A DNA stretch of 64,000 nucleotides from Brucella pseudogrignonensis. GTDB lineage: Bacteria; Pseudomonadota; Alphaproteobacteria; Rhizobiales; Rhizobiaceae. The stretch spans positions 10,089 to 74,088 of the forward strand of contig NZ_NNRM01000018.1 in the NCBI RefSeq assembly GCF_002252525.1, read 5' to 3'. Every line of letters begins with the position of its first letter. Positions within the stretch are counted from its first letter, which is position 1. A model generated the notes under the pieces. That model saw only the letters and a program-made list of their open reading frames with translations. It searched no databases and was not told the origin of the DNA. Shown here piece after piece: positions 1 through 64,000 of the stretch. The position numbers and the translations under genes are program-made.

Positions 1-345
1 GATGAAGAGGCGGATCAGACCATGGTCAGCGAATGGAAGCGGGGGTGGTGCTTCGCATCTGACAGGAGCCGGAAACCCGTCGCAGACGGCATCGTCGTGC
101 CAGCTTCACCTCCATCCCGGTCTCATCCTGATCGACGTTGTTCAGGTTGGGGGCGGAATCCATCCCTCGCTCACGACAATTGATGGCAGCTCTGGTGGAA
201 ATCGAAATCGATCCCTTGGCTTTGAAACAAGCCCATCATGGCAAGGCAGCCATTTGCCGCAACCGTTTATGTCATCGGGCAGCAAAACCGTTACACTTAA
301 AAGACGATCCACCGGCATGACGGCCTTGGGGCCGGACGCGGGCCG
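1..345. other. Left edge, no supported gene
   Basis: I see no convincing gene here. Short open frames exist on both strands but lack clear ribosome binding sites and recognisable protein character. The stretch lies downstream of the ParB-like gene, which is read leftwards, and beyond its terminator. It may hold the end of another island gene that lies outside the window. Confidence 0.4.
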
Positions 346-376
346 CAAAAAAATGCCCGGCCACGAGGACCGGGCG
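346..376 (-). terminator. Rho-independent terminator after the parB-like gene
   Basis: On the minus strand a six-base-pair G/C stem (GCCCGG with CCGGGC, nine-base loop, 355-375) is followed by A and a run of seven T. It lies about 65 bases past the stop codon of the ParB-like gene in the correct orientation, so it probably ends that transcript. Confidence 0.75.
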
Positions 377-441
377 AGTTACGGAAACGGAATTCAAAGC
401 TGGTGCGGGTTGCGGGGCGACCAGAGCCGCCCCGCAGATGT

Positions 442-2568
442 TCATTCCACTGCAGCGAGATGATGCGTTTCTTCCTCTTTGTCGATGGTAGTATCCTCGT
501 CGTCTTCGGTCAGAAAGTCCGGCAGCGCCTCGGCGTCGTCGGTTGCGGTATCCGGATCGGCCAGGCGCAGCGGCTCGGGCAGCCAGCCGGTATCGGCCAG
601 CAGGCGTTCGGCCTCCTTGGCCATGTCGCCCTTCTTCAGATGGCCGATCAGTTCGGCGGCCCGCTCGCCAGCACCCTCGCGAACGGCTTCAAGGATGCGC
701 GGCTTGGTCACACGGCCGAGATAGTTGCCGACCGTCGGCCTCCAGCCCGCATCGGCCACCATATCGAAGCCGGTGGCGCGAGCGATGCGGTCTGCGCCGG
801 AGAGGCGGCGTTCGAGGCCGAATTGCGAGACCCCGGAACCGCTATGGATATTCGGCCGCTCGTAGAGGGCGTTGACGCCATAGCTGACACAATGAGCGAG
901 CAACACCATGCGGCTCGTATCGTCGAGTTCAGTGATCCAGTCCCACAGCGCGCCTTCGTCGGACGGAATATCGGCTTTCCATGCGTCGAAGCGCTCGCCG
1001 ATCGCCTTGGCCGATGGGCTGTCGCTGAGATCGCTGCCCTGCATTCCGAAATTCGGCTGATGCACGGAAATCTCCATGCAGCCAGTCGGCGCTGCATACT
1101 GATAGCGCTGCATGACCATGCGGTGGAGGAGCGCTGTCATCGCGACACGCGGGTTGTTGGCGAGCGCGTCATGAAGCGCCAGCGTGCGATGGGCGGTGAG
1201 TTCGATCACAAGCCGTTCGGGAAGCGGCTTGATACTGTCATCCTCTTCGTCCTCAGCGTCCACCGGCTCGCCGCCGATGGTGATGACGGCGCGCTGCACG
1301 CTGGCCTGGGCCGCGACCGCGCCGCCTTCGCTGCCAGGCTCGTCGTTGCCAGCATCGCTCTCGCCATCGATGGTGACGGGAGCCTCATCCTCGGGGCGAA
1401 CAAAGCCGCGCTCAATCAGCAAGGTTCCATCGGAGTCGATGCTGACGAAGACACCCGCCTGCGGGATCTGCGCCGGATCGTAGGCCATCGGCCGGCGCTC
1501 GAATTCGTTCAGTGCCTGCTCGATCTCGCCAAGCCGCTCGTCGACCTCATCGGGCAGATCGTCCGCCTCGGCATATTCGGCTTCAAGGCGATCGTACTCC
1601 TCGCGCAACGCCTCGCGAGCAGCGCGCTCCTCGTCGGTCAGATCTGTCGGAGCGCCATCAAGCTCCCGCATGCGGTGCTCATGGCCATAGGGAAACGTGA
1701 CGGCAACCTCGATCCACTTCCAGCCCTCGGCGGCGATTGTCTCGGCTTCTGCCTTCAGCTTGTCGGAGACCAGCCGGTCGAGCAGCACCGGGTCTTGCAA
1801 CCAGCCACCATCGTCCTGCTGGAAGAGATCGCGCAGCACATAGCCGCCAGCGGCCTCATAGGTTTCGCCGCCGACGAATTGCGCCCGCTTGTCCGAGGCA
1901 CGCACCGCTGTCTCGGTCAACATGCGGCGGATCTGCCAGGGTTCTTTCGACCAGCTATCCTTGATCGCATCCCAGACCTGTTCCTGACGGGCGTGGTCCT
2001 GGGTGACGGTGAAACCCATGAGCTGTTCTAGCGTCATGCCGTCCTCGGCATAGACGTCGTGCAGCACGGACGAGACCGAAGCGAGGCGCAGGCGCTGCTT
2101 GACGACCTTGACGTCGACGAAGAAGGCGGCGGCGATGGCTTCCTCGGTCATGCCCTTTTCGCGCATGGCCAGGAAGGCGCGGAACTGGTCGAGCGGATGC
2201 AGTGGTGCGCGCTCGATGTTTTCGGCCAGTGAAACCTCGTCGATGAGGATGTCGCCGTTCGCTTCGGAGACCACACAGGGCACCGGGGCGATCCTGGCGA
2301 GGCGCTTCTGTTTGACCAGCAGTTCCAGCGCCCGATAGCGACGCCCTCCGGCGGGCACCTCGAACATGCCGGTCTCCTTGCCTTCGGCATCGAGAACGGG
2401 ACGGACATGCAGCGACTGGATCAGGCCGCGGCGGGCGATGGACTCGGCCAGCTCCTCTACCGAGATACCGGCCTTAACCCGCCGGACGTTGGACTGGCTC
2501 AACACCAGCTTGTTGAAGGGAATGTCGCGCGAGGACGCGAGGACGATCTTTTGAACGGCAGTGGCCAT
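442..2568 (-). CDS. Large ParB/Spo0J-family partition-like protein
   Basis: About 708 aa. The N-terminal ParB/sulfiredoxin-like domain (roughly residues 15-110) carries VPAGGRRYRAL, the counterpart of the GERRxRA nucleotide-binding motif. It is followed by ENIERAPLHPLDQFRAF, the hallmark leading into the ParB helix-turn-helix (about 115-180). The long C-terminal part is acidic, with Glu/Asp-rich stretches, and is not a chromosomal ParB dimer domain. At about twice the length of chromosomal ParB (near 300 aa) it resembles the long ParB-like proteins of plasmids and integrative elements. I chose ATG at 2568 rather than the upstream 2616 because GGAG lies eight bases before it. No parA is next to it. 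Its presence is the best sign that the region to its right is mobile. The true cargo role (partition, replication control or transcription) is not settled by sequence. Confidence 0.85.
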   Translation of the reverse strand: MATAVQKIVLASSRDIPFNKLVLSQSNVRRVKAGISVEELAESIARRGLIQSLHVRPVLDAEGKETGMFEVPAGGRRYRALELLVKQKRLARIAPVPCVVSEANGDILIDEVSLAENIERAPLHPLDQFRAFLAMREKGMTEEAIAAAFFVDVKVVKQRLRLASVSSVLHDVYAEDGMTLEQLMGFTVTQDHARQEQVWDAIKDSWSKEPWQIRRMLTETAVRASDKRAQFVGGETYEAAGGYVLRDLFQQDDGGWLQDPVLLDRLVSDKLKAEAETIAAEGWKWIEVAVTFPYGHEHRMRELDGAPTDLTDEERAAREALREEYDRLEAEYAEADDLPDEVDERLGEIEQALNEFERRPMAYDPAQIPQAGVFVSIDSDGTLLIERGFVRPEDEAPVTIDGESDAGNDEPGSEGGAVAAQASVQRAVITIGGEPVDAEDEEDDSIKPLPERLVIELTAHRTLALHDALANNPRVAMTALLHRMVMQRYQYAAPTGCMEISVHQPNFGMQGSDLSDSPSAKAIGERFDAWKADIPSDEGALWDWITELDDTSRMVLLAHCVSYGVNALYERPNIHSGSGVSQFGLERRLSGADRIARATGFDMVADAGWRPTVGNYLGRVTKPRILEAVREGAGERAAELIGHLKKGDMAKEAERLLADTGWLPEPLRLADPDTATDDAEALPDFLTEDDEDTTIDKEEETHHLAAVE

Positions 2569-2951
2569 CAGTCTTACTCCGCGACGGGCGCCGAGAGCCT
2601 TTCTCTCGACCTCCAACCCGTCACGAAAAATCCACTCCTCCTCTCACTCTGATCCCGGCGTCGGCTGGCGGTCGTCGAGACCGGGAGGCAAGGCGCAAGG
2701 GGGGCGCGCGGAGGGGGATCACCCGGTCTGCACAAAGCGGATCGAAGTCATGACGAGGGTGCGAGAGCACATATCCGCGCGGCAGGCCGCGGACCCTCGT
2801 ATCCTGATGTACAAAAGGGAGCGGCCAAGTCCTTGGCGTGACTGCAGGGAATGACTTTCCATTCCAATCACCAACATTAATCTCGGTGCAGTATTCTTTT
2901 TCAGAGCGTCTCAACGTAAAGTCGAAACTACAATATTTGGGGGGAGCGATC
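2569..2951. promoter_or_regulatory. Divergent intergenic region with operator-like repeat
   Basis: This gap separates the leftward ParB-like gene from the rightward block-1 operon, so it must hold promoters for both. An inverted repeat GGAATG-N6-CATTCC lies at 2848-2865. A strong ribosome binding site (GGGGGAGCG) ends just before the ATG at 2952. I see no gene in it; an ORF on the minus strand has no good start. The assignment as an operator is inference. Confidence 0.4.
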
Positions 2952-3179
2952 ATGGATGGTGAAGCAAAGCCGTTGGAAACGCCGGATGCGTTCCTCAAGG
3001 CCTTGGGAGAGAGTCTAAAGGCAAAGGAAGGCGTCGATACCGACCTCGCTGGTATCCTAACCACGCACATTTTGAAGGCCGCTCCAGCGCCAAACGCTGT
3101 CGTTCAAGCGAAGGACGCCATTGTGAAACTCGCCGCTGAGCGGGCGAACCCACCGAAGGTCGAGGTGGCCAATGGCTGA
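2952..3179 (+). CDS. Small unknown protein, first gene of ATPase defence operon
   Basis: 75 aa, soluble, with no recognised family. It is rich in Ala, Lys and Glu and is predicted helical by eye (DAFLKALGESLKAKEG, then KDAIVKLAAERA). ATG at 2952 follows a near-perfect GGGGGAG site; an upstream in-frame Met at 2838 has none. The last eight bases overlap the start of the SMC-like ATPase (ATGGCTGA), so the two are translationally coupled. That tight coupling suggests a small partner subunit of the ATPase, comparable in position to the small middle components of three-component ABC systems. This comparison is inference from layout only. Confidence 0.65.
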   Translation: MDGEAKPLETPDAFLKALGESLKAKEGVDTDLAGILTTHILKAAPAPNAVVQAKDAIVKLAAERANPPKVEVANG

Positions 3180-5661
3180 TCCTTACTTTCTTCAGTCTCT
3201 GAGTCTGACCGGGTTCCGGGCCTACCTTCAGCCGAAGACCTTTGATTTCAGCAAAAAGCGATGCCTGGCGATCTTCGCGCCCAATGGCAGTGGCAAATCC
3301 AGCTTCATCGATGCGTTGGAGTTCATGCTGTCGAAGGAGGGCACGCTGGATCGTTTGGGGCAGCGCACCATCAACAATCAGGCTGGTCCGATCGCTCTGG
3401 CGCACAATCTGGCCGAGGAAGCAAAGATTGTCCCAGCCGTGGCGATTGGTGTCATCTCGGGCAAGGATCTCACGAACGGCAGTCGCGCGGCGGCAGGTGC
3501 AAAGCGCCCGATTCCGGCAGTGGCGACTACCATCAATACCTGTTTTGCAGTGCCGCCGATTATTCGCGGCCACGCGCTCCGCACCTTTGTAGAAATCCAC
3601 ACGCCGGAGCAGCGCTACGCGGATGTCGCCAATTGGTTACAGCTCGGCCCGCTGGTCGATGTGCAGAAGAACCTTCGTTCGCTGCGCACGCAGATTAAGA
3701 CCGCCGCCGAAGACCAGACGGCGCTCCAGCGCGTTGATGCACAGCTTGCTAAGGAAACGACCCAAGCGGTCAAATCCTGGGATGCAGCGGCGGTTCTCTC
3801 CCACGCCAATACGCTTATCATTGGGCCACTTGATCCCGCGCTCGTCCTCACCACCCTGGCAGCACTCGATCCGGCCTATGTCGAATTGGAGACTCGTGCC
3901 AAGGCAGAGGAGAACAAGATCGGACTCGCTGGCTTGCGACAGATTCGCAGCGCGGCGGCTGGCTTGTGGCTGGAGACGAAGGGCGCCGATAGTGATGAGA
4001 TCGTCGTCATTGGCGCAATTTCGACCTTCGATTCTGCCGTGACCATGCTTATGGCGGCCGAAAGCAAGGAAGCTGAGGAGCGCGACAAAGCAGCCGGAAC
4101 AGTATTTCAGGCGCTGTGGAAAGCCGCTGAACCGCTTTTCGCCGAAGGTGCGCCTGCACCAGAAGTTTGCCCGGTCTGCATCACACCGATCGCGGACACA
4201 GTGGCGGGAGGCCCAGAGGTGATCCGAGATCATGTCGCCAAACATCTCGAAGAACTGGCCGACTACGCAGCCGCCAAAAAAACGCGCGACGATGCCAAGA
4301 CGGCGGCGACCAAGGCTCACACCCAACTGGTCGCGTCGCTTCCTGCGCTGATTGGTTTGCTTGGAGATGGTGACGCGGCGCTCAAATCCGATCTGGTTGC
4401 GTATCAGGCCGGCGTCGCCGGATGGCCCAAAAGTGCCGCTGCATCGTCGGCCAGCATTGTCGCTTCGATTTCCAAATTGCTGACCACCCTTGATAAAGCC
4501 ATTTCCGACATCGAGGTGAAACAAGGAGATCACACCTATATCAAGGCCAAAGCGAAGATTGATCGCCTGCTGGAGCTAGATGGCGAACGCGATCTGGCGC
4601 TGCGGACAAATGAGGAGTTGGGGACGCTGTCCGATGCGCTGACGGTGCAGGCGGCAACAATCTCGGCCGAGATCCGAAAGAAGATCCAGGCGCTGCTCGA
4701 TAAGCTCCAGGCCCCGATGAATGACATCTACAAGATGATCCAGGGTGCTGGAGCCAAGCTGATTCGGCTGGAACTGCCGGGAGAAGACGACAGCAACCAG
4801 CAGCGCCTCAATCTGCTAATCGATTTTGCCGCGAACCGGACAGGTGTGCAGCCGGGCGGCTATTTGAGCGACTCCCAGATCCATTCCGTGGCTCTAGCGC
4901 TGCGGATGGCCGCGATCAAGCAGTTCAATGCCAACGCGCCCATCATCGCGCTGGATGACATCGTCACCTCTTACGACGCCGATCATCGCCGCACCATTGC
5001 CGCGCTGATTGCTACCATGTTTGGTGACTGCCAGATTCTGATTACGACCCATGACGAGCGGTTCTTCAACTATCTAAAGGATCAACTCGAAGCGAAGACC
5101 TGGCACTTCACCCGGATCATCGGCCTTGATCCGGCCTATGGACCTCGATTTGCCGACCACAAGGTAAGCGACGAGATGATCGAGGCCCGCTGGGCGGACG
5201 GACAGTCGGCGGCCAATGAGATGCGCCAAGCAGAAGAGGAGTGGCTGCTCGGCCTATGCCGGGATTTTGGAGTCAGCGTTCGTATCCGCCCGCTGGAGAA
5301 GGCCTATTCCTACGAGCGCAGCGAGTTGGCGTCCGCGCTTGGCGGTTTACTCAAGGACGCCAAGTTGGAACCGGCGCTGGTGCCTGGCGTCAACAACCGC
5401 TTTCTCACGAGCTTGGCGACGGGCACGATCGAAAATTTTGGGAGCCATTTTCAGGATGTCCTTTACGGCGACGGCTCTATCGGTGACGAGAAGACGCGCT
5501 GGGAAGAGTTCAAGACGTTCCGCAGCCAGTTCGCTTGCAAAAAATGCAGCCGTACGAAATTCCAGCGGCCCCTCACGTTAAAGAAGCCGGTATGCGCCCA
5601 TGGCGGATGTGAGGCCCAGTTCGAGTTCGCAGCAGCAGGAGCAGGAGCAGGAGCAGCATAA
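3172..5661 (+). CDS. SMC/Rad50-like ABC ATPase with CxxC hook and C-terminal zinc finger
   Basis: 829 aa. Walker A is FAPNGSGKSS near residue 36. An ABC signature-like LSDSQ lies near 565, Walker B IIALDDI near 600, and a switch histidine in ITTHDERFF near 625. Between the two halves of the ATPase lies a helical arm with CPVC near 333, in the place of the Rad50 zinc hook. A C-terminal extension after the ATPase ends with CKKC and two further Cys (about 785-815), a zinc-ribbon arrangement, followed by an Ala/Gly tail. Such ATPases are sensor or DNA-loading parts of many defence systems (Septu, Gabija-like and ABC three-component types are examples of the general class), but the exact family is not recognised. 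It overlaps the small gene before it and the stop/start TAATG of the gene after it, so all three are coupled. Confidence 0.85.
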   Translation: MADPYFLQSLSLTGFRAYLQPKTFDFSKKRCLAIFAPNGSGKSSFIDALEFMLSKEGTLDRLGQRTINNQAGPIALAHNLAEEAKIVPAVAIGVISGKDLTNGSRAAAGAKRPIPAVATTINTCFAVPPIIRGHALRTFVEIHTPEQRYADVANWLQLGPLVDVQKNLRSLRTQIKTAAEDQTALQRVDAQLAKETTQAVKSWDAAAVLSHANTLIIGPLDPALVLTTLAALDPAYVELETRAKAEENKIGLAGLRQIRSAAAGLWLETKGADSDEIVVIGAISTFDSAVTMLMAAESKEAEERDKAAGTVFQALWKAAEPLFAEGAPAPEVCPVCITPIADTVAGGPEVIRDHVAKHLEELADYAAAKKTRDDAKTAATKAHTQLVASLPALIGLLGDGDAALKSDLVAYQAGVAGWPKSAAASSASIVASISKLLTTLDKAISDIEVKQGDHTYIKAKAKIDRLLELDGERDLALRTNEELGTLSDALTVQAATISAEIRKKIQALLDKLQAPMNDIYKMIQGAGAKLIRLELPGEDDSNQQRLNLLIDFAANRTGVQPGGYLSDSQIHSVALALRMAAIKQFNANAPIIALDDIVTSYDADHRRTIAALIATMFGDCQILITTHDERFFNYLKDQLEAKTWHFTRIIGLDPAYGPRFADHKVSDEMIEARWADGQSAANEMRQAEEEWLLGLCRDFGVSVRIRPLEKAYSYERSELASALGGLLKDAKLEPALVPGVNNRFLTSLATGTIENFGSHFQDVLYGDGSIGDEKTRWEEFKTFRSQFACKKCSRTKFQRPLTLKKPVCAHGGCEAQFEFAAAGAGAGAA

Positions 5662-6380
5662 TGGGAGGGCGATCGAAACCCGTTGAGTTGGCAACGCGCA
5701 ACTTTGAAAAGCAGGGCGACGCTATGGCCTTCTTTAAGGCGATGCTAAATCGCTACCGTCCAGGTGAGCGAGTCAACGAAGAAGATGCTTTGGACGTCGC
5801 GGCTCTGCTCGAACGCCATACGGAATATGTCGCGAAAGTCGGCTGCGGTGTCAGCCACTTTCAGGTGATGATGACCGAGCATGGCACGCAGTGTTTTCGC
5901 ATCATCCGCACAGACGGTAGCGGCACGGATTTTTCCTATCCGCACTGTATCACCCAGCGACCGCCCAGCCGTAAGCAGGAGGTTTCGCAGGCATTTCGGC
6001 GGGCTGTGCGCTTCGATTTGTATAAGGCGCGCGATGCCTTCTTCGCAACGCATGGCGACGCTAACGGCAACGCCACTTGCGCGGCGACGGGAGAGCGGAT
6101 CACCCGTGAAGATGCCCATATGGATCATCGGCCACCGATGACCTTCGAGGTGATCGTGACCACATTTCTTTGCAGTCGTGGCCTCTGCCTCAATGACATT
6201 CCACTCACCACCGGGCAGGATGATCAGGTCTCCCCAGAGGTGACGGATCAGATGCTGTCCCAAGCGTTTCGATCTTACCACTCGTCCGTGGCGCGGCTTG
6301 ATCTCGTGCGCAATACCGTCAATTTGGCCCAAGCGAACCGACATCGCCTAAAAGACGGGCGTATTTCTTTGGCTCAATGA
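5661..6380 (+). CDS. DUF3223 (DCL-like) protein with HNH-like segment
   Basis: 239 aa. Residues about 22-95 (AMLNRYRPGERV through GVSHFQVM and the TDFSYPHCI stretch) match the pattern of DUF3223, the domain also found in the plant chloroplast protein DCL. The second half has CAATGERITREDAHMDHRPP, a Cys/His/Asp arrangement resembling an HNH or HNH-derived metal site; a second canonical Cys pair is not obvious, so activity is uncertain. The ATG overlaps the stop of the ATPase gene by one base (TAATG). An ATPase plus an HNH-type partner recalls Septu, but DUF3223 is not part of the known Septu proteins as far as I recall. Likely the effector or an RNA/DNA-binding partner of the ATPase. Function is inferred from context. 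Confidence 0.75.
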   Translation: MGGRSKPVELATRNFEKQGDAMAFFKAMLNRYRPGERVNEEDALDVAALLERHTEYVAKVGCGVSHFQVMMTEHGTQCFRIIRTDGSGTDFSYPHCITQRPPSRKQEVSQAFRRAVRFDLYKARDAFFATHGDANGNATCAATGERITREDAHMDHRPPMTFEVIVTTFLCSRGLCLNDIPLTTGQDDQVSPEVTDQMLSQAFRSYHSSVARLDLVRNTVNLAQANRHRLKDGRISLAQ

Positions 6381-6431
6381 CCTTGCAAGAATTTTTGGAT
6401 AGCTGGCCGTTCAGTCAGCTATGTCGAGCAC

Positions 6432-8747
6432 GTGATAATAGAGGTGTCATTGGAAATCGAAAATGAAGAAGCCAAGCGAGCATCTACAGGGGTAGACAGC
6501 TCAACTACGCCATCAGCGCAAGGACTATTAGTCGATTACGCTCTTCACACTTTAGGCTGGAAGTCCTTTCAAGACCTGTGTGTGGCTATCGCCCAGGAAG
6601 TGCTCAAACGGCCGGTAGAGACATTTCTGCCGTCAAAGGATGGTGGGCGAGATGGTGCATTTCTCGGTCGTTGGTCCAATGAAAGTTCAGCCGGTCGCTC
6701 GACAATCCAATGTAAATTTACGAGCAAGGCCGATGCACCACTAAATCTGAGCGCCGTGAAGAGCGAACTGACCAAGGCTGGAAAGCTCGCAGCCAGAGGG
6801 TTGGCTGAAGACTACATCCTTCTCACAAACCATGGCGTGTCGGGTGCGCAGGCGGGCATAATCGCTGCGGCGTTCGAAGCGGTTGGTGTGAAGAACTGTG
6901 TCATTCTTGGGCGTGACTGGATCGCACAGCAAATTCGGGAATCATCCCGGCTACGGGTGATGGTGCCGAGGGTTTACGGATTGGGAGATCTTTCCCAGAT
7001 TCTTGACGAGCGGGCCTATGCGCAATCTCGCGCCGTCTTGAGCGCGCTTGGGGACGATCTGGCATGTTTCGTTGTCACCGATGCACATCGTCAGAGCGTA
7101 GACGCGCTACTCGATCATAATTTTGTCTTGCTGCTTGGGGATCCAGCTTCCGGAAAGTCGACCATCGCAGCAAGCCTCGCTTTAGGGGCGCTTGATCACT
7201 GGCATGCGCCGACTATCCGCGTAACCAGTCCTGAAGATATCATGCGACATTGGAATCCCGACGATCCCAAGCAGTTCTTCTGGATAGATGACGCCTTTGG
7301 CGCCACTCAGTACCAACGACATATTGCCGATGCTTGGAATCGACAAATGCCGCTGATGGCAGCGGCGTTGCGCAAAGGCGCACGTTTTCTACTTACATCC
7401 CGCACCTATATCTGGCGATCAGCCCATCGCGATCTCAAGACCGGCGCGTTTCCGCTATTCGACAAATCGCAGGTGGTCATCAACGTCCAAGGCTTGGCGA
7501 CCGCCGAAAAGGCGCAAATCCTGTATAATCACATCAAGCGTGGCGATCAGCCGGCTTCGTTCAAGATGGCCATCAAGCCACACTTGTCGACGCTTGCCGA
7601 AGATGCATCTTTTCTCCCCGAGACGGCGCGTCGTCTCGGTTCAGCATTCTTTACGGAGAAAGTAGCGCCCGACGAGGAAGGCTTGCTCGATTTTGCACGA
7701 CGGCCGGTCGACTTCCTTAAAGACGTGCTACGCAATCTGGACCGGAGCGAAGCGGCGGCAGTTGCGCTGGTTTTTATGCACGGGGGGCAACTCGCTTCGC
7801 CGATCGAAAACGACGATCGTATAGCCCTAATCTCGGAACTCCTTGGCGTCACAGCAGCCGAGATCCGACTCTCTCTGGATTCGCTCCGCGGGAGTCTTGC
7901 CCTGCTCGTCGATACGGCCGAAGGTCCAAAATGGACGTTCAAGCATCCCACGATCGGCGATGCATATGCTGCACTCGTCGCCAATTCACCCGAACTGACT
8001 GAAATCTACCTGCGCGGCGCAAAGTTCGAACGGCTGCTCGAAGAGGTCGTTTGTGGTGGAGTTGAATTACGGGGTGCGAGCGTGCGCGTCGGCCCTTCGC
8101 TATACCCTGCGCTTCTGAATCGTTTGCTCGTTCATCCCGTTGATTATCGCATACGCTATTTTCTTGGGCAGCGCTGCGACGAAGCATTCTTGCGGCTGGT
8201 GGTGGATCAGGTGCCGAATATTCTTGATCTTCGTCCTGGCGCGTTCATGGCGTACTCCTCCGAAAACAGACTATTGGCGAAGCTGCATCAGGCGAAACTT
8301 TTGCCCGAGGAAAAGCGCCATAAGCTCGTAGAACACATTATTGATACGACCCTCACGGTTCCCGATGGTGGTATTTTTCGTGACGAATCTTTGCGCTCTC
8401 TCATGACTGACGCCGAGTTCGAAAATCTTGCGGCACAAGTAAGGGGGGACGTTCTTGATCGTATCGACGCCCATGTGTCTGATTGGAAGTCGAATTGTGA
8501 GAGTAGCGATCCGGATAGTCACTTCGATGAGTTGTCGAGTTTCTTAAGTGGTTTCGAGGATACGCTTCCGATTGATGACCCTTATCGCGCTAAAATCGAG
8601 AGTGGACGAATAGCTATAGGAAAGGCGATTGAGGAACTGAATGAGACCCGTGACCCTGATGTCGAAGATCGAGTGGAAACGCCAGTCGGCCGAGCCGTCA
8701 CCGCACGCTCAAACATTCAGTCGATCTTCGACGACGTAGATTGTTAA
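6432..8747 (+). CDS. Mrr-type nuclease fused to STAND NTPase, probable Avs-like defence protein
   Basis: About 771 aa. The N-terminus (residues about 35-150) is an Mrr-like restriction endonuclease domain: LGWKSFQDLC helix, GGRDG supplying the Asp, and TIQCKF supplying the QxK. A P-loop NTPase follows, with LLLGDPASGKST near 235 and the Walker-B-like FFWIDDAFG near 285, typical of the nSTAND3 group. The remaining roughly 400 residues are helical, as expected of a sensor region. STAND ATPases joined to nucleases form the Avs class of phage-protein sensors. The GTG at 6432 has a poor ribosome site; GTG at 6444 or TTG at 6450 are alternatives. The 51-base gap after the DUF3223 gene fits the same operon, but this gene could act alone. 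The 70-bp repeat begins 25 bases after its stop. Confidence 0.8.
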   Translation: MIIEVSLEIENEEAKRASTGVDSSTTPSAQGLLVDYALHTLGWKSFQDLCVAIAQEVLKRPVETFLPSKDGGRDGAFLGRWSNESSAGRSTIQCKFTSKADAPLNLSAVKSELTKAGKLAARGLAEDYILLTNHGVSGAQAGIIAAAFEAVGVKNCVILGRDWIAQQIRESSRLRVMVPRVYGLGDLSQILDERAYAQSRAVLSALGDDLACFVVTDAHRQSVDALLDHNFVLLLGDPASGKSTIAASLALGALDHWHAPTIRVTSPEDIMRHWNPDDPKQFFWIDDAFGATQYQRHIADAWNRQMPLMAAALRKGARFLLTSRTYIWRSAHRDLKTGAFPLFDKSQVVINVQGLATAEKAQILYNHIKRGDQPASFKMAIKPHLSTLAEDASFLPETARRLGSAFFTEKVAPDEEGLLDFARRPVDFLKDVLRNLDRSEAAAVALVFMHGGQLASPIENDDRIALISELLGVTAAEIRLSLDSLRGSLALLVDTAEGPKWTFKHPTIGDAYAALVANSPELTEIYLRGAKFERLLEEVVCGGVELRGASVRVGPSLYPALLNRLLVHPVDYRIRYFLGQRCDEAFLRLVVDQVPNILDLRPGAFMAYSSENRLLAKLHQAKLLPEEKRHKLVEHIIDTTLTVPDGGIFRDESLRSLMTDAEFENLAAQVRGDVLDRIDAHVSDWKSNCESSDPDSHFDELSSFLSGFEDTLPIDDPYRAKIESGRIAIGKAIEELNETRDPDVEDRVETPVGRAVTARSNIQSIFDDVDC

Positions 8748-8771
8748 GGCTAGGCGGGTCACGGCCTGGCG

Positions 8772-8841
8772 CCTATTTTGGAAGGGTATGGAGGGCTATG
8801 GAGTAAACATAGTTCTCATCGGTATCTCGCACGGCCCGCCA
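8772..8841. repeat. 70-bp direct repeat copy A, attachment-site-like
   Basis: This 70-bp stretch matches 18696-18765 in the same orientation at 63 of 70 positions by my own alignment. On the minus strand it reads as the last 22 codons of a gene, including DENYVYSIAL, and ends in TAG at 8775-8773. Similarity stops at 8841, and upstream of that the frame soon meets a stop, so only the gene tail is present here. It sits 25 bases after the STAND gene. This is the expected picture for an integration site that duplicates the 3' end of a target gene. Confidence 0.8.
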
Positions 8842-9084
8842 AACACCGCCGATTACCGCACAAATTGGTCAGCTATCTCTTTGATTATCAACCAGGTGGC
8901 GTCTTTTTTGTGGCTACCCTGCCGACACGGGTTCTCGCACGCCCTATCAATTCCGTAACCCTCGTCGTGTTGCACCGCCACCGCCACTCCGCTCTCGCAG
9001 CAGTGTCAACATCTCTAGCAGGGCTTGCGCACCGGAAGCAAACAGGGCATCTTGTGGTCAACAACAAGTTGATGGCGCCGCGAA
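8842..9084. other. Gap between repeat A and HTH gene
   Basis: No gene is supported. Open frames run through on both strands but have neither ribosome sites nor protein-like composition. The end of the gap should hold the promoter for the HTH/methylase/PIN operon. The partial dyad TTGTGGTCAACAACAAG lies about 35 bases before the ATG at 9085, where a self-regulating HTH protein could bind. Confidence 0.35.
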
Positions 9085-9567
9085 ATGACAGTTCTCTACA
9101 CACCAGGCCAGTTAAGGAGCGCTGTCTCGATCGCGCCGGAGACATATCGGCACTGGAAAAAGGCAATCGCCTCGCTTGATCGCGGTCGCGGACATAGCCC
9201 CTGTTTCAGCTCAGGCGACATGGTCGCCGCGTCGGTCATTCGAGCGCTTGCTATCGACCTTTCGGTTCGTGTTGGTGCACTGGCTCCAATGGCGGAAACA
9301 CTTTTTGAGCTGTGCAACAGATCACCGTGGCCGGTTCTCGAACGTACTAAGGTTGTCTTAAATTTGCAGGGGGCGGAGGTGCGCCTCGCTGAAGAACTGG
9401 CGGAAGCGCACAGCGATCAACCGCTGATAATCATTCCTCTGAGAGCGATTGTTGCGCGCTTGCGCGAGCAATTGCTTGCAGCAACCGATCATGTGGAGCA
9501 ACGATCTTTGCTCTTTCCACCCATCCCGATCACGAGCGCTGCAACGGCGCAACGAGGTCAGCCATGA
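9085..9567 (+). CDS. MerR-like HTH protein leading methylase operon
   Basis: 160 aa. The N-terminal third (YTPGQLRSA, SIAPETYRHWKK, then HSPCFSSGDMVAASVI) has the layout of a MerR-type winged helix: recognition of a start helix, a YRHW helix, and a wing leading to a helix beginning SSGDM. The rest is helical and not recognised. It overlaps the methylase gene by four bases (ATGA), so the two are co-translated. It may autoregulate the operon or guide the methylase/PIN pair. No metal-binding cysteines typical of metal-sensing MerR proteins are visible, which argues against a metal sensor. The specific role is inference. Confidence 0.65.
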   Translation: MTVLYTPGQLRSAVSIAPETYRHWKKAIASLDRGRGHSPCFSSGDMVAASVIRALAIDLSVRVGALAPMAETLFELCNRSPWPVLERTKVVLNLQGAEVRLAEELAEAHSDQPLIIIPLRAIVARLREQLLAATDHVEQRSLLFPPIPITSAATAQRGQP

Positions 9568-12050
9568 GCGCGCTCGATCAGATCGCCTGGGCTGCACACC
9601 GCGCGGGGTATCGTGCCGAAGCCGTGGTGCGGGACTATGCGTTTGCTGATGTGCTTGCAGAAGGCAACGATACGCGTACCGTGCCACTGGTTGCGTTCAC
9701 ACGAACCCCCCCGTCTTATCGTTCGGCTGCCTTTGGCGTAGTTGAAAGTGACGGACGTTCCACCATCGAGCTCGTCCAGTCGCACCGTGCGCTCGGTGCA
9801 CCGTTATTGTTTGTCATCGACCGCGATGATGTCACGGTCTGGCAGGTTCGCAGCGAAGGACCGCCGCGAGCGATCGAGAAGGTCAAGGTTGGCCAGCTCA
9901 CCGACCTATTCGAACGCAACCAGGCGGACTGGCATCCTGACGCGATCCATCGCGCAAAGGCGGTGGGGAGCCCCGCAGCCGGCCATCAGCTTGACTTCGT
10001 CGACCTAGGGCTGCTGCCGGCGATTGAAGGGGAAATCCATCTCAAGCTTGACCGCCTGCTTATCGAGACGCTCGATCTGGCCCGCAAGGCACCTGGTGGG
10101 GGTCGGCTCGATGTGCGAACCATGTTCAGGGTGGTGTTCCGCCTGTTGGCCGCTAAGGTTCTAGAGGATCGCCGCCACCCGTTCTCGGCAGAGTGGAATG
10201 CCGACAATCTGTCTTCGGTTCTGACGGCTATCGAGCGTTATTATAGCTTGTCACAAATCGACGGACGGACGAATCCCATACTGACGCGTATGTTTGGTGC
10301 GGCATGGGCACATCTTCGCGCTGGAATTAACTTTTCCAACATCTCCTCGGACGATCTTGCATTCGTGTATGAGAATACGCTGGTGACGCCTGAGGCCCGC
10401 AAGCTATTCGGGACGCACAGCACGCCGCGCCAAGTGGCTGAATATATTGTTCAGCGACTAGAGTTGCACCGCTATAATCCGATCGATCTCCAGATCTACG
10501 AGCCATGCGCTGGTGCAGGCGTCTTTCTAGTATCGGCGCTCAGACACTTGCGCGACTTGCTTCCCGTGGGATGGTCGGATCAAGAGCGTCACAACTTTCT
10601 GATCGAGCACATCGCGGGTGATGAAATCGATCCCTTCGCCTGCGAGGTGGCCACGCTTTCTTTGATCCTTGCTGACTATCCCAACCACAATGGCTGGCAC
10701 ATACGTGAAGCAGATCTATTCGTCGACGGTGTGTTGGCAAAGGCGCTGGTCGGCAAGAATGTGATCGTCTGCAACCCTCCTTTTGAAGCCTTCACCCAAG
10801 AAGAAAAGGAGCGTTATCCGGAAGCGAGCCGGAAACCGACGAAGGCGGTCGCAGTGCTCAGCGCGGTGATTGATGCGCAGCCACTCGCCATCGGGTTCGT
10901 ATTGCCGCGGTCCTTCATACTAGAGAAGCAGTTCTCGGAACAGCGTCGCCGCATCGAAGATCTTTACGGCTTCGTCGAGATTGTTGAACTGCCGGATCGG
11001 ATTTTTGGCGCATCGAGCGTGGAGTCCGCCGCATTGATCGCCCGCGATCTGCGAGCCGAAGGATCGACGCGTGTTACAATCCGGTCGACAGAAGTTGCCG
11101 ACCAAGATCGGGCGGCTTTCCTGAAAACTGGCCGCACGACGGTTCAGCGCGAGACCACTCGGGAAGTCGTCCGACCGGAGGGGGAGCTTTGGATTCCCCC
11201 CCTGCACGATTTGTGGATCTATCTTGCAGAAGCTCCGCAGCTCGGAACGATTTTCAAACCAAGATGGGGGCTGCGCTGGAATTATGAACAGGATCTGGCT
11301 GCAAGCGATGTTGAGAAGAAAGGCTTTCGCAGAGGGTATCTGAATGCCCGACGCTTCCAACAATATGTTGGCGTTCGCGCTACTTGGCTCGATTTTAATC
11401 TAGAGAATCTGCGTGAGGGCTATGATCAGGATTGGTCGAAGCCGAAGCTCATCATGAATGCGACACGGCTTAGCCGAGGTCCCTGGCGGGTAGGTGCGGT
11501 CGCCGATCTGGAATCGCACCTCTACTCGCAGCAGTTCTTCGGGCTGTGGCCGCTCACCGACATGACGCCAGAAAGTCTGCTTGCTTTTAGCGCGGTTATG
11601 AATGGTCCGATCGTCAATGCCTATCTTGCTGTTCATTCACCAAGGGATCGCTTCCGTTCAAACGTGGTCGCACAGGCTCCGATGCCGAGCTACATTCCGA
11701 AGGAATTACCCGAGCTTGTCCGCGACTATCTGAAGGTCCTAACCAAGGGTCGTCTCTTTGCAGAAGACGGCGCGGATCTTGCCCATCTGCTCGCGTCAAT
11801 CGATGCCGCTGTACTTCGTGGGTACGATCTGCCGCTGCGGCAGGAGCGCCAGTTGCTGAACTTTTTCCGGGGTGCCGAACGCCCGGTTCCTCATCAATGG
11901 GCGCATTGGGACGACTTGTTTCCGGTGCCGGGACTGACGCTTGCCGAGCGAATCTCCGGCCGGTTCCGTGCGAGTGGCGACTGGGTCAGAAAGGTCTTTC
12001 GTGCACTGCCCGATGAAGAGATCACGCTGCTACGCGACTATGTGGCTTGA
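9564..12050 (+). CDS. N6-adenine DNA methyltransferase (large, gamma-type)
   Basis: 828 aa. SAM-binding motif I is IYEPCAGAGVFLV near residue 312. The catalytic motif IV is VIVCNPPFEAF near 398, the classic N-P-P-F adenine methylase motif. The order motif I then motif IV, with a long C-terminal region, is that of type I/IIG N6-adenine methylases (N6_Mtase). The first 150 residues form an alpha/beta domain (GVVESDGRSTIEL, LLFVIDRDDVTVWQV) that could be a decayed or divergent nuclease or a specificity domain; I cannot identify PD-(D/E)xK residues with confidence. The roughly 300-residue C-terminus may be target recognition. It lies between an HTH gene (4-base overlap) and a PIN nuclease gene with which its stop overlaps or abuts. 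Confidence 0.85.
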   Translation: MSALDQIAWAAHRAGYRAEAVVRDYAFADVLAEGNDTRTVPLVAFTRTPPSYRSAAFGVVESDGRSTIELVQSHRALGAPLLFVIDRDDVTVWQVRSEGPPRAIEKVKVGQLTDLFERNQADWHPDAIHRAKAVGSPAAGHQLDFVDLGLLPAIEGEIHLKLDRLLIETLDLARKAPGGGRLDVRTMFRVVFRLLAAKVLEDRRHPFSAEWNADNLSSVLTAIERYYSLSQIDGRTNPILTRMFGAAWAHLRAGINFSNISSDDLAFVYENTLVTPEARKLFGTHSTPRQVAEYIVQRLELHRYNPIDLQIYEPCAGAGVFLVSALRHLRDLLPVGWSDQERHNFLIEHIAGDEIDPFACEVATLSLILADYPNHNGWHIREADLFVDGVLAKALVGKNVIVCNPPFEAFTQEEKERYPEASRKPTKAVAVLSAVIDAQPLAIGFVLPRSFILEKQFSEQRRRIEDLYGFVEIVELPDRIFGASSVESAALIARDLRAEGSTRVTIRSTEVADQDRAAFLKTGRTTVQRETTREVVRPEGELWIPPLHDLWIYLAEAPQLGTIFKPRWGLRWNYEQDLAASDVEKKGFRRGYLNARRFQQYVGVRATWLDFNLENLREGYDQDWSKPKLIMNATRLSRGPWRVGAVADLESHLYSQQFFGLWPLTDMTPESLLAFSAVMNGPIVNAYLAVHSPRDRFRSNVVAQAPMPSYIPKELPELVRDYLKVLTKGRLFAEDGADLAHLLASIDAAVLRGYDLPLRQERQLLNFFRGAERPVPHQWAHWDDLFPVPGLTLAERISGRFRASGDWVRKVFRALPDEEITLLRDYVA

Positions 12051-12055
12051 CCAGG

Positions 12056-12559
12056 ATGGACGCCTATCTCCTCGATACGACCGTCTTGTCGATTTATCTT
12101 GATCCGACGCATCCGCTCCATGCTGAGAAGAGCCAATCTTTGAACGCGTTGCCAGCCGAAGCGCCACGCTTCGTTTCTACGGTCGCGCTTGCCGAACTCG
12201 CGTTCGGGACGCGCCTCGCGGCAGTTATCGGCAAGGGAAATCTTCCCGCACTTGACGCCATGCTTGCAGAGGCGCGGACCTACGCCGTCCTAGATCTCAC
12301 CCACCATACTGCGGCTGCCTACGCCGATCTGAAAGCTCGGATCGCGCAAAAGTATCTCGCCAAGGTTCTACGAAAGGATCGGCCTAAATATATTGAAGAA
12401 TGGGTAGACAAGGCCACAGGCAAAAAACTCGGCGTTGACGAAAATGATCTGTGGATGTGCGCTCAGGCTAAGGAGCGTGAACTCGTTTTCGTGACCGCCG
12501 ACGCGCGCATGAAGCGCATTCCCGATGCGGATGACGAAGTTAGAATGCTGATCGTCTAA
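12056..12559 (+). CDS. PIN-domain nuclease, VapC-like, in methylase operon
   Basis: 167 aa. PIN-domain acidic residues are present in order: Asp in YLLDTTVLS near residue 6, Glu in ALAELAFG near 46, Asp in DENDLWM near 134, and Asp in VTADARM near 152. These are the Mg2+-binding positions of VapC-type ribonucleases. It is longer than typical VapC (about 130 aa) owing to a Lys-rich insert near residues 95-125. ATG at 12056 follows the methylase stop by five bases; TTG at 12047 would overlap the methylase stop. There is no VapB-like antitoxin beside it. The partner genes are an HTH protein and a methylase, so it is more likely the effector arm of that operon than a free toxin-antitoxin module. 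Confidence 0.8.
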   Translation: MDAYLLDTTVLSIYLDPTHPLHAEKSQSLNALPAEAPRFVSTVALAELAFGTRLAAVIGKGNLPALDAMLAEARTYAVLDLTHHTAAAYADLKARIAQKYLAKVLRKDRPKYIEEWVDKATGKKLGVDENDLWMCAQAKERELVFVTADARMKRIPDADDEVRMLIV

Positions 12560-12746
12560 ACGACAACCATAATGAGGCCATGGGGCCTGAGCCCGTTATG
12601 GTCCCTCGCATGTGATCTGCTGTTGATTGGTCGAATGCTGTAGAAGAATGCACTAAAATCAAAATGAAAAAATATGTCATCCGCCGTCTATCGATTCGGC
12701 AGCGAGACGCGTGAAGAGCACCAATGCGAGGAACAAATAGAAGAAT
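12560..12746. promoter_or_regulatory. Intergenic region between the two methylase operons
   Basis: An imperfect inverted repeat, ACCATAA ... TTATGGT with GGCC arms inside, lies at about 12565-12601 and could be a weak terminator or an operator; no T-run follows it. The last 100 bases are A/T-rich compared with the flanking genes and probably hold the promoter for the following methylase/helicase/GIY-YIG operon. Confidence 0.35.
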
Positions 12747-15437
12747 ATGCTGACCCCGGGGGAAATATACTCCAATCTTGACGACCTCGCGGGGAAACCT
12801 CCAGCGGGAGGCGAGTTTGGCTTGGCGTTGATGGAGGCGGTAGGCGCGCCGCGTGCTACGATCACGAAACTGCGCGATACCGCTAAAGACGGAGCATTCT
12901 TGTGGGCACGAATGCTCCGCTTCGAATCCACTGCATTGGGAGGAGCGGACGCGGCGCTGGACCGGATGCGCTCAGAAGCTGAGGCTTTACCCAAGGGACG
13001 GCGTCCACGCATACTGCTCGCCTATGATGGTGAGCGGATCGCTGCCTGTGATACGAGCCCGAAGTTCGACGAGGAGCCGCTGCGTGTCGGCCTCGACATG
13101 CTCTCTCTGGAAGGCGACGTTTTCTTTCCACTTGGCGGTCATGAGAGATACGTTCCGAAGAAGGAGCGCATGGCCGACGTACGGGCAACCCGATTCATCT
13201 CGCGCTTTCATGACGCGGTGCGCGACGCTAATCCGAGCTGGACGATGGAGGTGGATCGTCACGCGCTCAATATCTTCATGGCGCGCATACTATTTTGCCT
13301 GTTCTCGGATGATGTCGGCATCTTCGATAAGGACGTGTTTGAAACCGCTGTGCGGCAGTCGAACGTGGATGGCAGTGATCTTGCCGCATTTTTGGACAGC
13401 GCTTTCAAGTACATGGACACACCACCAGAGAAGCGATCGTCAGAGACGCGTCCTTGGTCGAAGCTGAAGTATGTAAACGGCTCCTTGTTCGAAGAAGACG
13501 TGCCCATGCCAGCGCTGGATGGGCGTTGCCGCAAGCTGCTGCTCGACTGTGCAGGGCTGAATTGGAAGCTCATCAATCCTGACATCTTTGGCTCGATGCT
13601 TCAGGCCGTCGTTGACGTTGAGAAGCGCGGCGAACTGGGGATGCACTACACATCGCCAGCCAACATCATGAAGGTGCTGGAGCCCATCCTTCTCGATTCA
13701 CTGCAAGCGGAGCTGGAACGGGCTGGAGCGAACAAGGGGCGGCTGCGCGACTTCCTTGAGCGACTTGGCCGCATCCGCGTGTTCGACCCGGCTTGCGGCT
13801 CTGGCAACTTTCTGATCCTCGCCTACAAGGAACTGCGGGCGCTGGAAACGGAAGCGTTGCGCCGTCTCGCCACGCCGCGCCTGTCGGGCATTGCGCTTGA
13901 ACAGTTCTTCGGAATCGAGATCGACGATTTCGCCTGTCAGGCAGCACGGCTGGGCCTGTGGATCGCGAAGTATCAATGCGACCAGCAGCTTGAACTGGAC
14001 CTCGGCCAGCGCACCGACTTCCTGCCGCTCCAGAAGGCCGGCGTGATCGTGACAGGCAACGCGGCCGAGAGAGACTGGCTGGAGGCTTGCCCCCCGGTCA
14101 CGGGCGCGGAGACGGTCGTGGTCGGGAATCCGCAGTTCCGCGGTTCATCTTACTGGTCGCCCGAGCAGAAGGCGGATATGGCCCGCGTCTTCAAGGGGCG
14201 CGTCAAGAACTGGGGCAATCTCGACTACGTGACGCTCTGGTTCGCGAAGGCGCGCGACTATTCGCTGGCGACCGGCGCGCCCTTCGCCTTCGTGGCTACG
14301 AACTCCATCGTGCAGGGCGTGCAGGTGCCCGAGCTTTGGCCCCACCTGCTGGAAAACCTCGAAATTCGCTTTGCGCATCGTTCGTTCAAGTGGTCGAACC
14401 TGGCAGCCCACAATGCGGGCGTGACTTGCGTGATTATCGGCATGGGGCCGCCCAGCAGCGCGCCCAAGCGCCTGTTCGATGGCGATACCGTGCGCGACGT
14501 AGAGGTGATCGGTCCCTATCTCGCGCCTGGCACCACGGCGATCGTGGAAAAGGCGAGCAGGCCGCTGGCACCCGATCTCGAACCGATGGTGTTCGGCAAC
14601 AAGCCAACCGACGGCGGCAACCTAATTCTCGATCGCAACGAGCGAGATGCGCTGCTGGAGGTGCACCCGGATGCGGCGCGATTCGTGCGGCGGCTCTACG
14701 GCTCTCAGGAGTTGATGAAGGGAATCGAGCGATATTGCCTGTGGGTGGGGGACGACGAGGTCGAGGAGGCAAAGTCCATCCCAGAACTGGCACGACGATT
14801 CGAGGCCGTGGCACGGGATCGGTCCAAGGAAAAGGCGTCGGACATTTCGAAGGCGTTTGCGGATCGACCTCATCGCTTCCTGCAAAGGGCGGGCGCTGCG
14901 ACATCACACACGATCATGGTACCACGACCTTCAAGTGAGGACCGCTTTTATCTGCCCGTCGATGTAGTGGATCAAACTAACATTACGTCCAGTGAAGCAT
15001 TCGCGATCTTCGACGGCGATATCTGGCAGGCTGCGGTTCTGTCCTCACGGCTTCATCGGTTATGGCTTGAACTCGTTGGTGGAAAACTTGAAACGCGAGT
15101 GCGCTATTCCAATACTCTTGTATGGAACACCTTCCCCCTTCCATACCTGTCGGATCGTCGTAAGGCGGACCTCGAGGAGCACTGGTGGGCAATCGACGAG
15201 GCGCGCAAGGAAGCGGGGTTCGGGCGCGCTCTCGGCGAGCTTTACGCCCCTGCCAAGATGCCTCACGCCCTGCGCCGCGCTCATGAAGAGCTGGACGAGA
15301 CGATGGAGACGATCTTCGGCTCGCGTCGCTACCGCTCGGACGCCGATCGGGTCGAGCACATGCTACAACTCTATGCACGCATGGTGGTGGGAAAAGCAAA
15401 GCCATCCAAGATCAAGGAAGAAGAGGTGAGCGCATGA
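12747..15437 (+). CDS. Class I SAM-dependent adenine DNA methyltransferase, MmeI/DrmM-like
   Basis: 896 aa. Motif I is VFDPACGSGNFLI near residue 348. FFGIEIDDFACQAARLGLW follows as motif II/III. Motif IV appears as VVVGNPQFRG near 453, with Gln where N6-adenine methylases normally have the second Pro of NPPF. The preceding HYTSPANIMKVLEP is typical of MmeI-type and DISARM-type methylases. The N-terminal 250 residues are helical (helical scaffold/N-domain). The C-terminus (FGRALGELYAP, RRAHEELDETMETIFG) matches the end of this family. No nuclease domain is visible, unlike true MmeI, so cleavage would have to come from the neighbouring genes. It overlaps the helicase gene by four bases. Confidence 0.88.
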   Translation: MLTPGEIYSNLDDLAGKPPAGGEFGLALMEAVGAPRATITKLRDTAKDGAFLWARMLRFESTALGGADAALDRMRSEAEALPKGRRPRILLAYDGERIAACDTSPKFDEEPLRVGLDMLSLEGDVFFPLGGHERYVPKKERMADVRATRFISRFHDAVRDANPSWTMEVDRHALNIFMARILFCLFSDDVGIFDKDVFETAVRQSNVDGSDLAAFLDSAFKYMDTPPEKRSSETRPWSKLKYVNGSLFEEDVPMPALDGRCRKLLLDCAGLNWKLINPDIFGSMLQAVVDVEKRGELGMHYTSPANIMKVLEPILLDSLQAELERAGANKGRLRDFLERLGRIRVFDPACGSGNFLILAYKELRALETEALRRLATPRLSGIALEQFFGIEIDDFACQAARLGLWIAKYQCDQQLELDLGQRTDFLPLQKAGVIVTGNAAERDWLEACPPVTGAETVVVGNPQFRGSSYWSPEQKADMARVFKGRVKNWGNLDYVTLWFAKARDYSLATGAPFAFVATNSIVQGVQVPELWPHLLENLEIRFAHRSFKWSNLAAHNAGVTCVIIGMGPPSSAPKRLFDGDTVRDVEVIGPYLAPGTTAIVEKASRPLAPDLEPMVFGNKPTDGGNLILDRNERDALLEVHPDAARFVRRLYGSQELMKGIERYCLWVGDDEVEEAKSIPELARRFEAVARDRSKEKASDISKAFADRPHRFLQRAGAATSHTIMVPRPSSEDRFYLPVDVVDQTNITSSEAFAIFDGDIWQAAVLSSRLHRLWLELVGGKLETRVRYSNTLVWNTFPLPYLSDRRKADLEEHWWAIDEARKEAGFGRALGELYAPAKMPHALRRAHEELDETMETIFGSRRYRSDADRVEHMLQLYARMVVGKAKPSKIKEEEVSA

Positions 15438-17602
15438 GCGAGACGAAGAACAAGGCGGGCGAGAACGGTCTCGGCTCCATCACGCTCACCTATGACGGAA
15501 CGGGCGCGTCCAAGACGACAGACAGTCTTGGCATGCGCGCCATGCAGGCTCGGGTGTGGGATAAGCGGGACGCGCAGCACCTGCTGGTGAAGTCGCCACC
15601 TGCCTCGGGCAAGTCGCGTGCGGCCATGTTCGTGGGACTAGAGAAGCTGCGCACCAAAGCCGTCGATCGCGTGGTGATCGCGGTGCCCGAGCGCTCCATT
15701 GGCGCCTCGTTCCGGGACACGGGCCTCGCGGCGGGCGGCTTCCACTCGGACTGGCAGCTTGACCTCGACCTCTGCACCGTCGGCTCGGAGACCGGCCGCA
15801 AGGTGGACGAATTGATCGGGTTCCTTCGCGGAGAAGGTGATGGGCGAACGACACTGTGCACCCACTCCACCCTGCGCGCCGCCCATGCCAAGACGGATGA
15901 TGTGACCTTATTCGACCGTGCGCTTATCTGCGTGGACGAACTGCACCACGCTTCGTCAGACGAGAACAGTAGGCTGGGCAACCTGCTGCGCGGGTTGATC
16001 GACCGGGCGGGCGAAGTGGGGCACGACGCCGCGCACATCCTCGCCATGACGGGTTCGTACTTCCGGGGCGACGGCACTGCGGTGCTGCATCCACAGGACG
16101 AGGCCCGTTTCGAGAAGGTAATCTACACCTATTATGAGCAGCTCAACGGCTACGAGTACCTAAAGACGCTGCGTATCAACTTCCGTTTCTACCAAGGCAA
16201 GTATCTCGACGCGATCGGCGGAGCCCTTGACCCGCACATGAAGACCATCGTGCATATCCCTCATGTCGGCTCGGCCGAGGGCAGCGGAGTCAACAAGATG
16301 TTCGCGGTAGATGCGATCGTGGATGCGATTGGCGACCGCTTGGGCAAAAATCCTAAGACCAGCACCGATCCCACGACCGGATTTGTGCATCTCACGGCAG
16401 GCGGTCGTACGCTCAAGATCGCGAACCTCGTGGACGACAGCGCCGACCGCGAGAAGGTGCTGGCGAGCCTCCGCGCGGTAAAAGACCGCGACGATGTCGA
16501 CATCATCATTGCACTTGGCATGGCCAAAGAGGGCTTCGACTGGGTGTGGTGCGAGCACGTTCTCACGGTTGGCTACCGAGGCTCGTTGACCGAGGTCGTG
16601 CAGATCATTGGCCGAGCGACGCGGGATGCACCTGGCAAAACGGAGGCGCAGTTCACCAATCTTGTCTCTGCGCCCTTCGCCAATGACGAGGCGGTGAGCC
16701 GCGCCGTCAACGATATGCTCAAGGCCATCTCGGTGTCGCTCCTGATGGAGCAGGTGATGGCGCCCGTCTTCAAGTTCCGCACGCACAAAGGCGCGGACCA
16801 ATTCGACGGCTCGCCCGGCGACAAGTCTAATCCGGGACCGGTGACCAACGCTGGCGAGATCGAAATTATCGGCATGCCGGAGATCGACGAGAAGGCTGTC
16901 GAGGCGATCGAAAACGACTTCAACGACCTGTTCGCGGATGTACAGAACGACCCGCGCACGCTAACGGTCATGATCAACCCCGACGACCACCACACCGACG
17001 TGATTTACGACCTCGTGGTCACAGACGTGATCAAGCGGCGCTACCCTGGCTTCTCGGCAGAGCAGGTCCAGGACGCGGTAGGCCTGTTTGGTGTTCGCGC
17101 CGGGCTGGGCCGTGAGGTCGCCAAGGACCCGAGCATCATTCAGACGCTAGGAATGTCCGAAGGGGAGCAGCCGGCCTTCACAGGACCAGACGAAGAGGAA
17201 GGCGATGGCGATCGCGACACGACCGGTCCAAACGCCGGCGACCGCTTCGTACAGCAGACAAAGCGGTTCATCAACGTGAGGGAGCTACAGGTCGATCTGC
17301 TCGGCGGTCGCCGCGACTTCGATGATGCCTACGAGCTATTGTCAAAGGAACTCTCCGAGGAGTTGCTCGCACGCCTTCACGGCGAGGTTCGCGCCCTCAC
17401 CGTGAGCATGACGCAAGATGAGGCCGAAAAGCTGTATTCTCGCATCAAGGAATTCATCCACCGTGAGAGCCGCGAGCCCAATCTGAATTCCCCAAATGGC
17501 CGCGAAGTCAGGCTAGCGGAAGCTTTGGCGTTTCTGCGCAAGATTTCGCGAGAGAAACGTGCTGCCATGGCGGGCGCAGATGAGGGGCAGGTCGATGCGT
17601 GA
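15434..17602 (+). CDS. DEAD/DEAH-like SF2 helicase of methylase operon
   Basis: 722 aa. Walker A is VKSPPASGKSRA near residue 55. Walker B/motif II is ICVDELHHAS near 157, a DELH variant of DEAH. Motif III-like AMTGSYF lies near 200. Motif VI EVVQIIGRATRD near 388 contains the QxxGRxxR arginine finger. The two RecA-like halves span about 40-450. The C-terminal 270 residues are acidic (DEEEGDGDRD near 580) and not recognised. Helicases of this kind translocate DNA in restriction and DISARM-like systems. Four-base overlap with the methylase before it and eight-base overlap with the nuclease gene after it show a single coupled operon. Confidence 0.88.
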   Translation: MSETKNKAGENGLGSITLTYDGTGASKTTDSLGMRAMQARVWDKRDAQHLLVKSPPASGKSRAAMFVGLEKLRTKAVDRVVIAVPERSIGASFRDTGLAAGGFHSDWQLDLDLCTVGSETGRKVDELIGFLRGEGDGRTTLCTHSTLRAAHAKTDDVTLFDRALICVDELHHASSDENSRLGNLLRGLIDRAGEVGHDAAHILAMTGSYFRGDGTAVLHPQDEARFEKVIYTYYEQLNGYEYLKTLRINFRFYQGKYLDAIGGALDPHMKTIVHIPHVGSAEGSGVNKMFAVDAIVDAIGDRLGKNPKTSTDPTTGFVHLTAGGRTLKIANLVDDSADREKVLASLRAVKDRDDVDIIIALGMAKEGFDWVWCEHVLTVGYRGSLTEVVQIIGRATRDAPGKTEAQFTNLVSAPFANDEAVSRAVNDMLKAISVSLLMEQVMAPVFKFRTHKGADQFDGSPGDKSNPGPVTNAGEIEIIGMPEIDEKAVEAIENDFNDLFADVQNDPRTLTVMINPDDHHTDVIYDLVVTDVIKRRYPGFSAEQVQDAVGLFGVRAGLGREVAKDPSIIQTLGMSEGEQPAFTGPDEEEGDGDRDTTGPNAGDRFVQQTKRFINVRELQVDLLGGRRDFDDAYELLSKELSEELLARLHGEVRALTVSMTQDEAEKLYSRIKEFIHRESREPNLNSPNGREVRLAEALAFLRKISREKRAAMAGADEGQVDA

Positions 17603-18641
17603 AACGATCGACTACTTAAACGACGAACTTCTCCTCACACCTGACGAAAAGCCGAAGGCAGCACGAACGCCCGTCCTTGATCGCGCGGTCGAGGTGATCG
17701 AGCGCATCAATGCCTTCATGGACGAGACTGGTGCCGAGCCGGTCTCTGAGCCAGGGCGCAGTGTTCGAGAGCGCATGCTCGCCAATGAATTGGCTGGACT
17801 GCGGGCATCGAAGGCGGACCTCGATGGGCTCGCACCGTACGATACGCGCAACCTCGTGTTCGGCGGGGCGAGCGTCGCCGATCCTCTCGATGATCCTTTG
17901 CTTTCCGATGGTCTCGACATCTTCGAGGTGCGGGACGAACTGAGGCCAATGGCACGACCCGACTTTGTCGCCGACCGTCGCCCTTGTCCGGATTTCGAGC
18001 GTTTCGAGCCGCTGTTCGAAAACATTCGAAAGGCCGTTGAGCAGGGCGCGCGCAAGCCCCAGCCTTTTCGGCAAGAGCGCGTCGAACTGGGCGAGTTCTT
18101 TGTCCTCAAGGGTCAGCTCGTCCATGTTGCTGATCTTCGCGACGAGCACCGGCGCAATGGCAAACCTGACGCTCGCCTGCGCGTCATCTTCGACAACGGC
18201 ACGGAATCGAACCTGCTGATGTCATCGCTCGTGCGGCGGCTTTACGAGGATAAGGATGCCCGCCGAATCGGCACTACGGACGCCGGCCCCCTGTTTAGCG
18301 GCGCTCGGACCGGCTTCGTATACGTCCTGCGCTCCCTATCGGAGAAACCTGAAGTCCAAGGATTGCTTAAGGTAGGCACCACATCGGGAGCAGTCGAGGA
18401 CCGCATTGCGCACGCTGAAACGCAGTCGACATTCTTGTTCGCACCAGTAGACATTCTAGTTACCTTCGAACTGGTGGGGCACTCGGCAAAGGAAGCTGAA
18501 CAGCTTATCCACCGAGCGCTTCGATCGTATCACGTCGCCCTGAGGGTTACGGGACCTGACGGACGATCCTTCAGTGCAACCGAATGGTTCAAAGTGACGC
18601 CAGAGCTAGTGGAAAAGGCCATAGAAGAAGCGCTGGGTTAA
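17595..18641 (+). CDS. GIY-YIG (T5orf172/Mug113-like) nuclease of methylase operon
   Basis: 348 aa. Residues about 238-340 form a GIY-YIG-type domain. GFVYVLRSL and LLKVGTT take the place of GIY and YIG, with an Arg in VEDRI and a Glu in KEAEQLIHRAL as the expected catalytic Arg and metal ligand, ending near ATEWF. The N-terminal 230 residues are helical and unknown, and may bind the helicase or DNA. The ATG at 17595 sits inside ATGCGTGA at the helicase stop, with GGGGCAGG as the ribosome site; the earlier in-frame ATG at 17559 has none. This is the only obvious nuclease of the three-gene operon. The repeat copy B begins 55 bases downstream. Confidence 0.82.
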   Translation: MRETIDYLNDELLLTPDEKPKAARTPVLDRAVEVIERINAFMDETGAEPVSEPGRSVRERMLANELAGLRASKADLDGLAPYDTRNLVFGGASVADPLDDPLLSDGLDIFEVRDELRPMARPDFVADRRPCPDFERFEPLFENIRKAVEQGARKPQPFRQERVELGEFFVLKGQLVHVADLRDEHRRNGKPDARLRVIFDNGTESNLLMSSLVRRLYEDKDARRIGTTDAGPLFSGARTGFVYVLRSLSEKPEVQGLLKVGTTSGAVEDRIAHAETQSTFLFAPVDILVTFELVGHSAKEAEQLIHRALRSYHVALRVTGPDGRSFSATEWFKVTPELVEKAIEEALG

Positions 18642-18695
18642 CGGCGGCGAAGCGGAAGTCTGATGTGCAGCGTAAGCTTGTGCCGTCCTTTCGTA

Positions 18696-18765
18696 CCTAC
18701 TTTGGAGGGGTATAGAGGGCTATGGAGTAGACATAGTTCTCATCGCTATCCCGCACGTCCCGCCA
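18696..18765. repeat. 70-bp direct repeat copy B, probable island boundary
   Basis: Partner of 8772-8841 with 63/70 matches. Six of the seven differences fall in codons of the minus-strand frame, and both copies keep the same reading frame and the same TAG stop, so the sequence was once coding. Here the frame continues upstream (rightwards) for at least another 13 codons to an ATG, so this copy looks like the less damaged gene and therefore the chromosomal side of the junction. Everything to the right appears to be ordinary chromosome. Confidence 0.8.
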
Positions 18766-18804
18766 TTTTCCCCATTTCGCAGTCGTGTATCGAGCGTCTT
18801 TCAT
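18697..18804 (-). CDS. Small ORF whose 3' end is the duplicated repeat
   Basis: 35 codons from ATG at 18804 to TAG at 18697. The in-frame ATG at 18819 would give 40 aa. The tail is shared with copy A at 8773-8841 (there Asp, Ser, Tyr and Pro are changed to Ala, Thr, His and Leu), while the first 13 codons are unique. Conserved parts include KWRDVRD and DENYVYSIAL. I do not recognise the family. It may be a real small protein, or the remnant of a longer gene whose 3' end is the attachment site of the island. No strong ribosome site is seen before either ATG. Confidence 0.4.
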   Translation of the reverse strand: MKDARYTTAKWGKWRDVRDSDENYVYSIALYTPPK

Positions 18805-18810
18805 AACGAA

Positions 18811-18828
18811 ATACGTCATATGACGTAT
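18811..18828. promoter_or_regulatory. Perfect 18-bp palindrome, operator candidate
   Basis: ATACGTCATATGACGTAT reads identically on both strands. It lies just before the small minus-strand ORF (and contains one of its possible ATG codons) and about 117 bases before the secreted-protein gene at 18945. Its length and symmetry suit a dimeric regulator, but no regulator gene is adjacent. Confidence 0.45.
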
Positions 18829-18944
18829 GTGCCGGTTGCTGGTCTCCAACTAAGGTCGCGCTGGGTTGTGCGTATCGCGCGCCAGCATGATCTCCTAGTA
18901 ACGACTCATGGCGCGTTTGGCTTCAGCCAATATTGGAGGGCGAA

Positions 18945-19157
18945 ATGAAAACGATTTCACTAACGACGATTGCATCATTAATGATCGCAAGTTCTGCGCT
19001 GGCTGCCGCACCTGCGAGTATTGAGACGGTGTCTAAAGCTGAAAAGCAGTGGGACGCAACTTTGATTCAATTGGCTGTAGGTAAAAGCCGGCCGGGAACC
19101 ATAACCGGACCGGCTAGTGGACAGCCATTCCTTGGCGGAAGAAGCATTTTTGGTTAA
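18945..19157 (+). CDS. Small secreted protein
   Basis: 70 aa. The start MKTISLTTIASLMIASSALA-AAP is a typical Sec signal peptide with a cleavage site after ALA, leaving a mature peptide of about 50 residues. The ATG at 18945 follows TTGGAGGGCG, a strong ribosome site. The mature part contains EKQWDATLIQLAVG and a Gly/Pro-rich tail, resembling the small DUF680-like or unknown periplasmic peptides of Hyphomicrobiales. No function can be given. It is the first gene on the apparent chromosomal side of the island. Confidence 0.65.
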   Translation: MKTISLTTIASLMIASSALAAAPASIETVSKAEKQWDATLIQLAVGKSRPGTITGPASGQPFLGGRSIFG

Positions 19158-19181
19158 ACTATCGCAGGCTCGTGTAGCATC

Positions 19182-20228
19182 TTATGCGACGAGCTTGCGC
19201 TTTCTCCTTTCTAAGCTGTTTTGCTCTCGCCAAGCGGCAGGGTTTGATGAAGTGACACGGCGAAACTCTCGATTGAAGTTAGACTTCGTTTGAAAGCCTG
19301 ATTCCAACATAATCATCGTCACTGACATTTCGGTTTCCCGTAAAAGTCGGCAAGCCTCGGCAATACGAAAGTCATTGATATATTGAGATACGTTCTTGCC
19401 GGTTAGCCGATTGATACCGCCCGATATTTGACGCGTTGGCAGACTGACTTTTCGCGCCAGCCGAATAAGCGTCAGGTTTTCATCCAGATAGAGCTTGTTC
19501 TGTGCGAGGATGTTTTCGACGCGAGCCAAAGTATCTCGGTCTTGTTCGATATCATTCTTGTCGAGGGGTCGCTCATCCAGACCGGATGCAGCAGGTTGAG
19601 CGCGGCTTGCGACCAGAGCCGTGAGTGCCACAAACAGGAGCCCTAGAAGATTGGCGTTGCTCACAATCAGCGCCGAATTTCTGCCGTTTGCCCATTCAAA
19701 ATCCATCAGAATTGCAAAGTCGAATAAAGCAGAAATGCATAGTGAAACAGCGGCAATTATTAGCGCTCGATGAGCAGAAATTGCACTGTCAAATCGTGCT
19801 TCATCCAAGGCATCAGGACCGGCGCGTGCAAGATTAAGCAGAGCAATAGCAAAACCAACGAACAGGATAATCAGGGTTGCGTCCAGCAATGCAGGCACAA
19901 TGAGCAATATGAATAATGTCGCTATCGGGAAAGCCGCGACTTTCCAGAGACTGCGGTCGCTCAAACGCTTGTTATCGTTATGTATTAGGCTGCGAAAGCT
20001 TGCGTAAACGAGCGGTGGCAAGCAGCTTGCGATAATCGGCATCAGATAGCGGACTTCCTCGACGCCATAACCCCAGCGAACACCAACGGCTGCTGACTGC
20101 ACGGCGCACAAAGCGACCAGCAGTTGGAACGGGTTGCCTGCAATCGCTTTATCCTGATTGCGCCACATGGCAACCAGAAGGATCAGCTGAAGAAGGGCAA
20201 CGACAAAGGGTAATGGTACGAAAATCAA
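19182..20228 (-). CDS. AraC-family regulator with N-terminal membrane domain
   Basis: About 348 aa. The first 210 residues contain some six to seven hydrophobic segments (for example FVVALLQLILLVAM and VAAFPIATLFILLIVPALL). The last 100 residues form an AraC/XylS double helix-turn-helix: LIRLARKVSLPTRQISGGIN, then MIMLESGFQTKSNFNREFRR, ending NPAAWRE. This is the architecture of membrane-bound AraC regulators. The start read is TTG at 20228 with only a weak ribosome site, so the true start may differ by some residues. It is divergent from the secreted hydrolase gene at 20372 across about 140 bases, the usual layout for regulator and target. Confidence 0.8.
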   Translation of the reverse strand: MIFVPLPFVVALLQLILLVAMWRNQDKAIAGNPFQLLVALCAVQSAAVGVRWGYGVEEVRYLMPIIASCLPPLVYASFRSLIHNDNKRLSDRSLWKVAAFPIATLFILLIVPALLDATLIILFVGFAIALLNLARAGPDALDEARFDSAISAHRALIIAAVSLCISALFDFAILMDFEWANGRNSALIVSNANLLGLLFVALTALVASRAQPAASGLDERPLDKNDIEQDRDTLARVENILAQNKLYLDENLTLIRLARKVSLPTRQISGGINRLTGKNVSQYINDFRIAEACRLLRETEMSVTMIMLESGFQTKSNFNREFRRVTSSNPAAWREQNSLERRKRKLVA

Positions 20229-20371
20229 AAGCGTTCTCGCGATCTAAAGGGCGAAAGATCGCCGATCAATGATCTATATCGCGATTCTGGACGACCTGAA
20301 TCGTGATTTAGAACGCCGGATCGGAGGATATTTGAAAAACCTGGCTCATCTTGCAAGCACGGAGATACAAG

Positions 20372-21436
20372 ATGAGCAAAATTCGTTTTATTTGGTCGAG
20401 CGTCGCACTCGGTGCGACCCTCTTCAGTTCTGCTGCGATGGCCGCAGAGGTTGGCGTTCGCACTATTGAAGTGCCCTCTGCAATGCGGGGGCAAAATCTG
20501 GCAGTAACGATCTGGTATCCCGCCTCGGGTGGAGGTTCGCCCGAACTCTTTGGTGACGATAGAATTTTTAAAGGAACAAAGGCTGCGAAAGATGCATCAC
20601 TTGGCAATGGTCGCTTTCCTCTCGTCATTCTCTCGCATGGTTCGGGTGGGCGCGCTGAAGCCATAAACTGGCTTGCGACAGATTTAGCAAAGGCGGGCTT
20701 TATCGTTGCCGGACCTGACCATCCGGGCACGACTTCAGGCGACTCGCTGCCTGATGAAACACCAAAACTGTGGAAGCGAACTGACGATCTTTCGACCGTT
20801 ATCAGCTATCTGACCGCAAACGCAGACTGGAAGTCTCACATCGATGCTGAACATATCGGCGTTGTTGGGTTTTCGCTTGGTGGTGCTGCGTCACTGAAAC
20901 TTGCTGGCGCTCGCACAAATCTCGAGGCTTATGCCAAATATTGCGACACTTACACGAAGTGGGATTGCGCATGGTATGCTGGTGGTCGCGGCTATGCCAA
21001 AATGGAGCCGGTATCAGTGCCAAAGCTCGATTTGCGCGCCGTTGATAAAACGGCTTTTGAGCAGTCCAATCTTGATGAGCGCGTCAAAACCGCGGTGCTT
21101 GTCGATCCGGGGATGGCTCAAGCCTACGACGAAGATAGCCTCAAGAATATCAAAATCCCTTTGAGTTTTATCAATCTGGGTAATGAAGGTGAGGTGCCTT
21201 TATCAGTCAAAGCTGATGAAGTGGCGGCGCTGGTACCAGGCAGCTCTTATGTCACTGTCCGTGGAGCGGATCACTTCAGTTTTTTGCCTGAGTGTAAGGA
21301 AGATGCGCGCGCATTCCTCAAGTCGGTGGGGGAAATTGATCCTATTTGCGAGGAAACTGGCAGGGCGCGGAAAGACATCCACGCCGAATTATCGGATTTA
21401 ATTTCAACAAGCCTGCAAATAACACTTAAACGCTGA
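20372..21436 (+). CDS. Secreted alpha/beta hydrolase, dienelactone-hydrolase/PAF-acetylhydrolase-like
   Basis: About 354 aa. A signal peptide ends near SSAAMAAE (residue about 25). VILSHGSGG near 85 supplies the oxyanion-hole region and GVVGFSLGGAASL near 165 holds the nucleophile elbow G-F-S-L-G. Asp and His candidates are VLVDPGM and RGADHFSFLP. This pattern fits the predicted dienelactone hydrolases (COG4188), related to platelet-activating-factor acetylhydrolase. ATG at 20372 has GGAGAT nine bases upstream; the in-frame ATG at 20351 has none. The divergent AraC-type regulator probably controls it. The substrate is unknown, likely an ester in the periplasm. Confidence 0.82.
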   Translation: MSKIRFIWSSVALGATLFSSAAMAAEVGVRTIEVPSAMRGQNLAVTIWYPASGGGSPELFGDDRIFKGTKAAKDASLGNGRFPLVILSHGSGGRAEAINWLATDLAKAGFIVAGPDHPGTTSGDSLPDETPKLWKRTDDLSTVISYLTANADWKSHIDAEHIGVVGFSLGGAASLKLAGARTNLEAYAKYCDTYTKWDCAWYAGGRGYAKMEPVSVPKLDLRAVDKTAFEQSNLDERVKTAVLVDPGMAQAYDEDSLKNIKIPLSFINLGNEGEVPLSVKADEVAALVPGSSYVTVRGADHFSFLPECKEDARAFLKSVGEIDPICEETGRARKDIHAELSDLISTSLQITLKR

Positions 21437-21458
21437 GTCCCGCATCTGGCAGGGGAGG

Positions 21459-21635
21459 TCAGTTTATCCGGCTTTTATCTGCTGTAGGATGCTGAATGGA
21501 GGCAGCGGGCAAGTCTAGTCCGCTGGCACCATTTTGCAGATGTGCCATTTCATCGAAAGCACGTTGAGCAATGGCCCATGTTAAAAACAACAGGCACATC
21601 GCCAGAACGGCGGTGACAACAGTATCCGGTTTCAT
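21459..21635 (-). CDS. Small single-span membrane protein
   Basis: 58 aa from ATG at 21635, which has CAGGACG upstream; the longer frame from 21668 has no ribosome site. One hydrophobic segment, VVTAVLAMCLLFLTWAIA, lies near residues 5-22, followed by a short polar tail. No family recognised. It sits between two other small or unrelated genes and faces the hydrolase gene convergently. Confidence 0.45.
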   Translation of the reverse strand: MKPDTVVTAVLAMCLLFLTWAIAQRAFDEMAHLQNGASGLDLPAASIQHPTADKSRIN

Positions 21636-21790
21636 GGAATTAATCGTCCTGTGACGTTGATCTCGCATATGGGGCGAAAAACAGCAGAGGACAATAAATA
21701 ATAAAGCATAGCTGGCATGCGATTGATGGTCTGAGCCTAGTAATTAAAAGCTGAATTCTGTCATTGTTCTTTTATTTAATGAATAGAGTT

Positions 21791-22024
21791 TCAGCTTTTT
21801 CTGCGTTCGCGAATGGCTCTGACCCAAGTGTTGTTGAACAAGATCACACCGACAACCAGCGCGACCAAGCCAATAGCCATCATGCCATAAGCGACGCCCT
21901 GATCACCGAACTGTTGATATAGCCAGCCGGTTCGCTCGACGGCTTGAGCGGGTTTTCCCAGGCGCAAAATCCCCTGCACGAGGGCGCCAACACCAACGAT
22001 CAACAAAAGTACACTACGGATCAT
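21791..22024 (-). CDS. Small two-span membrane protein
   Basis: 77 aa. Two hydrophobic segments, RSVLLLIVGVGALVQGIL (residues 3-20) and AYGMMAIGLVALVVGVILF (about 45-63), are separated by a polar loop and followed by a basic tail (RAIRERRKS), giving an N-in/C-in hairpin. No family or function recognised. Composition and clean start support a real gene. Confidence 0.6.
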   Translation of the reverse strand: MIRSVLLLIVGVGALVQGILRLGKPAQAVERTGWLYQQFGDQGVAYGMMAIGLVALVVGVILFNNTWVRAIRERRKS

Positions 22025-22125
22025 GAGGCAGTCTCAGTCTGATTATGCGTATTGCGGTAGAGAGGCACAGCTAAAGCCTTCACGGCTCAATATTATGACG
22101 CTGTTGGGAAATACCTCGGAAAAAC

Positions 22126-22200
22126 TGGAGCGGGCGAAGGGATTCGAACCCTCGACCCCAACCTTGGCAAGGTTGTGCTCTACCCCTGAGCTACACCCGC
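22126..22200 (-). tRNA. tRNA-Gly (anticodon GCC)
   Basis: Read on the minus strand, a 75-nt cloverleaf can be drawn. The acceptor stem is GCGGGTG/CGCCCGC with T discriminator and an encoded CCA. The D arm is GCTC/GAGC. The anticodon arm CAACC-TTGCCAA-GGTTG has anticodon GCC. The T arm GAGGG/CCCTT has loop TTCGAAT. All stems pair, with only G-U exceptions. Confidence 0.97.
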
Positions 22201-22367
22201 TCGCGCCAGTCTTCTCTGAGAGAAGTCGTTTCCGTTAGGCAGGCGGTATATGAACCAACGGAATCCGGATTGCAATAGGGAATTTCATGTGTCGACTAAG
22301 ATATTTCAAAAGATTCACAGGCTTGTTCATTTTTGAGTTTCATATCACCAAAATCTTGCCGGGGTGT

Positions 22368-23747
22368 TTAGCGTTTACGGCGCGAAATGCTGATGATTGA
22401 TGCAAAAGCCGCGAATCCAGCAGCAACAAGCAGGATGCGAGGTATGTTGTTGATGCCCCAATGCGAGAGCAAAAATGCTACGAATGCAGCACCAAGCGAC
22501 TGACCAAGCAAGCGAGCCGTTCCAAGCATACCGCTTGCAGCGCCACTTCTTGCGCGTGGGGCCGAGGTTATAATCATGCGATTGTTCGGAGCCTGAAAGA
22601 AGCCAAACCCGATGCCGCAAATCGCCATGCGCCAGCAGATATCGACCACGGACGGTTGTTCTGGCAGCGTTCCGACCAGTGCAAGCCCGGCAGCGAAGAA
22701 CACAAGCCCAACCAAACCGAGCGTGGCAGGCGAATATTTGTCCGAGAATTTGCCGGATAGCGGGGCAACGATTGCCAGGGCAATCGGCCAAGGCATCATC
22801 AAAAAGCCAACCTCGATGGGTTGGAAGCCATAGACGTTCTGAAACAGGAATGGCAGCGATATGAATGCCATCATCTGTGCGAGAAAGGACATGATTGAAG
22901 TGCAGAGCGACAGGCTGAACACTGGGATACGCAGAAGATCAAGCGGTAGCAACGGGTTGGTCGTCTGCATTGAGCGTCGTATCAGCCATGTTGCTGCGAC
23001 GGCGCAGCCGATTGCCTGCAAGGCCAGAAATGTCGAGCTGACGCCATTACCTGCACTATCAATGACCGTAATCAGCAGGCCGAGCGTGAAGGCAGTGAGG
23101 ATAGCGCTCAGATAATCGAACCGACGTGATGAGAGTTCGTTATAGGGCAGGCTTTTCATTCCCATAACCACCGCCAGAACGCCGAGTGGAATATTGATGA
23201 CAAAGAGCCAGGGCCATGTGAGCGAATGCAGGATGATACCTGCGAGCGTTGGACCTATGGTCGAGGAGAGGGCCACGAAAAGTGCGTTCAAGCCGATTGC
23301 GGTGCCAAGCTTTGCTTGCGGCACCGTATAGCGCAGCAAAGCAGCGTTAACGCTCATCAGGCCTGCTGCACCAAAGCCTTGTATAATGCGTGCGATCGTG
23401 AGCGCTTCAAGCGACCGCGCAAAAACGCAGGCAATCGAGGCAAGTGTGAAGAGCGACACGCCGAGCAGATAGACGCGACGGTAGCTGTAAATCTCGCCCA
23501 AAGCTGCAAATGGCAGCAAAGTGATAACGATGGCGAGCTGATATCCGTTCACAATCCAGATGGAGGCAGCCGGTCCTGCCGAGAAATCGGCCGCAATGGT
23601 GGGAAGCGCGACATTGGCAATAGTACCGTCGATAACTGCGAGTGTAAGACCGACCATCAAGGTCGCCCACGCCCAATAAATTCTTGGCTTGGGCAAACCG
23701 TCCTGAATTGTGGACTTGTTCGGCTCTATAACTGCTTCGTGCTTCAT
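22368..23747 (-). CDS. MFS drug exporter, DHA2 (EmrB/QacA) type
   Basis: 459 aa with about 14 hydrophobic segments. The first helix carries LAVIDGTIANVALPTIAADF, the D1 motif of drug:H+ antiporter family 2. IARIIQGFGAAGLMS is the helix-4 motif B (RxxQGxGaA), and the region near LGEIYSYRRVYLLG is motif A. These mark a 14-TM proton-driven multidrug exporter. There is no membrane-fusion partner (EmrA) beside it, so it may work alone. It is monocistronic, with about 120 bases separating it from the next gene on the same strand. Confidence 0.85.
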   Translation of the reverse strand: MKHEAVIEPNKSTIQDGLPKPRIYWAWATLMVGLTLAVIDGTIANVALPTIAADFSAGPAASIWIVNGYQLAIVITLLPFAALGEIYSYRRVYLLGVSLFTLASIACVFARSLEALTIARIIQGFGAAGLMSVNAALLRYTVPQAKLGTAIGLNALFVALSSTIGPTLAGIILHSLTWPWLFVINIPLGVLAVVMGMKSLPYNELSSRRFDYLSAILTAFTLGLLITVIDSAGNGVSSTFLALQAIGCAVAATWLIRRSMQTTNPLLPLDLLRIPVFSLSLCTSIMSFLAQMMAFISLPFLFQNVYGFQPIEVGFLMMPWPIALAIVAPLSGKFSDKYSPATLGLVGLVFFAAGLALVGTLPEQPSVVDICWRMAICGIGFGFFQAPNNRMIITSAPRARSGAASGMLGTARLLGQSLGAAFVAFLLSHWGINNIPRILLVAAGFAAFASIISISRRKR

Positions 23748-23869
23748 TCAATTGACCAGTAATGCGGAATTTCTAGCAACCTTAACCCTCATGGGAAGGA
23801 CAGCAAGTCATCTAGCTCAGAATTGCCCGCAGAACATAGATAAACCCCGCATTATCGCGTCAGGTAACG

Positions 23870-25093
23870 CTATTGTGTGCCGCTTTCAGCAGGAAGCGCC
23901 AGATTCATCACAAGCGCGTAATGGCGCGGATTAAAGCTCAGATAGAGCGGACAGATGCTTGCAACCAGAACCAGATGCATGATCCAGCCCGACGCAAAGG
24001 TGCCGGTTAAATTGTGTAGCAATGCCGTTGCCACCGGGCCCAGAGCTGCGATCAGAAAGCCGCCGCCTTGCATCATCGCGGCCAGAGCGCCTGATTCTTG
24101 AGGTTTGGGCAGATGATCAAGCGAGGTAATCATGGCGAGCGCAAAGCTGCCACCAAGACCTGCGCCGCAGATCGCGGACCAGAAATAAGGCGAGAGCTGC
24201 GGTGCAAAAGCCAGACCAGCAAAGCCTGTCGCTTGCATCGCCAGTGTTAAGAAAAGCCAAGGGCGACGATCAACACTATGTCTGGCAAGCAAGGGCAGGC
24301 CAAAGGCCGACAAAGCCTGCGCTATTGCCATGACGGCAACCAGATTGCCGGTTTCTGCCGCTTCCATGCCCAATGATTGGTAGTAAGGCGCAAGCCAGGC
24401 CACCATGGATGAATAGCCTGCATTGACGAGGCCGAAAGCCGCCATCAGCATCCATGTTCGTGGGCGACGGAGCAGCTTTCCGGTGATGCCGGATTTTGAA
24501 CCAGAAGACGCCGTTTCTTTAAGAATTGGAATAGCAGTAAGCAACGCAAGCACGGCAGGAATTGCAAGAACAGATAGCGCGAAACGCCAGTTGTGTTCAG
24601 TGCCCGCAAGCCACGGTGTCAGGCGCGCACCAAGCGCACCGCCTCCCATAATCATTGCGGAATAAAGGCCGGTAACAGCTGCAATACTTGCTGGGAAATT
24701 TGCTTTGATCAGGCCGGGCATCAGCGCCTGTATCATCGCAACGCCTGCGCCGCACAGAACAGCGGTCAGCACGAGAGAAAAACCATCTGGCACGAAGCCC
24801 CGCAAAACAGAACCCAATGCAAGAATGATGAGTGCTGCGAACATGCTGCGGCGCGTGCCAATTATCGACTGAATGTGTGGTGCAATGAATGCGCCAAGGC
24901 CCATCAGCATCATGGGAAGGAATGTTAGCAGAGACAACATGCCAAAGCCCATTCCGGTATCTGTGACAATATCGGAAAGCACTGGTCCCGGTGCGGTCAG
25001 GAATGGTCTTAGATTAAGGCCAATCAGAACAACGAGGGCGATAAGGGCTACGGGTGCGGCTTGCGTGCTGCCATTGGTTTGCTGGGTCTGCAT
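23870..25093 (-). CDS. MFS transporter, CynX/NimT-like
   Basis: 407 aa with about 12 hydrophobic segments. The start is LIALVVLIGLNLRPFLTAPGP, the signature opening of the CynX/NimT (YeaN) family with a conserved NLRP and PGPVLSDI, followed by RRSMFAALIILALGSVLRG. Members export or import small nitrogenous compounds such as cyanate or nitroimidazoles; no substrate can be read from sequence. It starts 15 bases after the deaminase gene stop, so it is the third gene of an ankyrin-deaminase-MFS operon. A nucleobase or related base is a reasonable substrate guess from that context. Confidence 0.82.
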   Translation of the reverse strand: MQTQQTNGSTQAAPVALIALVVLIGLNLRPFLTAPGPVLSDIVTDTGMGFGMLSLLTFLPMMLMGLGAFIAPHIQSIIGTRRSMFAALIILALGSVLRGFVPDGFSLVLTAVLCGAGVAMIQALMPGLIKANFPASIAAVTGLYSAMIMGGGALGARLTPWLAGTEHNWRFALSVLAIPAVLALLTAIPILKETASSGSKSGITGKLLRRPRTWMLMAAFGLVNAGYSSMVAWLAPYYQSLGMEAAETGNLVAVMAIAQALSAFGLPLLARHSVDRRPWLFLTLAMQATGFAGLAFAPQLSPYFWSAICGAGLGGSFALAMITSLDHLPKPQESGALAAMMQGGGFLIAALGPVATALLHNLTGTFASGWIMHLVLVASICPLYLSFNPRHYALVMNLALPAESGTQ

Positions 25094-25108
25094 GATGAAT
25101 TCAGTCTT

Positions 25109-25570
25109 TTATTTCTTCTTTTCCTGCCAGCGCCGATAAAGTGCTGCATCATCGTCTGGCGAACAATGTTCAAAGTGAACGCCAGTTTGTTCTGTCACAG
25201 GCTTGGCGAGTTCCGTGGCAATTTTTGCTGTCGAAAGGCCGAACGGTTCTGCCTGCTCGTTGGAATAGGCAAATATGATTTTATTGACGCCTGACATCCG
25301 CATTGCAGCGAAACACATAGGGCAGGGTTGGCCGCTCGCGTAGACGGCGCAATCATCTAGCCGAGGCGACTGCAAAACCTTGCCTGCCGCGCGCAATGCG
25401 AGAAGTTCCGCATGGGCAGTCGGATCGCAATCGGCCTGCATACGATTGACGCCGATGGAGATAATCTTGTCATTCTTTACGACAACGGCTCCAAAGGGAC
25501 GACCACCGAGATCGACATTGTCGAATGCAAGTGCGATTGCCTTTTGCAAAAACTCCTTGTCGTTGCTCAT
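25109..25570 (-). CDS. Nucleobase deaminase, guanine/cytosine-deaminase-like (CDA fold)
   Basis: 153 aa, the typical length. The zinc site is complete: HAE in PTAHAELLALR near residue 53 gives the Zn ligand His and the catalytic Glu, and SGQPCPMCFAAM near 83 gives the two Cys ligands. The start MSNDKEFLQKAIALAFDNVD and RPFGAVVVKNDKII are those of guanine deaminase (GuaD) and related tRNA/nucleoside deaminases. Guanine or a related base is the likeliest substrate. The ATG overlaps the stop of the ankyrin gene (ATGA), and the MFS gene follows at once, suggesting uptake or export linked to base deamination. Confidence 0.82.
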   Translation of the reverse strand: MSNDKEFLQKAIALAFDNVDLGGRPFGAVVVKNDKIISIGVNRMQADCDPTAHAELLALRAAGKVLQSPRLDDCAVYASGQPCPMCFAAMRMSGVNKIIFAYSNEQAEPFGLSTAKIATELAKPVTEQTGVHFEHCSPDDDAALYRRWQEKKK

Positions 25571-26256
25571 TTGCCGCCTGCTTTCTCAAGCATCGCAACC
25601 ATGGGCGCAAAGCCGCGCTGGCGCGCATGCTGCAATGGCGTAACGCCATCATTGTCCGCGAGGTTCACATCAGCACCGGCATCAATCAGCAGTTTTACGA
25701 TGTCGACGTGGCGCTGACCGCCATCGCCCAGGATCACAGCCTCAAGCAAAGCCGTCCATCCGAGATTATTGACGTGATTAACCTTTACGCCGGCTTCAAT
25801 CAGCGTGCGGACGGTTTCAACATGCCCACGTTCCGAAGCCGGAATGAGTGCTGTGCCGCCATAGCGATTGGTGCTTTTAAGATCGGCGCCATGCGTAAGC
25901 GTGAGTTTCAGTATTTCCAGATGTCCGCTTGCGCCTGCATAAAGATAGGGACTGTCCTTAATCGCATCCTTAGCATTCACATTGGCGCCAGCTTCGATCA
26001 ATGCGCGGGCAACATCGACATGATTGGCGTGTGTGGCCGCAAGAAGCGCTGTTTCACCAGCCTTGCCTTTGGTTTCAAGATCGACGCCTGCCTTGATCGC
26101 TTCTTTAACCGCAGCAAGATTTCCCGCTGAAGCGGATTGAATGAGCGGTGTTTCAGCGCGTGCGACGGCATGGCTGCCCGGTAAAACTGGTTCGGTCATG
26201 ACTATTGTCCCTGCAATCAATGCCAAGGCACTCAAGCTGAATATTGTTTGACGCAT
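25567..26256 (-). CDS. Secreted ankyrin-repeat protein
   Basis: 229 aa. A signal peptide spans about residues 1-35 (SLSALALIAGTIVM, cleavage near VARAET). Five ankyrin repeats follow. Each has the G-x-T-A/P-L helix start and an LIEAGA-type end: LIQSASAGNL, TALLAATHANHVDVA, PYLYAGASGHLEI, TALIPASERGHVETV and TALLEAVILGDGGQRHVDIV. Such periplasmic ankyrin proteins are protein-binding scaffolds or protect periplasmic enzymes. It leads the operon with the deaminase and MFS genes and is divergent from the LysR gene. Confidence 0.85.
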   Translation of the reverse strand: MRQTIFSLSALALIAGTIVMTEPVLPGSHAVARAETPLIQSASAGNLAAVKEAIKAGVDLETKGKAGETALLAATHANHVDVARALIEAGANVNAKDAIKDSPYLYAGASGHLEILKLTLTHGADLKSTNRYGGTALIPASERGHVETVRTLIEAGVKVNHVNNLGWTALLEAVILGDGGQRHVDIVKLLIDAGADVNLADNDGVTPLQHARQRGFAPMVAMLEKAGGK

Positions 26257-26340
26257 CGGCGGTGCTCCTTATTCGTTGCTAAAATAGTTGCAATAAGACA
26301 TATTTAGAAATTAAATGTTCAACTGGCATTCATTTGAATT

Positions 26341-27192
26341 ATGAATACAATATTCAACCTCGAACTATTGCGTGCATTTGTGGCTGTCGTCGACAGCCGC
26401 AGCTTCACGGCTGCAGCGCTGCAGCTGCATTCGACGCAATCCACGGTCAGCCAGAAAATTTTGCGCCTTGAAGAAGCTGCCGGACAATCGCTTCTGGAGC
26501 GGGCAAGGCATGATGTTCGGCCAACTGATGCGGGTGAAAAGCTGCTCGGCTATGCACGGCGGATGCTTCACCTCCATGATGAGGCTGCTGCTGCCATGAC
26601 TGGCAGTGCGCTCACGGCAGTCTTTCGCCTTGGTCTGGCAGAGGATTTTGCAGCAAGATTGGTGACGCCGACGCTTGCCGCATTTTTGCGCGCACATCCC
26701 AAGATGAAACTTGAAGTGACGAGCGGGTTAAGCCGCGAATTGCAGAAAGGTTTTGAAACGGGCGAGTTTGATCTGGTGATGATTAAACAGAAGCGCGGTG
26801 AAACGCTTGGCACCATGCATTGGCCTGAACCATTATCCTGGTTGGAAAGTGCTGATTATCCAGTTTCAGACGTCGATCCACTGCCTCTCGTCGCATTCCC
26901 GCCAAACGGGCTTTATCGGGGCGACATGATGGAGGCGCTCGACCATATTGGCAGGCCGTGGCATGTCGTTTTTACGAGTTCCAGCCTCGCGAGTGTTCAA
27001 AGTGCAATTGCTGAAGGACTGGGTGTCAGCTTGTTGCCTGCGCGTGTCGCACTGCCGTCGCACCGCATTGTTTCAAAAGAAGCCGGATTACCATTTGTAG
27101 AGCCGATGGAAATCGTCATCCAGCACATGGAGAATGGCCCGGATCAAATGCGGCAACTTGTGCAGATGCTAGCCGATATTGTGGGTGAATGA
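26341..27192 (+). CDS. LysR-family regulator divergent from ankyrin/deaminase/MFS operon
   Basis: 283 aa. The N-terminal winged helix is clear: LLRAFVAVVDSRSFTAAALQ, STQSTVSQKILRLEEAAGQ and RARHDVRPTDAGEKLL. The effector domain occupies residues about 85-280. It starts 84 bases from the divergent ankyrin gene; that gap is A/T-rich and includes ATTAAATGTTCAACTGGCAT, suited to LysR T-N11-A boxes. By the usual rule for such pairs it should control the ankyrin/deaminase/MFS operon and itself; the inducer may be a base or nitrogen compound. Confidence 0.85.
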   Translation: MNTIFNLELLRAFVAVVDSRSFTAAALQLHSTQSTVSQKILRLEEAAGQSLLERARHDVRPTDAGEKLLGYARRMLHLHDEAAAAMTGSALTAVFRLGLAEDFAARLVTPTLAAFLRAHPKMKLEVTSGLSRELQKGFETGEFDLVMIKQKRGETLGTMHWPEPLSWLESADYPVSDVDPLPLVAFPPNGLYRGDMMEALDHIGRPWHVVFTSSSLASVQSAIAEGLGVSLLPARVALPSHRIVSKEAGLPFVEPMEIVIQHMENGPDQMRQLVQMLADIVGE

Positions 27193-27420
27193 TCGATTAT
27201 TGCTTTAATAGTCAGTTTTGATGTGACTCATTGCGTCAGAAGCACTGAATCTGTTTGACTCTACCGCAAACGCGGTGTTTTTGCCTGTTGATAGCGCTAC
27301 AGAAATGCCGACAGGATAGCTCCACCACCTTCATCTCAAAGTTCCCTTCGTTTGCTGCAATCACCAGGCGGCACGGTTTTTGCTTGTTGCAGACGGGAGG
27401 CACTTTACGGGAATACGACA
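27193..27420 (+). promoter_or_regulatory. Structured leader of ECF transporter operon
   Basis: The 180 bases before the S-component gene can form three hairpins: ACCGC-AAAC-GCGGT (about 27263-27276), CCTGT ... ACAGG (about 27284-27316) and CTGCAA ... TTGCAG (about 27355-27393). The last one lies just before the GGGAGG/ACGGGAAT ribosome-site region. A leader of this length before a nucleobase-type transporter suggests a riboswitch or attenuator. I could not match it to a known class by eye, so this is a structural observation only. Confidence 0.4.
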
Positions 27421-27993
27421 ATGTCCAACACCACGATCACGCATAACGACGGAAATACGCTGTTTCCGATCGTTCTTTCCATCGTTGCAGCTGCTGCAAC
27501 CGGCGTTCTCTGGGCCTATGCCAATCCGATCCAGCTCGTTCCGGGCGTGATCCAGTGGCGAATTTTTGCATTTCTGCCACCGCTGGTCGGCATCCTTCTG
27601 GGCCGCAAAAGCGGATTTATCTGCGGTTATCTCGGCACCGTGATCTGGTCGCTTCTGGCAGGCACGTTCATTCCTGCGCATTCGCTGATCATTGACGGCT
27701 TCATGGTCGGTCTTACAGGCTTGATTCCGGGCATGTTGTTTGATCCTAAGACGACAACGTTTAATCGCACAATGCTGATTAAAATTGCAGCAACCTGCCT
27801 TGTTGTTGGTCTTTTGATGGTTGCCGCCGTTTCGGCCAGCTTGGCTTATCTCGGCATTTTCCCATACTGGTGGGCGGTAATGTATCTCGGCCTTTCGGAC
27901 ATCGTTCCAATGCTGATTGGTACGCCGTTGCTGGTTGTTCCAGCCCTCAAGATTCTCAAGGGCGCTCACCCGTCCGGTTTCACACGTTTCTGA
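27421..27993 (+). CDS. ECF transporter S component (substrate-binding membrane subunit)
   Basis: 190 aa with five to six hydrophobic segments: LFPIVLSIVAAAATGVLWAY, then FAFLPPLVGILLG, and CGYLGTVIWSLLAGTF. YWWAVMYLGLSDIVPMLIGTPLLVV closes it. The repeated small-residue helices and length match ECF S subunits. The ATG at 27421 is preferred over 27352, which would add a hydrophilic, Cys-containing extension. It heads an operon with fused ATPases, EcfT and a phosphoribosyltransferase, so the substrate is probably a purine-like base or a related heterocycle trapped by phosphoribosylation. Confidence 0.82.
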   Translation: MSNTTITHNDGNTLFPIVLSIVAAAATGVLWAYANPIQLVPGVIQWRIFAFLPPLVGILLGRKSGFICGYLGTVIWSLLAGTFIPAHSLIIDGFMVGLTGLIPGMLFDPKTTTFNRTMLIKIAATCLVVGLLMVAAVSASLAYLGIFPYWWAVMYLGLSDIVPMLIGTPLLVVPALKILKGAHPSGFTRF

Positions 27994-28008
27994 TAGAGAG
28001 CAGTAAAA

Positions 28009-29535
28009 GTGCTCAAACTACAGAATGTAAAAGTAGGCTTTGGCGATTCCGTTCTGGCAATCGCCGAAGCCAACCTCGAAATTCGCGACGGCGAACGGCT
28101 TCTGGTGTGTGGCGCGGGCGGCAGTGGCAAGACCACGCTGCTCAACGCTGCATCGGGCATCGTTCCACGCCTCATTACCCCACAAGTCTTCGATGGCGAA
28201 GTCTCGCTCAATGGCAAGCTCATGTCTTCCATGCCAAAGGATGAGCTGTTCAGCACAGTCGGCGTCGTTTCGCAGAATGTTGAAGATCAGCTCTGGGATC
28301 TGAGCGTTGAAGATCTGGTTGCCTTTCCACTCGAAAATCGTGGACTTGCCAAGGATGCTGTTCGTGCTCGTATCGACGAGCTGCTCAACGAGCTTGAGCT
28401 GAACGCATTGCGAGGGCGGCGCGTCCTGACGCTTTCGGGCGGCGAACGGCGCATGGTGGCGATGGCTGCGGCACTTGCGGCCGAGCCGAAACTGCTTGTG
28501 CTTGATGAGCCGACAACCGGACTTGATCCTGCAGCGCGTCAGCGTCTTGTGCGGGTTCTGAAAAAGCTTGGTGCAGAAATTCCAGCCTTGCTGATTGCCG
28601 AACAGGACCCTGCATCGCTGCAGGCCGTCGTCACCGATATCGGTCTGGTTAAAGACGGTAAGTTAGCACCTGTCGTGCCGCTTGCGTCGATCATCAACGA
28701 TGCTGCTGCGTGGGAAGATGCGGGGGTTCTGCCGCCAATTGCTGCACGCAAACGTCTGGCAGATGTGAAGAGCGGCGGTGAAGTTCTTGTTTCCGTTTCA
28801 GGAATTAAGACGCAGCTTCAGCGCCGGGACGGCCAGCCGGTTCTTGAAAACGTGAATTTCCAGATCCGCGCCGGCGAAGTCGTCGCTCTGATCGGCAAAA
28901 ACGGTGCGGGCAAAACCACGCTGTTTCAATCGATCCTCGGGCTTCAGAAAATTGCAGCAGGCTCAATCATCATTGGCGGCGAGAATGCCGACAAGTGGAC
29001 GGCTGCAAAGCGTGCCCGCTCGGTGGCTTACCTGCCGCAGAACATGCGCCGCATTCTGTTCAACATGACCGTGCTGGAAGAAGTGGTCTTTGCGATCACC
29101 GCCGCGACCCGTGCAGCAAAGGACGATGCAGTGACTGCGCGTGCAACGGCCTGCCTGCAAAAATATGGACTTGGTGGCCATGAGGAAACCAACCCATTTG
29201 CGCTTTCGTCTCGTCAGCAGGCTCTGCTGGGCCTTGCCTGTGCGGAAGCAGCAGGCGCTTCGGTTGCCATTCTAGATGAGCCGCTTCTGGCACGCGATCT
29301 CAATGGTCGTCGAATGCTGGAACTGTTCCTCGAAACGGCGCTTTCCGAAAACCGTGCTGTCATGTTGATCTCTCACGATCTGGAACTCGTGGATGACGTT
29401 TCGTCCCGCGTCATGATCCTGGATCGCGGTCATGTCACCTTTGATGGCGATGTGGATGCATCCTGGGATTCCGATGCCTATCGTGCGCTGGGCTGGCCCA
29501 AGCCGCGTATTGTCGAGACAGGAGAAGCAGCATGA
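28009..29535 (+). CDS. ECF transporter ATPase with two fused ABC domains
   Basis: 508 aa holding two ABC ATPase domains in tandem. The first has LVCGAGGSGKTTLL near residue 33, LTLSGGERRMVAMA near 138 and LLVLDEPTTGLDPA near 162. The second has ALIGKNGAGKTTLF near 295 and a Walker B VAILDEPLLARDLN near 417; its signature region is FALSSRQQALLGLA, where LSSRQ replaces LSGGQ. Such fused EcfA1/A2 proteins (as in YkoD) power ECF importers. It starts with GTG at 28009, 16 bases after the S gene, and overlaps the EcfT gene by ATGA. Confidence 0.88.
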   Translation: MLKLQNVKVGFGDSVLAIAEANLEIRDGERLLVCGAGGSGKTTLLNAASGIVPRLITPQVFDGEVSLNGKLMSSMPKDELFSTVGVVSQNVEDQLWDLSVEDLVAFPLENRGLAKDAVRARIDELLNELELNALRGRRVLTLSGGERRMVAMAAALAAEPKLLVLDEPTTGLDPAARQRLVRVLKKLGAEIPALLIAEQDPASLQAVVTDIGLVKDGKLAPVVPLASIINDAAAWEDAGVLPPIAARKRLADVKSGGEVLVSVSGIKTQLQRRDGQPVLENVNFQIRAGEVVALIGKNGAGKTTLFQSILGLQKIAAGSIIIGGENADKWTAAKRARSVAYLPQNMRRILFNMTVLEEVVFAITAATRAAKDDAVTARATACLQKYGLGGHEETNPFALSSRQQALLGLACAEAAGASVAILDEPLLARDLNGRRMLELFLETALSENRAVMLISHDLELVDDVSSRVMILDRGHVTFDGDVDASWDSDAYRALGWPKPRIVETGEAA

Positions 29536-30224
29536 AAATCTTTTATGATCTGAACTTCTTCGTAAAGCTCGCGGCGGCATTTCTGGTCATGCTTGCGGCC
29601 TGGCTCGTGCCGGGTTGGAAATACGGTGTGCCACTGGCGCTGGTCACGGTCGCCTTTCTGGTGCTGGTTAAGGTGCCGGGCTTGCGTGGCTATCTCAAAG
29701 GTGCCGTGCTTCTGACACTGCTTGTCATGGCAAGCTGGATTCTCAATCTCGTCCTGCAAGGCGTTGCTTTCGTTGATACTTTACCAATTGCAGCCGGTAT
29801 GGCTGCGCGTCTGGTGACAACGACTGCAGCTTTCTATTTCGTTATGGAAACCAGCACGCCCGGCTCCATTCTGGCTGCTGCGAGTGCTGCGCGCCTACCG
29901 CCGATGGTGACACTCGTCTTGTCGCTCACATTCGGCATTATTCCGATGCTGCGTGAGGATTTCGAGCGTATTGCGGATGCTCAGCGCGCACGCGGAATGG
30001 AAATTGACGACGTTTCCTTCCCAATGCGTCTGCGCTTTGCGCTGGCGCGCGGAGTGCCATTGCTGGTTCAGGCTATCCGCATGGCCCACGCGATTTCGCT
30101 GTCCCTTGCCATTTATGGCTTTGACACCAAGCGGAAGCGCACAACATGGCGTAATGTCGGCCTGCTGGTCGAATCGAGACTTGCAGCGGTTCCAGTTAAA
30201 AATGAACCGACGAAACCGCTGTAA
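29532..30224 (+). CDS. ecfT: ECF transporter T component
   Basis: 230 aa with four to five membrane helices near the N-terminus (FVKLAAAFLVMLAAWLVPGW, VPLALVTVAFLVLVKVPG and others). A cytoplasmic coupling region contains DAQRARGMEIDD near residue 155, the conserved A-R-G helix that docks to the ATPases. The start overlaps the ATPase stop. The last 14 codons lie inside a dispersed intergenic repeat (30183-30290), so the C-terminus may have been altered by the repeat. It is probably coupled to the S subunit and ATPases encoded just upstream. Confidence 0.85.
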   Translation: MKIFYDLNFFVKLAAAFLVMLAAWLVPGWKYGVPLALVTVAFLVLVKVPGLRGYLKGAVLLTLLVMASWILNLVLQGVAFVDTLPIAAGMAARLVTTTAAFYFVMETSTPGSILAAASAARLPPMVTLVLSLTFGIIPMLREDFERIADAQRARGMEIDDVSFPMRLRFALARGVPLLVQAIRMAHAISLSLAIYGFDTKRKRTTWRNVGLLVESRLAAVPVKNEPTKPL

Positions 30225-30290
30225 CTGTTTGTTCTTTCGCATTATCCGACGCAAAACCGCTTCGCACTTTTGCTGGAAATGCTATAATCC
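30183..30290 (-). repeat. Dispersed repeat copy 1, overlapping ecfT 3' end
   Basis: On the minus strand this closely matches 45121-45274 on the plus strand: shared ATTATAGCATTTCCAGCAAA, GTGCGAAGCG, CGGATAATGCG and CAAACAGTTACAG. The second copy has about 45 extra bases in the middle. The repeat covers the stop codon and last codons of ecfT and the 80 bases behind it. It is an intergenic element of a family that I infer is spread through this genome. Confidence 0.7.
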
Positions 30291-30305
30291 CAAGGATGCA
30301 AAACG

Positions 30306-30944
30306 ATGACTGAAGACAGCGCGAAACTCTCTGGAAACGGTCAGGTCTGGACCGTTGATGTGGCGGGCCGCAAGGTTGATCTGCCGATTGTGCCGATCAA
30401 TCCGAATTTCGCTATTTCATTGATGATGGTCATCGATCTTGGCGTTCGTTTTGGCGAACATACAGGCAAGGCACTGGCGGAAAAGCTTGCGCCGTTGAAG
30501 CCGGATGTGATTGTTGGCGCTGCGACACTTGGCATTCCTGTTGCGATTGAAGTCTCGCGGGCTCTTGGCCTCGATGACTACGTTATCTTGCAGAAATCGC
30601 CTAAGATCCATCTTGGCGATGCACTCGTGCAGACGATTTCATCCATCACCTCTAAAGGCGAGCAGCGCCTGCTTCTTGATCGTCAGGCAATCCCGCTTCT
30701 TAAAGGAAAGCGCGTTGTCGTGGTGGATGATGTCGTTGCTTCCGGATCAAGCATCAAGGGCTCGGCAGAGCTGGTGCGCAAGGCTGGTGGCGAAGTCGTT
30801 GGAATTGGTGTCATCCTCACCGAAGCCAAGGATTGGCAGGAAGTGCTTGGCGATGATGTGAAATTGCTTCACAGCCTCGCACACATTCCGCAGTTCGATA
30901 ATCAGGATGGCGAGTGGAAGCCGATACCGGAAAGCTTCCTCTAG
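30306..30944 (+). CDS. Phosphoribosyltransferase of ECF operon (purine-type)
   Basis: 212 aa. The PRPP-binding 13-mer is VVVVDDVVASGSS near residue 138, preceded by the flexible-loop region. PDVIVGAATLGIPVAIEVS near 62 is the pyrophosphate loop area. The fold matches adenine/xanthine/orotate-type PRTases, with the xanthine or adenine subfamily most similar by eye. As the last gene after an ECF importer it would convert the imported base to the nucleotide and keep it in the cell. The identity of the base cannot be fixed by sequence reading alone. Confidence 0.85.
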   Translation: MTEDSAKLSGNGQVWTVDVAGRKVDLPIVPINPNFAISLMMVIDLGVRFGEHTGKALAEKLAPLKPDVIVGAATLGIPVAIEVSRALGLDDYVILQKSPKIHLGDALVQTISSITSKGEQRLLLDRQAIPLLKGKRVVVVDDVVASGSSIKGSAELVRKAGGEVVGIGVILTEAKDWQEVLGDDVKLLHSLAHIPQFDNQDGEWKPIPESFL

Positions 30945-31129
30945 AGACAGCCAGCATTTGGGCTCTCGCCGCCTGTAAATGGCGTTCGGGACTGTGTTTC
31001 CGGTGCTCACGTACATAAGCACGCTGCGCGCCGGTTCTCGAACCCCACCATTTTCGGCTCGATGTGTCTCCAAATCTTGCAGCCTCTATCTCTTTGCTAA
31101 CGTGATCTAAGCCTCTCTATTTGAATCAT

Positions 31130-31203
31130 AATCTTATCGGTCCTCGTTTCACGCCGAGAGGACTTATGCCCTAAAAAACGCCGCGCTCGTCGCGGCGTTT
31201 TTG
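31130..31203 (+). ncRNA. Possible small RNA ending at terminator
   Basis: Between the PRTase gene and the GntR gene (30945-31351), a strong terminator at 31173-31203 stands 229 bases after the last stop codon. That is too far to be its obvious partner. Just before it lies a second hairpin (GTCCTCG ... CGAGAGGAC, about 31141-31162), and A/T-rich promoter-like sequence precedes that (around 31095-31125). This could be a short stand-alone RNA; the alternative is a long 3' untranslated region of the operon. The rest of the gap (30945-31129) holds nothing I can name. Confidence 0.3.
31173..31203 (+). terminator. Strong Rho-independent terminator
   Basis: The stem AAAACGCCGCG / CGCGGCGTTTT with a short loop is followed by T residues. 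It is symmetric, with an A-run on the other side, so it could act in both directions. It separates the ECF/PRTase unit from the GntR-led operon. Confidence 0.88.
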
Positions 31204-31351
31204 TGTTTTGCGCCTTGTTTCGCGCGACGGTTGTTATCCGAAATTATCCTTCGCCAGCACGCATAAATCTTTTCAGAAAGCGCGTCGAATTTCGGATTGA
31301 CTGATTTTGTATCCAGGATATTGTACTCAGAAAAGTTGGGAGGCTTTTCTT

Positions 31352-32032
31352 TTGGCGGCTTTTGAATGGCGCAGTCAGACCCGTTTGCTGGACGAAGTAG
31401 CAGAAGCGCTTCGTGAGAGAATTTATGCGGGCGTTTATGCGCCGGGTGCGATTCTCCGACAAGAACATATCGCTGCCGAATTTGGCATTAGCCGCACGCC
31501 ACTGCGCGAAGCCTTGCGTGTTCTGGAGCGTGACGGTCTGGTTATCCACTTGCCGGGCAGGGGCGTTCGTGTGGCCTCCGCTGATCTTACACGCCTGATT
31601 GATGCTTATGCTGTTCGAGAAGTTCTCGATGGCGTTGCTGCACGTTTTGCAGCTGAACGCGCAACAGATGAGGACATTGCAAAGCTGCGCGCCCATGTTG
31701 CCGGGCAGGCAACGGTCGTCGATCCATGGGACCCGAAAGCTTATACGCAGACGAATGTCGATTTTCACATGGCGGTGATGAACACGGCGGGCAACGCCTC
31801 GCTGATCGCATTCGTTCCGTTGTTGCGCATGACATCGCAGGTTTTCGCGCCATCCTTTTCTCTGTCGGTAGACCGCGCACGCGATGCAATTCGCGAACAT
31901 GGAGCAATTGTTGAAGCCATCGCTTCGCGTGATGGGGAAGAGGCCGAGCGGCTGGCGCGGGCACATATCCGCGCAACCACGGCAAGACTGGAGGCGGAAA
32001 TGCCTCTGCGGGAGAATGAAAATGAAGCATGA
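31352..32032 (+). CDS. GntR-family (FadR/FCD) regulator
   Basis: 227 aa. Residues about 5-70 are a winged helix (LLDEVAEALRERIYAG, LRQEHIAAEFGISRTPLREA, LVIHLPGRGVRVA). The rest is an all-helical FCD ligand domain with metal-type residues (DFHMAVMNTAGN near 135, REHGAIVEAI near 185). The likely start is TTG at 31352, eight bases after GGGAGG; the in-frame ATG at 31307 has no ribosome site. It overlaps the aldehyde dehydrogenase gene by 11 bases, so it is the first gene of a catabolic operon it probably represses. Confidence 0.85.
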   Translation: MAAFEWRSQTRLLDEVAEALRERIYAGVYAPGAILRQEHIAAEFGISRTPLREALRVLERDGLVIHLPGRGVRVASADLTRLIDAYAVREVLDGVAARFAAERATDEDIAKLRAHVAGQATVVDPWDPKAYTQTNVDFHMAVMNTAGNASLIAFVPLLRMTSQVFAPSFSLSVDRARDAIREHGAIVEAIASRDGEEAERLARAHIRATTARLEAEMPLRENENEA

Positions 32033-33494
32033 AAACAAGTCGGGTGGCTCAGGCCTTCTTCGTTATGGCAATTTCATTGGCGGTCAATGGCAGGACGCTT
32101 TGGGTGGCGAGCACATTACGCTTCGCAATCCTTCCGATGGTAGCGATCTGGCTCTCATCGCGCGCGGCACGAAAGCCGACGTCGATCTGGCTGTGGCTGC
32201 AGCCCGTGCCGCACTTTCCGGTGAATGGGGCAAGTTGACCGCGACCGAGCGCGGTCGTGTCTTGCACCGCATTTCAGAAGAAGTGTTAAAAAACATCGAC
32301 TTGTTGACTGATCTTGAATCAAAGGATGTAGGCAAGCCTGTAACTCAGGCGCGCGCCGATGTTGTGGCGCTGGCGCGGTATCTTGAATTCTATGGTGCAT
32401 CCGCCGACAAGGTTCATGGCGACACGCTGCCTTATCAGAACGGTTTCACCGTTCTGTCGATCTATGAGCCGCATGGCGTCACGGGCCATATCATTCCGTG
32501 GAACTATCCAATGCAGATTTTGGGCCGCAGCCTCGGCGCAGCACTGGCGATGGGCAATGCTGCTGTGGTCAAGCCTGCGGAAGAAGCCTGCCTGACCATT
32601 CTGGAATTCGCAAAGATTGCTGAGAAAGCCGGTCTGCCGAAAGGCGCACTCAATGTCGTAACCGGACTTGGTGCAGAAGCAGGTGCAGCGCTTTCAGAGC
32701 ACCCGGACGTGAACCACATTTCATTCACCGGATCGGTGCGTACAGGCGAAGCAGTGCAGGCGGCAGCCGCAAAAAACACTGTTCCGGTAACGCTGGAGCT
32801 TGGTGGCAAGTCTCCGCAGATCGTTTTCGCGGATGCTGATCTCGACCGTGCCATTCCGTTCCTCGTCAATGCAGGCATTCAGAATGCCGGCCAAACCTGC
32901 TCGGCATCCTCGCGCATTCTGGTCGAACGCAGCGTTTATGAAGATGTCGTGGCTCGCATGAGCGAACGCTATCGCGCGTTGAAGGTTGGCCCGGCAGGCG
33001 ATGATCTTTCTGTCGGTCCCGTTGTATCGCAGCGCCAGAAGGCGATTGTTGACGGCTATCTTGATCTTGCAAAGGAAAGTGGTCTGGCGATTGCGGCGCA
33101 AGGTGTGTTGGTGGACGATGCGCCGGAAGGTGGTGCTTATGTACTGCCAACACTGATCCGTGATGTGCCTGCCGACCATCGTCTGGCGCAGGAGGAAATT
33201 TTCGGTCCTGTTCAGGTCATTCTACCTTTCGATACCGAAGAAGAAGCCATTTCGATTGCCAATGGGACTTCATATGGCCTCGTCTGCGGGATCTGGACCA
33301 ATGATGGCGGACGCCAATTCCGTTTGGCCCGCGCTATCCATTCCGGTCAGGTATTCATCAATAATTACGGCGCTGGCGGCGGTATCGAATTGCCATTCGG
33401 CGGCGTGAAAAAATCCGGACATGGCCGTGAAAAGGGTTTTGAGGCGCTCTACGGATTTGCCTCGCTGAAGACGATTTCCGTGTATCACGGCTGA
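32022..33494 (+). CDS. NAD(P)-dependent aldehyde dehydrogenase
   Basis: 490 aa, the usual family length. The nucleotide-binding stretch contains IIPWNYPMQ and SFTGSVRTGEAV. The catalytic Glu lies in TLELGGKSPQIV near 260 and the catalytic Cys in NAGQTCSASSRI near 293. EEIFGPVQVI and LPFGGVKKSGHGRE close the family pattern. ATG at 32022 follows GGGAG by seven bases; the longer frame back to 31884 overlaps the GntR gene and is not needed. It oxidises an aldehyde in the pathway of this operon to the acid, most like betaine/aminobutyraldehyde-type or general aldehyde dehydrogenases. Confidence 0.9.
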   Translation: MKHENKSGGSGLLRYGNFIGGQWQDALGGEHITLRNPSDGSDLALIARGTKADVDLAVAAARAALSGEWGKLTATERGRVLHRISEEVLKNIDLLTDLESKDVGKPVTQARADVVALARYLEFYGASADKVHGDTLPYQNGFTVLSIYEPHGVTGHIIPWNYPMQILGRSLGAALAMGNAAVVKPAEEACLTILEFAKIAEKAGLPKGALNVVTGLGAEAGAALSEHPDVNHISFTGSVRTGEAVQAAAAKNTVPVTLELGGKSPQIVFADADLDRAIPFLVNAGIQNAGQTCSASSRILVERSVYEDVVARMSERYRALKVGPAGDDLSVGPVVSQRQKAIVDGYLDLAKESGLAIAAQGVLVDDAPEGGAYVLPTLIRDVPADHRLAQEEIFGPVQVILPFDTEEEAISIANGTSYGLVCGIWTNDGGRQFRLARAIHSGQVFINNYGAGGGIELPFGGVKKSGHGREKGFEALYGFASLKTISVYHG

Positions 33495-33500
33495 AATAGC

Positions 33501-33540
33501 ATTTTCAGGGAAAGTGGGAACCGGTTTCCCGTCCGAAAAT
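33501..33540. repeat. REP-like palindromic repeat
   Basis: Arms ATTTTC-GGGAAA and TTTCCC-CGAAAAT flank GTGGGAACCGG. This is the same core as at 45295-45334, 54511-54552 and 57622-57664. It lies in the gap between the aldehyde dehydrogenase and SDR genes and could act as an mRNA-stabilising hairpin within the operon. Confidence 0.6.
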
Positions 33541-33570
33541 GTGCTGAAGTTAGAATTTGGGAGAATTGCA

Positions 33571-34329
33571 GTGTCGCTTGAAGGTAAGGTCGCGCTCATC
33601 ACTGGAGCTGGTTCGGGATTTGGTGAGGGCATGGCAAAGCGCTTTGTCAGAGACGGCGCCAAGGTCGTCATCGTTGACCGCGACAAGGCAGGTGCCGAGC
33701 GCGTCGCAGGCGAAATTGGAGATGCAGCACTGGCGATCGCTGCCGATATTTCCAAGGAAGCAGATGTTGATGCAGCAGTAGAAGCCGCCCTGTCGAAGTT
33801 CGGTAAAGTCGATATTCTCATCAACAATGCTGGCATCGGCCATAAGCCGCAAAATGCTGAGCTGGTTGAGCCGGAAGAGTTTGATCGCATTCTTGGCGTC
33901 AATGTGCGTGGCGTTTATCTGATGACGCGCAAACTCATCCCACATTTTAAGAGCAATGGTGCCAAGGGAGAGGAATGCGTCATTCTCAATGTCGCTTCGA
34001 CTGGCGCAGGTCGTCCGCGCCCGAATCTCGCTTGGTACAATGCGACCAAGGGCTGGGTGGTTTCTGTGACCAAGGCGCTCGCTATCGAGCTTGCGCCAGC
34101 GAAGATTCGTGTGGTTGCTTTGAACCCGGTTGCCGGTGAGACACCGCTTCTCACCACCTTCATGGGCGAGGATACCGAGGAAATCCGCAAGAAGTTCCGC
34201 GATTCCATTCCGATGGGCCGCCTGTTGAAACCTGATGATTTGGCTGAAGCTGCGGCTTTCCTTTGCTCGCCTCAAGCCTCTATGATCACCGGGGTTGCGC
34301 TCGACGTCGATGGCGGGCGTTCGATTTAA
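33571..34329 (+). CDS. Short-chain dehydrogenase/reductase (SDR)
   Basis: 252 aa. The glycine motif is LITGAGSGFGEGMA near residue 10. NNAGIG lies near 87. The catalytic tetrad has Ser in NVASTGAG near 140 and Tyr/Lys in WYNATKGWV near 155. DVDGGRSI ends the protein, as in classic SDRs. GTG at 33571 has GGGAG upstream. An acidic residue after the second strand (VIVDRDKA) favours NAD. It likely interconverts an alcohol and ketone or aldehyde in the same pathway as the neighbouring dehydrogenase. Confidence 0.88.
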   Translation: MSLEGKVALITGAGSGFGEGMAKRFVRDGAKVVIVDRDKAGAERVAGEIGDAALAIAADISKEADVDAAVEAALSKFGKVDILINNAGIGHKPQNAELVEPEEFDRILGVNVRGVYLMTRKLIPHFKSNGAKGEECVILNVASTGAGRPRPNLAWYNATKGWVVSVTKALAIELAPAKIRVVALNPVAGETPLLTTFMGEDTEEIRKKFRDSIPMGRLLKPDDLAEAAAFLCSPQASMITGVALDVDGGRSI

Positions 34330-34359
34330 AAAATTGATAAGGGGAGCCAAAGAGAAACG

Positions 34360-35838
34360 ATGAGTAAACTGCTGAAAGCCGGGCTTATTACAGCCACGAT
34401 GCTTGCATCGATCAACGGTGCCTTCGCAAAGGATACGCTGGTGGTCGGCGAAGTGCTGGAACCGCCGGGCCTTGATCCGACGGCAAATGCTGCTGCCGGT
34501 ATCCGGCAGGTTACTTACGCCAATCTCTATGAAGGCCTGGTTCGTATCGTCGAAGACGGCACAGTAAAGCCACAGCTGGCCGAAAGCTGGACAGTTTCTG
34601 ACGATAAGAAGACTTACACCTTCAAACTGCGTCAGGGCGTGAAGTTCCACGATGGGACGCCATTCGATTGTACGGTTGTAAAGTTCTCCTATGAGCGTGC
34701 GGTGGCTCCAGATTCCACCAATGCGCAAAAGGGTCTTTTTGAACCAATCGCCAGCACCGAGTGTCCTGATCCAGCGACTGCAGTTGTAACGCTGAAGCGG
34801 CCAACCTCGAACTTCCTGTTCAATATGGGGTGGGGCGACGCGGTTATGATCGCTCCGAATTCGGCAGCCGATAACAAGACCAAGCCTGTCGGAACGGGTC
34901 CGTTCAAGTTCAAGCGCTGGGTGCAGGGTGATCGTGTCGAGCTCGACCGTAACCCGGACTATTGGGGCGAGCCAGCAAAGCTTTCTGCGGTCACTTTCCG
35001 CTTTGTGAGCGATCCTTCTGCAGCAGCCGCTGCAATCCTTGCTGGCGACATTGATGTCTTCCCGATGTTCCAGGCGCCGGAATTGATCAGTCGCTTCAAG
35101 AGCGATGATAAGTTGCAGGTCGAAGTCGGTGATACTGCGGGCAAAGTTCTGCTTTCGCTTAACAATGCCAAGGCTCCATTCGACAATGTGAAGGTGCGTC
35201 AGGCACTGGCTCATGCCATCGATAGCAAGGCGCTGATCGAAGGTGTCTATTCCGGTTTTGGTACGCCAATCGGCTCGCATTATGCGCCGGTCGATCCGGG
35301 TTATGTCGATCTTTCGGAGACCTATCCGTATGATCCGGCAAAGGCGAAGCAGCTGCTGGAAGAGGCGGGTGTTCCGGCTGGCACGTCAATAACCATCACG
35401 CTTCCACCTCCGGCCTATGCGCGTCGCGGTGGTGAAATCATCGCGGCCATGCTGGCAGAAGTGGGCATTCAGGCCAATCTCGTTCCAATCGAGTTTGCAC
35501 AATGGCTGGATCAGGTATTCAAGCGCTCGGATTTCGATGCCACGATCATTGCACATACCGAAGCGCGTGATCTCGATATCTATGCTCGCGACAAATACTA
35601 CTTCAACTACAACAACCCGGAATATAAGGCGCTCTATAAAGCTTATGCCGAGGCAGGTAGCGACGAAGAACAGCTCGAACTGGTGAAGAAGCTTCAGGAA
35701 AAGCTTGCTGCAGACGAGCCGAATATCTTCCTCTATGCGCTGCCAAAAATCGGCGTTTGGAATAAGAACGTCAAAGGTCTGTGGAAGAACATGCCGATCC
35801 CGGCTGATGATCTGACACAGGCTTACTGGGCCGAATAA
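34360..35838 (+). CDS. Periplasmic binding protein of peptide/nickel-type ABC importer (SBP_bac_5)
   Basis: 492 aa with a signal peptide (LITATMLASINGAFA-KD). Family features are the N-terminal LDPTANAAAG region, LYEGLVRI, AESWTVSDDKKTYTFKLR and VKFHDGTPF near residue 90, and DNVKVRQALAHAIDSKALI near 280. This is the DppA/OppA class. It binds the operon's substrate and hands it to the permeases encoded downstream. A terminator-like hairpin directly after its stop fits the common pattern of higher binding-protein expression. Confidence 0.9.
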   Translation: MSKLLKAGLITATMLASINGAFAKDTLVVGEVLEPPGLDPTANAAAGIRQVTYANLYEGLVRIVEDGTVKPQLAESWTVSDDKKTYTFKLRQGVKFHDGTPFDCTVVKFSYERAVAPDSTNAQKGLFEPIASTECPDPATAVVTLKRPTSNFLFNMGWGDAVMIAPNSAADNKTKPVGTGPFKFKRWVQGDRVELDRNPDYWGEPAKLSAVTFRFVSDPSAAAAAILAGDIDVFPMFQAPELISRFKSDDKLQVEVGDTAGKVLLSLNNAKAPFDNVKVRQALAHAIDSKALIEGVYSGFGTPIGSHYAPVDPGYVDLSETYPYDPAKAKQLLEEAGVPAGTSITITLPPPAYARRGGEIIAAMLAEVGIQANLVPIEFAQWLDQVFKRSDFDATIIAHTEARDLDIYARDKYYFNYNNPEYKALYKAYAEAGSDEEQLELVKKLQEKLAADEPNIFLYALPKIGVWNKNVKGLWKNMPIPADDLTQAYWAE

Positions 35839-35846
35839 GAACATTT

Positions 35847-35876
35847 CCGCCCCGGCTTTTTTGGCGGGGCGGTTTT
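35847..35876 (+). terminator. Terminator/attenuator between binding protein and permease genes
   Basis: Eight perfect G/C pairs (CCGCCCCG with CGGGGCGG), loop of about ten bases, then TTTT. It lies nine bases after the binding-protein stop and probably gives partial termination, so that more binding protein than membrane subunits is made. Confidence 0.8.
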
Positions 35877-35979
35877 ACGCGAATAGCCGTGCAGCGATAA
35901 CAATCAAGGGGCTGCGGCACGGCAAGAAATGGAATGTGGAGTGAATGGCGTGAAGCGCTCATTCCTGCATTTTTATGAC

Positions 35980-36023
35980 GCACAATCTTTTCCGAAAAGC
36001 CGGACAAGTTTTCGGGATTGTGC
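35980..36023. repeat. REP-like palindrome before permease gene
   Basis: GCACAATC and GATTGTGC arms with inner TTCCGAAAA/TTTTCGGG form a long hairpin ending eight bases before the AGGAGG of the permease gene. It belongs to the same loose family as the other palindromes in this window and may act as a post-terminator stabiliser of the downstream message. Confidence 0.6.
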
Positions 36024-36036
36024 TTAGGAGGTCGCC

Positions 36037-36990
36037 TTGCTGGCTTATATTTCCGGGCGAATAGTTTCGCTCTTGCTTACGACGCTTGCGGCCTCCGTCA
36101 TCGTCTTCCTGTTGATGCAGGTGCTGCCGGGCGACCCTGCCGCAGTTATCCTCGGCATCAACGCGCAACCTGAAACACTGGCAGCGCTTCACAAACAGCT
36201 CGGCCTCGATCAGCCGCTTTGGTGGCGGTATCTTTCGTGGATTGGTGGTTTTCTAAAGGGAGACTTCGGCACCAGTTACACCTATTCAGTGCCGATCAGT
36301 GAATTGCTCGGACCACGCATTATGGTCACGCTGCCGCTGGCGCTTTTGTCCATGGTTCTGTCGGTCGCGGTAGCTATTCCCGTGGGCGTTTATGCGGCCT
36401 CCAAACGCGGCAAAACCGGCGATGTGCTTTCGATGGGTGTGGCGCAGGTGGGTGTCGCTATCCCGAATTTCTGGCTCGGCCTGCTTTTGATCCTGCTGTT
36501 TGCTTTGCAGCTCGGTTGGTTTCCAGCTTCTGGCTTTGCTGGCTGGGAAGGTGGATTCTGGAACGGTATCCGCTCGCTGTTTCTGCCCGCGCTGGCTCTT
36601 GCCCTGCCGCTTGCCGCTATTCTTGCCCGCGTGACGCGTTCCGCCGTCATCGAAACGCTGGGTGAGGATTTCGTGCGGACCGCGCGCGCAAAAGGTCTTA
36701 CCCGTAACGCGGCACTCTGGCGCCATGCGGTGCCAAATGCGCTAATCCCGGTTGTCACGATTATTGGCCTGCAATTCTCATTTCTGTTGGCTGGAACGAT
36801 CATCATCGAAAATGTCTTCAATCTTCCCGGCCTTGGAAGGCTGGTGTTTCAGGCAATCGCCCAGCGCGATCTGATAACGGTGCAGTCGCTGGTGACGCTG
36901 CTTGCGGCTTCTGTGATTACGGTCAACTTCATTGTCGATCTTGTCTATGGCTTCATTGATCCGCGTCTTTCGACGGGAGGCAGCCGGTGA
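36037..36990 (+). CDS. ABC importer permease, DppB/OppB type
   Basis: 317 aa with six membrane spans. The start has the DppB pattern RIVSLLLTTLAASVIVFLLM and LPGDPAAVILG. RTARAKGLTRNAALWRHAVPNAL near 210 is the EAA-loop motif that contacts the ATPase. TTG at 36037 is preceded by an excellent AGGAGG five bases earlier, so the rare start is probably right. GTGA overlap with the next permease gene. Confidence 0.9.
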   Translation: MLAYISGRIVSLLLTTLAASVIVFLLMQVLPGDPAAVILGINAQPETLAALHKQLGLDQPLWWRYLSWIGGFLKGDFGTSYTYSVPISELLGPRIMVTLPLALLSMVLSVAVAIPVGVYAASKRGKTGDVLSMGVAQVGVAIPNFWLGLLLILLFALQLGWFPASGFAGWEGGFWNGIRSLFLPALALALPLAAILARVTRSAVIETLGEDFVRTARAKGLTRNAALWRHAVPNALIPVVTIIGLQFSFLLAGTIIIENVFNLPGLGRLVFQAIAQRDLITVQSLVTLLAASVITVNFIVDLVYGFIDPRLSTGGSR

Positions 36991-37847
36991 GTGAGGTTCA
37001 GACAATTGCAAAGCCAAGCCGTTTTCGGACGCTGTTTTTAAGCCGCAGCCTTGTGATCGGTTCGCTTGTTACCGCTATTCTGGTGGCTATGGCTCTCGTC
37101 TCCTATTTCTGGACGCCTTATTCACCCACCGCCATGAACTTCCGCGACAAGCTGCAGGAGCCGAGCTTCAGTCATCTGTTCGGAACGGATAATTTTGGTC
37201 GTGATGTGTTTTCCATGATTATGGTCGGTGCGCGCAATTCCATTGCCGTGTCGATTATTGCTGTGCTTGTTGGCGCGGGTATAGGCATCCCTCTCGGTGC
37301 CTTTGCTGCAGCGCGGGGTGGATTGGTCGATGGCTTTGTCATGCGTATGACCGATCTGGCCTTTGCATTTCCGGCGCTGCTGACCGCAGTCATTATCACC
37401 GCTATTTTTGGCCCCGGTGCGGTCAACGCCATGATTGCAATCGGTATTTTCAATATTCCCGTCTTTGCCCGTGTTACGCGTGGTGCATCGCTTGGGCTTT
37501 GGAAGCGCGAATATGTGCAGGCAGCGCGTTGCGCAGGGCGCGGCGATATCTCGATCACGCTGCTGCATGTTCTGCCCAACATCAATCATGTGCTGATCGT
37601 ACAGGCGACGATCCAGTTCGCACTCGCCATCGTGGCGGAAGCAGGTCTCTCCTATGTGGGGCTTGGTACACAGCCGCCAATGCCGAGCTGGGGCAAGATG
37701 CTCAACGATGCACAGACCTTTATCTATGATGCACCATGGCTGGCGATCTTCCCTGGTCTTGCCATTACACTCGCAGTCCTTGGTCTCAACATGCTGGGTG
37801 ACGGTCTGCGCGACATACTTGATCCGCGCGTAAGGAGGCAGAGATGA
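36987..37847 (+). CDS. ABC importer permease, DppC/OppC type
   Basis: 286 aa. The start has the N-terminal segment and periplasmic loop typical of DppC (MALVSYFWTPYSPTAMNF, SHLFGTDNFGRDVFSM). Membrane helices then lead to the EAA motif YVQAARCAGRGDISITLLHV near 175. GLSYVGLGTQPPMPSWGKML closes the family pattern. It starts at GTG within the previous stop and overlaps the ATPase gene by ATGA. It pairs with the DppB-type protein to form the channel. Confidence 0.9.
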   Translation: MSEVQTIAKPSRFRTLFLSRSLVIGSLVTAILVAMALVSYFWTPYSPTAMNFRDKLQEPSFSHLFGTDNFGRDVFSMIMVGARNSIAVSIIAVLVGAGIGIPLGAFAAARGGLVDGFVMRMTDLAFAFPALLTAVIITAIFGPGAVNAMIAIGIFNIPVFARVTRGASLGLWKREYVQAARCAGRGDISITLLHVLPNINHVLIVQATIQFALAIVAEAGLSYVGLGTQPPMPSWGKMLNDAQTFIYDAPWLAIFPGLAITLAVLGLNMLGDGLRDILDPRVRRQR

Positions 37848-38872
37848 TAAAAACTTTGCCAAAAACACCTCTTCTTGAAATGGGCAATATGTCTGTCGAG
37901 CTGCCATTTGGCACGCGCACTGCAGATATCGTGTCGGGCATTACATTAACCCTCAACCGTGGTGAACGCCTGGGTGTTGTGGGTGAATCTGGCAGTGGCA
38001 AGTCGATTACCGCGCTTGCTGCCATGGGCTTGCTGCCTGACCGGATGCGCGTGCGCGGAACCTTGCGTTTTGATGGGCAGGATCTGGCAAACAAGCCAGA
38101 AGCCGAACTCTGCAAAATGCGCGGTCGTCGCATGGCGATGATCTTTCAGGAGCCAATGACAGCGCTCAATCCGGTTAAAACCATTGGTGCGCAAATTGCC
38201 GAAGGCCGCCGTCTGCATCTTGGCGAAAGCCGCACTGATGCCGAACGCAAGGCGCGTGAGTTGCTGGATCGCGTGGGACTACCTGCACCACGCTTTAATC
38301 TCGATCTGTATCCGCACCAGCTTTCCGGAGGGCAACGCCAGCGCGTGATGATCGCCATGGCGATTGCCTGCGAGCCTGATCTGTTGATTGCTGATGAACC
38401 GACCACGGCGCTCGATGTCACTGTTCAGGCACAAATTCTTGATCTCATGGATGAGCTGATCGACGAAACAGGCACAGCGCTGATGCTCATTACCCATGAT
38501 CTCGGCGTTGTGTCGGAAATGACCGACCGTATCGCAGTGATGTATGCCGGGCGGATTGTAGAAACGGGGCGAACCGAAGCCGTGTTCAATCGTATGGCGC
38601 ATCCTTATGCGCGGGGGCTGTTTCAGGCTTCTCCACATGGGGCTAATCTGGTTCGCGATCATACGAAACCGCGTCAGCGCCTCGCTGCTATTCCCGGTGT
38701 TGTACCGGATCCGCTGGCCCGCCCGCCATATTGCAGCTTCGCTGATCGTTGCGCCTTCGTTGAAGGCGATTGTCGAAAGCTCATTCCGCCGCTCGATCTG
38801 ATCGGTGAAAGCGAAGGCATTGCCCATCGCGCTGCCTGTCTACATCCACGCGATGGCGAGGTACTGGCATGA
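37844..38872 (+). CDS. ABC importer ATPase, DppD/OppD type
   Basis: 342 aa. Walker [13 protein letters not shown] near 46, signature [16 protein letters not shown] near 158, Walker [15 protein letters not shown] near 180. The C-terminal oligopeptide-transporter domain has [18 protein letters not shown], with Cys residues of the type that bind an Fe-S cluster in some DppD proteins. It has ATGA overlaps at both ends and is one of the two ATPases of this importer. Confidence 0.9.
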
Positions 38873-39717
38873 GCAAGATGATTTTGCAGGTTCGTGATGT
38901 CGTGCGTGAATATCAGCTCCCGCGCCCATCATTCCTTTCAAAGCCGGGATCATTGCGCGTTCTCCACGGTGTCAATGTCGAGATCGAAGCAGGGCAAAGC
39001 CTTGGCATCGTAGGCGAAAGCGGTTCGGGCAAATCAACACTTGCCCGTGCTGTGATGGGGCTGGAACGACCGCAATCTGGCCAAATCCTTATCAATGGTC
39101 AGGATATCTACGCGCTTGACCGTTCAGGCCTGCGTGAAGCGCGTAAAGGTTTTCAGGCGATCTTTCAGGACCCTTATGGTTCGCTCGATCCGCGCCACAC
39201 GGTAAAGCGGATCATTTCGGAGCCGATTGTTTCACTGGAGCGGGGGACAAGCAGCAAGGAGCGGGATGAGCGCGTGGCAGAAGTGCTGGAAGCTGTCGGC
39301 CTCCCAAAAGCATCTGCCGAAAAATATCCGCATGAGTTTTCCGGAGGGCAACGCCAGCGTATCGCTATTGCTCGCGCCCTGATTACCAAACCGGCGCTCA
39401 TCGTTGCTGACGAACCTGTTTCAGCTCTTGATGTCTCCATTCAGGCGCAGGTTCTCAATCTGATGATGGATCTGCAGGAAAAGTTCGGCCTTTCCTATCT
39501 TTTCATCAGTCACGATCTCGGTGTCGTGCGCGCAATTACCGATCGTGTAGCGGTGATTTATCACGGCAATATCGTCGAGCAGGGAGAGACCAACGCGGTC
39601 TTCGATAATCCGCAACATGAATATACGCGCGCATTGGTTGATGCTGTGCCGAAGCCATTTTCGGGACGGCGCAAACGTGCCCGCAAGCTCAATTCTACAA
39701 TCAAACTACCAGAATGA
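38869..39717 (+). CDS. ABC importer ATPase, DppF/OppF type
   Basis: 282 aa. Walker [15 protein letters not shown] near 46, signature HEFSGGQRQRIAIARA near 155, Walker B LIVADEPVSALDVS near 178, switch His in ISHDLGVVRAI. It is shorter than DppD and has a basic end (GRRKRARKLNST), so it lacks the long Cys-containing C-terminal domain. It completes the importer; the amidase gene follows after 14 bases. Confidence 0.9.
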   Translation: MSKMILQVRDVVREYQLPRPSFLSKPGSLRVLHGVNVEIEAGQSLGIVGESGSGKSTLARAVMGLERPQSGQILINGQDIYALDRSGLREARKGFQAIFQDPYGSLDPRHTVKRIISEPIVSLERGTSSKERDERVAEVLEAVGLPKASAEKYPHEFSGGQRQRIAIARALITKPALIVADEPVSALDVSIQAQVLNLMMDLQEKFGLSYLFISHDLGVVRAITDRVAVIYHGNIVEQGETNAVFDNPQHEYTRALVDAVPKPFSGRRKRARKLNSTIKLPE

Positions 39718-39731
39718 AATAAGGGAACGCC

Positions 39732-41120
39732 ATGTCTTCACTTGCCGATTTGTCAGCTGTCGATCTTGTTTCTGCCTATAAGGCGAAATCGCTTTCGCCG
39801 GTTGAAGTTACGGAAGCTGTAATTGAGCGCATCGAGGCCTATGAGCCGAAACTGAATGCGCTTTGGGCTTATGATCCGGAAAACGCGAGGGCATCTGCGA
39901 AGGCATCGGAAGAACGTTGGGCAAAAGGTGAGCCCGCTGGCCCCATTGACGGTGTCCCGCTGACGATCAAGGAAAATATTGCCACGCAAGGTACTGCTGT
40001 TCCGCTCGGCTGTGCGGCACTGCCTCTCAATCCTGCAGCCGTTGATGCGCCGCCCGCCGCCCGCACCCGCGAGGCTGGTGGCGTGCTTTTGGCTAAAACA
40101 ACCATGCCTGATCTCGGTATGTTGTCCTCTGGGCTTTCGAGCTTTCATAAGCTTGCGCGCAACCCGTGGGACTTGAACACCAATCCGGGCGGTTCAAGTG
40201 CTGGTGCAGGCAGCGCTGGTGCTGCTGGTTACGGGCCACTGCATATCGGTACGGATATTGGTGGCTCCATCCGCCTGCCGGCCGGCTGGTGCGGTCTGGT
40301 TGGGCTGAAGCCGTCCTTCGGGCGTATCCCAATCGATCCGGCGTTTCTTGGTCGCGTTGCTGGTCCGATGACGCGTACGGTTGCCGATAGCGCGCTTTAT
40401 ATGTCGGTGCTTTCCCGTCCTGATCGCCGTGACGCGATGAGCCTGCCATATCAGGATATCGACTGGATGGACCTTGATATCGATGTAGAAGGTCTCAAAA
40501 TCGGCCTCTGGCTCGATGCCGGTTTTGGCGAGCCGACGGGCGATGAAACACGCGCGGCGGTGGAAGCTGCAGCGAAGCTGTTCGCGGATGCTGGCGCGAT
40601 TATTGAGCCGGTTGCTCCATTCCTCAATCGCACCATGATCGATGGACTTGATCGCTTCTGGCGCGCACGTTCCTGGGCCGACGTCTCTAAGATGACGCCG
40701 GAAAATCGTGCGAAAATCTTGCCATACATCTATCAATGGACTGAAACCGCTGAAGATTTGACTGGCGAGGAAGTCTATTCCGGTTTTTCCCAAATAGATG
40801 CGATGCGCCATGCAGCTCTTGCGGCGTCGAAGGATTTCGATTTCATCATTTCCCCGACCGCTCCAATGCCGACCTATCCGGCGGAATGGGCCTCTCCGGT
40901 CAATGATCCGCAGCGTCCTTTCGAGCACATCGCGTTTACCGTTGCGATGAATATGTCGGAACAGCCTGCAATCTCGCTCAATTGTGGCTATACGTCCAAG
41001 GGGCTGCCTATTGGCTTGCAGATTTTTGGCCAGCGCTTTGATGATCTGGGCGTGTTGCGTCTCGCCCAGGCATATGAAGATATGCGACCCGTTCAGCGTC
41101 CTTGGCCCATCATTGCATAA
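39732..41120 (+). CDS. Amidase-signature hydrolase
   Basis: 462 aa. The Ser-cisSer-Lys triad is visible: Lys in VPLTIKENIATQG near residue 81, cis-Ser in NPGGSSAGAGSAG near 156, and the nucleophile in GTDIGGSIRLPA near 179. The length is standard for the family. As the last gene of an operon with a complete importer, an aldehyde dehydrogenase and an SDR, it may release an amine and acid from the imported amide so that the two dehydrogenases can work on the alcohol/aldehyde part. The substrate is unknown. Confidence 0.9.
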   Translation: MSSLADLSAVDLVSAYKAKSLSPVEVTEAVIERIEAYEPKLNALWAYDPENARASAKASEERWAKGEPAGPIDGVPLTIKENIATQGTAVPLGCAALPLNPAAVDAPPAARTREAGGVLLAKTTMPDLGMLSSGLSSFHKLARNPWDLNTNPGGSSAGAGSAGAAGYGPLHIGTDIGGSIRLPAGWCGLVGLKPSFGRIPIDPAFLGRVAGPMTRTVADSALYMSVLSRPDRRDAMSLPYQDIDWMDLDIDVEGLKIGLWLDAGFGEPTGDETRAAVEAAAKLFADAGAIIEPVAPFLNRTMIDGLDRFWRARSWADVSKMTPENRAKILPYIYQWTETAEDLTGEEVYSGFSQIDAMRHAALAASKDFDFIISPTAPMPTYPAEWASPVNDPQRPFEHIAFTVAMNMSEQPAISLNCGYTSKGLPIGLQIFGQRFDDLGVLRLAQAYEDMRPVQRPWPIIA

Positions 41121-41124
41121 GAAG

Positions 41125-41152
41125 AAAGGCCGCGTGATGCGGCCTTTTCTTT
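41125..41152. terminator. Bidirectional terminator after amidase and exonuclease genes
   Basis: A perfect nine-base-pair stem AAAGGCCGC/GCGGCCTTT with a five-base loop, flanked by A-rich and T-rich sides. It sits between the convergent amidase and exonuclease genes and can serve both. Confidence 0.85.
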
Positions 41153-42146
41153 ATTTTGATCTGAGTGGCGCTCGCTCTTTATAGCGGTCGACGGCAGTGA
41201 GCTTCTGAATCAACGGCTCTGCATCGCGCCAAGGGTAAATCTCTGTACGCAGATATTCGAGTTCGGCTTCGAGTTCATCTTCATCGATTTCCGTCCACCA
41301 GGATTTCGGGCGCCCGTCGCTGCCATCAGACCAGCGGTAGCGGCGTTCTTTCAGCTTGTCCTTCATTTCAAAAGGGCTGTTTTCTGCATAAATGCGCAGG
41401 CGCGATTTCTGGCTGGCCTTCAGCAATTCTGCAAAAGGTGTCGTCTTGCCGGATTGTTCCTTCAGCACGGCGAGCAACGCCTGACAATCATCTTCTGCAC
41501 GGTGGCCATTATGGAAATAGCCGCTCTGGCCGATCAGATAACCAAGCTTGGTGCCTTCAAAGCCGCGGGCCGTCCAGTCAATCTCCTTGACCGAACATGC
41601 CCAGGGCTTGTTTTCAAAGACTGGTGAAAAACGTTCCAGAAAGGGCCGATCAAAACCTGCATTATGCGCAATGATGAGATCCGCATTGCCGATCAGTGCT
41701 TCAAGTTTCGCACGCGGAATGATCTGTCCGGCGACCATTTCATCGGTAATGCCGGTGATACGCGTAATATCGGCTGGAATTGGCTTTGAAGGTTCTTGCA
41801 AAGCGCCAAAAGTTGCACAAACATCACCGATGGAGCCATCATCCGCATAGCGGAAGGCCACAGCGCCAATCTCGATGATTTCTTCCTGCACAGCACTCAA
41901 GCCCGTCGTTTCAGTGTCAACCACAACCCCGAGCCTAGGAAACGCAACCGTGTCTGCATCCGGCACTGTTGGCGGTGGGTCAAGCCGCTGCAAGATACGA
42001 TAGCGCCCGCTGTCTTTCAGGCGTTGGACCATTTCCGCTTCATCAGGGCCGGACGTCTTTCCGGGTTTGGTGCGGGCAGGGCGCAGTTCTGCCTGCTTAA
42101 CGTCGCCTTCGGCAGAAGGGACAAAGAGGTCGAACTGGTGGCGCAT
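41151..42146 (-). CDS. DnaQ-like 3'-5' exonuclease
   Basis: 331 aa. ExoI motif VVVDTETTGL near residue 80 supplies the first Asp and Glu. HNAGFDRPFLERF near 167 is ExoII. HRAEDDCQALLAVL near 215 is ExoIII with the late His and Asp (DEDDh type). The C-terminal region, with WSDGSDGRPKSWWTEIDEDE, is an extension typical of this alpha-proteobacterial family. ATG at 42146 has GGAG eleven bases upstream, whereas the longer start at 42161 would put that site inside the gene. It probably acts in DNA repair or proofreading as a stand-alone enzyme. Confidence 0.85.
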   Translation of the reverse strand: MRHQFDLFVPSAEGDVKQAELRPARTKPGKTSGPDEAEMVQRLKDSGRYRILQRLDPPPTVPDADTVAFPRLGVVVDTETTGLSAVQEEIIEIGAVAFRYADDGSIGDVCATFGALQEPSKPIPADITRITGITDEMVAGQIIPRAKLEALIGNADLIIAHNAGFDRPFLERFSPVFENKPWACSVKEIDWTARGFEGTKLGYLIGQSGYFHNGHRAEDDCQALLAVLKEQSGKTTPFAELLKASQKSRLRIYAENSPFEMKDKLKERRYRWSDGSDGRPKSWWTEIDEDELEAELEYLRTEIYPWRDAEPLIQKLTAVDRYKERAPLRSK

Positions 42147-42515
42147 ATGTTTTCTCCGCATTGGGGCTGTGCGTAGCTATAAAATGGCATTTCACGGCTT
42201 GCTGACCAAGCCCTCAATAAATTTAGTAACAGGTAATGTTGGTGTTTCAGCTTGCTATTGGCGTATTTAAGTCATTTTTTGAAATCGATATTTGGGGATA
42301 AGTTTTTCCTTCGAAATTCTTTACATGATAACAGTTGCTGCGAATGCATTGATTGTAGTTATTTATCAGAAAATTATTATGTTATAATGTAGTAAATTAA
42401 AATAATACCTAAACTTTTATGCTGAATTTATTCTTGATTTAAATCGTTTATTGTCGTTTGAAAGATGCTCAATTTGATTTTCCATAAATTTTTTAATTAA
42501 ACGGTATCATAGGTC
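42147..42515. other. A/T-rich intergenic region before GGDEF gene
   Basis: This is the most A/T-rich stretch of the window. It contains a perfect TATAAT at 42383-42388, a plausible -10 box for the GGDEF gene, though a well-placed -35 is not clear. I see no gene and no terminator. High A/T content upstream of a signalling gene may also mean nucleoid-protein binding. Confidence 0.35.
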
Positions 42516-43685
42516 GTGAAATTTGTTCCACCACTCCTGATTATATTGTTTGCGGCGACAATGTCTGGCGTATGGATGCTAGACACCAGACGCAGGCATA
42601 TGTTGTTCTTCGGGCTGGGCTTCGCAACCTTTGCTGCTGGTTTGTTGCTGCAGGTCTTGCAGCTCTTACCGGGTTTGAATGCGGCAGTATTTACAGCGAC
42701 AGCACTTTACCTCTTGGCTGGCCTTTTCTTCTGTGAAGCCGTCATGCTTCGGCTGGACAAGCAGTTTTCGCCTTTTGCGGGCGCATCGATTAGCGTGCTG
42801 ACACTGGCGGTAATAGGTTATCTGGCTCAGGTGGGGGCGGATTATAAATATATGGCCGTTGCATCCAATTTTGGGCTTGGCGCAATGATTGCCACGCTTT
42901 GTCTGCAGTCGCGGGCGCTAATGCAAGGCAAATGGATCGAGCGCACATTGCATGGTTTTCTCACGATCCTTGCCGCGCATTTCTTCCTTAGAAGCATCCT
43001 TACCGTCAAAATGCTTAGTGGAATTAGCACGACAGAACAGCTGATAAGGTCCCAATATTGGACACTGGTTACAATCTCTGTCTCTTTCATAGGTGTGTTG
43101 CTGGGCCTCGTTATTTTGGTCGTCGCAACTGCTGATGTGATTAACGAACTGCAAGCGGAGCGGGATTCAGACCCTCTCACCGGGGCTCTTAATCGTCGAG
43201 GTCTGGAGCGAGCTGCGAAGCGAAGCCTTATGGCTGCTGAGAAGAACAGGCTTGCCGTTATTATCGCTGATATTGATCATTTCAAAGCGATCAACGATGA
43301 ATTTGGTCATTCAATCGGTGATCAAGTGCTTGTTGAGTTTTCATCACTCCTGCGTTCGGCATCGGAAAAAGGAGCCATTGTCGGCCGTGTCGGGGGTGAG
43401 GAATTTGTTTTGATTGTGAAGGGCGGTGCCGAGCAATGCGAGATATTCGCCAATCGTCTGTGCAGCCATGTCGCTCGCTATAGTTTTTCGATGCTGCCGA
43501 ACGGACGAAGCGTAACCAGCAGTTTTGGTCTTGCGGTCATACGGGATCACGAAACGGTCTGGGATGCAGCAGCGCGCGCGGATCTTGCTCTTCTAAGGGT
43601 AAAACGGCGCGGTCGTAATCGTGTTGCGGCGGAAGGTGTCGAGTTCAAATCTGCAGGCCAGATCGACTATCTGCTCACGGCATAA
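42516..43685 (+). CDS. Membrane-bound GGDEF diguanylate cyclase
   Basis: 389 aa. Six hydrophobic segments in the first 205 residues (for example LLIILFAATMSGVW, HMLFFGLGFATFAAGLLLQV) form a membrane sensor module without an obvious periplasmic domain. The GGDEF domain follows from about 220: DPLTGALNRRGLE, then IIADIDHFKAINDEFGHSIGD and the active-site VGRVGGEEFVLIV. GGEEF is a functional variant. The residues at the inhibitory I-site position (five before GGEEF) are not RxxD, so product inhibition there is unlikely. GTG start at 42516. No EAL domain. Confidence 0.88.
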   Translation: MKFVPPLLIILFAATMSGVWMLDTRRRHMLFFGLGFATFAAGLLLQVLQLLPGLNAAVFTATALYLLAGLFFCEAVMLRLDKQFSPFAGASISVLTLAVIGYLAQVGADYKYMAVASNFGLGAMIATLCLQSRALMQGKWIERTLHGFLTILAAHFFLRSILTVKMLSGISTTEQLIRSQYWTLVTISVSFIGVLLGLVILVVATADVINELQAERDSDPLTGALNRRGLERAAKRSLMAAEKNRLAVIIADIDHFKAINDEFGHSIGDQVLVEFSSLLRSASEKGAIVGRVGGEEFVLIVKGGAEQCEIFANRLCSHVARYSFSMLPNGRSVTSSFGLAVIRDHETVWDAAARADLALLRVKRRGRNRVAAEGVEFKSAGQIDYLLTA

Positions 43686-43876
43686 TGAGCCTTTCAGCTG
43701 CTCCAGCCATACTTTCTTTTCTGAAGGCGGGCGATCGTAAAGAATTTAGTTACCATAATTCTTCATGCTTAGTGCGACTTTCAAGTTAGCACTTTCGCCA
43801 TGATTGCTTCGCTTTTCTGCCGAACTTTCATGCAAAGCGACAGCGAGAAAACCAGTTATTATTCAGGACGAGTAGT

Positions 43877-45097
43877 ATGGCGTTCGTCACAGACACGTAT
43901 GATTTTGCATTGCCACGCGGGATTAATATTCCCAACCCTTTTGTATTTAAAGGTATTTTACGTGTCGCAGCTCTGCTGGGCGCAGGCCTTCTGGCTGGAA
44001 GTTGCCTGATGACGACCCTGAGCACCGTGGAAGCTGTTCTGCCTGCTTTTGTGCCTTTGGCACCCGCAATGCGACGTCTTCCCGCCGCAACCCCACATCA
44101 ATTGGCTGTTGTCGATCAAAAAATCGGCATGGGGCATGTCATTCGCCAGCGGTTCATCGAAGCCTATACCGCTGATGCGCCATATTCCAATCTTGATTGG
44201 CGGCGCAGCAAGGTTGCTGAAGATGCTCCCATCATTGCTGATGTGGGTCCGGAAGCTGTTATTGAAGCTGAGCCTGTGGCAATGGCGGCCGTAATTGAGC
44301 CGCGCGCGGAGCGCGTTGCGCCGCCTGCGCCCGCTCAGGATGTAGTTTCGCCTGCAGTTATCGCCTCAGCGACAAGTGCTGCGCAAACTGCAGCTCAAGA
44401 CTATAGCGCGAGCGCAATAGCAGCGTTGCCATCCGGTGACGCTATCCCTGTTCCGATGGCGGCACCCGATGCTCAGATCGCGCGTGCGCCGATTGAAGAT
44501 GACACAGATAGCTTTCTGCCTGATGATGTGCCGTTTCCCGGCCAGAAGCCTGTAATCGACAGGCCAACTGTTACGAAGCCACAAAAGCAGGAAAAGACGC
44601 AACTGGCTTATGCGCCGCCAAGTGGGCAGACAGAGAACATTCAGCGCGGCCTTTTCGGGCGTCTGTTCGGTCAGGCTGCACACAACAAGACGGCTATTTA
44701 TGATATCTCTGCTGCTACGGTTTACCTGCCAAGTGGCGAAAAACTGGAAGCGCATTCGGGCATGGGCCACATGCGCGACAATCCGCGCTATGTTGACCAG
44801 AAGATGCGTGGCGCTACGCCACCGAGCACTTATAAGCTTCAGATGCGTGAAAGCCTATTCCACGGGGTCGAAGCAGTGCGTCTGCTCCCAGCCGATGGTC
44901 GCAATCCGTACAACCGCGACGGCCTGTTGGCGCACACATACATGTTGCGCCGGGCAGGGGATTCAAACGGTTGTGTGGTGTTTAAGGATTATGCCCGCTT
45001 CCTGCGCGCATTCAAACGCGGTGAAGTAAACAGGATGATCGTCGTGACGAGCATGTCGTCATCATCAAAGCCGGCGCGTATTGCATCGATCTTTTGA
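43877..45097 (+). CDS. DUF2778/Tlde1-like L,D-transpeptidase-family protein
   Basis: 406 aa. One membrane span lies near residues 33-55 (LRVAALLGAGLLAGSCLMTT). A long low-complexity Ala/Pro/Val region (about 110-255) would cross the periplasm. The C-terminal 120 residues are a Tlde1/DUF2778 domain: SGMGHMRDNPRYV, GATPPSTYKL, then LLAHTYMLRRAGDSNGCVVF with the His ... Ser-x-x-Gly-Cys arrangement of L,D-transpeptidase-like catalytic sites. Family members act on peptidoglycan; some are type VI effectors, but no secretion genes or immunity gene lie beside it, so a cell-wall housekeeping role is likelier. It is followed by a repeat-rich gap. Confidence 0.82.
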   Translation: MAFVTDTYDFALPRGINIPNPFVFKGILRVAALLGAGLLAGSCLMTTLSTVEAVLPAFVPLAPAMRRLPAATPHQLAVVDQKIGMGHVIRQRFIEAYTADAPYSNLDWRRSKVAEDAPIIADVGPEAVIEAEPVAMAAVIEPRAERVAPPAPAQDVVSPAVIASATSAAQTAAQDYSASAIAALPSGDAIPVPMAAPDAQIARAPIEDDTDSFLPDDVPFPGQKPVIDRPTVTKPQKQEKTQLAYAPPSGQTENIQRGLFGRLFGQAAHNKTAIYDISAATVYLPSGEKLEAHSGMGHMRDNPRYVDQKMRGATPPSTYKLQMRESLFHGVEAVRLLPADGRNPYNRDGLLAHTYMLRRAGDSNGCVVFKDYARFLRAFKRGEVNRMIVVTSMSSSSKPARIASIF

Positions 45098-45120
45098 TCT
45101 CGCATAGCGAGACCAGAGCT

Positions 45121-45274
45121 GAATTATAGCATTTCCAGCAAAAGTGCGAAGCGCCTCCGCAGGGAAATCAGTTCGCGGACTGATTTCTTTTTCTGCTGCG
45201 ATGCGTCGGATAATGCGTAAAAGCAAACAGTTACAGTGGTTCCAACGTTTCATTCTTAACTGCTACCGCTGTAA
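45121..45274 (+). repeat. Dispersed repeat copy 2 (long form)
   Basis: This is the inverted partner of 30183-30290, sharing the outer blocks but with about 45 extra bases in the middle that include CAGTTCGCGGACTG, itself a small dyad. It lies directly behind the DUF2778 gene. An internal insertion in one copy suggests the repeat is built of smaller modules. Confidence 0.7.
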
Positions 45275-45294
45275 GATCAGCTCTGGCTTAAAGC

Positions 45295-45334
45295 ATGTCG
45301 CGGAAAAGTGGGAACCGGTTTTCCGATAACGACA
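45295..45334. repeat. REP-like palindrome
   Basis: TGTCG-CGGAAAA and TTTTCCG-CGACA arms around GTGGGAACCGG. It shares this core with the other palindromes of the window. It is attached to the end of repeat copy 2, so the two may form a composite element. Confidence 0.7.
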
Positions 45335-45357
45335 AGCGTAAAAAGGTGCGACACGCT

Positions 45358-45435
45358 CTAGTGGATTGAATTTGACGTTTGAAACCCGGCTGACACTTAT
45401 GCTGTTTCAAACGTCAAATTCGAAAAATCCACTAG
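45358..45435. repeat. Long inverted repeat (about 26-30 bp arms)
   Basis: Left arm at 45358-45384 and right arm at 45405-45435 are almost perfect complements, starting CTAGTGGATT and ending AATCCACTAG, with a 20-base loop and a few extra bases in the right arm. It lies between the convergent DUF2778 and arginase-like genes. It could form a strong RNA hairpin on either strand, or be a miniature element; neither flank shows a clear target duplication. Confidence 0.75.
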
Positions 45436-45444
45436 ATATCTACA

Positions 45445-46263
45445 TCAAACGCCAATGCTTTTATAAAGCGGTGCAGTGATGTCGAGGATCAATTCAAGAG
45501 CACGCTCCGTAGCCTGCTTGTCTTCAGGCAGTTCAAATTCTGCAAGCTCAATAGCCGCGATTTGCGACGCAGGAATTGCGGCCAGCGCATCGCGCAGCTG
45601 TGGCGCAAGCAACCCGGCTTCGATTGCATAGGCGGCTGGAATTAAGCCCGGTTCCATCACATCCCAATCGATATGCACCCAGACAGGGCCGGTGCCGATG
45701 GCAGCCAGCAGCGTTTCTGCATTGGCAGCCTCTGGCTTGATAATCGTAACGCCCTTGCTTTCGAGCGTTTCCATTTCTTCTGGGTCAATGTCGCGAGCGC
45801 CGAAAATGACGACATTTTCAGGGGCGACATTGCCGCCATGTCCGCTATCCCAAAGGCCGCAGATACCAGCGAGCGCCATACCGCCCATATAACCCGAGCC
45901 TGTTGTGTCGGGTGTATTGAAATCGCCATGTGCATCGACCCAAAGAACGGTCAGTCCGTCAATCTGGCTGGCTGCTTGCGGAATGGTTGCAAGGCTTGCC
46001 GAGCAGGTATTGGTAGCCAGAAGCGGTCGCCGACCTGCCTTCAATTCATCAGCAACCGCAGCAGCAAGGCCTTTGAGTGTGTCATGAGCCTGCGGCAATG
46101 CTTCACTCCAGTCATCAGAAACAGCGGCTGCAGGCGTACCCACGGTTTTGACGGAAAGGTCGTAGCGCGCTGCCAAAGCATTCGCGACCGCTAAAGCGCC
46201 TGGAATGGCGCCGGGTGTGCGATCTGCTACTCGGCCTTGAGAGGTGATGATGCTGGATTTCAT
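45445..46263 (-). CDS. Arginase/agmatinase-fold protein with altered metal site
   Basis: 272 aa. WVDAHGDFNTPDTTG near residue 110 matches the second and third metal motifs of ureohydrolases (DAHxD), and VHIDWDVMEPGLIPA near 198 matches the DxD motif. The first metal motif, normally GGDHS, is replaced by ATNTCSASLAT near 82, so one His ligand is missing. Length and the C-terminal ELAEFELPEDKQ fit the family. It may have a changed metal requirement or activity, or act as a formimino-type or inactive homologue. It is convergent with the DUF2778 gene and stands alone. Confidence 0.8.
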   Translation of the reverse strand: MKSSIITSQGRVADRTPGAIPGALAVANALAARYDLSVKTVGTPAAAVSDDWSEALPQAHDTLKGLAAAVADELKAGRRPLLATNTCSASLATIPQAASQIDGLTVLWVDAHGDFNTPDTTGSGYMGGMALAGICGLWDSGHGGNVAPENVVIFGARDIDPEEMETLESKGVTIIKPEAANAETLLAAIGTGPVWVHIDWDVMEPGLIPAAYAIEAGLLAPQLRDALAAIPASQIAAIELAEFELPEDKQATERALELILDITAPLYKSIGV

Positions 46264-46672
46264 GCGAGTCGTCCTTGATACTTACAACTGAGCAAGCCTG
46301 CTTTTAGCGAAGAGGGGGAACCGAAGCTATCTCTTTGTTTTCCTGCAATTTAAGGCCTGGAGTTTGTTTTTGTTTCATAGACAAACAACGGAGCAGGATA
46401 TGCCGTTCGCCCGTTACTCAGGATGATTGACCCAAGGTTTGTGCCGATCACGAAAATGCGTTCTCGTAATCAAAGACAAGTTGATATAAGCCTGCGCGAC
46501 ACCACACCCAACTTCAGCTAAGCATTTCGAGCGAAAGCGTGAACTGCCGTTTGCGTCCCGAAATGCGAAACAACCAAAGTCAGAGCGATTAAGACAACTC
46601 AATCTTTGCCAGAGCCTTTTTGGTGATGTTGGTGAAACTGATCCCCCAGCTTGCAGTTAGAAACAGGAACCG
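46264..46672. other. Intergenic region with a REP-like palindrome
   Basis: It holds divergent promoters for the arginase-like and HPP genes. A palindrome of the REP-like kind, GCATTTCG-GCGAAA with TTTGCG-CGAAATGC arms, lies at 46522-46566. No open frame looks like a gene; a 62-codon frame on the minus strand overlaps the palindrome and has no ribosome site. Confidence 0.45.
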
Positions 46673-47806
46673 ATGATGTTCAACGGTTTTCGGCTTTTTG
46701 TGCCCATATTGGCCGGTGCCAATCTTCGAGATCGCCTTATCGGCAGTCTGGGCGCATTAATCGGTATATGCCTGACGGGGCTGATAACCGCACTCGTAAT
46801 GGGCAGGAGCATCGAGCTTCCGCTGATCGTTGCACCGATTGGCGCGTCGGCTGTGCTGATATTTGCTGTTCCTGCAAGCCCCTTGGCGCAACCATGGTCG
46901 GTCATCGGTGGCAACGTGATTTCAGCTCTGGTTGGGATAACGGTTGCGCGCTTCGTCGGCAATCCGTTGATTGCCATTGGTCTCGGCGTTGCTCTTGCTA
47001 TTGCAGCCATGTCGGTTTCGCGTTGCCTGCATCCGCCCGGCGGTGCTGCAGCCCTGACAGCTATTATTGGCGGATCGAGCGTTACCGATCTCGGCTATCA
47101 CTTTGCTTTTATACCGGTCGGTTTGAATTCCGTATTGCTTGTTGCTCTTGGCATTGCGTTCCATAAATTGGCTGGGCGAAAATATCCGCATGTGCCAGCG
47201 GCAGCGCCTGCCAATACACACAAGACCAGTGACCTTCCTGCGCCCTTGCGCGTCGGCTTTACGTCTGACGACATCGCCACGGCGTTGAAAGAGGTGGATG
47301 AGACTTTTGATATCGATCCGGGAGATCTGGATCGATTGCTCAGGCAGGTGGAGCTACAGGCACTCATTCGCACGCACGGGACAGTGGCTGCGAAAGATAT
47401 CATGTCGCGCGATGTTATCAGCATTGCAGAACATGATAGTCCGGATGAGGCACGGCGCCTGCTGCTTGAGCACAATATCCGCACTTTGCCTGTCATTGGT
47501 GAACAAGGAAAGCTGCTCGGCACCGTTGGTCTGCGGGAGCTCAACAACTCAGCTGCCGAGGTCGGCGCGCTGATGATTGAAGCGATAACGGCACAAAAGG
47601 ACGAGCCGGTCGTAAAGCTGGTGCCCTTGCTGACGGATGGTCGTTCCCACGCTGTCATCGTCACGGATCAGGATAATGTTGTTCAGGGACTTATTTCACA
47701 GACGGATTTGCTGAGTGCGTTGGCTCGCTCGTTGCGGTTTCAGGAGCCGGAGCAGCCGAAGAAGCGTAAGTCGCGTTTGCACCTTTTACGCGGTGCTGGA
47801 ATTTAA
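46673..47806 (+). CDS. HPP-family membrane protein with CBS pair
   Basis: 377 aa. Residues about 10-170 hold four to five membrane helices with the family motif CLHPPGGAAALTAIIGG near 115. The C-terminal half is a CBS pair: AKDIMSRDVISIAEHDSPDE near 240 and GTVGLRELN, followed by HAVIVTDQDNVVQGLISQTDL near 325. CBS domains bind adenine nucleotides and gate transport or enzymes. HPP proteins are proposed transporters (nitrite has been reported for a plant relative). ATG at 46673 or 46676, both after AGGAA. Confidence 0.85.
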   Translation: MMFNGFRLFVPILAGANLRDRLIGSLGALIGICLTGLITALVMGRSIELPLIVAPIGASAVLIFAVPASPLAQPWSVIGGNVISALVGITVARFVGNPLIAIGLGVALAIAAMSVSRCLHPPGGAAALTAIIGGSSVTDLGYHFAFIPVGLNSVLLVALGIAFHKLAGRKYPHVPAAAPANTHKTSDLPAPLRVGFTSDDIATALKEVDETFDIDPGDLDRLLRQVELQALIRTHGTVAAKDIMSRDVISIAEHDSPDEARRLLLEHNIRTLPVIGEQGKLLGTVGLRELNNSAAEVGALMIEAITAQKDEPVVKLVPLLTDGRSHAVIVTDQDNVVQGLISQTDLLSALARSLRFQEPEQPKKRKSRLHLLRGAGI

Positions 47807-47814
47807 CCTACAAG

Positions 47815-47846
47815 CCCAGCCAGCTCCCATTGGAGCTGGCTTTTTT
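47815..47846 (+). terminator. Rho-independent terminator after HPP-CBS gene
   Basis: AGCCAGCTCC/GGAGCTGGCT ten-base-pair stem with a four-base loop, then a run of T residues, starting about ten bases after the stop codon. Confidence 0.9.
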
Positions 47847-47972
47847 ATTGTGACTACGCCGCTTTACCCCTGCGTTTCGTCGGTGTTGATACGGTCTGGC
47901 CGCCGATCCGCCGGTCCAGACCGAAACAGATCACACCTATTCTGCTCGCATCAGATTCTGAAGGAGTAGAGA

Positions 47973-48143
47973 ATGCGCGGCGCGGATATTTTGGTGCAAA
48001 TGCTAATTGGCTACGGCGTTGAGACGATTTTCGGGGTGCCCGGCGACTTAGAGCAATTGGGCCACCTCCTGGCTCAAGGCAAATCCTGCCGCAGCGGCAA
48101 TGTATTTTTAGCCGCTGCGAACGCTCAAAAACCATTTTCATAG
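47973..48143 (+). pseudogene. Remnant of a thiamine-diphosphate enzyme gene (5' end only)
   Basis: From ATG at 47973 (ribosome site AAGGAG) the first 35 codons read MRGADILVQMLIGYGVETIF and GVPGDLEQLGHLLAQG. That is the N-terminal start of acetolactate-synthase-like TPP enzymes, including the GVETIFGVPGD motif next to the catalytic Glu region. After Gly-36 the similarity ends and the frame stops at 48143. Full enzymes have about 550 aa. So a deletion or rearrangement removed nearly the whole gene. Nothing resembling the remaining domains is found up to the next gene. Confidence 0.7.
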
Positions 48144-48352
48144 AAGCTGACGGGTTGGGCAGGCTTTAAGCAGGCCGTTTCAACATATTCCACCACCGCA
48201 GAATAAATTTGCCACAAACCCTACAATTTCAGTCGACTAATCTTTGAGATTTCGTCCCGAAGCCGAGAAACTATTCGAGACCGGTCCATATTCGTGCGCG
48301 TTGCGCGGAAGGTTCCGCCCCAAAGCGATGCTCAGCGAAAGTGGATGTGCCG

Positions 48353-49354
48353 ATGCCCTATCAGTTAAGTCTTCTCGACAAGAGCCCGGTAGCACAGGCT
48401 GGTAGTGCGGAAACCGCTCTTGCAAATACCGTTTCTTATGCTCAAGCTGCCGAACAGGCGGGCTACAAGCGGTTCTGGGTTGCAGAGCATCATCATGCAG
48501 ATGAACTGGCCGGACCTTCGCCCGAGGTGCTTGTTTCTTATCTTCTGGCATCGACAAAGCGGATCAGAATTGGCTCTGGCGGCGTGATGCTGCAGCATTA
48601 CAGCCCTTACAAAGTTGCCGAAAACTTCAACCTTCTGGCGGCACTTGGGCGCGGGCGCGTTGATCTCGGTGTCGGCAAGGCTCCGGGCGGACTTCCATTA
48701 TCAACCAAGGCCTTGCAGCAGGAAACAGGCAGCGAAAAGCGGCTTGATTTCAACAACAAGCTTGAACAGCTCAGCGCATTTCTTGGCGGTGACAAGATCG
48801 CATCGGGTCCGTTTGAAGGACTGGCCGCAACGCCCAAACCACAGATATCTGCGGAAAAATTTGTGCTTGGCGCAAGCCCGGAGAGCGCGTTGCTTGCCGC
48901 ACATTCCGGCTGGGATTTTGTCTATGCCGGTCATTTGAATGGCGATACCGCCAATCTGCAGAAGACGTTCGACGCCTATCGCAATGTGACTGGAAAAGTG
49001 CCGGTGCTGGCGCTTGGTGCGGTCGTTGCCGACAGCCAAGACGCGGTTGATGCCGTGGTCTCGAAAATCAAAATCTTCAAGGTTCATCTCGCCTCCGGGC
49101 AATCAGTTTCAGTTGGCACACAGGAGGCCGCTGCCGAGTTTGCGCGACAGGCGGGAGAGACTGATTATCGGGTTGAAGAAAAGCATCCAAATGTGCTCGC
49201 AGGCTCGGCAAAGCAGGTGAAGCAGAAGCTCGATGAGCTGCACGAGCAATATGGGGTGACGGAGTTTGTGCTCGAGTTCCCCGCCGTTTCACATGAGCAA
49301 AGATTAGCTGCCATCGAAAGCCTCGCAGGCGAACGTCTGGCTATTGCCGCCTGA
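48353..49354 (+). CDS. LLM-class flavin-dependent oxidoreductase (YtmO/luciferase-like, MsnO8 type)
   Basis: 333 aa. The start YQLSLLDKSPVAQAG and AEQAGYKRFWVAEHHHAD near 35 are those of the single-component luciferase-like group annotated as MsnO8/YtmO. RIRIGSGGVMLQHYSPYKVAENF near 72 and GRVDLGVGKAPGG near 105 form the FMN pocket. It uses reduced FMN and O2 from a partner reductase. ATG at 48353 is chosen; GTG at 48341 is also open and the ribosome site is weak for both. It heads the organosulfur-type operon; the next monooxygenase starts 32 bases later. Confidence 0.82.
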   Translation: MPYQLSLLDKSPVAQAGSAETALANTVSYAQAAEQAGYKRFWVAEHHHADELAGPSPEVLVSYLLASTKRIRIGSGGVMLQHYSPYKVAENFNLLAALGRGRVDLGVGKAPGGLPLSTKALQQETGSEKRLDFNNKLEQLSAFLGGDKIASGPFEGLAATPKPQISAEKFVLGASPESALLAAHSGWDFVYAGHLNGDTANLQKTFDAYRNVTGKVPVLALGAVVADSQDAVDAVVSKIKIFKVHLASGQSVSVGTQEAAAEFARQAGETDYRVEEKHPNVLAGSAKQVKQKLDELHEQYGVTEFVLEFPAVSHEQRLAAIESLAGERLAIAA

Positions 49355-49386
49355 TCCAAAGTCGCTGGCTATAGGGAGTACCTCAA

Positions 49387-50742
49387 ATGAGTTCCAAGCA
49401 GATTAGATTCGGCGTGATGCTGCAGGGTGCAGGCGGGCATATGAATGCCTGGAAACATCCATCCGGGCCGGCAGATGCCAGCGTGAACCTTCAGTTTTTC
49501 ATTGATGCGGCACGCAAGTCCGAAGAGGCAGGCATCAGCTTCGCCTTCATCGCAGACGGGCTTTATATCAACGAGATTTCCATTCCGCATTTTCTCAACC
49601 GCTTTGAGCCTTTGACCGTCCTTTCGGCGCTCGCAGCAAACACGAAGCGTATTGGCCTCGCAGGCACGGTTTCGACGTCTTATAGCGATCCGTTTACGGT
49701 TGCACGACAGTTCGCATCGCTTGATCTCATCTCAGGCGGGCGTGCGGGCTGGAACGTGGTGACATCGCCGCTCGAAGGGTCAGGCCGCAACTATGGCAAG
49801 CCACATCCCGAGCACGCTCTGCGTTATGAAATTGCCGACGAATATCTTGAAGTGACCAAAGGTCTTTGGGATTCATGGGATGAAGACGCCTTCGTTCGCG
49901 ATCGTGAGAGCGGACAGTTTTACAAGCCCGAAGGTTTCCATCGGCTCGACCACAAGGGGCGCTTCTTCTCGGTTGAAGGGCCGCTCAATATCCAGCGTTC
50001 ACCTCAGGGCCAGCCTGTTATCTTTCAGGCCGGTGCTTCCGAAGCAGGTGTCGGACTTGCGGGCAAACATGCCGACGCCGTCTTCACCAATGCGGGTACC
50101 ATCAAGGATAGCCAAACATTTTATGCGCAGATCAAAGCAAGTGCGGTTGCCCATGGGCGTTCGCAGGACGATGTCGGCATTTATCCTGGCATCGGCCCCA
50201 TCGTTGGACGAACCGAAGCTGAAGCCGAAGAGAAATATCAGGCGATCCGCAATCTCGTAAGCATCAACGAAGCGCTGTCCTATCTCGGGCGTTTCTTCGA
50301 CCACCATGATTTCACTGCTTATGATCTCGATGCGTCTTTCCCTGATCTTGGTGACGTCGGCAAGAACAGCTTCCGTTCGACAACCGACCGCATCAAGCGC
50401 GACGCGGCTGCAAACAATCTCAGTCTGCGTGAAGTGGCTCTGAATGTGGCGACACCACGCACGCCCTTCATCGGCACAGCACAGAAAATTGCCGACGAAA
50501 TCATTCTCTGGAAAGAGCAGAAAGCTGCTGACGGTTTTATCCTTGGCTTCCCGGTGATTGCCGAAGGGCTGGATGATTTCATTGCCCATGTTCTGCCAAT
50601 TCTGGAAGAGCGCGGATATCATGAAGGCAGCCTGAAACACGATACGCTGCGCGGAAATCTGGGGCTTCAGCATCCGCAGAGCCGCTATGCGAAGCCCGTT
50701 GAAAACAATGATGCCGGAAGTCACCAAAAGGGTGCGGCATGA
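49387..50742 (+). CDS. LLM flavin monooxygenase, NtaA/SnaA/DszA group
   Basis: 451 aa. [20 protein letters not shown] at the start, [17 protein letters not shown] near 103 and [12 protein letters not shown] near 120 are the NtaA/SnaA/SoxA signature, with WDSWDEDAF and [18 protein letters not shown] following. These are FMNH2-dependent enzymes that oxygenate C-N or C-S bonds (nitrilotriacetate, dibenzothiophene sulfone, and in B. subtilis S-substituted N-acetylcysteines by the related CmoJ/YtnJ). The stop overlaps the amidohydrolase ATG (ATGA). The neighbours argue for an N-acylated, S-substituted cysteine substrate. Confidence 0.85.
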
Positions 50743-51929
50743 ATATTCAGCGGTCGCCAGACGTAAACCGTAAACTGGAAATCGAGGCAGGTCTTGCCTC
50801 GTTTATCGATGAGTTTATCGCTTTGCGTCGCGACATTCATACCCATCCGGAACTGGCGTTCAAGGAAACCCGGACGTCTGCTCTGGTGGCAGATTATCTG
50901 AAGCAATGGGGCTATGACGTTACAACCGGCGTTGGCGGTTCTGGCGTGGTTGGCACATTGAAGCGTGGCAACTCGAACAAGACAATTGGCATCAGGGCGG
51001 ACATGGACGCCCTGCCGATCACCGAGGCAACTGGCCTTGATTACGCAAGCAGCAATTCCGGTGTGATGCACGCCTGTGGCCATGACGGACATACGACCGT
51101 TTTGCTGGCAGCGGCTCGCTATCTCGCCCAGTCCGGTCGCTTTTCCGGCACGGTGCATCTCATTTTCCAGCCAGCTGAGGAGATCGGGGCAGGTGCCCGA
51201 CGCATGATCGAAGACGGCCTCTTTGAGCGCTTTCCGTGCGATGCCGTTTACGGGCTGCATAACTGGCCTGGTGTCCCTGCAGGAAAGTTTGGCTTTGTGA
51301 CCGGCCCGGCGATGGCATCGGTGGACCGTGCAAGAATTCGCGTGAATGGACGTGGCGGTCATGGTGCAGAACCACACAAATCGATCGATCCGGTTGTGGT
51401 TGCTTCATCCATTGTTCTGGCCTTGCAAACGGTGGTCGCGCGCAATCTCGATCCGCTTGACATGGGTGTGGTGACGGTGGCCTCCATTCATGGCGGCGAT
51501 GCGTTGAATGTCATTCCGGCGCATGTCGATCTTGGCATTACCATCCGCTCGTTCTCGCAAGCTGTACGCGAAGAGTTGCGGCGGCGGATTGAAGCCGTCG
51601 CGCGTTCACAGGCCGAAAGCTTTGGTGCTGTTGCTGATGTCAATTATCAGTGGGGCTTTCCTGCTTTGATCAACGCAAAAGCCGAGACGGAATTTGCGCG
51701 ACAGGTCGCGCTCAGCACTTTCCCCACCGGCACAGTTATCGAAGATTTCCGTCCGCGCACGGCAAGCGAGGACTTTGCCTTCATGCTTGAACAGAAGCCG
51801 GGAACGTATTTCTTCGTCGGCAATGGCGACAGCGCGGGCCTGCATAACCCCAATTATAATTTCAACGATGAAATCCTGCTTCCAGCCGCGCTGTTTTGGG
51901 TTCGGCTGACCGAAGCCTCGCTGATCTGA
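50739..51929 (+). CDS. M20 amidohydrolase (N-acyl-amino acid deacylase)
   Basis: 396 aa. [12 protein letters not shown] near residue 85, the metal ligands in [11 protein letters not shown] near 108, [14 protein letters not shown] near 145 with the catalytic Glu, and [14 protein letters not shown] near 170 are the hippuricase/aminoacylase M20D pattern. The dimerisation domain starts with [16 protein letters not shown]. In the ytm/yxe-like pathways this enzyme removes the N-acetyl group after C-S cleavage, releasing cysteine. It is translationally coupled to the monooxygenase before it. Confidence 0.88.
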
Positions 51930-51953
51930 GATTGCACGATTTCTTCAACATGG

Positions 51954-52505
51954 ATGGCCATCATGGCGGATGAATTTCTCTACACTTCAACGACCGATAT
52001 TCGTGCAGTGCCGCTGATCGAGGCACTGACAATCGAGTATGACACGCGCTACGGCACCTATTTCAATGAAGAGGGTGCAGCAGCCGAAATGAACAAATAT
52101 CCGCCGGAAGCCTTCGCGCCTCCGCACGGCAATTTCCTGCTGTTGCTCCGTGATGGCCAGACAGTCGGTGGCGGTGCATTCATGCGCTATGACGATGTGA
52201 CAGCCGAATTCAAGCGCATCTGGACGCATAGCGATCTGCGACGGCAAGGTCTTGCTAAAAAGGTGCTTGAAGAGCTGGAAGTGCAGGCACACCGTCAGGG
52301 TTACAAGCGCGTTTATCTGACCACTGGTTTTCGGCAGCCAGAAGCCAAAGAGCTGTACTTAAGAAACGGATACACAGCGCTTTTTGATGTCTCGGCAGAC
52401 ACGGAAATTTACGGGACTTTGCCTTTCGAGAAGAATATCGAAAACATCAGACAAGTTGATTTTAACTCTTCCGATACGACTGCAAAGCAGGCGGTATTTG
52501 GCTAA
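51954..52505 (+). CDS. GNAT-family N-acetyltransferase
   Basis: About 183 aa. FKRIWTHSDLRRQGLAKKVL near residue 85 is the acetyl-CoA pyrophosphate-binding motif A (R/Q-x-x-G-x-A). FRQPEAKELYLRNGYTALF near 125 is the following B-motif region. The start is ATG at 51954 or 51963. In related operons the acetyltransferase N-acetylates the S-substituted cysteine so that the monooxygenase can use it. Its position 24 bases after the M20 gene supports that role here. Confidence 0.8.
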   Translation: MAIMADEFLYTSTTDIRAVPLIEALTIEYDTRYGTYFNEEGAAAEMNKYPPEAFAPPHGNFLLLLRDGQTVGGGAFMRYDDVTAEFKRIWTHSDLRRQGLAKKVLEELEVQAHRQGYKRVYLTTGFRQPEAKELYLRNGYTALFDVSADTEIYGTLPFEKNIENIRQVDFNSSDTTAKQAVFG

Positions 52506-52685
52506 GTAAATGCCGTGGCGTCAGGGTGGGTGTTGTAGAAAAAACATCCACTGTAGCCTGTTTAAATAGACTTATTTGTTTTGAAACTCGACGCCTCATC
52601 TCCGAAAATCAAGTCGAGTGACTTCCATGACAGACACGTCTGCAGTGAGTCATAAGTTAAATGGCAATTCGGAGCAGCGTTGATC

Positions 52686-54488
52686 ATGGCTATTGCTACA
52701 GATTTTGCGGGTACGGACAGAGAGGCAGGCTCTCGCGTAAGTCCCGGCGATTTCAAACATTATCGCATCGTTCCGGCACGTTATCCGGCCCGCGTCGTTG
52801 GCACGATCCTGGCCGCAGGCCTGATTATCGCCGTGCTGCAATCGGTCATGACCAACCCTAAATGGGGCTGGCCGGTCTTTGCAGAATGGTTCTTGTCAGA
52901 GCCCGTTCTTGTCGGTTTGATGCGAACGCTGTGGCTGACAGCGCTTGCAACAGTGCTGGGATTTGCATTGGGAACCGCACTCGCGCTTGCTCGCGTTTCA
53001 CGCTCGCCGCTGCTATCCGGTCTTTCCTGGGCCTATATCTGGCTGCTGCGATCCATTCCACTGATCGTCCTGCTTCTTGTTCTGAACAATCTCGGCTATC
53101 TATATGAAACTGTTAGGCTTGGTGTTCCTTACACGGATATAACTTTTGCCGAATATCCAACCGTTCAGATCCTCAGTCCGTTCGCTGCCGCCCTTCTGGG
53201 CTTGAGTCTCAATCAGGCTGCGTTCTCTTCCGAAATCATCCGCGGCGGCATTCTGTCTGTCGATCAGGGTCAGCTTGAAGCTGCCGCCGCTCTCGGCTTG
53301 CCGCGACGCAGACAAGCCTTCCGCATCGTGCTTCCGCAAGCCATGCGTACGATCCTTCCAACGGGCTTCAACGAGATCATCGGTCTCGCTAAAGGCACAT
53401 CGATGGTCTACGTGCTTGCGCTGCCGGAACTGTTCTACACGGTGCAGGTAATCTACCGCCGCAACCTCGAAGTCATTCCCCTGCTGATGGTCGCAACCGT
53501 CTGGTATCTGATCATCATGACGGTGCTTTCGATCGCGCAATATTACATCGAACGCCATTTCTCGCGCGGTGCATTACGCAATCCGCCGCCAGCCATTCTG
53601 ACACGCCTGTTCGCTCGTTTCGTTCCAGCAAAAAGTCCCGTATCGAGCAAAGCGGAGAATGTTGCATCGAGCGAACAGGATGCGCGGATTACCGAAACAC
53701 TTGCTGTCAGCGGGTTCACCGGCACGCGACGCGGTGCGGTGGATATTCACGGGGTATCGAAGAGCTTCGGCAACAATCTGGTTCTCGACAATGTCAGCCT
53801 GCACATCAAGCCCGGTAGTGTGACTGCAATCCTCGGCCCATCGGGTTCGGGCAAGTCGACATTGCTGCGATCTATCAATCATCTGGAACGTGTGGATGAC
53901 GGCTTTATCTCGATTGATGACGAACTGCTGGGCTATCGCCAGAGCGGTAACACTCTCTACGAGTTGAAAGAAAAAGACATTCTGAAAAAGCGCGTCGATG
54001 TCGGCATGGTGTTTCAGAACTTCAATCTCTTCCCGCATCTGACCGTGCTGGAAAACATCATCGAAGCACCGATGATTGTCCGTGGCCTGAGCCGGAACGC
54101 CGCGACCGTGATTGCAAAACGCCTGCTTGCCCGCGTTGGTCTCAGCGAAAAAATCAATGCTTATCCGCGCCAGCTTTCCGGCGGTCAGCAACAGCGTGTC
54201 GCCATCGCCCGCACATTGGCACTCAATCCAAAAGTCATCCTGTTCGACGAGCCAACCTCGGCGCTCGACCCGGAACTGGTTGGTGAAGTGCTGGATGTCA
54301 TCAAGGAGCTTGCACGCTCTGGCACCACGCTTGTCATCGTAACCCATGAGATCGGCTTTGCCCGTGAAGTGGCGGATACGGTGGTCTTCATGGAAGAGGG
54401 CCGTATTCTCGAAACCGGCAGGCCAGAGCAGCTTTTCAATGCGGCAACGCATCCCCGAACCCGGGAGTTTCTCGCAAAAGTCCTCTGA
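52686..54488 (+). CDS. Amino-acid ABC importer, permease and ATPase fused
   Basis: 600 aa. The N-terminal half is a HisM/GlnP-type permease: LMRTLWLTALATVLGFALGT near 78 and the EAA loop EAAAALGLPRRRQAFRIVLPQ near 200. The C-terminal half is a GlnQ-type ATPase: AILGPSGSGKSTLL near 385, LSGGQQQRVAIARTL near 500, ILFDEPTSALDPEL near 522. A linker of about 45 residues with Lys/Ser joins them. Such proteins form homodimers that replace separate GlnP and GlnQ. ATG at 52686 has GGAG eleven bases upstream; TTG at 52680 is the alternative. The binding proteins are encoded next. Confidence 0.9.
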   Translation: MAIATDFAGTDREAGSRVSPGDFKHYRIVPARYPARVVGTILAAGLIIAVLQSVMTNPKWGWPVFAEWFLSEPVLVGLMRTLWLTALATVLGFALGTALALARVSRSPLLSGLSWAYIWLLRSIPLIVLLLVLNNLGYLYETVRLGVPYTDITFAEYPTVQILSPFAAALLGLSLNQAAFSSEIIRGGILSVDQGQLEAAAALGLPRRRQAFRIVLPQAMRTILPTGFNEIIGLAKGTSMVYVLALPELFYTVQVIYRRNLEVIPLLMVATVWYLIIMTVLSIAQYYIERHFSRGALRNPPPAILTRLFARFVPAKSPVSSKAENVASSEQDARITETLAVSGFTGTRRGAVDIHGVSKSFGNNLVLDNVSLHIKPGSVTAILGPSGSGKSTLLRSINHLERVDDGFISIDDELLGYRQSGNTLYELKEKDILKKRVDVGMVFQNFNLFPHLTVLENIIEAPMIVRGLSRNAATVIAKRLLARVGLSEKINAYPRQLSGGQQQRVAIARTLALNPKVILFDEPTSALDPELVGEVLDVIKELARSGTTLVIVTHEIGFAREVADTVVFMEEGRILETGRPEQLFNAATHPRTREFLAKVL

Positions 54489-54510
54489 CGTCAGAACGCC
54501 CGCTTTGTTA

Positions 54511-54552
54511 AGCGCATTCCGAAAATCGGTTCTCACTTTTCGGGATGCGCTC
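54511..54552. repeat. REP-like palindrome after permease-ATPase gene
   Basis: AGCGCAT-CCGAAAA and TTTTCGGGATGCGCT arms around TCGGTTCTCAC. It is very similar to 57622-57664 and could stabilise the upstream message or act as a processing site between the transporter and binding-protein genes. Confidence 0.7.
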
Positions 54553-54651
54553 AGGATCCAAACCACAACTCCCGACACTTACGATTGCCCTGACGGGGCA
54601 GTCGACAGGGATTGTTTGTCCAAAATTCAGATTATTCTCAGGAGTCATTCA

Positions 54652-55593
54652 ATGAAATCGGTCAACTACAAGAACGCAATATTGGGCAGCTTTCTGGCAG
54701 CAGCAACGCTGTTCAGCGCGCCAGCCTTTTCCGCAGAGCTTGATTTTAGCCCGGAGCAGCCAAACCGTCTGCGCACGGAAAAGAGCGAAGCCGTCGTCAA
54801 TGCCGTTCCCAAGGATTTCAAGTTTGTGCAGGACGGCAAGTTCGTCGTCGGCATTAATCCCTGGGTGCCTCCGATCAGCACTTATGCAACCGATGCAAAG
54901 ACTGTCGTGGCTTTCGATCCCGATCTTATCCAGCTGGTTTCCGATACATTGGGCCGTGAGCTTGTGCTGGTGCCAATCGCCTGGGCGGATTGGCCGCTTT
55001 CGCTTCAATCTGGCAAGTTCGATGCGGTTATTTCAAATGTGACCGTAACCGAAGAGCGCAAGGAAAAGTTCGACTTTTCAACGTATCGCAAGGATGAGCT
55101 TGGCTTTTATGTGAAGGCCGACAGTCCGATCACGTCGCTGAAAGAGCCGAAGGACATTGCGGGTCTCAAAATCATCACCGATCCAGGCACTAATCAGGAA
55201 AACATCCTTGTGCAATGGGACAAGCAGAACGTTGAAGCGGGCCTGAAGCCTGTAGAAATTCAGTATTACGACGATGATGCCGTCAAGAGCCTAGCTATTG
55301 ATTCCGGTCGTGCGGATGCGGTTTTCAGCGTCAATGCAGTGCAGGCCTATGCTGCATCGCAGCACGGCAAAACCAAGCTTGTCGGCACAGTAAGCGGCGG
55401 CTGGCCGCAGACGGCCGAGGTGGCAATCACCACACGCAAGGGCAGCGGTCTGGCCGATACGCTGACGCTCTCGCTCAATGAACTCATCAAGAACGGCAAA
55501 TATCATCAGGTGCTTGAGCGTTGGAGCCTGAGTTCAGAAGCCGTTGATGAGGCCAAAACAAACCCTGCTGGATTGCCGAAAAGCGGATCGTAA
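54652..55593 (+). CDS. Amino-acid ABC binding protein, paralogue 1
   Basis: 313 aa. Signal peptide with cleavage near PAFSA-E. The mature protein is an SBP_bac_3 type: FVVGINPWVPPIS near 62, a domain with VISNVTVTEERKEKFDFST near 130, and QYYDDDAVKSLAI near 205. It shares whole segments with the next two proteins (for instance KAKTVV-like, EERKEKFDFSTYRK and TRKGSGLA). ATG at 54652 has AGGAG upstream. It should bind the sulfur-containing amino acid taken up by the fused permease-ATPase. Confidence 0.88.
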   Translation: MKSVNYKNAILGSFLAAATLFSAPAFSAELDFSPEQPNRLRTEKSEAVVNAVPKDFKFVQDGKFVVGINPWVPPISTYATDAKTVVAFDPDLIQLVSDTLGRELVLVPIAWADWPLSLQSGKFDAVISNVTVTEERKEKFDFSTYRKDELGFYVKADSPITSLKEPKDIAGLKIITDPGTNQENILVQWDKQNVEAGLKPVEIQYYDDDAVKSLAIDSGRADAVFSVNAVQAYAASQHGKTKLVGTVSGGWPQTAEVAITTRKGSGLADTLTLSLNELIKNGKYHQVLERWSLSSEAVDEAKTNPAGLPKSGS

Positions 55594-55668
55594 GATCCGC
55601 TCGTAACGGGGTAAAATCTAAAGAAATCAGGTCATTACACAGAGTTTTACACTCAAGGAGATGGGAAT

Positions 55669-56613
55669 ATGACTTATATCAGAAAAGCGGGATACTTCAC
55701 TGCGAGCCTGATTTCAGGGGCTTTGCTGATGACCAATGCTGCATGGAGTGAGGGCAGATTTGATCTCAGTCCAGAACAGCCAAACCGTTTGCGGGTTGAA
55801 AAAATCGATAAGCGTATCGATGAGGTCAAGGACTTCAAATTCGTCAAAGACGGTGTGCTGACCATCGGCATCAGCACCAGCGGGCATCTGCCGCTGCACG
55901 ACTATGCATCAGATTCCAAGACCGTCATCGGCTACGATGTCGATCTGGCACAGATCATTGCCGATAGTCTCGGGCGCGATCTGGAACTGGTTTCGGTTGC
56001 TTGGGCCGATTGGCCTCTTGGGCTTGCTTCAGGCAAATTCGATGCGGTGATTTCCAATGTCACTGTGACGGAAGAGCGGAAGGAAAAGTTTGATTTTTCC
56101 ACTTATCGCAAGGATGAGCTTGGCTTTTACGTCAAGGCTGACAGCGCGATCAAGGAGCTGAAACAGCCCAAGGATATTGAAGGTCTCAAGATCATCACCG
56201 ATGCAGGCACCAATCAGGAAAAGGTGCTTTTGGAATGGGATCGTCAGAATGTTGCAGCCGGTCTGAAACCGATTGAGGTGCAATATTACGATGATGACGC
56301 GGTCAAGGATCTCGCCATTCAAAGTGGCCGCGCCGATGCGGTGTTTAGCGTGAATGCGACGCAGGCTTATTCCGCTGGTATCAATGGCAAGACCAAGCTG
56401 GTTGGCACGGTCAGTGGCGGCTGGCCAATCACCGCTGAGATTGCGGTCACAACGCGCAAGGGCAGTGGGCTTGCAGCTCCACTGACCAATGTTCTCAACG
56501 ATCTGATTGCAAGCGGTGCCTATACCAAGGTTCTTGATACCTGGAACCTCGGGCCAGAAGCCATCACCGAAGCCAAGACAAATCCACAGGGCCTGCCGAA
56601 AAGCGGTTCGTGA
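55669..56613 (+). CDS. Amino-acid ABC binding protein, paralogue 2
   Basis: 314 aa. Signal peptide near LLMTNAAWSEG. Closest relative of the previous protein: the stretch DAVISNVTVTEERKEKFDFS and the following TYRKDELGFYVKADS are unchanged between them. The ligand pocket segments differ (GISTSGHLPLHDYASDSK against GINPWVPPISTYATDAK), suggesting a related but different substrate. It lies 75 bases downstream with its own AAGGAGATGGG ribosome site. Confidence 0.88.
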   Translation: MTYIRKAGYFTASLISGALLMTNAAWSEGRFDLSPEQPNRLRVEKIDKRIDEVKDFKFVKDGVLTIGISTSGHLPLHDYASDSKTVIGYDVDLAQIIADSLGRDLELVSVAWADWPLGLASGKFDAVISNVTVTEERKEKFDFSTYRKDELGFYVKADSAIKELKQPKDIEGLKIITDAGTNQEKVLLEWDRQNVAAGLKPIEVQYYDDDAVKDLAIQSGRADAVFSVNATQAYSAGINGKTKLVGTVSGGWPITAEIAVTTRKGSGLAAPLTNVLNDLIASGAYTKVLDTWNLGPEAITEAKTNPQGLPKSGS

Positions 56614-56684
56614 GGGGCTGGGCTGGCACATGAGGGGACCGCATATGCCAGCCCGCTTTAGTTTACACAAATGGAGAACGGTTC

Positions 56685-57614
56685 ATGAGAGCAGGTGCTC
56701 TGTTAGTTGCTGCATGGGCGTTGGTAAGCGCTTCATCTCTGCCGGCCTTTTCGGAGGATGATTTTGATTTATCACCCGAGCAGGCTGGTCGCATTCATGT
56801 GCAGAAAGATGCCAAGGCAATTGCGGCCATCCCCGCAGATTTCAAATTCGTCACGCCGGGCAAGCTGACTGTTGCCGTTGCGCCGGGTGGTCCGCCGCTG
56901 GCGGCCTATGCCACAGATGCCAAAACTGTTGTGGGTGCGGATGCAGACTATGCGTCGGCGATTGCGGAAAGCCTTGGGCTTGAACTTGAAAGCGTTCCGG
57001 TTGCATGGATCGATTGGCCGCTGGGTCTCGCATCAGGCAAATATGATGCTGTGATATCCAATGTTGGCGTAACGGAAGAGCGCAAGGAAAAGTTCGACTT
57101 TTCGACCTATCGGCAAGGCCTGCATGGCTTCTTCGTAAAGGCCGATAGTGGCGTTACCTCCATCAAGGAACCAAAGGATGCGGCAGGCCTCCGCATCATC
57201 GTGGGTGCCGGGACCAATCAGGAGCGCATTCTGGTCAAGTGGAGCGAAGAGAATGAGAAGGCGGGGCTGAAACCGCTGGAACTGCAATATTACGATGACG
57301 AAGCTGCCAGCCTTCTGGCTCTGCAATCGGGCCGGGCCGATGTGATTGTGCAGCCCCACGCGCAGCTCGTGTTCATCGCCTCCCGCGACAAGAATATCAA
57401 ACGCGTCGGCACGCTGAGTGCGGGCTGGCCGGATCGCTCGGATGTGGCGATTACAACGCGCAAAGGCAGCGGACTTGCCGATGCACTGACCATTGCCACC
57501 AACAGCCTGATCGCAAGCGGAGACTATGCCCGCATCCTCGACCGCTGGCATCTGGAGGAAGAGGCTCTCAAACAATCGGAGACCAATCCGCCCGGATTGC
57601 CGAAGTTCAAATAA
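56685..57614 (+). CDS. Amino-acid ABC binding protein, paralogue 3 (divergent)
   Basis: 309 aa. Signal peptide with cleavage near PAFSED. It keeps EERKEKFDFSTYRQGLHGF and QYYDDEAASLLALQSGRAD, but pocket residues differ more (VAPGGPPLAAYATDAK, VQPHAQLVFIASRDK in place of VFSNVNA-type). It probably serves a third ligand or a different uptake system. GGAGAACGG ribosome site twelve bases before ATG. It ends the binding-protein series. Confidence 0.85.
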   Translation: MRAGALLVAAWALVSASSLPAFSEDDFDLSPEQAGRIHVQKDAKAIAAIPADFKFVTPGKLTVAVAPGGPPLAAYATDAKTVVGADADYASAIAESLGLELESVPVAWIDWPLGLASGKYDAVISNVGVTEERKEKFDFSTYRQGLHGFFVKADSGVTSIKEPKDAAGLRIIVGAGTNQERILVKWSEENEKAGLKPLELQYYDDEAASLLALQSGRADVIVQPHAQLVFIASRDKNIKRVGTLSAGWPDRSDVAITTRKGSGLADALTIATNSLIASGDYARILDRWHLEEEALKQSETNPPGLPKFK

Positions 57615-57621
57615 CATCTCT

Positions 57622-57664
57622 ACGCGCATCCCGAAAACCGGTTCCGACTTTGCGGGATGCACTC
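57622..57664. repeat. REP-like palindrome after third binding-protein gene
   Basis: ACGCGCATCCCGAAAA and TTGCGGGATGC arms around CCGGTTCCGAC. It is nearly the same as 54511-54552. It lies seven bases after the stop codon of the third binding-protein gene and may act as a stability hairpin. Confidence 0.7.
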
Positions 57665-57683
57665 ACATACAAAAGGATAAAAC

Positions 57684-58280
57684 GTGCCAAAATCGATTGA
57701 TTATTTCTTTTCCATCGGCTCGCCCTGGTCATATCTCGGGCTTGATACGCTTGAGGAACTGGCAGAGCGGCATGTGGTTGAAATCAAGCCATATCTTGCG
57801 ACCGTCATCGAGGAAAATGGCGGCATCTTTTCGCGCAATCGTCCGGAAGCCCGTCGCGCTTATGGCACGCAGGATCTCAAGCGGTGGGCCAAGTTTCGCG
57901 GAAAACCGCTTTTCATTGATGATCGCCCGGCTCTGAGTGATCCCACACCTGCTTCATTCAGTGTAATTGCGGCTTACCTTGACGGTCAAAACTGGCTGCA
58001 GCTGACACGCGTGCTTCAACATGCGTTTTGGTCTGAGGCTAAGGATATTGGCAAGCCGGAAGTCCGCAGTGCGGTCGCGAATGAAGCTGGCTTCAACGGT
58101 CAGTATCTGGTTGGGCGCGAGAATGATCACGACGTTCAGGCCAAATGGAAATCGGATCGCGAACGTGCCGTCGACAAGGGTGTGTTTGGTTTTCCGACCT
58201 ATATTTACGATACTGAGACTTATTGGGGACAAGATAATCTCGGCTTTCTGGCGAGCCATTTGCGCGGAGAAACCTATTAA
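57684..58280 (+). CDS. DsbA-fold GST-kappa/2-hydroxychromene-2-carboxylate isomerase-like
   Basis: 198 aa. IDYFFSIGSPWSYLGLDTLE at the start contains the active Ser (SPWSY) of kappa-class GSTs and HCCA isomerases, which replaces the CxxC of thioredoxins. KGVFGFPTYIY near 165 holds the cis-Pro. GTG at 57684 follows AGGATAAAAC. In this context it may use glutathione on a thiol or disulfide intermediate of the sulfur pathway; naphthalene-type aromatic genes, where true HCCA isomerases occur, are absent. Confidence 0.82.
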   Translation: MPKSIDYFFSIGSPWSYLGLDTLEELAERHVVEIKPYLATVIEENGGIFSRNRPEARRAYGTQDLKRWAKFRGKPLFIDDRPALSDPTPASFSVIAAYLDGQNWLQLTRVLQHAFWSEAKDIGKPEVRSAVANEAGFNGQYLVGRENDHDVQAKWKSDRERAVDKGVFGFPTYIYDTETYWGQDNLGFLASHLRGETY

Positions 58281-58336
58281 ATTCAAATGGCTGCATTAGA
58301 AACTTCAGATAATGCAGCCAGTTGCTATATCGGCTG

Positions 58337-59059
58337 TCAGCGAAGCGCGTATCCACCATCCGGATAAAGGTTCGATCCGGTCACAAACCTGTTTCCCATC
58401 AGGTAAAGTACGGTATCGGCAATCTCGGATTCAGTGCCTGGTCTGCCGACAAGCGAATTTTGACGATAGTGTTCATAGGCCATTTCGCGTATTTCCCGCG
58501 GACGATTTTGCCAAAGATGGCCGTCGATTGTACCGGGTGAAATCGTGTTCACCCGGATGGGTGCCAGATCAATCGCCAACCCGCGACCGAGCCCTTCGAT
58601 TGCACTGTTGCAAGCTGCATAAACTGCGCCACCCTTGATTGGTCTTGCGCTGGCTGCACCCGCCATCAAGGTGATCGAACCAGCCTTGTTGAGATGCGGA
58701 ACAGCTTGTTTCACAGCCCAGTATTGGCCCCAGAACTTTGAACGAAACGGGCTTTCAATTGCCTCTATGTCGTCGCTGTCGAGACCGACCACAGTGTAAG
58801 TGGCCGCCGGGACGAACAGATGATCGAAAGCGCCGATTGTTCTGAAAAATGTCGCAAGAGATTGAATGTCGGAGGTATCGACTTCCAGTGCGGTTGATCT
58901 CTCTCCCAGAGTTATAGCAGCCTGTTCAAGTCTTGCAGGATCGCGTGCGCCTAGAACGACCTTACCGCCGGCTTTTACCGCCTTCTTTGCAACGGCAAAC
59001 CCGATCCCGGTACTTCCACCAATCACGACGATTGTCTTATCTCGCAGTGCTTCTGACAT
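58337..59059 (-). CDS. SDR-family protein with Tyr-x3-Asn in place of Tyr-x3-Lys
   Basis: 240 aa. VIGGSTGIGFAVAKKA near residue 13 is the cofactor motif. The usual SDR order follows, with LMAGAASARP near 133 and DLAPIRVNTISPGTIDG near 170. At the active site it has VYAACNSAIEG near 146, so the invariant Lys is Asn; I confirmed the codon as AAC on the minus strand. Without Lys the proton relay should be impaired, so it may be a binding protein or have a different reaction. It is divergent from the LysR gene at 59167 and is probably regulated by it. Confidence 0.85.
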   Translation of the reverse strand: MSEALRDKTIVVIGGSTGIGFAVAKKAVKAGGKVVLGARDPARLEQAAITLGERSTALEVDTSDIQSLATFFRTIGAFDHLFVPAATYTVVGLDSDDIEAIESPFRSKFWGQYWAVKQAVPHLNKAGSITLMAGAASARPIKGGAVYAACNSAIEGLGRGLAIDLAPIRVNTISPGTIDGHLWQNRPREIREMAYEHYRQNSLVGRPGTESEIADTVLYLMGNRFVTGSNLYPDGGYALR

Positions 59060-59166
59060 TGCTCACCCTTCACAGCGCTGAAATTGTGTGAAAGGCAATC
59101 TATCATGGAGAAAATTTCGCACTTCTGGCATTATTTATATTCAATCACGACAAATATTATCGACAG

Positions 59167-60063
59167 ATGATTTCAAACGAACGGTTCAACGGTATCAGAG
59201 CATTTGTTCAGGCTGAGCAATCGGGCAGCTTCGCGGCTGCATCAACCGTATTGGGCCTGTCGCAATCTGCGGTCAGCAAGTCTGTTGCTCGGCTTGAAGA
59301 TCGTCTCGGTGTGCGGTTGTTTCATCGCACGACCCGCAGTCTAAGCCTGACCGACGAGGGACGCATTTATCTTGAAAGTTGCCGTCGGGCGCTTGAAGAG
59401 CTTGCGAATGCAGAAACTGCACTTTCTTCCCGCATAGCTGTTCCGTCAGGACGGGTGCGGATTAATCTGCCGGATTTGTTTGGCCGGAAATGCGTTGCAC
59501 CTTTGTTGATGCAACTCGCACAGGCCCATCCACAGCTGCATTTTGAAATGTCATTTGAAAACCGCGTCGTGAACCTGATCGAAGAGGGGTACGACCTTGC
59601 GGTGCGGATCGGTGATCTGCCCGATAGTACGGATCTGATTTCTAAACGCGTGGGTCAGCAGGACGTCATCATTTGTGCATCGCCCTCTTATATATCGGCC
59701 TACGGTAAGCCTTTGAAACTGAGTGACGTTCAAGAGCATTTCTGCGTCACGCAGTTTCGCGGTGGGCGGAATGAACCATGGGTCGTTTTAAACGAGCATG
59801 GGGAAAAGGTTCGATGCGATATCCGCGCGAACCATAGCTTTGCTGCTTTTGATATGATCGTCGATGCGGGTATTGCTGGCTTGGGGCTTGTTCAGGTACC
59901 CCGCTGGCTGGTCGAAGACAAGCTCTTGTCCGGCGCATTGGTTCAGGTTTTGCCGGATATCAGAACACCCTCGTTGCCGATCCGTATCATATGGCCGGGC
60001 GGGCGTGTTCTTGCGTCACGCGTGAGAGCAACGATTGGTATAATTGCTGAAGGCTTGCGGTAG
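59167..60063 (+). CDS. LysR-family regulator divergent from SDR
   Basis: 298 aa. Winged helix: IRAFVQAEQSGSFAAASTVL, LSQSAVSKSVARLEDRLG, VRLFHRTTRSLSLTDEGRIY. This is the CrgA/DhcR-type pattern. The effector domain runs to residue 298, with YDLAVRIGDLPDSTDLISKR near 140. It starts 107 bases from the divergent SDR gene, and that gap contains A/T-rich sequence for LysR binding. The likely target is the SDR gene. Confidence 0.88.
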   Translation: MISNERFNGIRAFVQAEQSGSFAAASTVLGLSQSAVSKSVARLEDRLGVRLFHRTTRSLSLTDEGRIYLESCRRALEELANAETALSSRIAVPSGRVRINLPDLFGRKCVAPLLMQLAQAHPQLHFEMSFENRVVNLIEEGYDLAVRIGDLPDSTDLISKRVGQQDVIICASPSYISAYGKPLKLSDVQEHFCVTQFRGGRNEPWVVLNEHGEKVRCDIRANHSFAAFDMIVDAGIAGLGLVQVPRWLVEDKLLSGALVQVLPDIRTPSLPIRIIWPGGRVLASRVRATIGIIAEGLR

Positions 60064-60100
60064 ATCGCGCCGCGCTTGATAGGCGCGGCGCCGCTTAATT

Positions 60101-60556
60101 TTACTGGCTGGAGAGGCTGTTTCCAGCTGGGGCACCAAGCTCAAAAAGCTTGGAACCTTGCTCGCCATCGATCTCCCGATAACCAATGATCCGAAACCAT
60201 TTAACGACATCAGGACGGTCAAGCCAGCTTCTGGAATGTATCGGACGGTCGCCGGAAAGCGCCTGAATTTGCTTTATGTGCTTCCGGCAAAAGCGGACGG
60301 ATCGCGCATTGAAGAAATCTTCCTTCGCTGCAAACAGCGTATCTGTTCCATCATCCGCCTCTTGCCAGGCAATGATCGCCACGACCTTGTCGTCTTCAAT
60401 CAGTGCATGTGCGCGTCCTTCGCGCAAGTTCATGGTAAGGTTATCATAGGCCGATCTTACGTCTTTCCCAGCCGCGATATATTCTGCTGCCATTCGCTCT
60501 GAAAGGTCGTGAAAAACGCTTTCCAGATCACCAACACTTGCCGTGCGTGCTTTCAT
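60101..60556 (-). CDS. Unknown small protein, possibly GNAT-like
   Basis: 151 aa. MKARTASVGDLESVFHDLSE at the start and AHALIEDDKVVAIIAWQEAD near 55 have the strand order of a divergent GNAT or phage-internal-protein (DUF2833-like) acyltransferase, but no acetyl-CoA-binding loop can be recognised. It ends GAPAGNSLSSQ. An excellent GGGAGGT ribosome site seven bases before ATG supports a real gene. It may stem from a phage. Confidence 0.55.
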   Translation of the reverse strand: MKARTASVGDLESVFHDLSERMAAEYIAAGKDVRSAYDNLTMNLREGRAHALIEDDKVVAIIAWQEADDGTDTLFAAKEDFFNARSVRFCRKHIKQIQALSGDRPIHSRSWLDRPDVVKWFRIIGYREIDGEQGSKLFELGAPAGNSLSSQ

Positions 60557-60933
60557 CTTTCTGACCTCCCTTGGTTATTTTCCTCCGCACCGAAAGGGAT
60601 AATCTGATTATCCCAAGGCTGATCGGATCAATATCTTCAACGTTAAAACGCTGAAGCCAGTTCCACTTTGAAAATATGCCATGTTGGGTTTGTCGATAAA
60701 ACCCAATAAAGCCAACGCAAGATATTGGGATGGAGTCTAACATTGCTCTGTGACGGGCGCTTAGCACGATGATCCATGAATCACGGAAATATGAAGCGCA
60801 AATTCCTTGAGTGGCGCAGGCTGCGCAATCATATTTCTTAGCTCAATGAGTACGTAGTCGTAAAATCACCGATCTGACAAACGCTCATCGAGAAGCGCCC
60901 ACCTCATTTCGCAATAGCCTCAGGAACAATCAA
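60557..60933. other. Intergenic region with operator-like palindrome
   Basis: Between the divergent unknown gene and the LLM monooxygenase gene. It contains GGGATAATC-T-GATTATCCC at 60596-60614, a 19-base perfect dyad placed 40 bases before the minus-strand gene. The rest shows no gene; two short minus-strand frames lack ribosome sites. Confidence 0.45.
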
Positions 60934-62259
60934 TTGAACAAGTCTCTTCATCTTACGGCGTTTATGCGCCCTGTAAGCCTGCATACTGGCGCTTGGCGAT
61001 ATCCCGGTGCCTATGCCGACGCGAATTTCAATTTCAAGCATCTGAAGGCTTTCGCCCAGAAACTTGAAGCGGCGAAATTCGACGCATTCTTCATGGCGGA
61101 TCATCTTGCGGTCCTCAACATGCCGGTCGAGGCACTGAAGCGCAGTCATACGGTTACGTCGTTTGAACCATTCACGCTGCTGTCAGCTCTGGCTGCGGTG
61201 ACTGACAAGATCGGACTGGCGGCGACTGCTTCCACCACATTTGACGAGCCTTACCATATTGCCAGACGTTTTGCCTCGCTTGACCATATCAGCCAGGGGC
61301 GCGCAGCGTGGAACATCGTCACGACATCCAATCCCGATTCAGCGCTTAATTTCGGCAAGGACGAGCATGTCGAGCATGGCGAACGTTACAAGCGTGCGCG
61401 CGAGTTCTATGATGTTGTAACGGGACTTTGGGACAGCTTTGCGGATGATGCATTCATCCGGGATCAGGAAAGCGGCATCTTCTTTGATCCATCCAAGATG
61501 CATGTTCTGGATCACCATGGCGATGATTTTAATGTGCGTGGGCCACTCAATATAGCGCGTCCCGTACAAGGATGGCCGGTAATTGTTCAGGCTGGTCAAT
61601 CAGAGCCGGGTCGCCAGCTAGCGGCAGAAACCGCTGAAGTGGTGTTTTGTGCGCCGCGAGACATTGTTGAATCAAAAAAGCTTTATGCTGATTTGAAGTC
61701 GCGCTTGGCAGCTGCCGGTCGCGCGCCATCGTCGTTGAAGATATTGCCTGCAGCCTTCATCGTCCTTGGCGATAGCCTTGAGGAAGCCAAGCAGAAGCGT
61801 GCGAAGCTCGATAGTCTTGTTCACTATGATAGCGGTATCGCATCGCTATCGATTGCTCTGGGCCATGATGTATCAGGCTTTGACCCAGACGACTATTTGC
61901 CTCAAATTCCCGAAACCAATGCAAGCAAGTCGGGCAGGGCGCAGGTGCTTAAACTGGCCGAAGAGGAAAAGCTGACTGTCCGTCAGCTCGCCCAGCGTTA
62001 CGGCGGCTATTCGGGTCTTGCTTTCGTCGGAACCGTCGAAAGCGTTGCCGATGAAATGCAGAAATGGCTGGAAGAGGATGCCAGTGACGGCTTCACAGTT
62101 GTATTCCCCTTTCTTCCGCAAGGCCTTGATGATGTGGCGGAAAGACTGGTGCCTGAGCTACAGCGCCGTGGTATCTTCCGCACCGATTACGAGGGCAGCA
62201 CACTGCGTGAACACCTCGACCTCCCACGCCCTTCAAACCGCTTTTTTGATGGCAGCTAA
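60934..62259 (+). CDS. LLM flavin monooxygenase, NtaA/SnaA/DszA group
   Basis: 441 aa. TGAWRYPGAYADANFNFKHL near residue 18, TTFDEPYHIARRFASLDHIS near 103 and GRAAWNIVTTSNPDSALNFG near 123 are family signatures. PVQGWPVIVQAGQSEPGRQL lies near 210. TTG at 60934 has AGGAA eight bases earlier; ATG at 60964 would cut into a conserved N-terminal strand. Its 3' end overlaps the convergent next gene by 27 bases, so both strands are coding there. The substrate is unknown; it is part of the same general monooxygenase cluster. Confidence 0.85.
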   Translation: MNKSLHLTAFMRPVSLHTGAWRYPGAYADANFNFKHLKAFAQKLEAAKFDAFFMADHLAVLNMPVEALKRSHTVTSFEPFTLLSALAAVTDKIGLAATASTTFDEPYHIARRFASLDHISQGRAAWNIVTTSNPDSALNFGKDEHVEHGERYKRAREFYDVVTGLWDSFADDAFIRDQESGIFFDPSKMHVLDHHGDDFNVRGPLNIARPVQGWPVIVQAGQSEPGRQLAAETAEVVFCAPRDIVESKKLYADLKSRLAAAGRAPSSLKILPAAFIVLGDSLEEAKQKRAKLDSLVHYDSGIASLSIALGHDVSGFDPDDYLPQIPETNASKSGRAQVLKLAEEEKLTVRQLAQRYGGYSGLAFVGTVESVADEMQKWLEEDASDGFTVVFPFLPQGLDDVAERLVPELQRRGIFRTDYEGSTLREHLDLPRPSNRFFDGS

Positions 62260-63615
62260 GCTGTCTGAACTCTGAACCGATGTCGCGGGATAGATCGGTA
62301 TTTTCAAACCGAGATTGTCCCGCAATGTCGGACCATCATAATCGCTGCGGGCAAGCCCGCGGCGACGAAGCTCCGGCAGCACCAGCTCGGCAAAGTCTTC
62401 CAGACCTGCCGGGAAGATAGGCGGCATCACATTGAAGCCATCCGTGCCATAGGTTTCAAAACGCTCTTCGAGCGCGTCAGCCACGTCCGTCGCCGTGCCG
62501 ACGATTTGCAAATGACCACGCGCGCCCGCAACCCGTAGATAAAGTTCGCGAATGGTTAGATTTTCGCGCCGCGCCAATTCAAACAGAAGCTCTTGTCTGC
62601 TTTTGCTGCCTTGAGTTTCCGGCAGCTCCGGCACGGGACCGTCGAGATCGAACTGCGAAAGGTCGGGGCCAGACCAGCCGGAAGAAAGAATATTGAGCCC
62701 CACAGACGGGTGAATGAGATTCTGGAGCTGATCGAACTTATCCTGAGCCTCCTGCCTTGTGCGACCAACAACCGGAAAAATGCCCGGCATGATTTTGATA
62801 TCGTCGGCATCACGGCCATAGTGCGCTGCACGTAGTTTGACATCTTTGTAGAAAGCGGAAGCTTCCTCAATAGTCTGCTGTGCCGTGAAAACAACATCTG
62901 CACTTTTTGCTGCCAGTTCCTTGCCCGCCGCTGATGAACCCGCCTGTACCGTTACCGGATGCCCCTGCGGTGAGCGTGGCACATTGAGTGGTCCCTGAAC
63001 CGAAAAATGCTTGCCCTTATGATCAAGCACATGCCGCTTGTTAGGGTCGAAAAACCGTGCCTGCTCCTTGTCATAAAGGAAGGCATCATCTTCCCAGCTG
63101 TTCCATAGCCCCGTGACGACATCGGCGAATTCTTCCGCCCGTTCATAACGGTCGGCATGTTCATAATGACGGTCGAGATTGAAATTACGCGCCTCAAAGT
63201 CGCTGGCTGAAGTAACAAGGTTATAGCCCGCGCGACCACCGCTTAAATGGTCAAGTGAGGCAAATTTTCGTGCGATGTGAAAAGGCTCATTGAAGCTTGA
63301 TGAGGCCGTCGCAACAAGACCGATGTGGCTGGTGACAGCCGAGAGCGCGGACAAAAGTGTGAGCGGCTCAAACTGTGCTACATAGCTGTGCGCTGTGCGG
63401 CTCAGAATTTCGAGATTGTCGCCGCGGGTTCCTGCACCATCGGCAAGAAACAGCAAATCAAATTTGGCTGCTTCTGCCAGCGAGGCAACGTTGCGGTAAT
63501 AGTCGAAATTGATGCCAGCATTTGCAACAGCATCCGGGTGCCGCCATGCCGCAATATGGTGGCCGACCGGATAGACGAACAAGCCAAAACGCAGAAAACC
63601 CTCACGCTTTGCCAT
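62233..63615 (-). CDS. LLM flavin monooxygenase, NtaA/SnaA/DszA group
   Basis: 460 aa from ATG at 63615; the longer open frame to 63708 runs into the next gene. LRFGLFVYPVGHHIAAWRHP, SSSFNEPFHIARKFASLD, SGGRAGYNLVTSASDFEARN and RSPQGHPVTVQAGSSAAG mark the family. Two bases separate it from the next gene on the same strand, so the two monooxygenase genes are an operon. The closest relationship by eye is with the protein at 49387, both having RSPQG. Confidence 0.87.
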   Translation of the reverse strand: MAKREGFLRFGLFVYPVGHHIAAWRHPDAVANAGINFDYYRNVASLAEAAKFDLLFLADGAGTRGDNLEILSRTAHSYVAQFEPLTLLSALSAVTSHIGLVATASSSFNEPFHIARKFASLDHLSGGRAGYNLVTSASDFEARNFNLDRHYEHADRYERAEEFADVVTGLWNSWEDDAFLYDKEQARFFDPNKRHVLDHKGKHFSVQGPLNVPRSPQGHPVTVQAGSSAAGKELAAKSADVVFTAQQTIEEASAFYKDVKLRAAHYGRDADDIKIMPGIFPVVGRTRQEAQDKFDQLQNLIHPSVGLNILSSGWSGPDLSQFDLDGPVPELPETQGSKSRQELLFELARRENLTIRELYLRVAGARGHLQIVGTATDVADALEERFETYGTDGFNVMPPIFPAGLEDFAELVLPELRRRGLARSDYDGPTLRDNLGLKIPIYPATSVQSSDSLAAIKKAV

Positions 63616-63616
63616 T

Positions 63617-64000
63617 TCAGGCGCTCCGGGCCTGAGATGGTGTTGCAACGGATAAGGCTGGCAGTTCCAGATTGGCGCGGAAGTCAGAACCGATATAATC
63701 CGTATCAATCAGCGAGCGGCGGCGAAGCTCAGGGATCAGGCCATTTAGAAGCAAATCTTCCTGATCGGGATTACCAATGCCGTGCAGTGTTAGAACGTCA
63801 ACAGCACCCGTATTGAAGCGTTCTTCAATCGCATCAACAAGTTGCTCCGGCGTACCCGCAATCGACCAGTGACCGGTTTCCTGTGCCTCAATAATCAACT
63901 GACGCAGGGTCAGACCTTCACGCGCATAGCGGCGGAAGACTTCGACACGGCCCCGGCGGCGGTTAATGCTGGTGACTTCCGGCAGCAGGTTTTCCGGTAG
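63617..64000 (-). CDS. LLM flavin monooxygenase, C-terminal part (runs off window)
   Basis: Partial: the frame is open to the window edge (127 codons visible). The visible end contains RRYAREGLTLRQLIIEAQET, GTPEQLVDAIEERFNTGAVD and LIPELRRRSLIDTDYIGSDF, the C-terminal helices of NtaA/SnaA-type monooxygenases. A short form starting at 63898 is not the real gene. It is upstream of, and probably co-transcribed with, the gene at 62233-63615. Confidence 0.88.
   Translation of the reverse strand, partial: LPENLLPEVTSINRRRGRVEVFRRYAREGLTLRQLIIEAQETGHWSIAGTPEQLVDAIEERFNTGAVDVLTLHGIGNPDQEDLLLNGLIPELRRRSLIDTDYIGSDFRANLELPALSVATPSQARSA

Follow-up and report, generated by a model that had tools for sequence, protein, structure and literature searches.

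Lamassu defence systems, as set out in the excerpt of PMC10586767 used here, have a zinc hook, a small partner and varied effectors, and some lack LmuC; the same excerpt places ABC-3C within Lamassu. DUF3223 is known in Hachiman systems as HamC, which occurs in 3.8% of them and whose role in defence is described as unknown (PMC8565338, in the part used here). According to the available part of PMC12799240, unrelated defence cores repeatedly gain effectors, with nuclease-protease pairs found in Hachiman, AVAST, Lamassu and DRT. Here, we describe an operon of Brucella pseudogrignonensis that is apparently unnamed, with a putative SMC-like sensor and modular effectors, and that is apparently not Lamassu, Hachiman or Septu. 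On balance, we favour its being a modular defence operon of Lamassu-like logic, in which a constant surveillance pair (small protein and ATPase) would serve interchangeable effectors.

The window, meaning the whole 64,000-nucleotide stretch analysed, is positions 10089 to 74088 of contig 9 (133,551 bases) of a 5.5-Mb genome. Four co-directional open reading frames (ORFs), all real, occupy 2952-8747 (Table 1) and encode a small protein, an SMC/Rad50-like ATPase, a DCL (DUF3223) protein and an Mrr-nSTAND3 protein (hereafter STAND). The first two genes overlap by 8 nt, the ATPase stop and the DCL start have one base in common (TAATG), and 51 nt lie between the DCL end and GTG 6432. The overlaps and 51-base gap originally predicted thus hold for the ORFs as they stand; the STAND start kept in a relative (locus L110), GTG 6444, gives a gap of 63 nt. 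On the left are the ParB-like gene and, beyond the window edge, a strawberry-notch helicase, and on the right a cluster of methylase, PIN, MmeI-type, helicase and GIY-YIG genes, which suggests that the operon lies within a defence island on an apparent mobile element. The operon genes are under purifying selection (dN/dS of 0.04 to 0.15 in the nine window comparisons for which it could be calculated; saturation affected two comparisons of DCL).

Table 1. Features of the operon in the window, and partner classes at related loci (38 scored)
Feature	Position in window	Strand	Basis or loci
ParB-like gene	442-2616	opposite	
Small protein, 75 aa, constant first gene	2952-3179	+	Translation; no recognised family
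SMC/Rad50-like ABC ATPase, 829 aa, constant second gene	3172-5661	+	SMC_N (E 8e-20), conserved motifs
CPVC zinc-hook codons (residues 333-336)	4168-4179	+	Motif; C333, P334 and C336 invariant in 18 sequences
C-terminal zinc-finger-like cysteine cluster codons (C789-C813)	5536-5610	+	Motif position, conservation
DCL protein, 239 aa, variable slot	5661-6380	+	DUF3223 at residues 26-97; C-terminal HNH-like motif
Mrr-nSTAND3 protein, fourth gene, 771 aa from GTG 6432	6432-8747	+	nSTAND3; start probably GTG 6444
Terminator-like stem-loop	8749-8770	+	Pattern scan, consensus match only; 3' of fourth gene
Partner: whole DCL			Window, L010, L039, L045, L046, L048, L063, L065, L070
Partner: damaged DCL			L011, L012, L013, L050, L062 (at DCL start)
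Partner: Mrr-STAND directly after ATPase (7/38)			L024, L052, L056-L059, L066
Partner: HD-CE/HATPase (6/38)			L037, L040, L042 (cut by contig end), L049, L061, L044 (fragment)
Partner: PDC-M54A (1/38)			L068
Partner: SbcD/SbcC at 159 nt (1/38)			L014
No recognised partner (9/38; 14 query proteins)			L036, L041, L043, L047, L051, L053-L055, L064

The ATPase matches the Pfam families SMC_N and AAA_23, and its sequence relatives in the PDB are mostly SMC and Rad50 proteins. Besides the hook, it carries LSDSQ (residues 565-569), IALDD (592-596) and cysteines at 789, 792, 808 and 813; these C-terminal cysteines, those of the hook, the signature, LDD and THDERFF are shared without change by all 18 relatives. 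The original prediction of a co-directional cluster with an SMC-like ATPase, a CPVC hook and C-terminal zinc-finger-like cysteines is therefore borne out by the ORFs, the SMC_N match and the invariance of these motifs. An AAA ATPase adjoining DCL in locus L015 was rejected as kin (E 0.005 over 49 residues). The small protein had no match in Pfam (E up to 1), PADLOC (0.1) or PHROG (0.001) and only two in NCBIfam, both far below cut-off; hmmsearch for remote homologues returned an unrelated ORF as its best hit (E 0.2), and an ORF abutting the ATPase in L027 scored E 0.92.

The pair was followed through 43 loci: the window, L024, five plasmid loci, and 36 loci from a scan of a collection of 84,980 species with two N-terminal ATPase peptides, which is no full census because peptide patterns were used. 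By title, the scanned loci are mostly from Alphaproteobacteria, with Ralstonia and Spongiibacter outside the class; contigs labelled Mycobacterium (L064) and Bacillus (L069) look misassigned. Among 385 genomes of the class, the ATPase was present at high identity in two, that of the window and G295 (64%), while another five held only distant relatives (24 to 34% identity). Of 15 plasmid records matching the ATPase, five aligned across 80% or more of the query. Pattern-based scans of viral contigs confirmed no ATPase or STAND relatives, and tblastn found no ATPase in phage records.

The conserved unit is the small gene plus the ATPase. A small-gene homologue, whole or partial, stands immediately 5' of the ATPase in all 43 loci, overlapping it by 8 nt in 36 of the 40 loci measured and by 5 nt in three, with a 10-nt gap in one. 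What follows the pair varies. Partners were classed by hand in 38 loci, the remaining five being L038 (contig ends 315 nt past the ATPase, without DCL there), L060 (ATPase frameshift), L067 (broken ATPase), and L069 and L071 (remnants). DCL is the partner in 14 of the 38 (damaged in five), and it also follows HD-CE in L061, where it is whole, and in L037, where it carries a frameshift. Gene order thus shows that the effector slot is interchangeable, and since partners vary between loci, a fixed four-gene system was rejected. The four genes had been predicted as one set; among the loci seen, the window alone has that set undamaged, two further genomes (L110, L069) keep scars of it and the slot is swapped elsewhere, so that the expected conservation of the neighbourhood applies to the small gene and ATPase and not to DCL, which is the commonest partner without being a fixed one.

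Repeated adjacency of these partners is hardly chance, because few genomes of the class contain them: of 385, counting that of the window, 5 have PF11523 and 4 have P0004-like proteins (E<=1e-40). Within classes, partner and ATPase co-diverge: pairwise identities correlate for DCL (Pearson 0.83; 11 loci, 55 pairs) and HD-CE (0.84; 5 loci, 10 pairs, the L044 fragment left out), and five linked STAND loci have ATPase identities of 0.81 to 0.99 alongside STAND identities of 0.85 to 0.98. DCL does not always travel with the ATPase, since the L061 DCL, behind HD-CE, is more diverged (0.73 to the window's, 0.74 to 0.77 to seven further loci) than the L061 ATPase (0.81 to 0.89). In L036 and L041, both without a recognised partner, the next genes are on the opposite strand, and these two loci form one clade with L043 (100/98). 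Of the nine loci lacking a recognised partner, seven had one downstream ORF each scanned with Pfam, and none matched. With nine such loci, three of them in one clade, the pair alone may suffice, which is evidence against an obligatory neighbouring effector.

The DCL protein matches PF11523 (DUF3223; E 3e-23), HamC2 (E 8.9e-55; HamC2 models are its sole PADLOC matches) and phrog_28887 (E 3e-33). DCL is a member of HamC, an accessory family of Hachiman type II, and one part of the operon is therefore already named. Its DUF3223 domain is also matched by 2k0m and by the largest subunits of plant RNA polymerases IV/V (profile E 9e-15, 3e-12). Across 21 sequences, the C-terminal motif keeps C140, H153, D155, H156 and H207 without exception and N221 in nearly all. 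HNH was not recognised by any Pfam or PDB profile, and an hhalign alignment of DCL with HNH was in register and weak (P 0.068; column shuffling gave a higher score in 2 of 60 cases). The fourth protein matches nSTAND3 (E 8e-41) and, under the cut-off, Mrr_cat (E 0.045); in one of its relatives the Mrr model narrowly missed (20.6 bits against a cut-off of 21). It contains DGGRD (70-74) and QCK (93-95), residues of PD-(D/E)XK type, as well as GDPASGKS and FWIDD. Of the domains originally predicted for these two proteins, DUF3223 and nSTAND3 are thus recovered by profiles, HNH is limited to an HNH-like motif that no profile confirms, and Mrr is a sub-threshold match accompanied by DGGRD and QCK.

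The window STAND is 36 to 38% identical to the STANDs of five of the seven linked loci (L057 and L058 left out), whereas the corresponding ATPases are 63 to 64% identical. In a STAND tree of 15 rows (without L069, L110, L111 and the broken L073), it joins plasmid STANDs in a five-member group (100/100), outside the linked clade, long branches making finer placement unsure. On this mismatch and the tree, a single common origin of the window and linked STANDs was rejected, and Mrr-STAND genes probably joined the small-ATPase pair at least twice.

In genome G101 (locus L110), which is not among the seven class genomes with an ATPase match, the STAND is 90% identical to the window's. Homology of L110 to the window begins at 6297 (blastn) and runs through the spacer into the STAND, and the DCL-STAND junction common to both is 84% identical over 2452 bases (STAND dS 0.71). 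L069 holds window positions 2665-3365 and, inverted, 7655-8741, rearranged pieces of both ends. From these scars, we infer that the combination existed in three lineages; the shared junction and the pieces of both ends indicate that the DCL-STAND linkage is old.

The age of that linkage bears on a reading to which we give slightly less than an even chance, namely that two systems are neighbours here, a small-ATPase-DCL unit and an independent, single-gene Mrr-STAND defence behind it. Residues 35-379 of the fourth protein, its Mrr-nSTAND3 part, match PDC-S73 (E 1e-34), which from its name we take to be a single-gene PADLOC candidate. STAND genes also occur apart from the operon: L110 retains a whole STAND preceded only by the DCL end (residues 207-239, tblastn), and near plasmid STANDs no ATPase relative was found (tblastn, 1e-3) in seven of the eight loci opened, the eighth (L072) having only a remote relative (25% across 375 residues), encoded on the opposite strand. 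Neighbours of the plasmid STANDs include AbiE genes (L074), a CoiA-like gene (L072), another AAA ATPase (L078) and others, with L075 and L076 unannotated. The position of the window STAND outside the linked clade likewise fits separate systems. Against them stand the old linkage, the seven other loci with Mrr-STAND directly after the ATPase, and the only plus-strand terminator-like signal at a gene end being that after the STAND, in a scan that is weak (8 sites found against 6.3 in shuffles).

Descent from Lamassu as a diverged branch, which we find doubtful, would explain why LmuB is the top PADLOC model for the ATPase (E 5.7e-24, residues 162-638; mad3 is close behind, 1.4e-23) and why the locus has a small partner, a zinc hook and varied effectors, as Lamassu does. 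However, no LmuA or LmuC model appears in the complete PADLOC match lists of the other three operon proteins, the gene order is small-ATPase-effector where Lamassu is listed as LmuA-LmuC-LmuB, and the ATPase has 829 residues and a C-terminal cysteine cluster, compared with about 650 residues in Lamassu. Its Walker B motif has LDD in all 18 sequences, while in Lamassu the glutamate is replaced by glutamine, a change given as general and not universal, and the effectors seen here (DCL, HD-CE, nSTAND3) are not named in the part of the Lamassu account available (PMC10586767). A module for DNA repair or mobile-element maintenance, with SbcCD, ParB and conjugation genes as traits of the carrier, is very unlikely. 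Such a role would suit the SbcD/SbcC genes downstream in several loci, the ParB-like gene adjoining the operon in four (the window, L039, L062, L063), the plasmid location of several and the nine loci lacking a recognised effector. It sits poorly with the swapped nuclease-like and STAND partners and the clustering with restriction-modification (including MmeI-type), AbiEii and SIR2-HerA genes in various loci, features typical of defence islands, and the near absence of high-identity copies from the class ill fits housekeeping.

Other named systems are more distant. With Hachiman type II the operon has DUF3223/HamC in common, yet no HamA (DUF1837) or HamB helicase match was found in the ten window proteins scanned, and the window DCL is 34% identical to one Hachiman-type DCL (L016) compared with 64 to 67% for DCLs of phage contigs. 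The resemblance to Septu noted originally extends to an ABC ATPase with an HNH-like partner; the PtuA match is weak (E 4.5e-6), DCL has no PtuB match, and there is an extra small gene. No Pfam family for ABC-3C middle-component or C-terminal effector domains, for which Pfam presumably holds models, was matched. The operon is not filed as Lamassu, Hachiman or Septu because a defining partner of each was sought and not found. PADLOC and NCBIfam models call no single named system, in agreement with the original prediction except that DCL has a name, and no title or abstract opening searched, mostly excluding subscription papers and preprints, describes this gene set. The pairs in the consulted part of PMC12799240 resemble the recurrent effector acquisition seen here, in other gene families.

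On the favoured reading of a modular defence operon, an anti-phage function is predicted, and is probable from the company the genes keep. The small protein and ATPase would form a constant surveillance complex, most likely recognising a structure that phage or plasmid DNA adopts on entry or during replication, and ATP-driven closure of the ATPase heads would recruit or unlock a separately encoded, adjoining effector. Both the sensing and the unlocking are proposed by analogy with Rad50, Lamassu (excerpt of PMC10586767) and effector acquisition (excerpt of PMC12799240). The slot would accept DCL with its HNH-like motif, Mrr-STAND, in which a nuclease-like domain of Mrr type is joined to a STAND NTPase, HD-CE/HATPase or PDC-M54A. 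In the window it would be filled by DCL, and the Mrr-STAND gene that follows would have been gained either as a further effector or as a defence gene in its own right.

DCL relatives at the phage-contig identities given above occur on 12 IMG/VR contigs, and in all 12 a terminase small-subunit homologue follows DCL by 0.93 to 1.28 kb (in L081, just 47 residues at the contig end). PHROG models confirm both terminase subunits in L086, the small one in L083, L087 and L089, and the large one in L080. Nine other viral DCLs are more distant, and five of them, four being near-copies, lie immediately before a primase; among phage isolates, one record has a DCL relative (Sinorhizobium phage AP-16-3, 32%). 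A tree was built from seven of the DCLs on those 12 contigs, ten operon DCLs (L062 left out) and one HamC. In it, the operon sequences make up a single clade (99/99) that groups with the phage DCLs (100/98), far from the single Hachiman-type HamC sampled. An exchange of DCL with tailed phages, in which it is kept close to terminase genes, is probable. Transfer from phage to defence appears the likelier direction, although the branch that makes the phage DCL of L083 closest sister of the operon clade is supported at only 85/91. Tailed phages are known to carry HNH genes close to terminases, which is consistent with nuclease activity of DCL and no proof of it. A fuller scenario, to our minds distinctly unlikely, in part because the nesting of operon DCLs among phage DCLs depends on that one branch, is that DCL was captured from a phage packaging region and, as a putative nuclease under ATPase control, turned on the kind of DNA ends or packaging intermediates on which its phage relative ordinarily acts, with HD-CE, Mrr-STAND and PDC-M54A as alternative effectors of one sensor in an unnamed family of defence systems that a small protein and a zinc-hook ATPase would define.

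If the modular reading is true, the operon would be a second, differently built version of a sensor with swappable effectors, beside Lamassu. HamC/DUF3223 would gain a testable origin as a gene that phages keep near terminase, and the biochemistry of DUF3223 would be relevant to the field of plant RNA polymerases IV/V.

A ParB gene related to the ParB-like gene left of the operon (Table) adjoins the system in three other loci (L039, L062, and L063), hinting at an insertion site common to all four. Right of the operon, window positions 9085 to 18641 form a second defence cluster, in which several genes overlap.

Features flanking the operon and short ORFs beside distant ATPase relatives
Feature	Coordinates	Location
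ParB-like gene	window 442-2616	left of operon
Strawberry-notch helicase	L034:3868-8202	left of operon
N6 methylase	window 9564-12050	second defence cluster
PIN/VapC-like	window 12047-12559	second defence cluster
MmeI-type enzyme	window 12747-15437	second defence cluster
Helicase	window 15434-17602	second defence cluster
GIY-YIG protein	window 17559-18641	second defence cluster
Short ORF	L027:3210-3395	abuts ATPase start
Short ORF	L028:7714-7947	abuts ATPase start
Short ORF	L032:7557-7739	abuts ATPase start

The DUF3223 domain of DCL (window 5736 to 5951) matched the largest subunits of plant RNA polymerases IV and V in the PDB (profile E values, 9e-15 and 3e-12). On 12 phage-like contigs (L080 to L091), a DCL gene (phrog_28887) was kept about 1 kb before the terminase genes. 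One HamC, on a Ti plasmid (L016:6016-6753), carries NLNH in place of H-x-D-H, and these Asn residues at two motif positions suggest that some DCLs may be inactive. An Erythrobacteraceae plasmid (L015:3773-6780), where DCL follows a different AAA ATPase, is another context.

On a Rhizobium rhizogenes plasmid (L072:9162-11630), a Mrr-STAND gene is convergent with the gene for a protein distantly related to the ATPase of the window (25% identity over 375 residues). The small protein had no detectable sequence similarity to the short ORFs abutting the starts of three other distant ATPase relatives (Table).

Downstream of the system in L045, L046, L048, L062, L063, and L010 lies SbcD, with SbcC where the contig was long enough; in some, AbiEii and SIR2-HerA genes sit in between, and this region is a defence hot spot.
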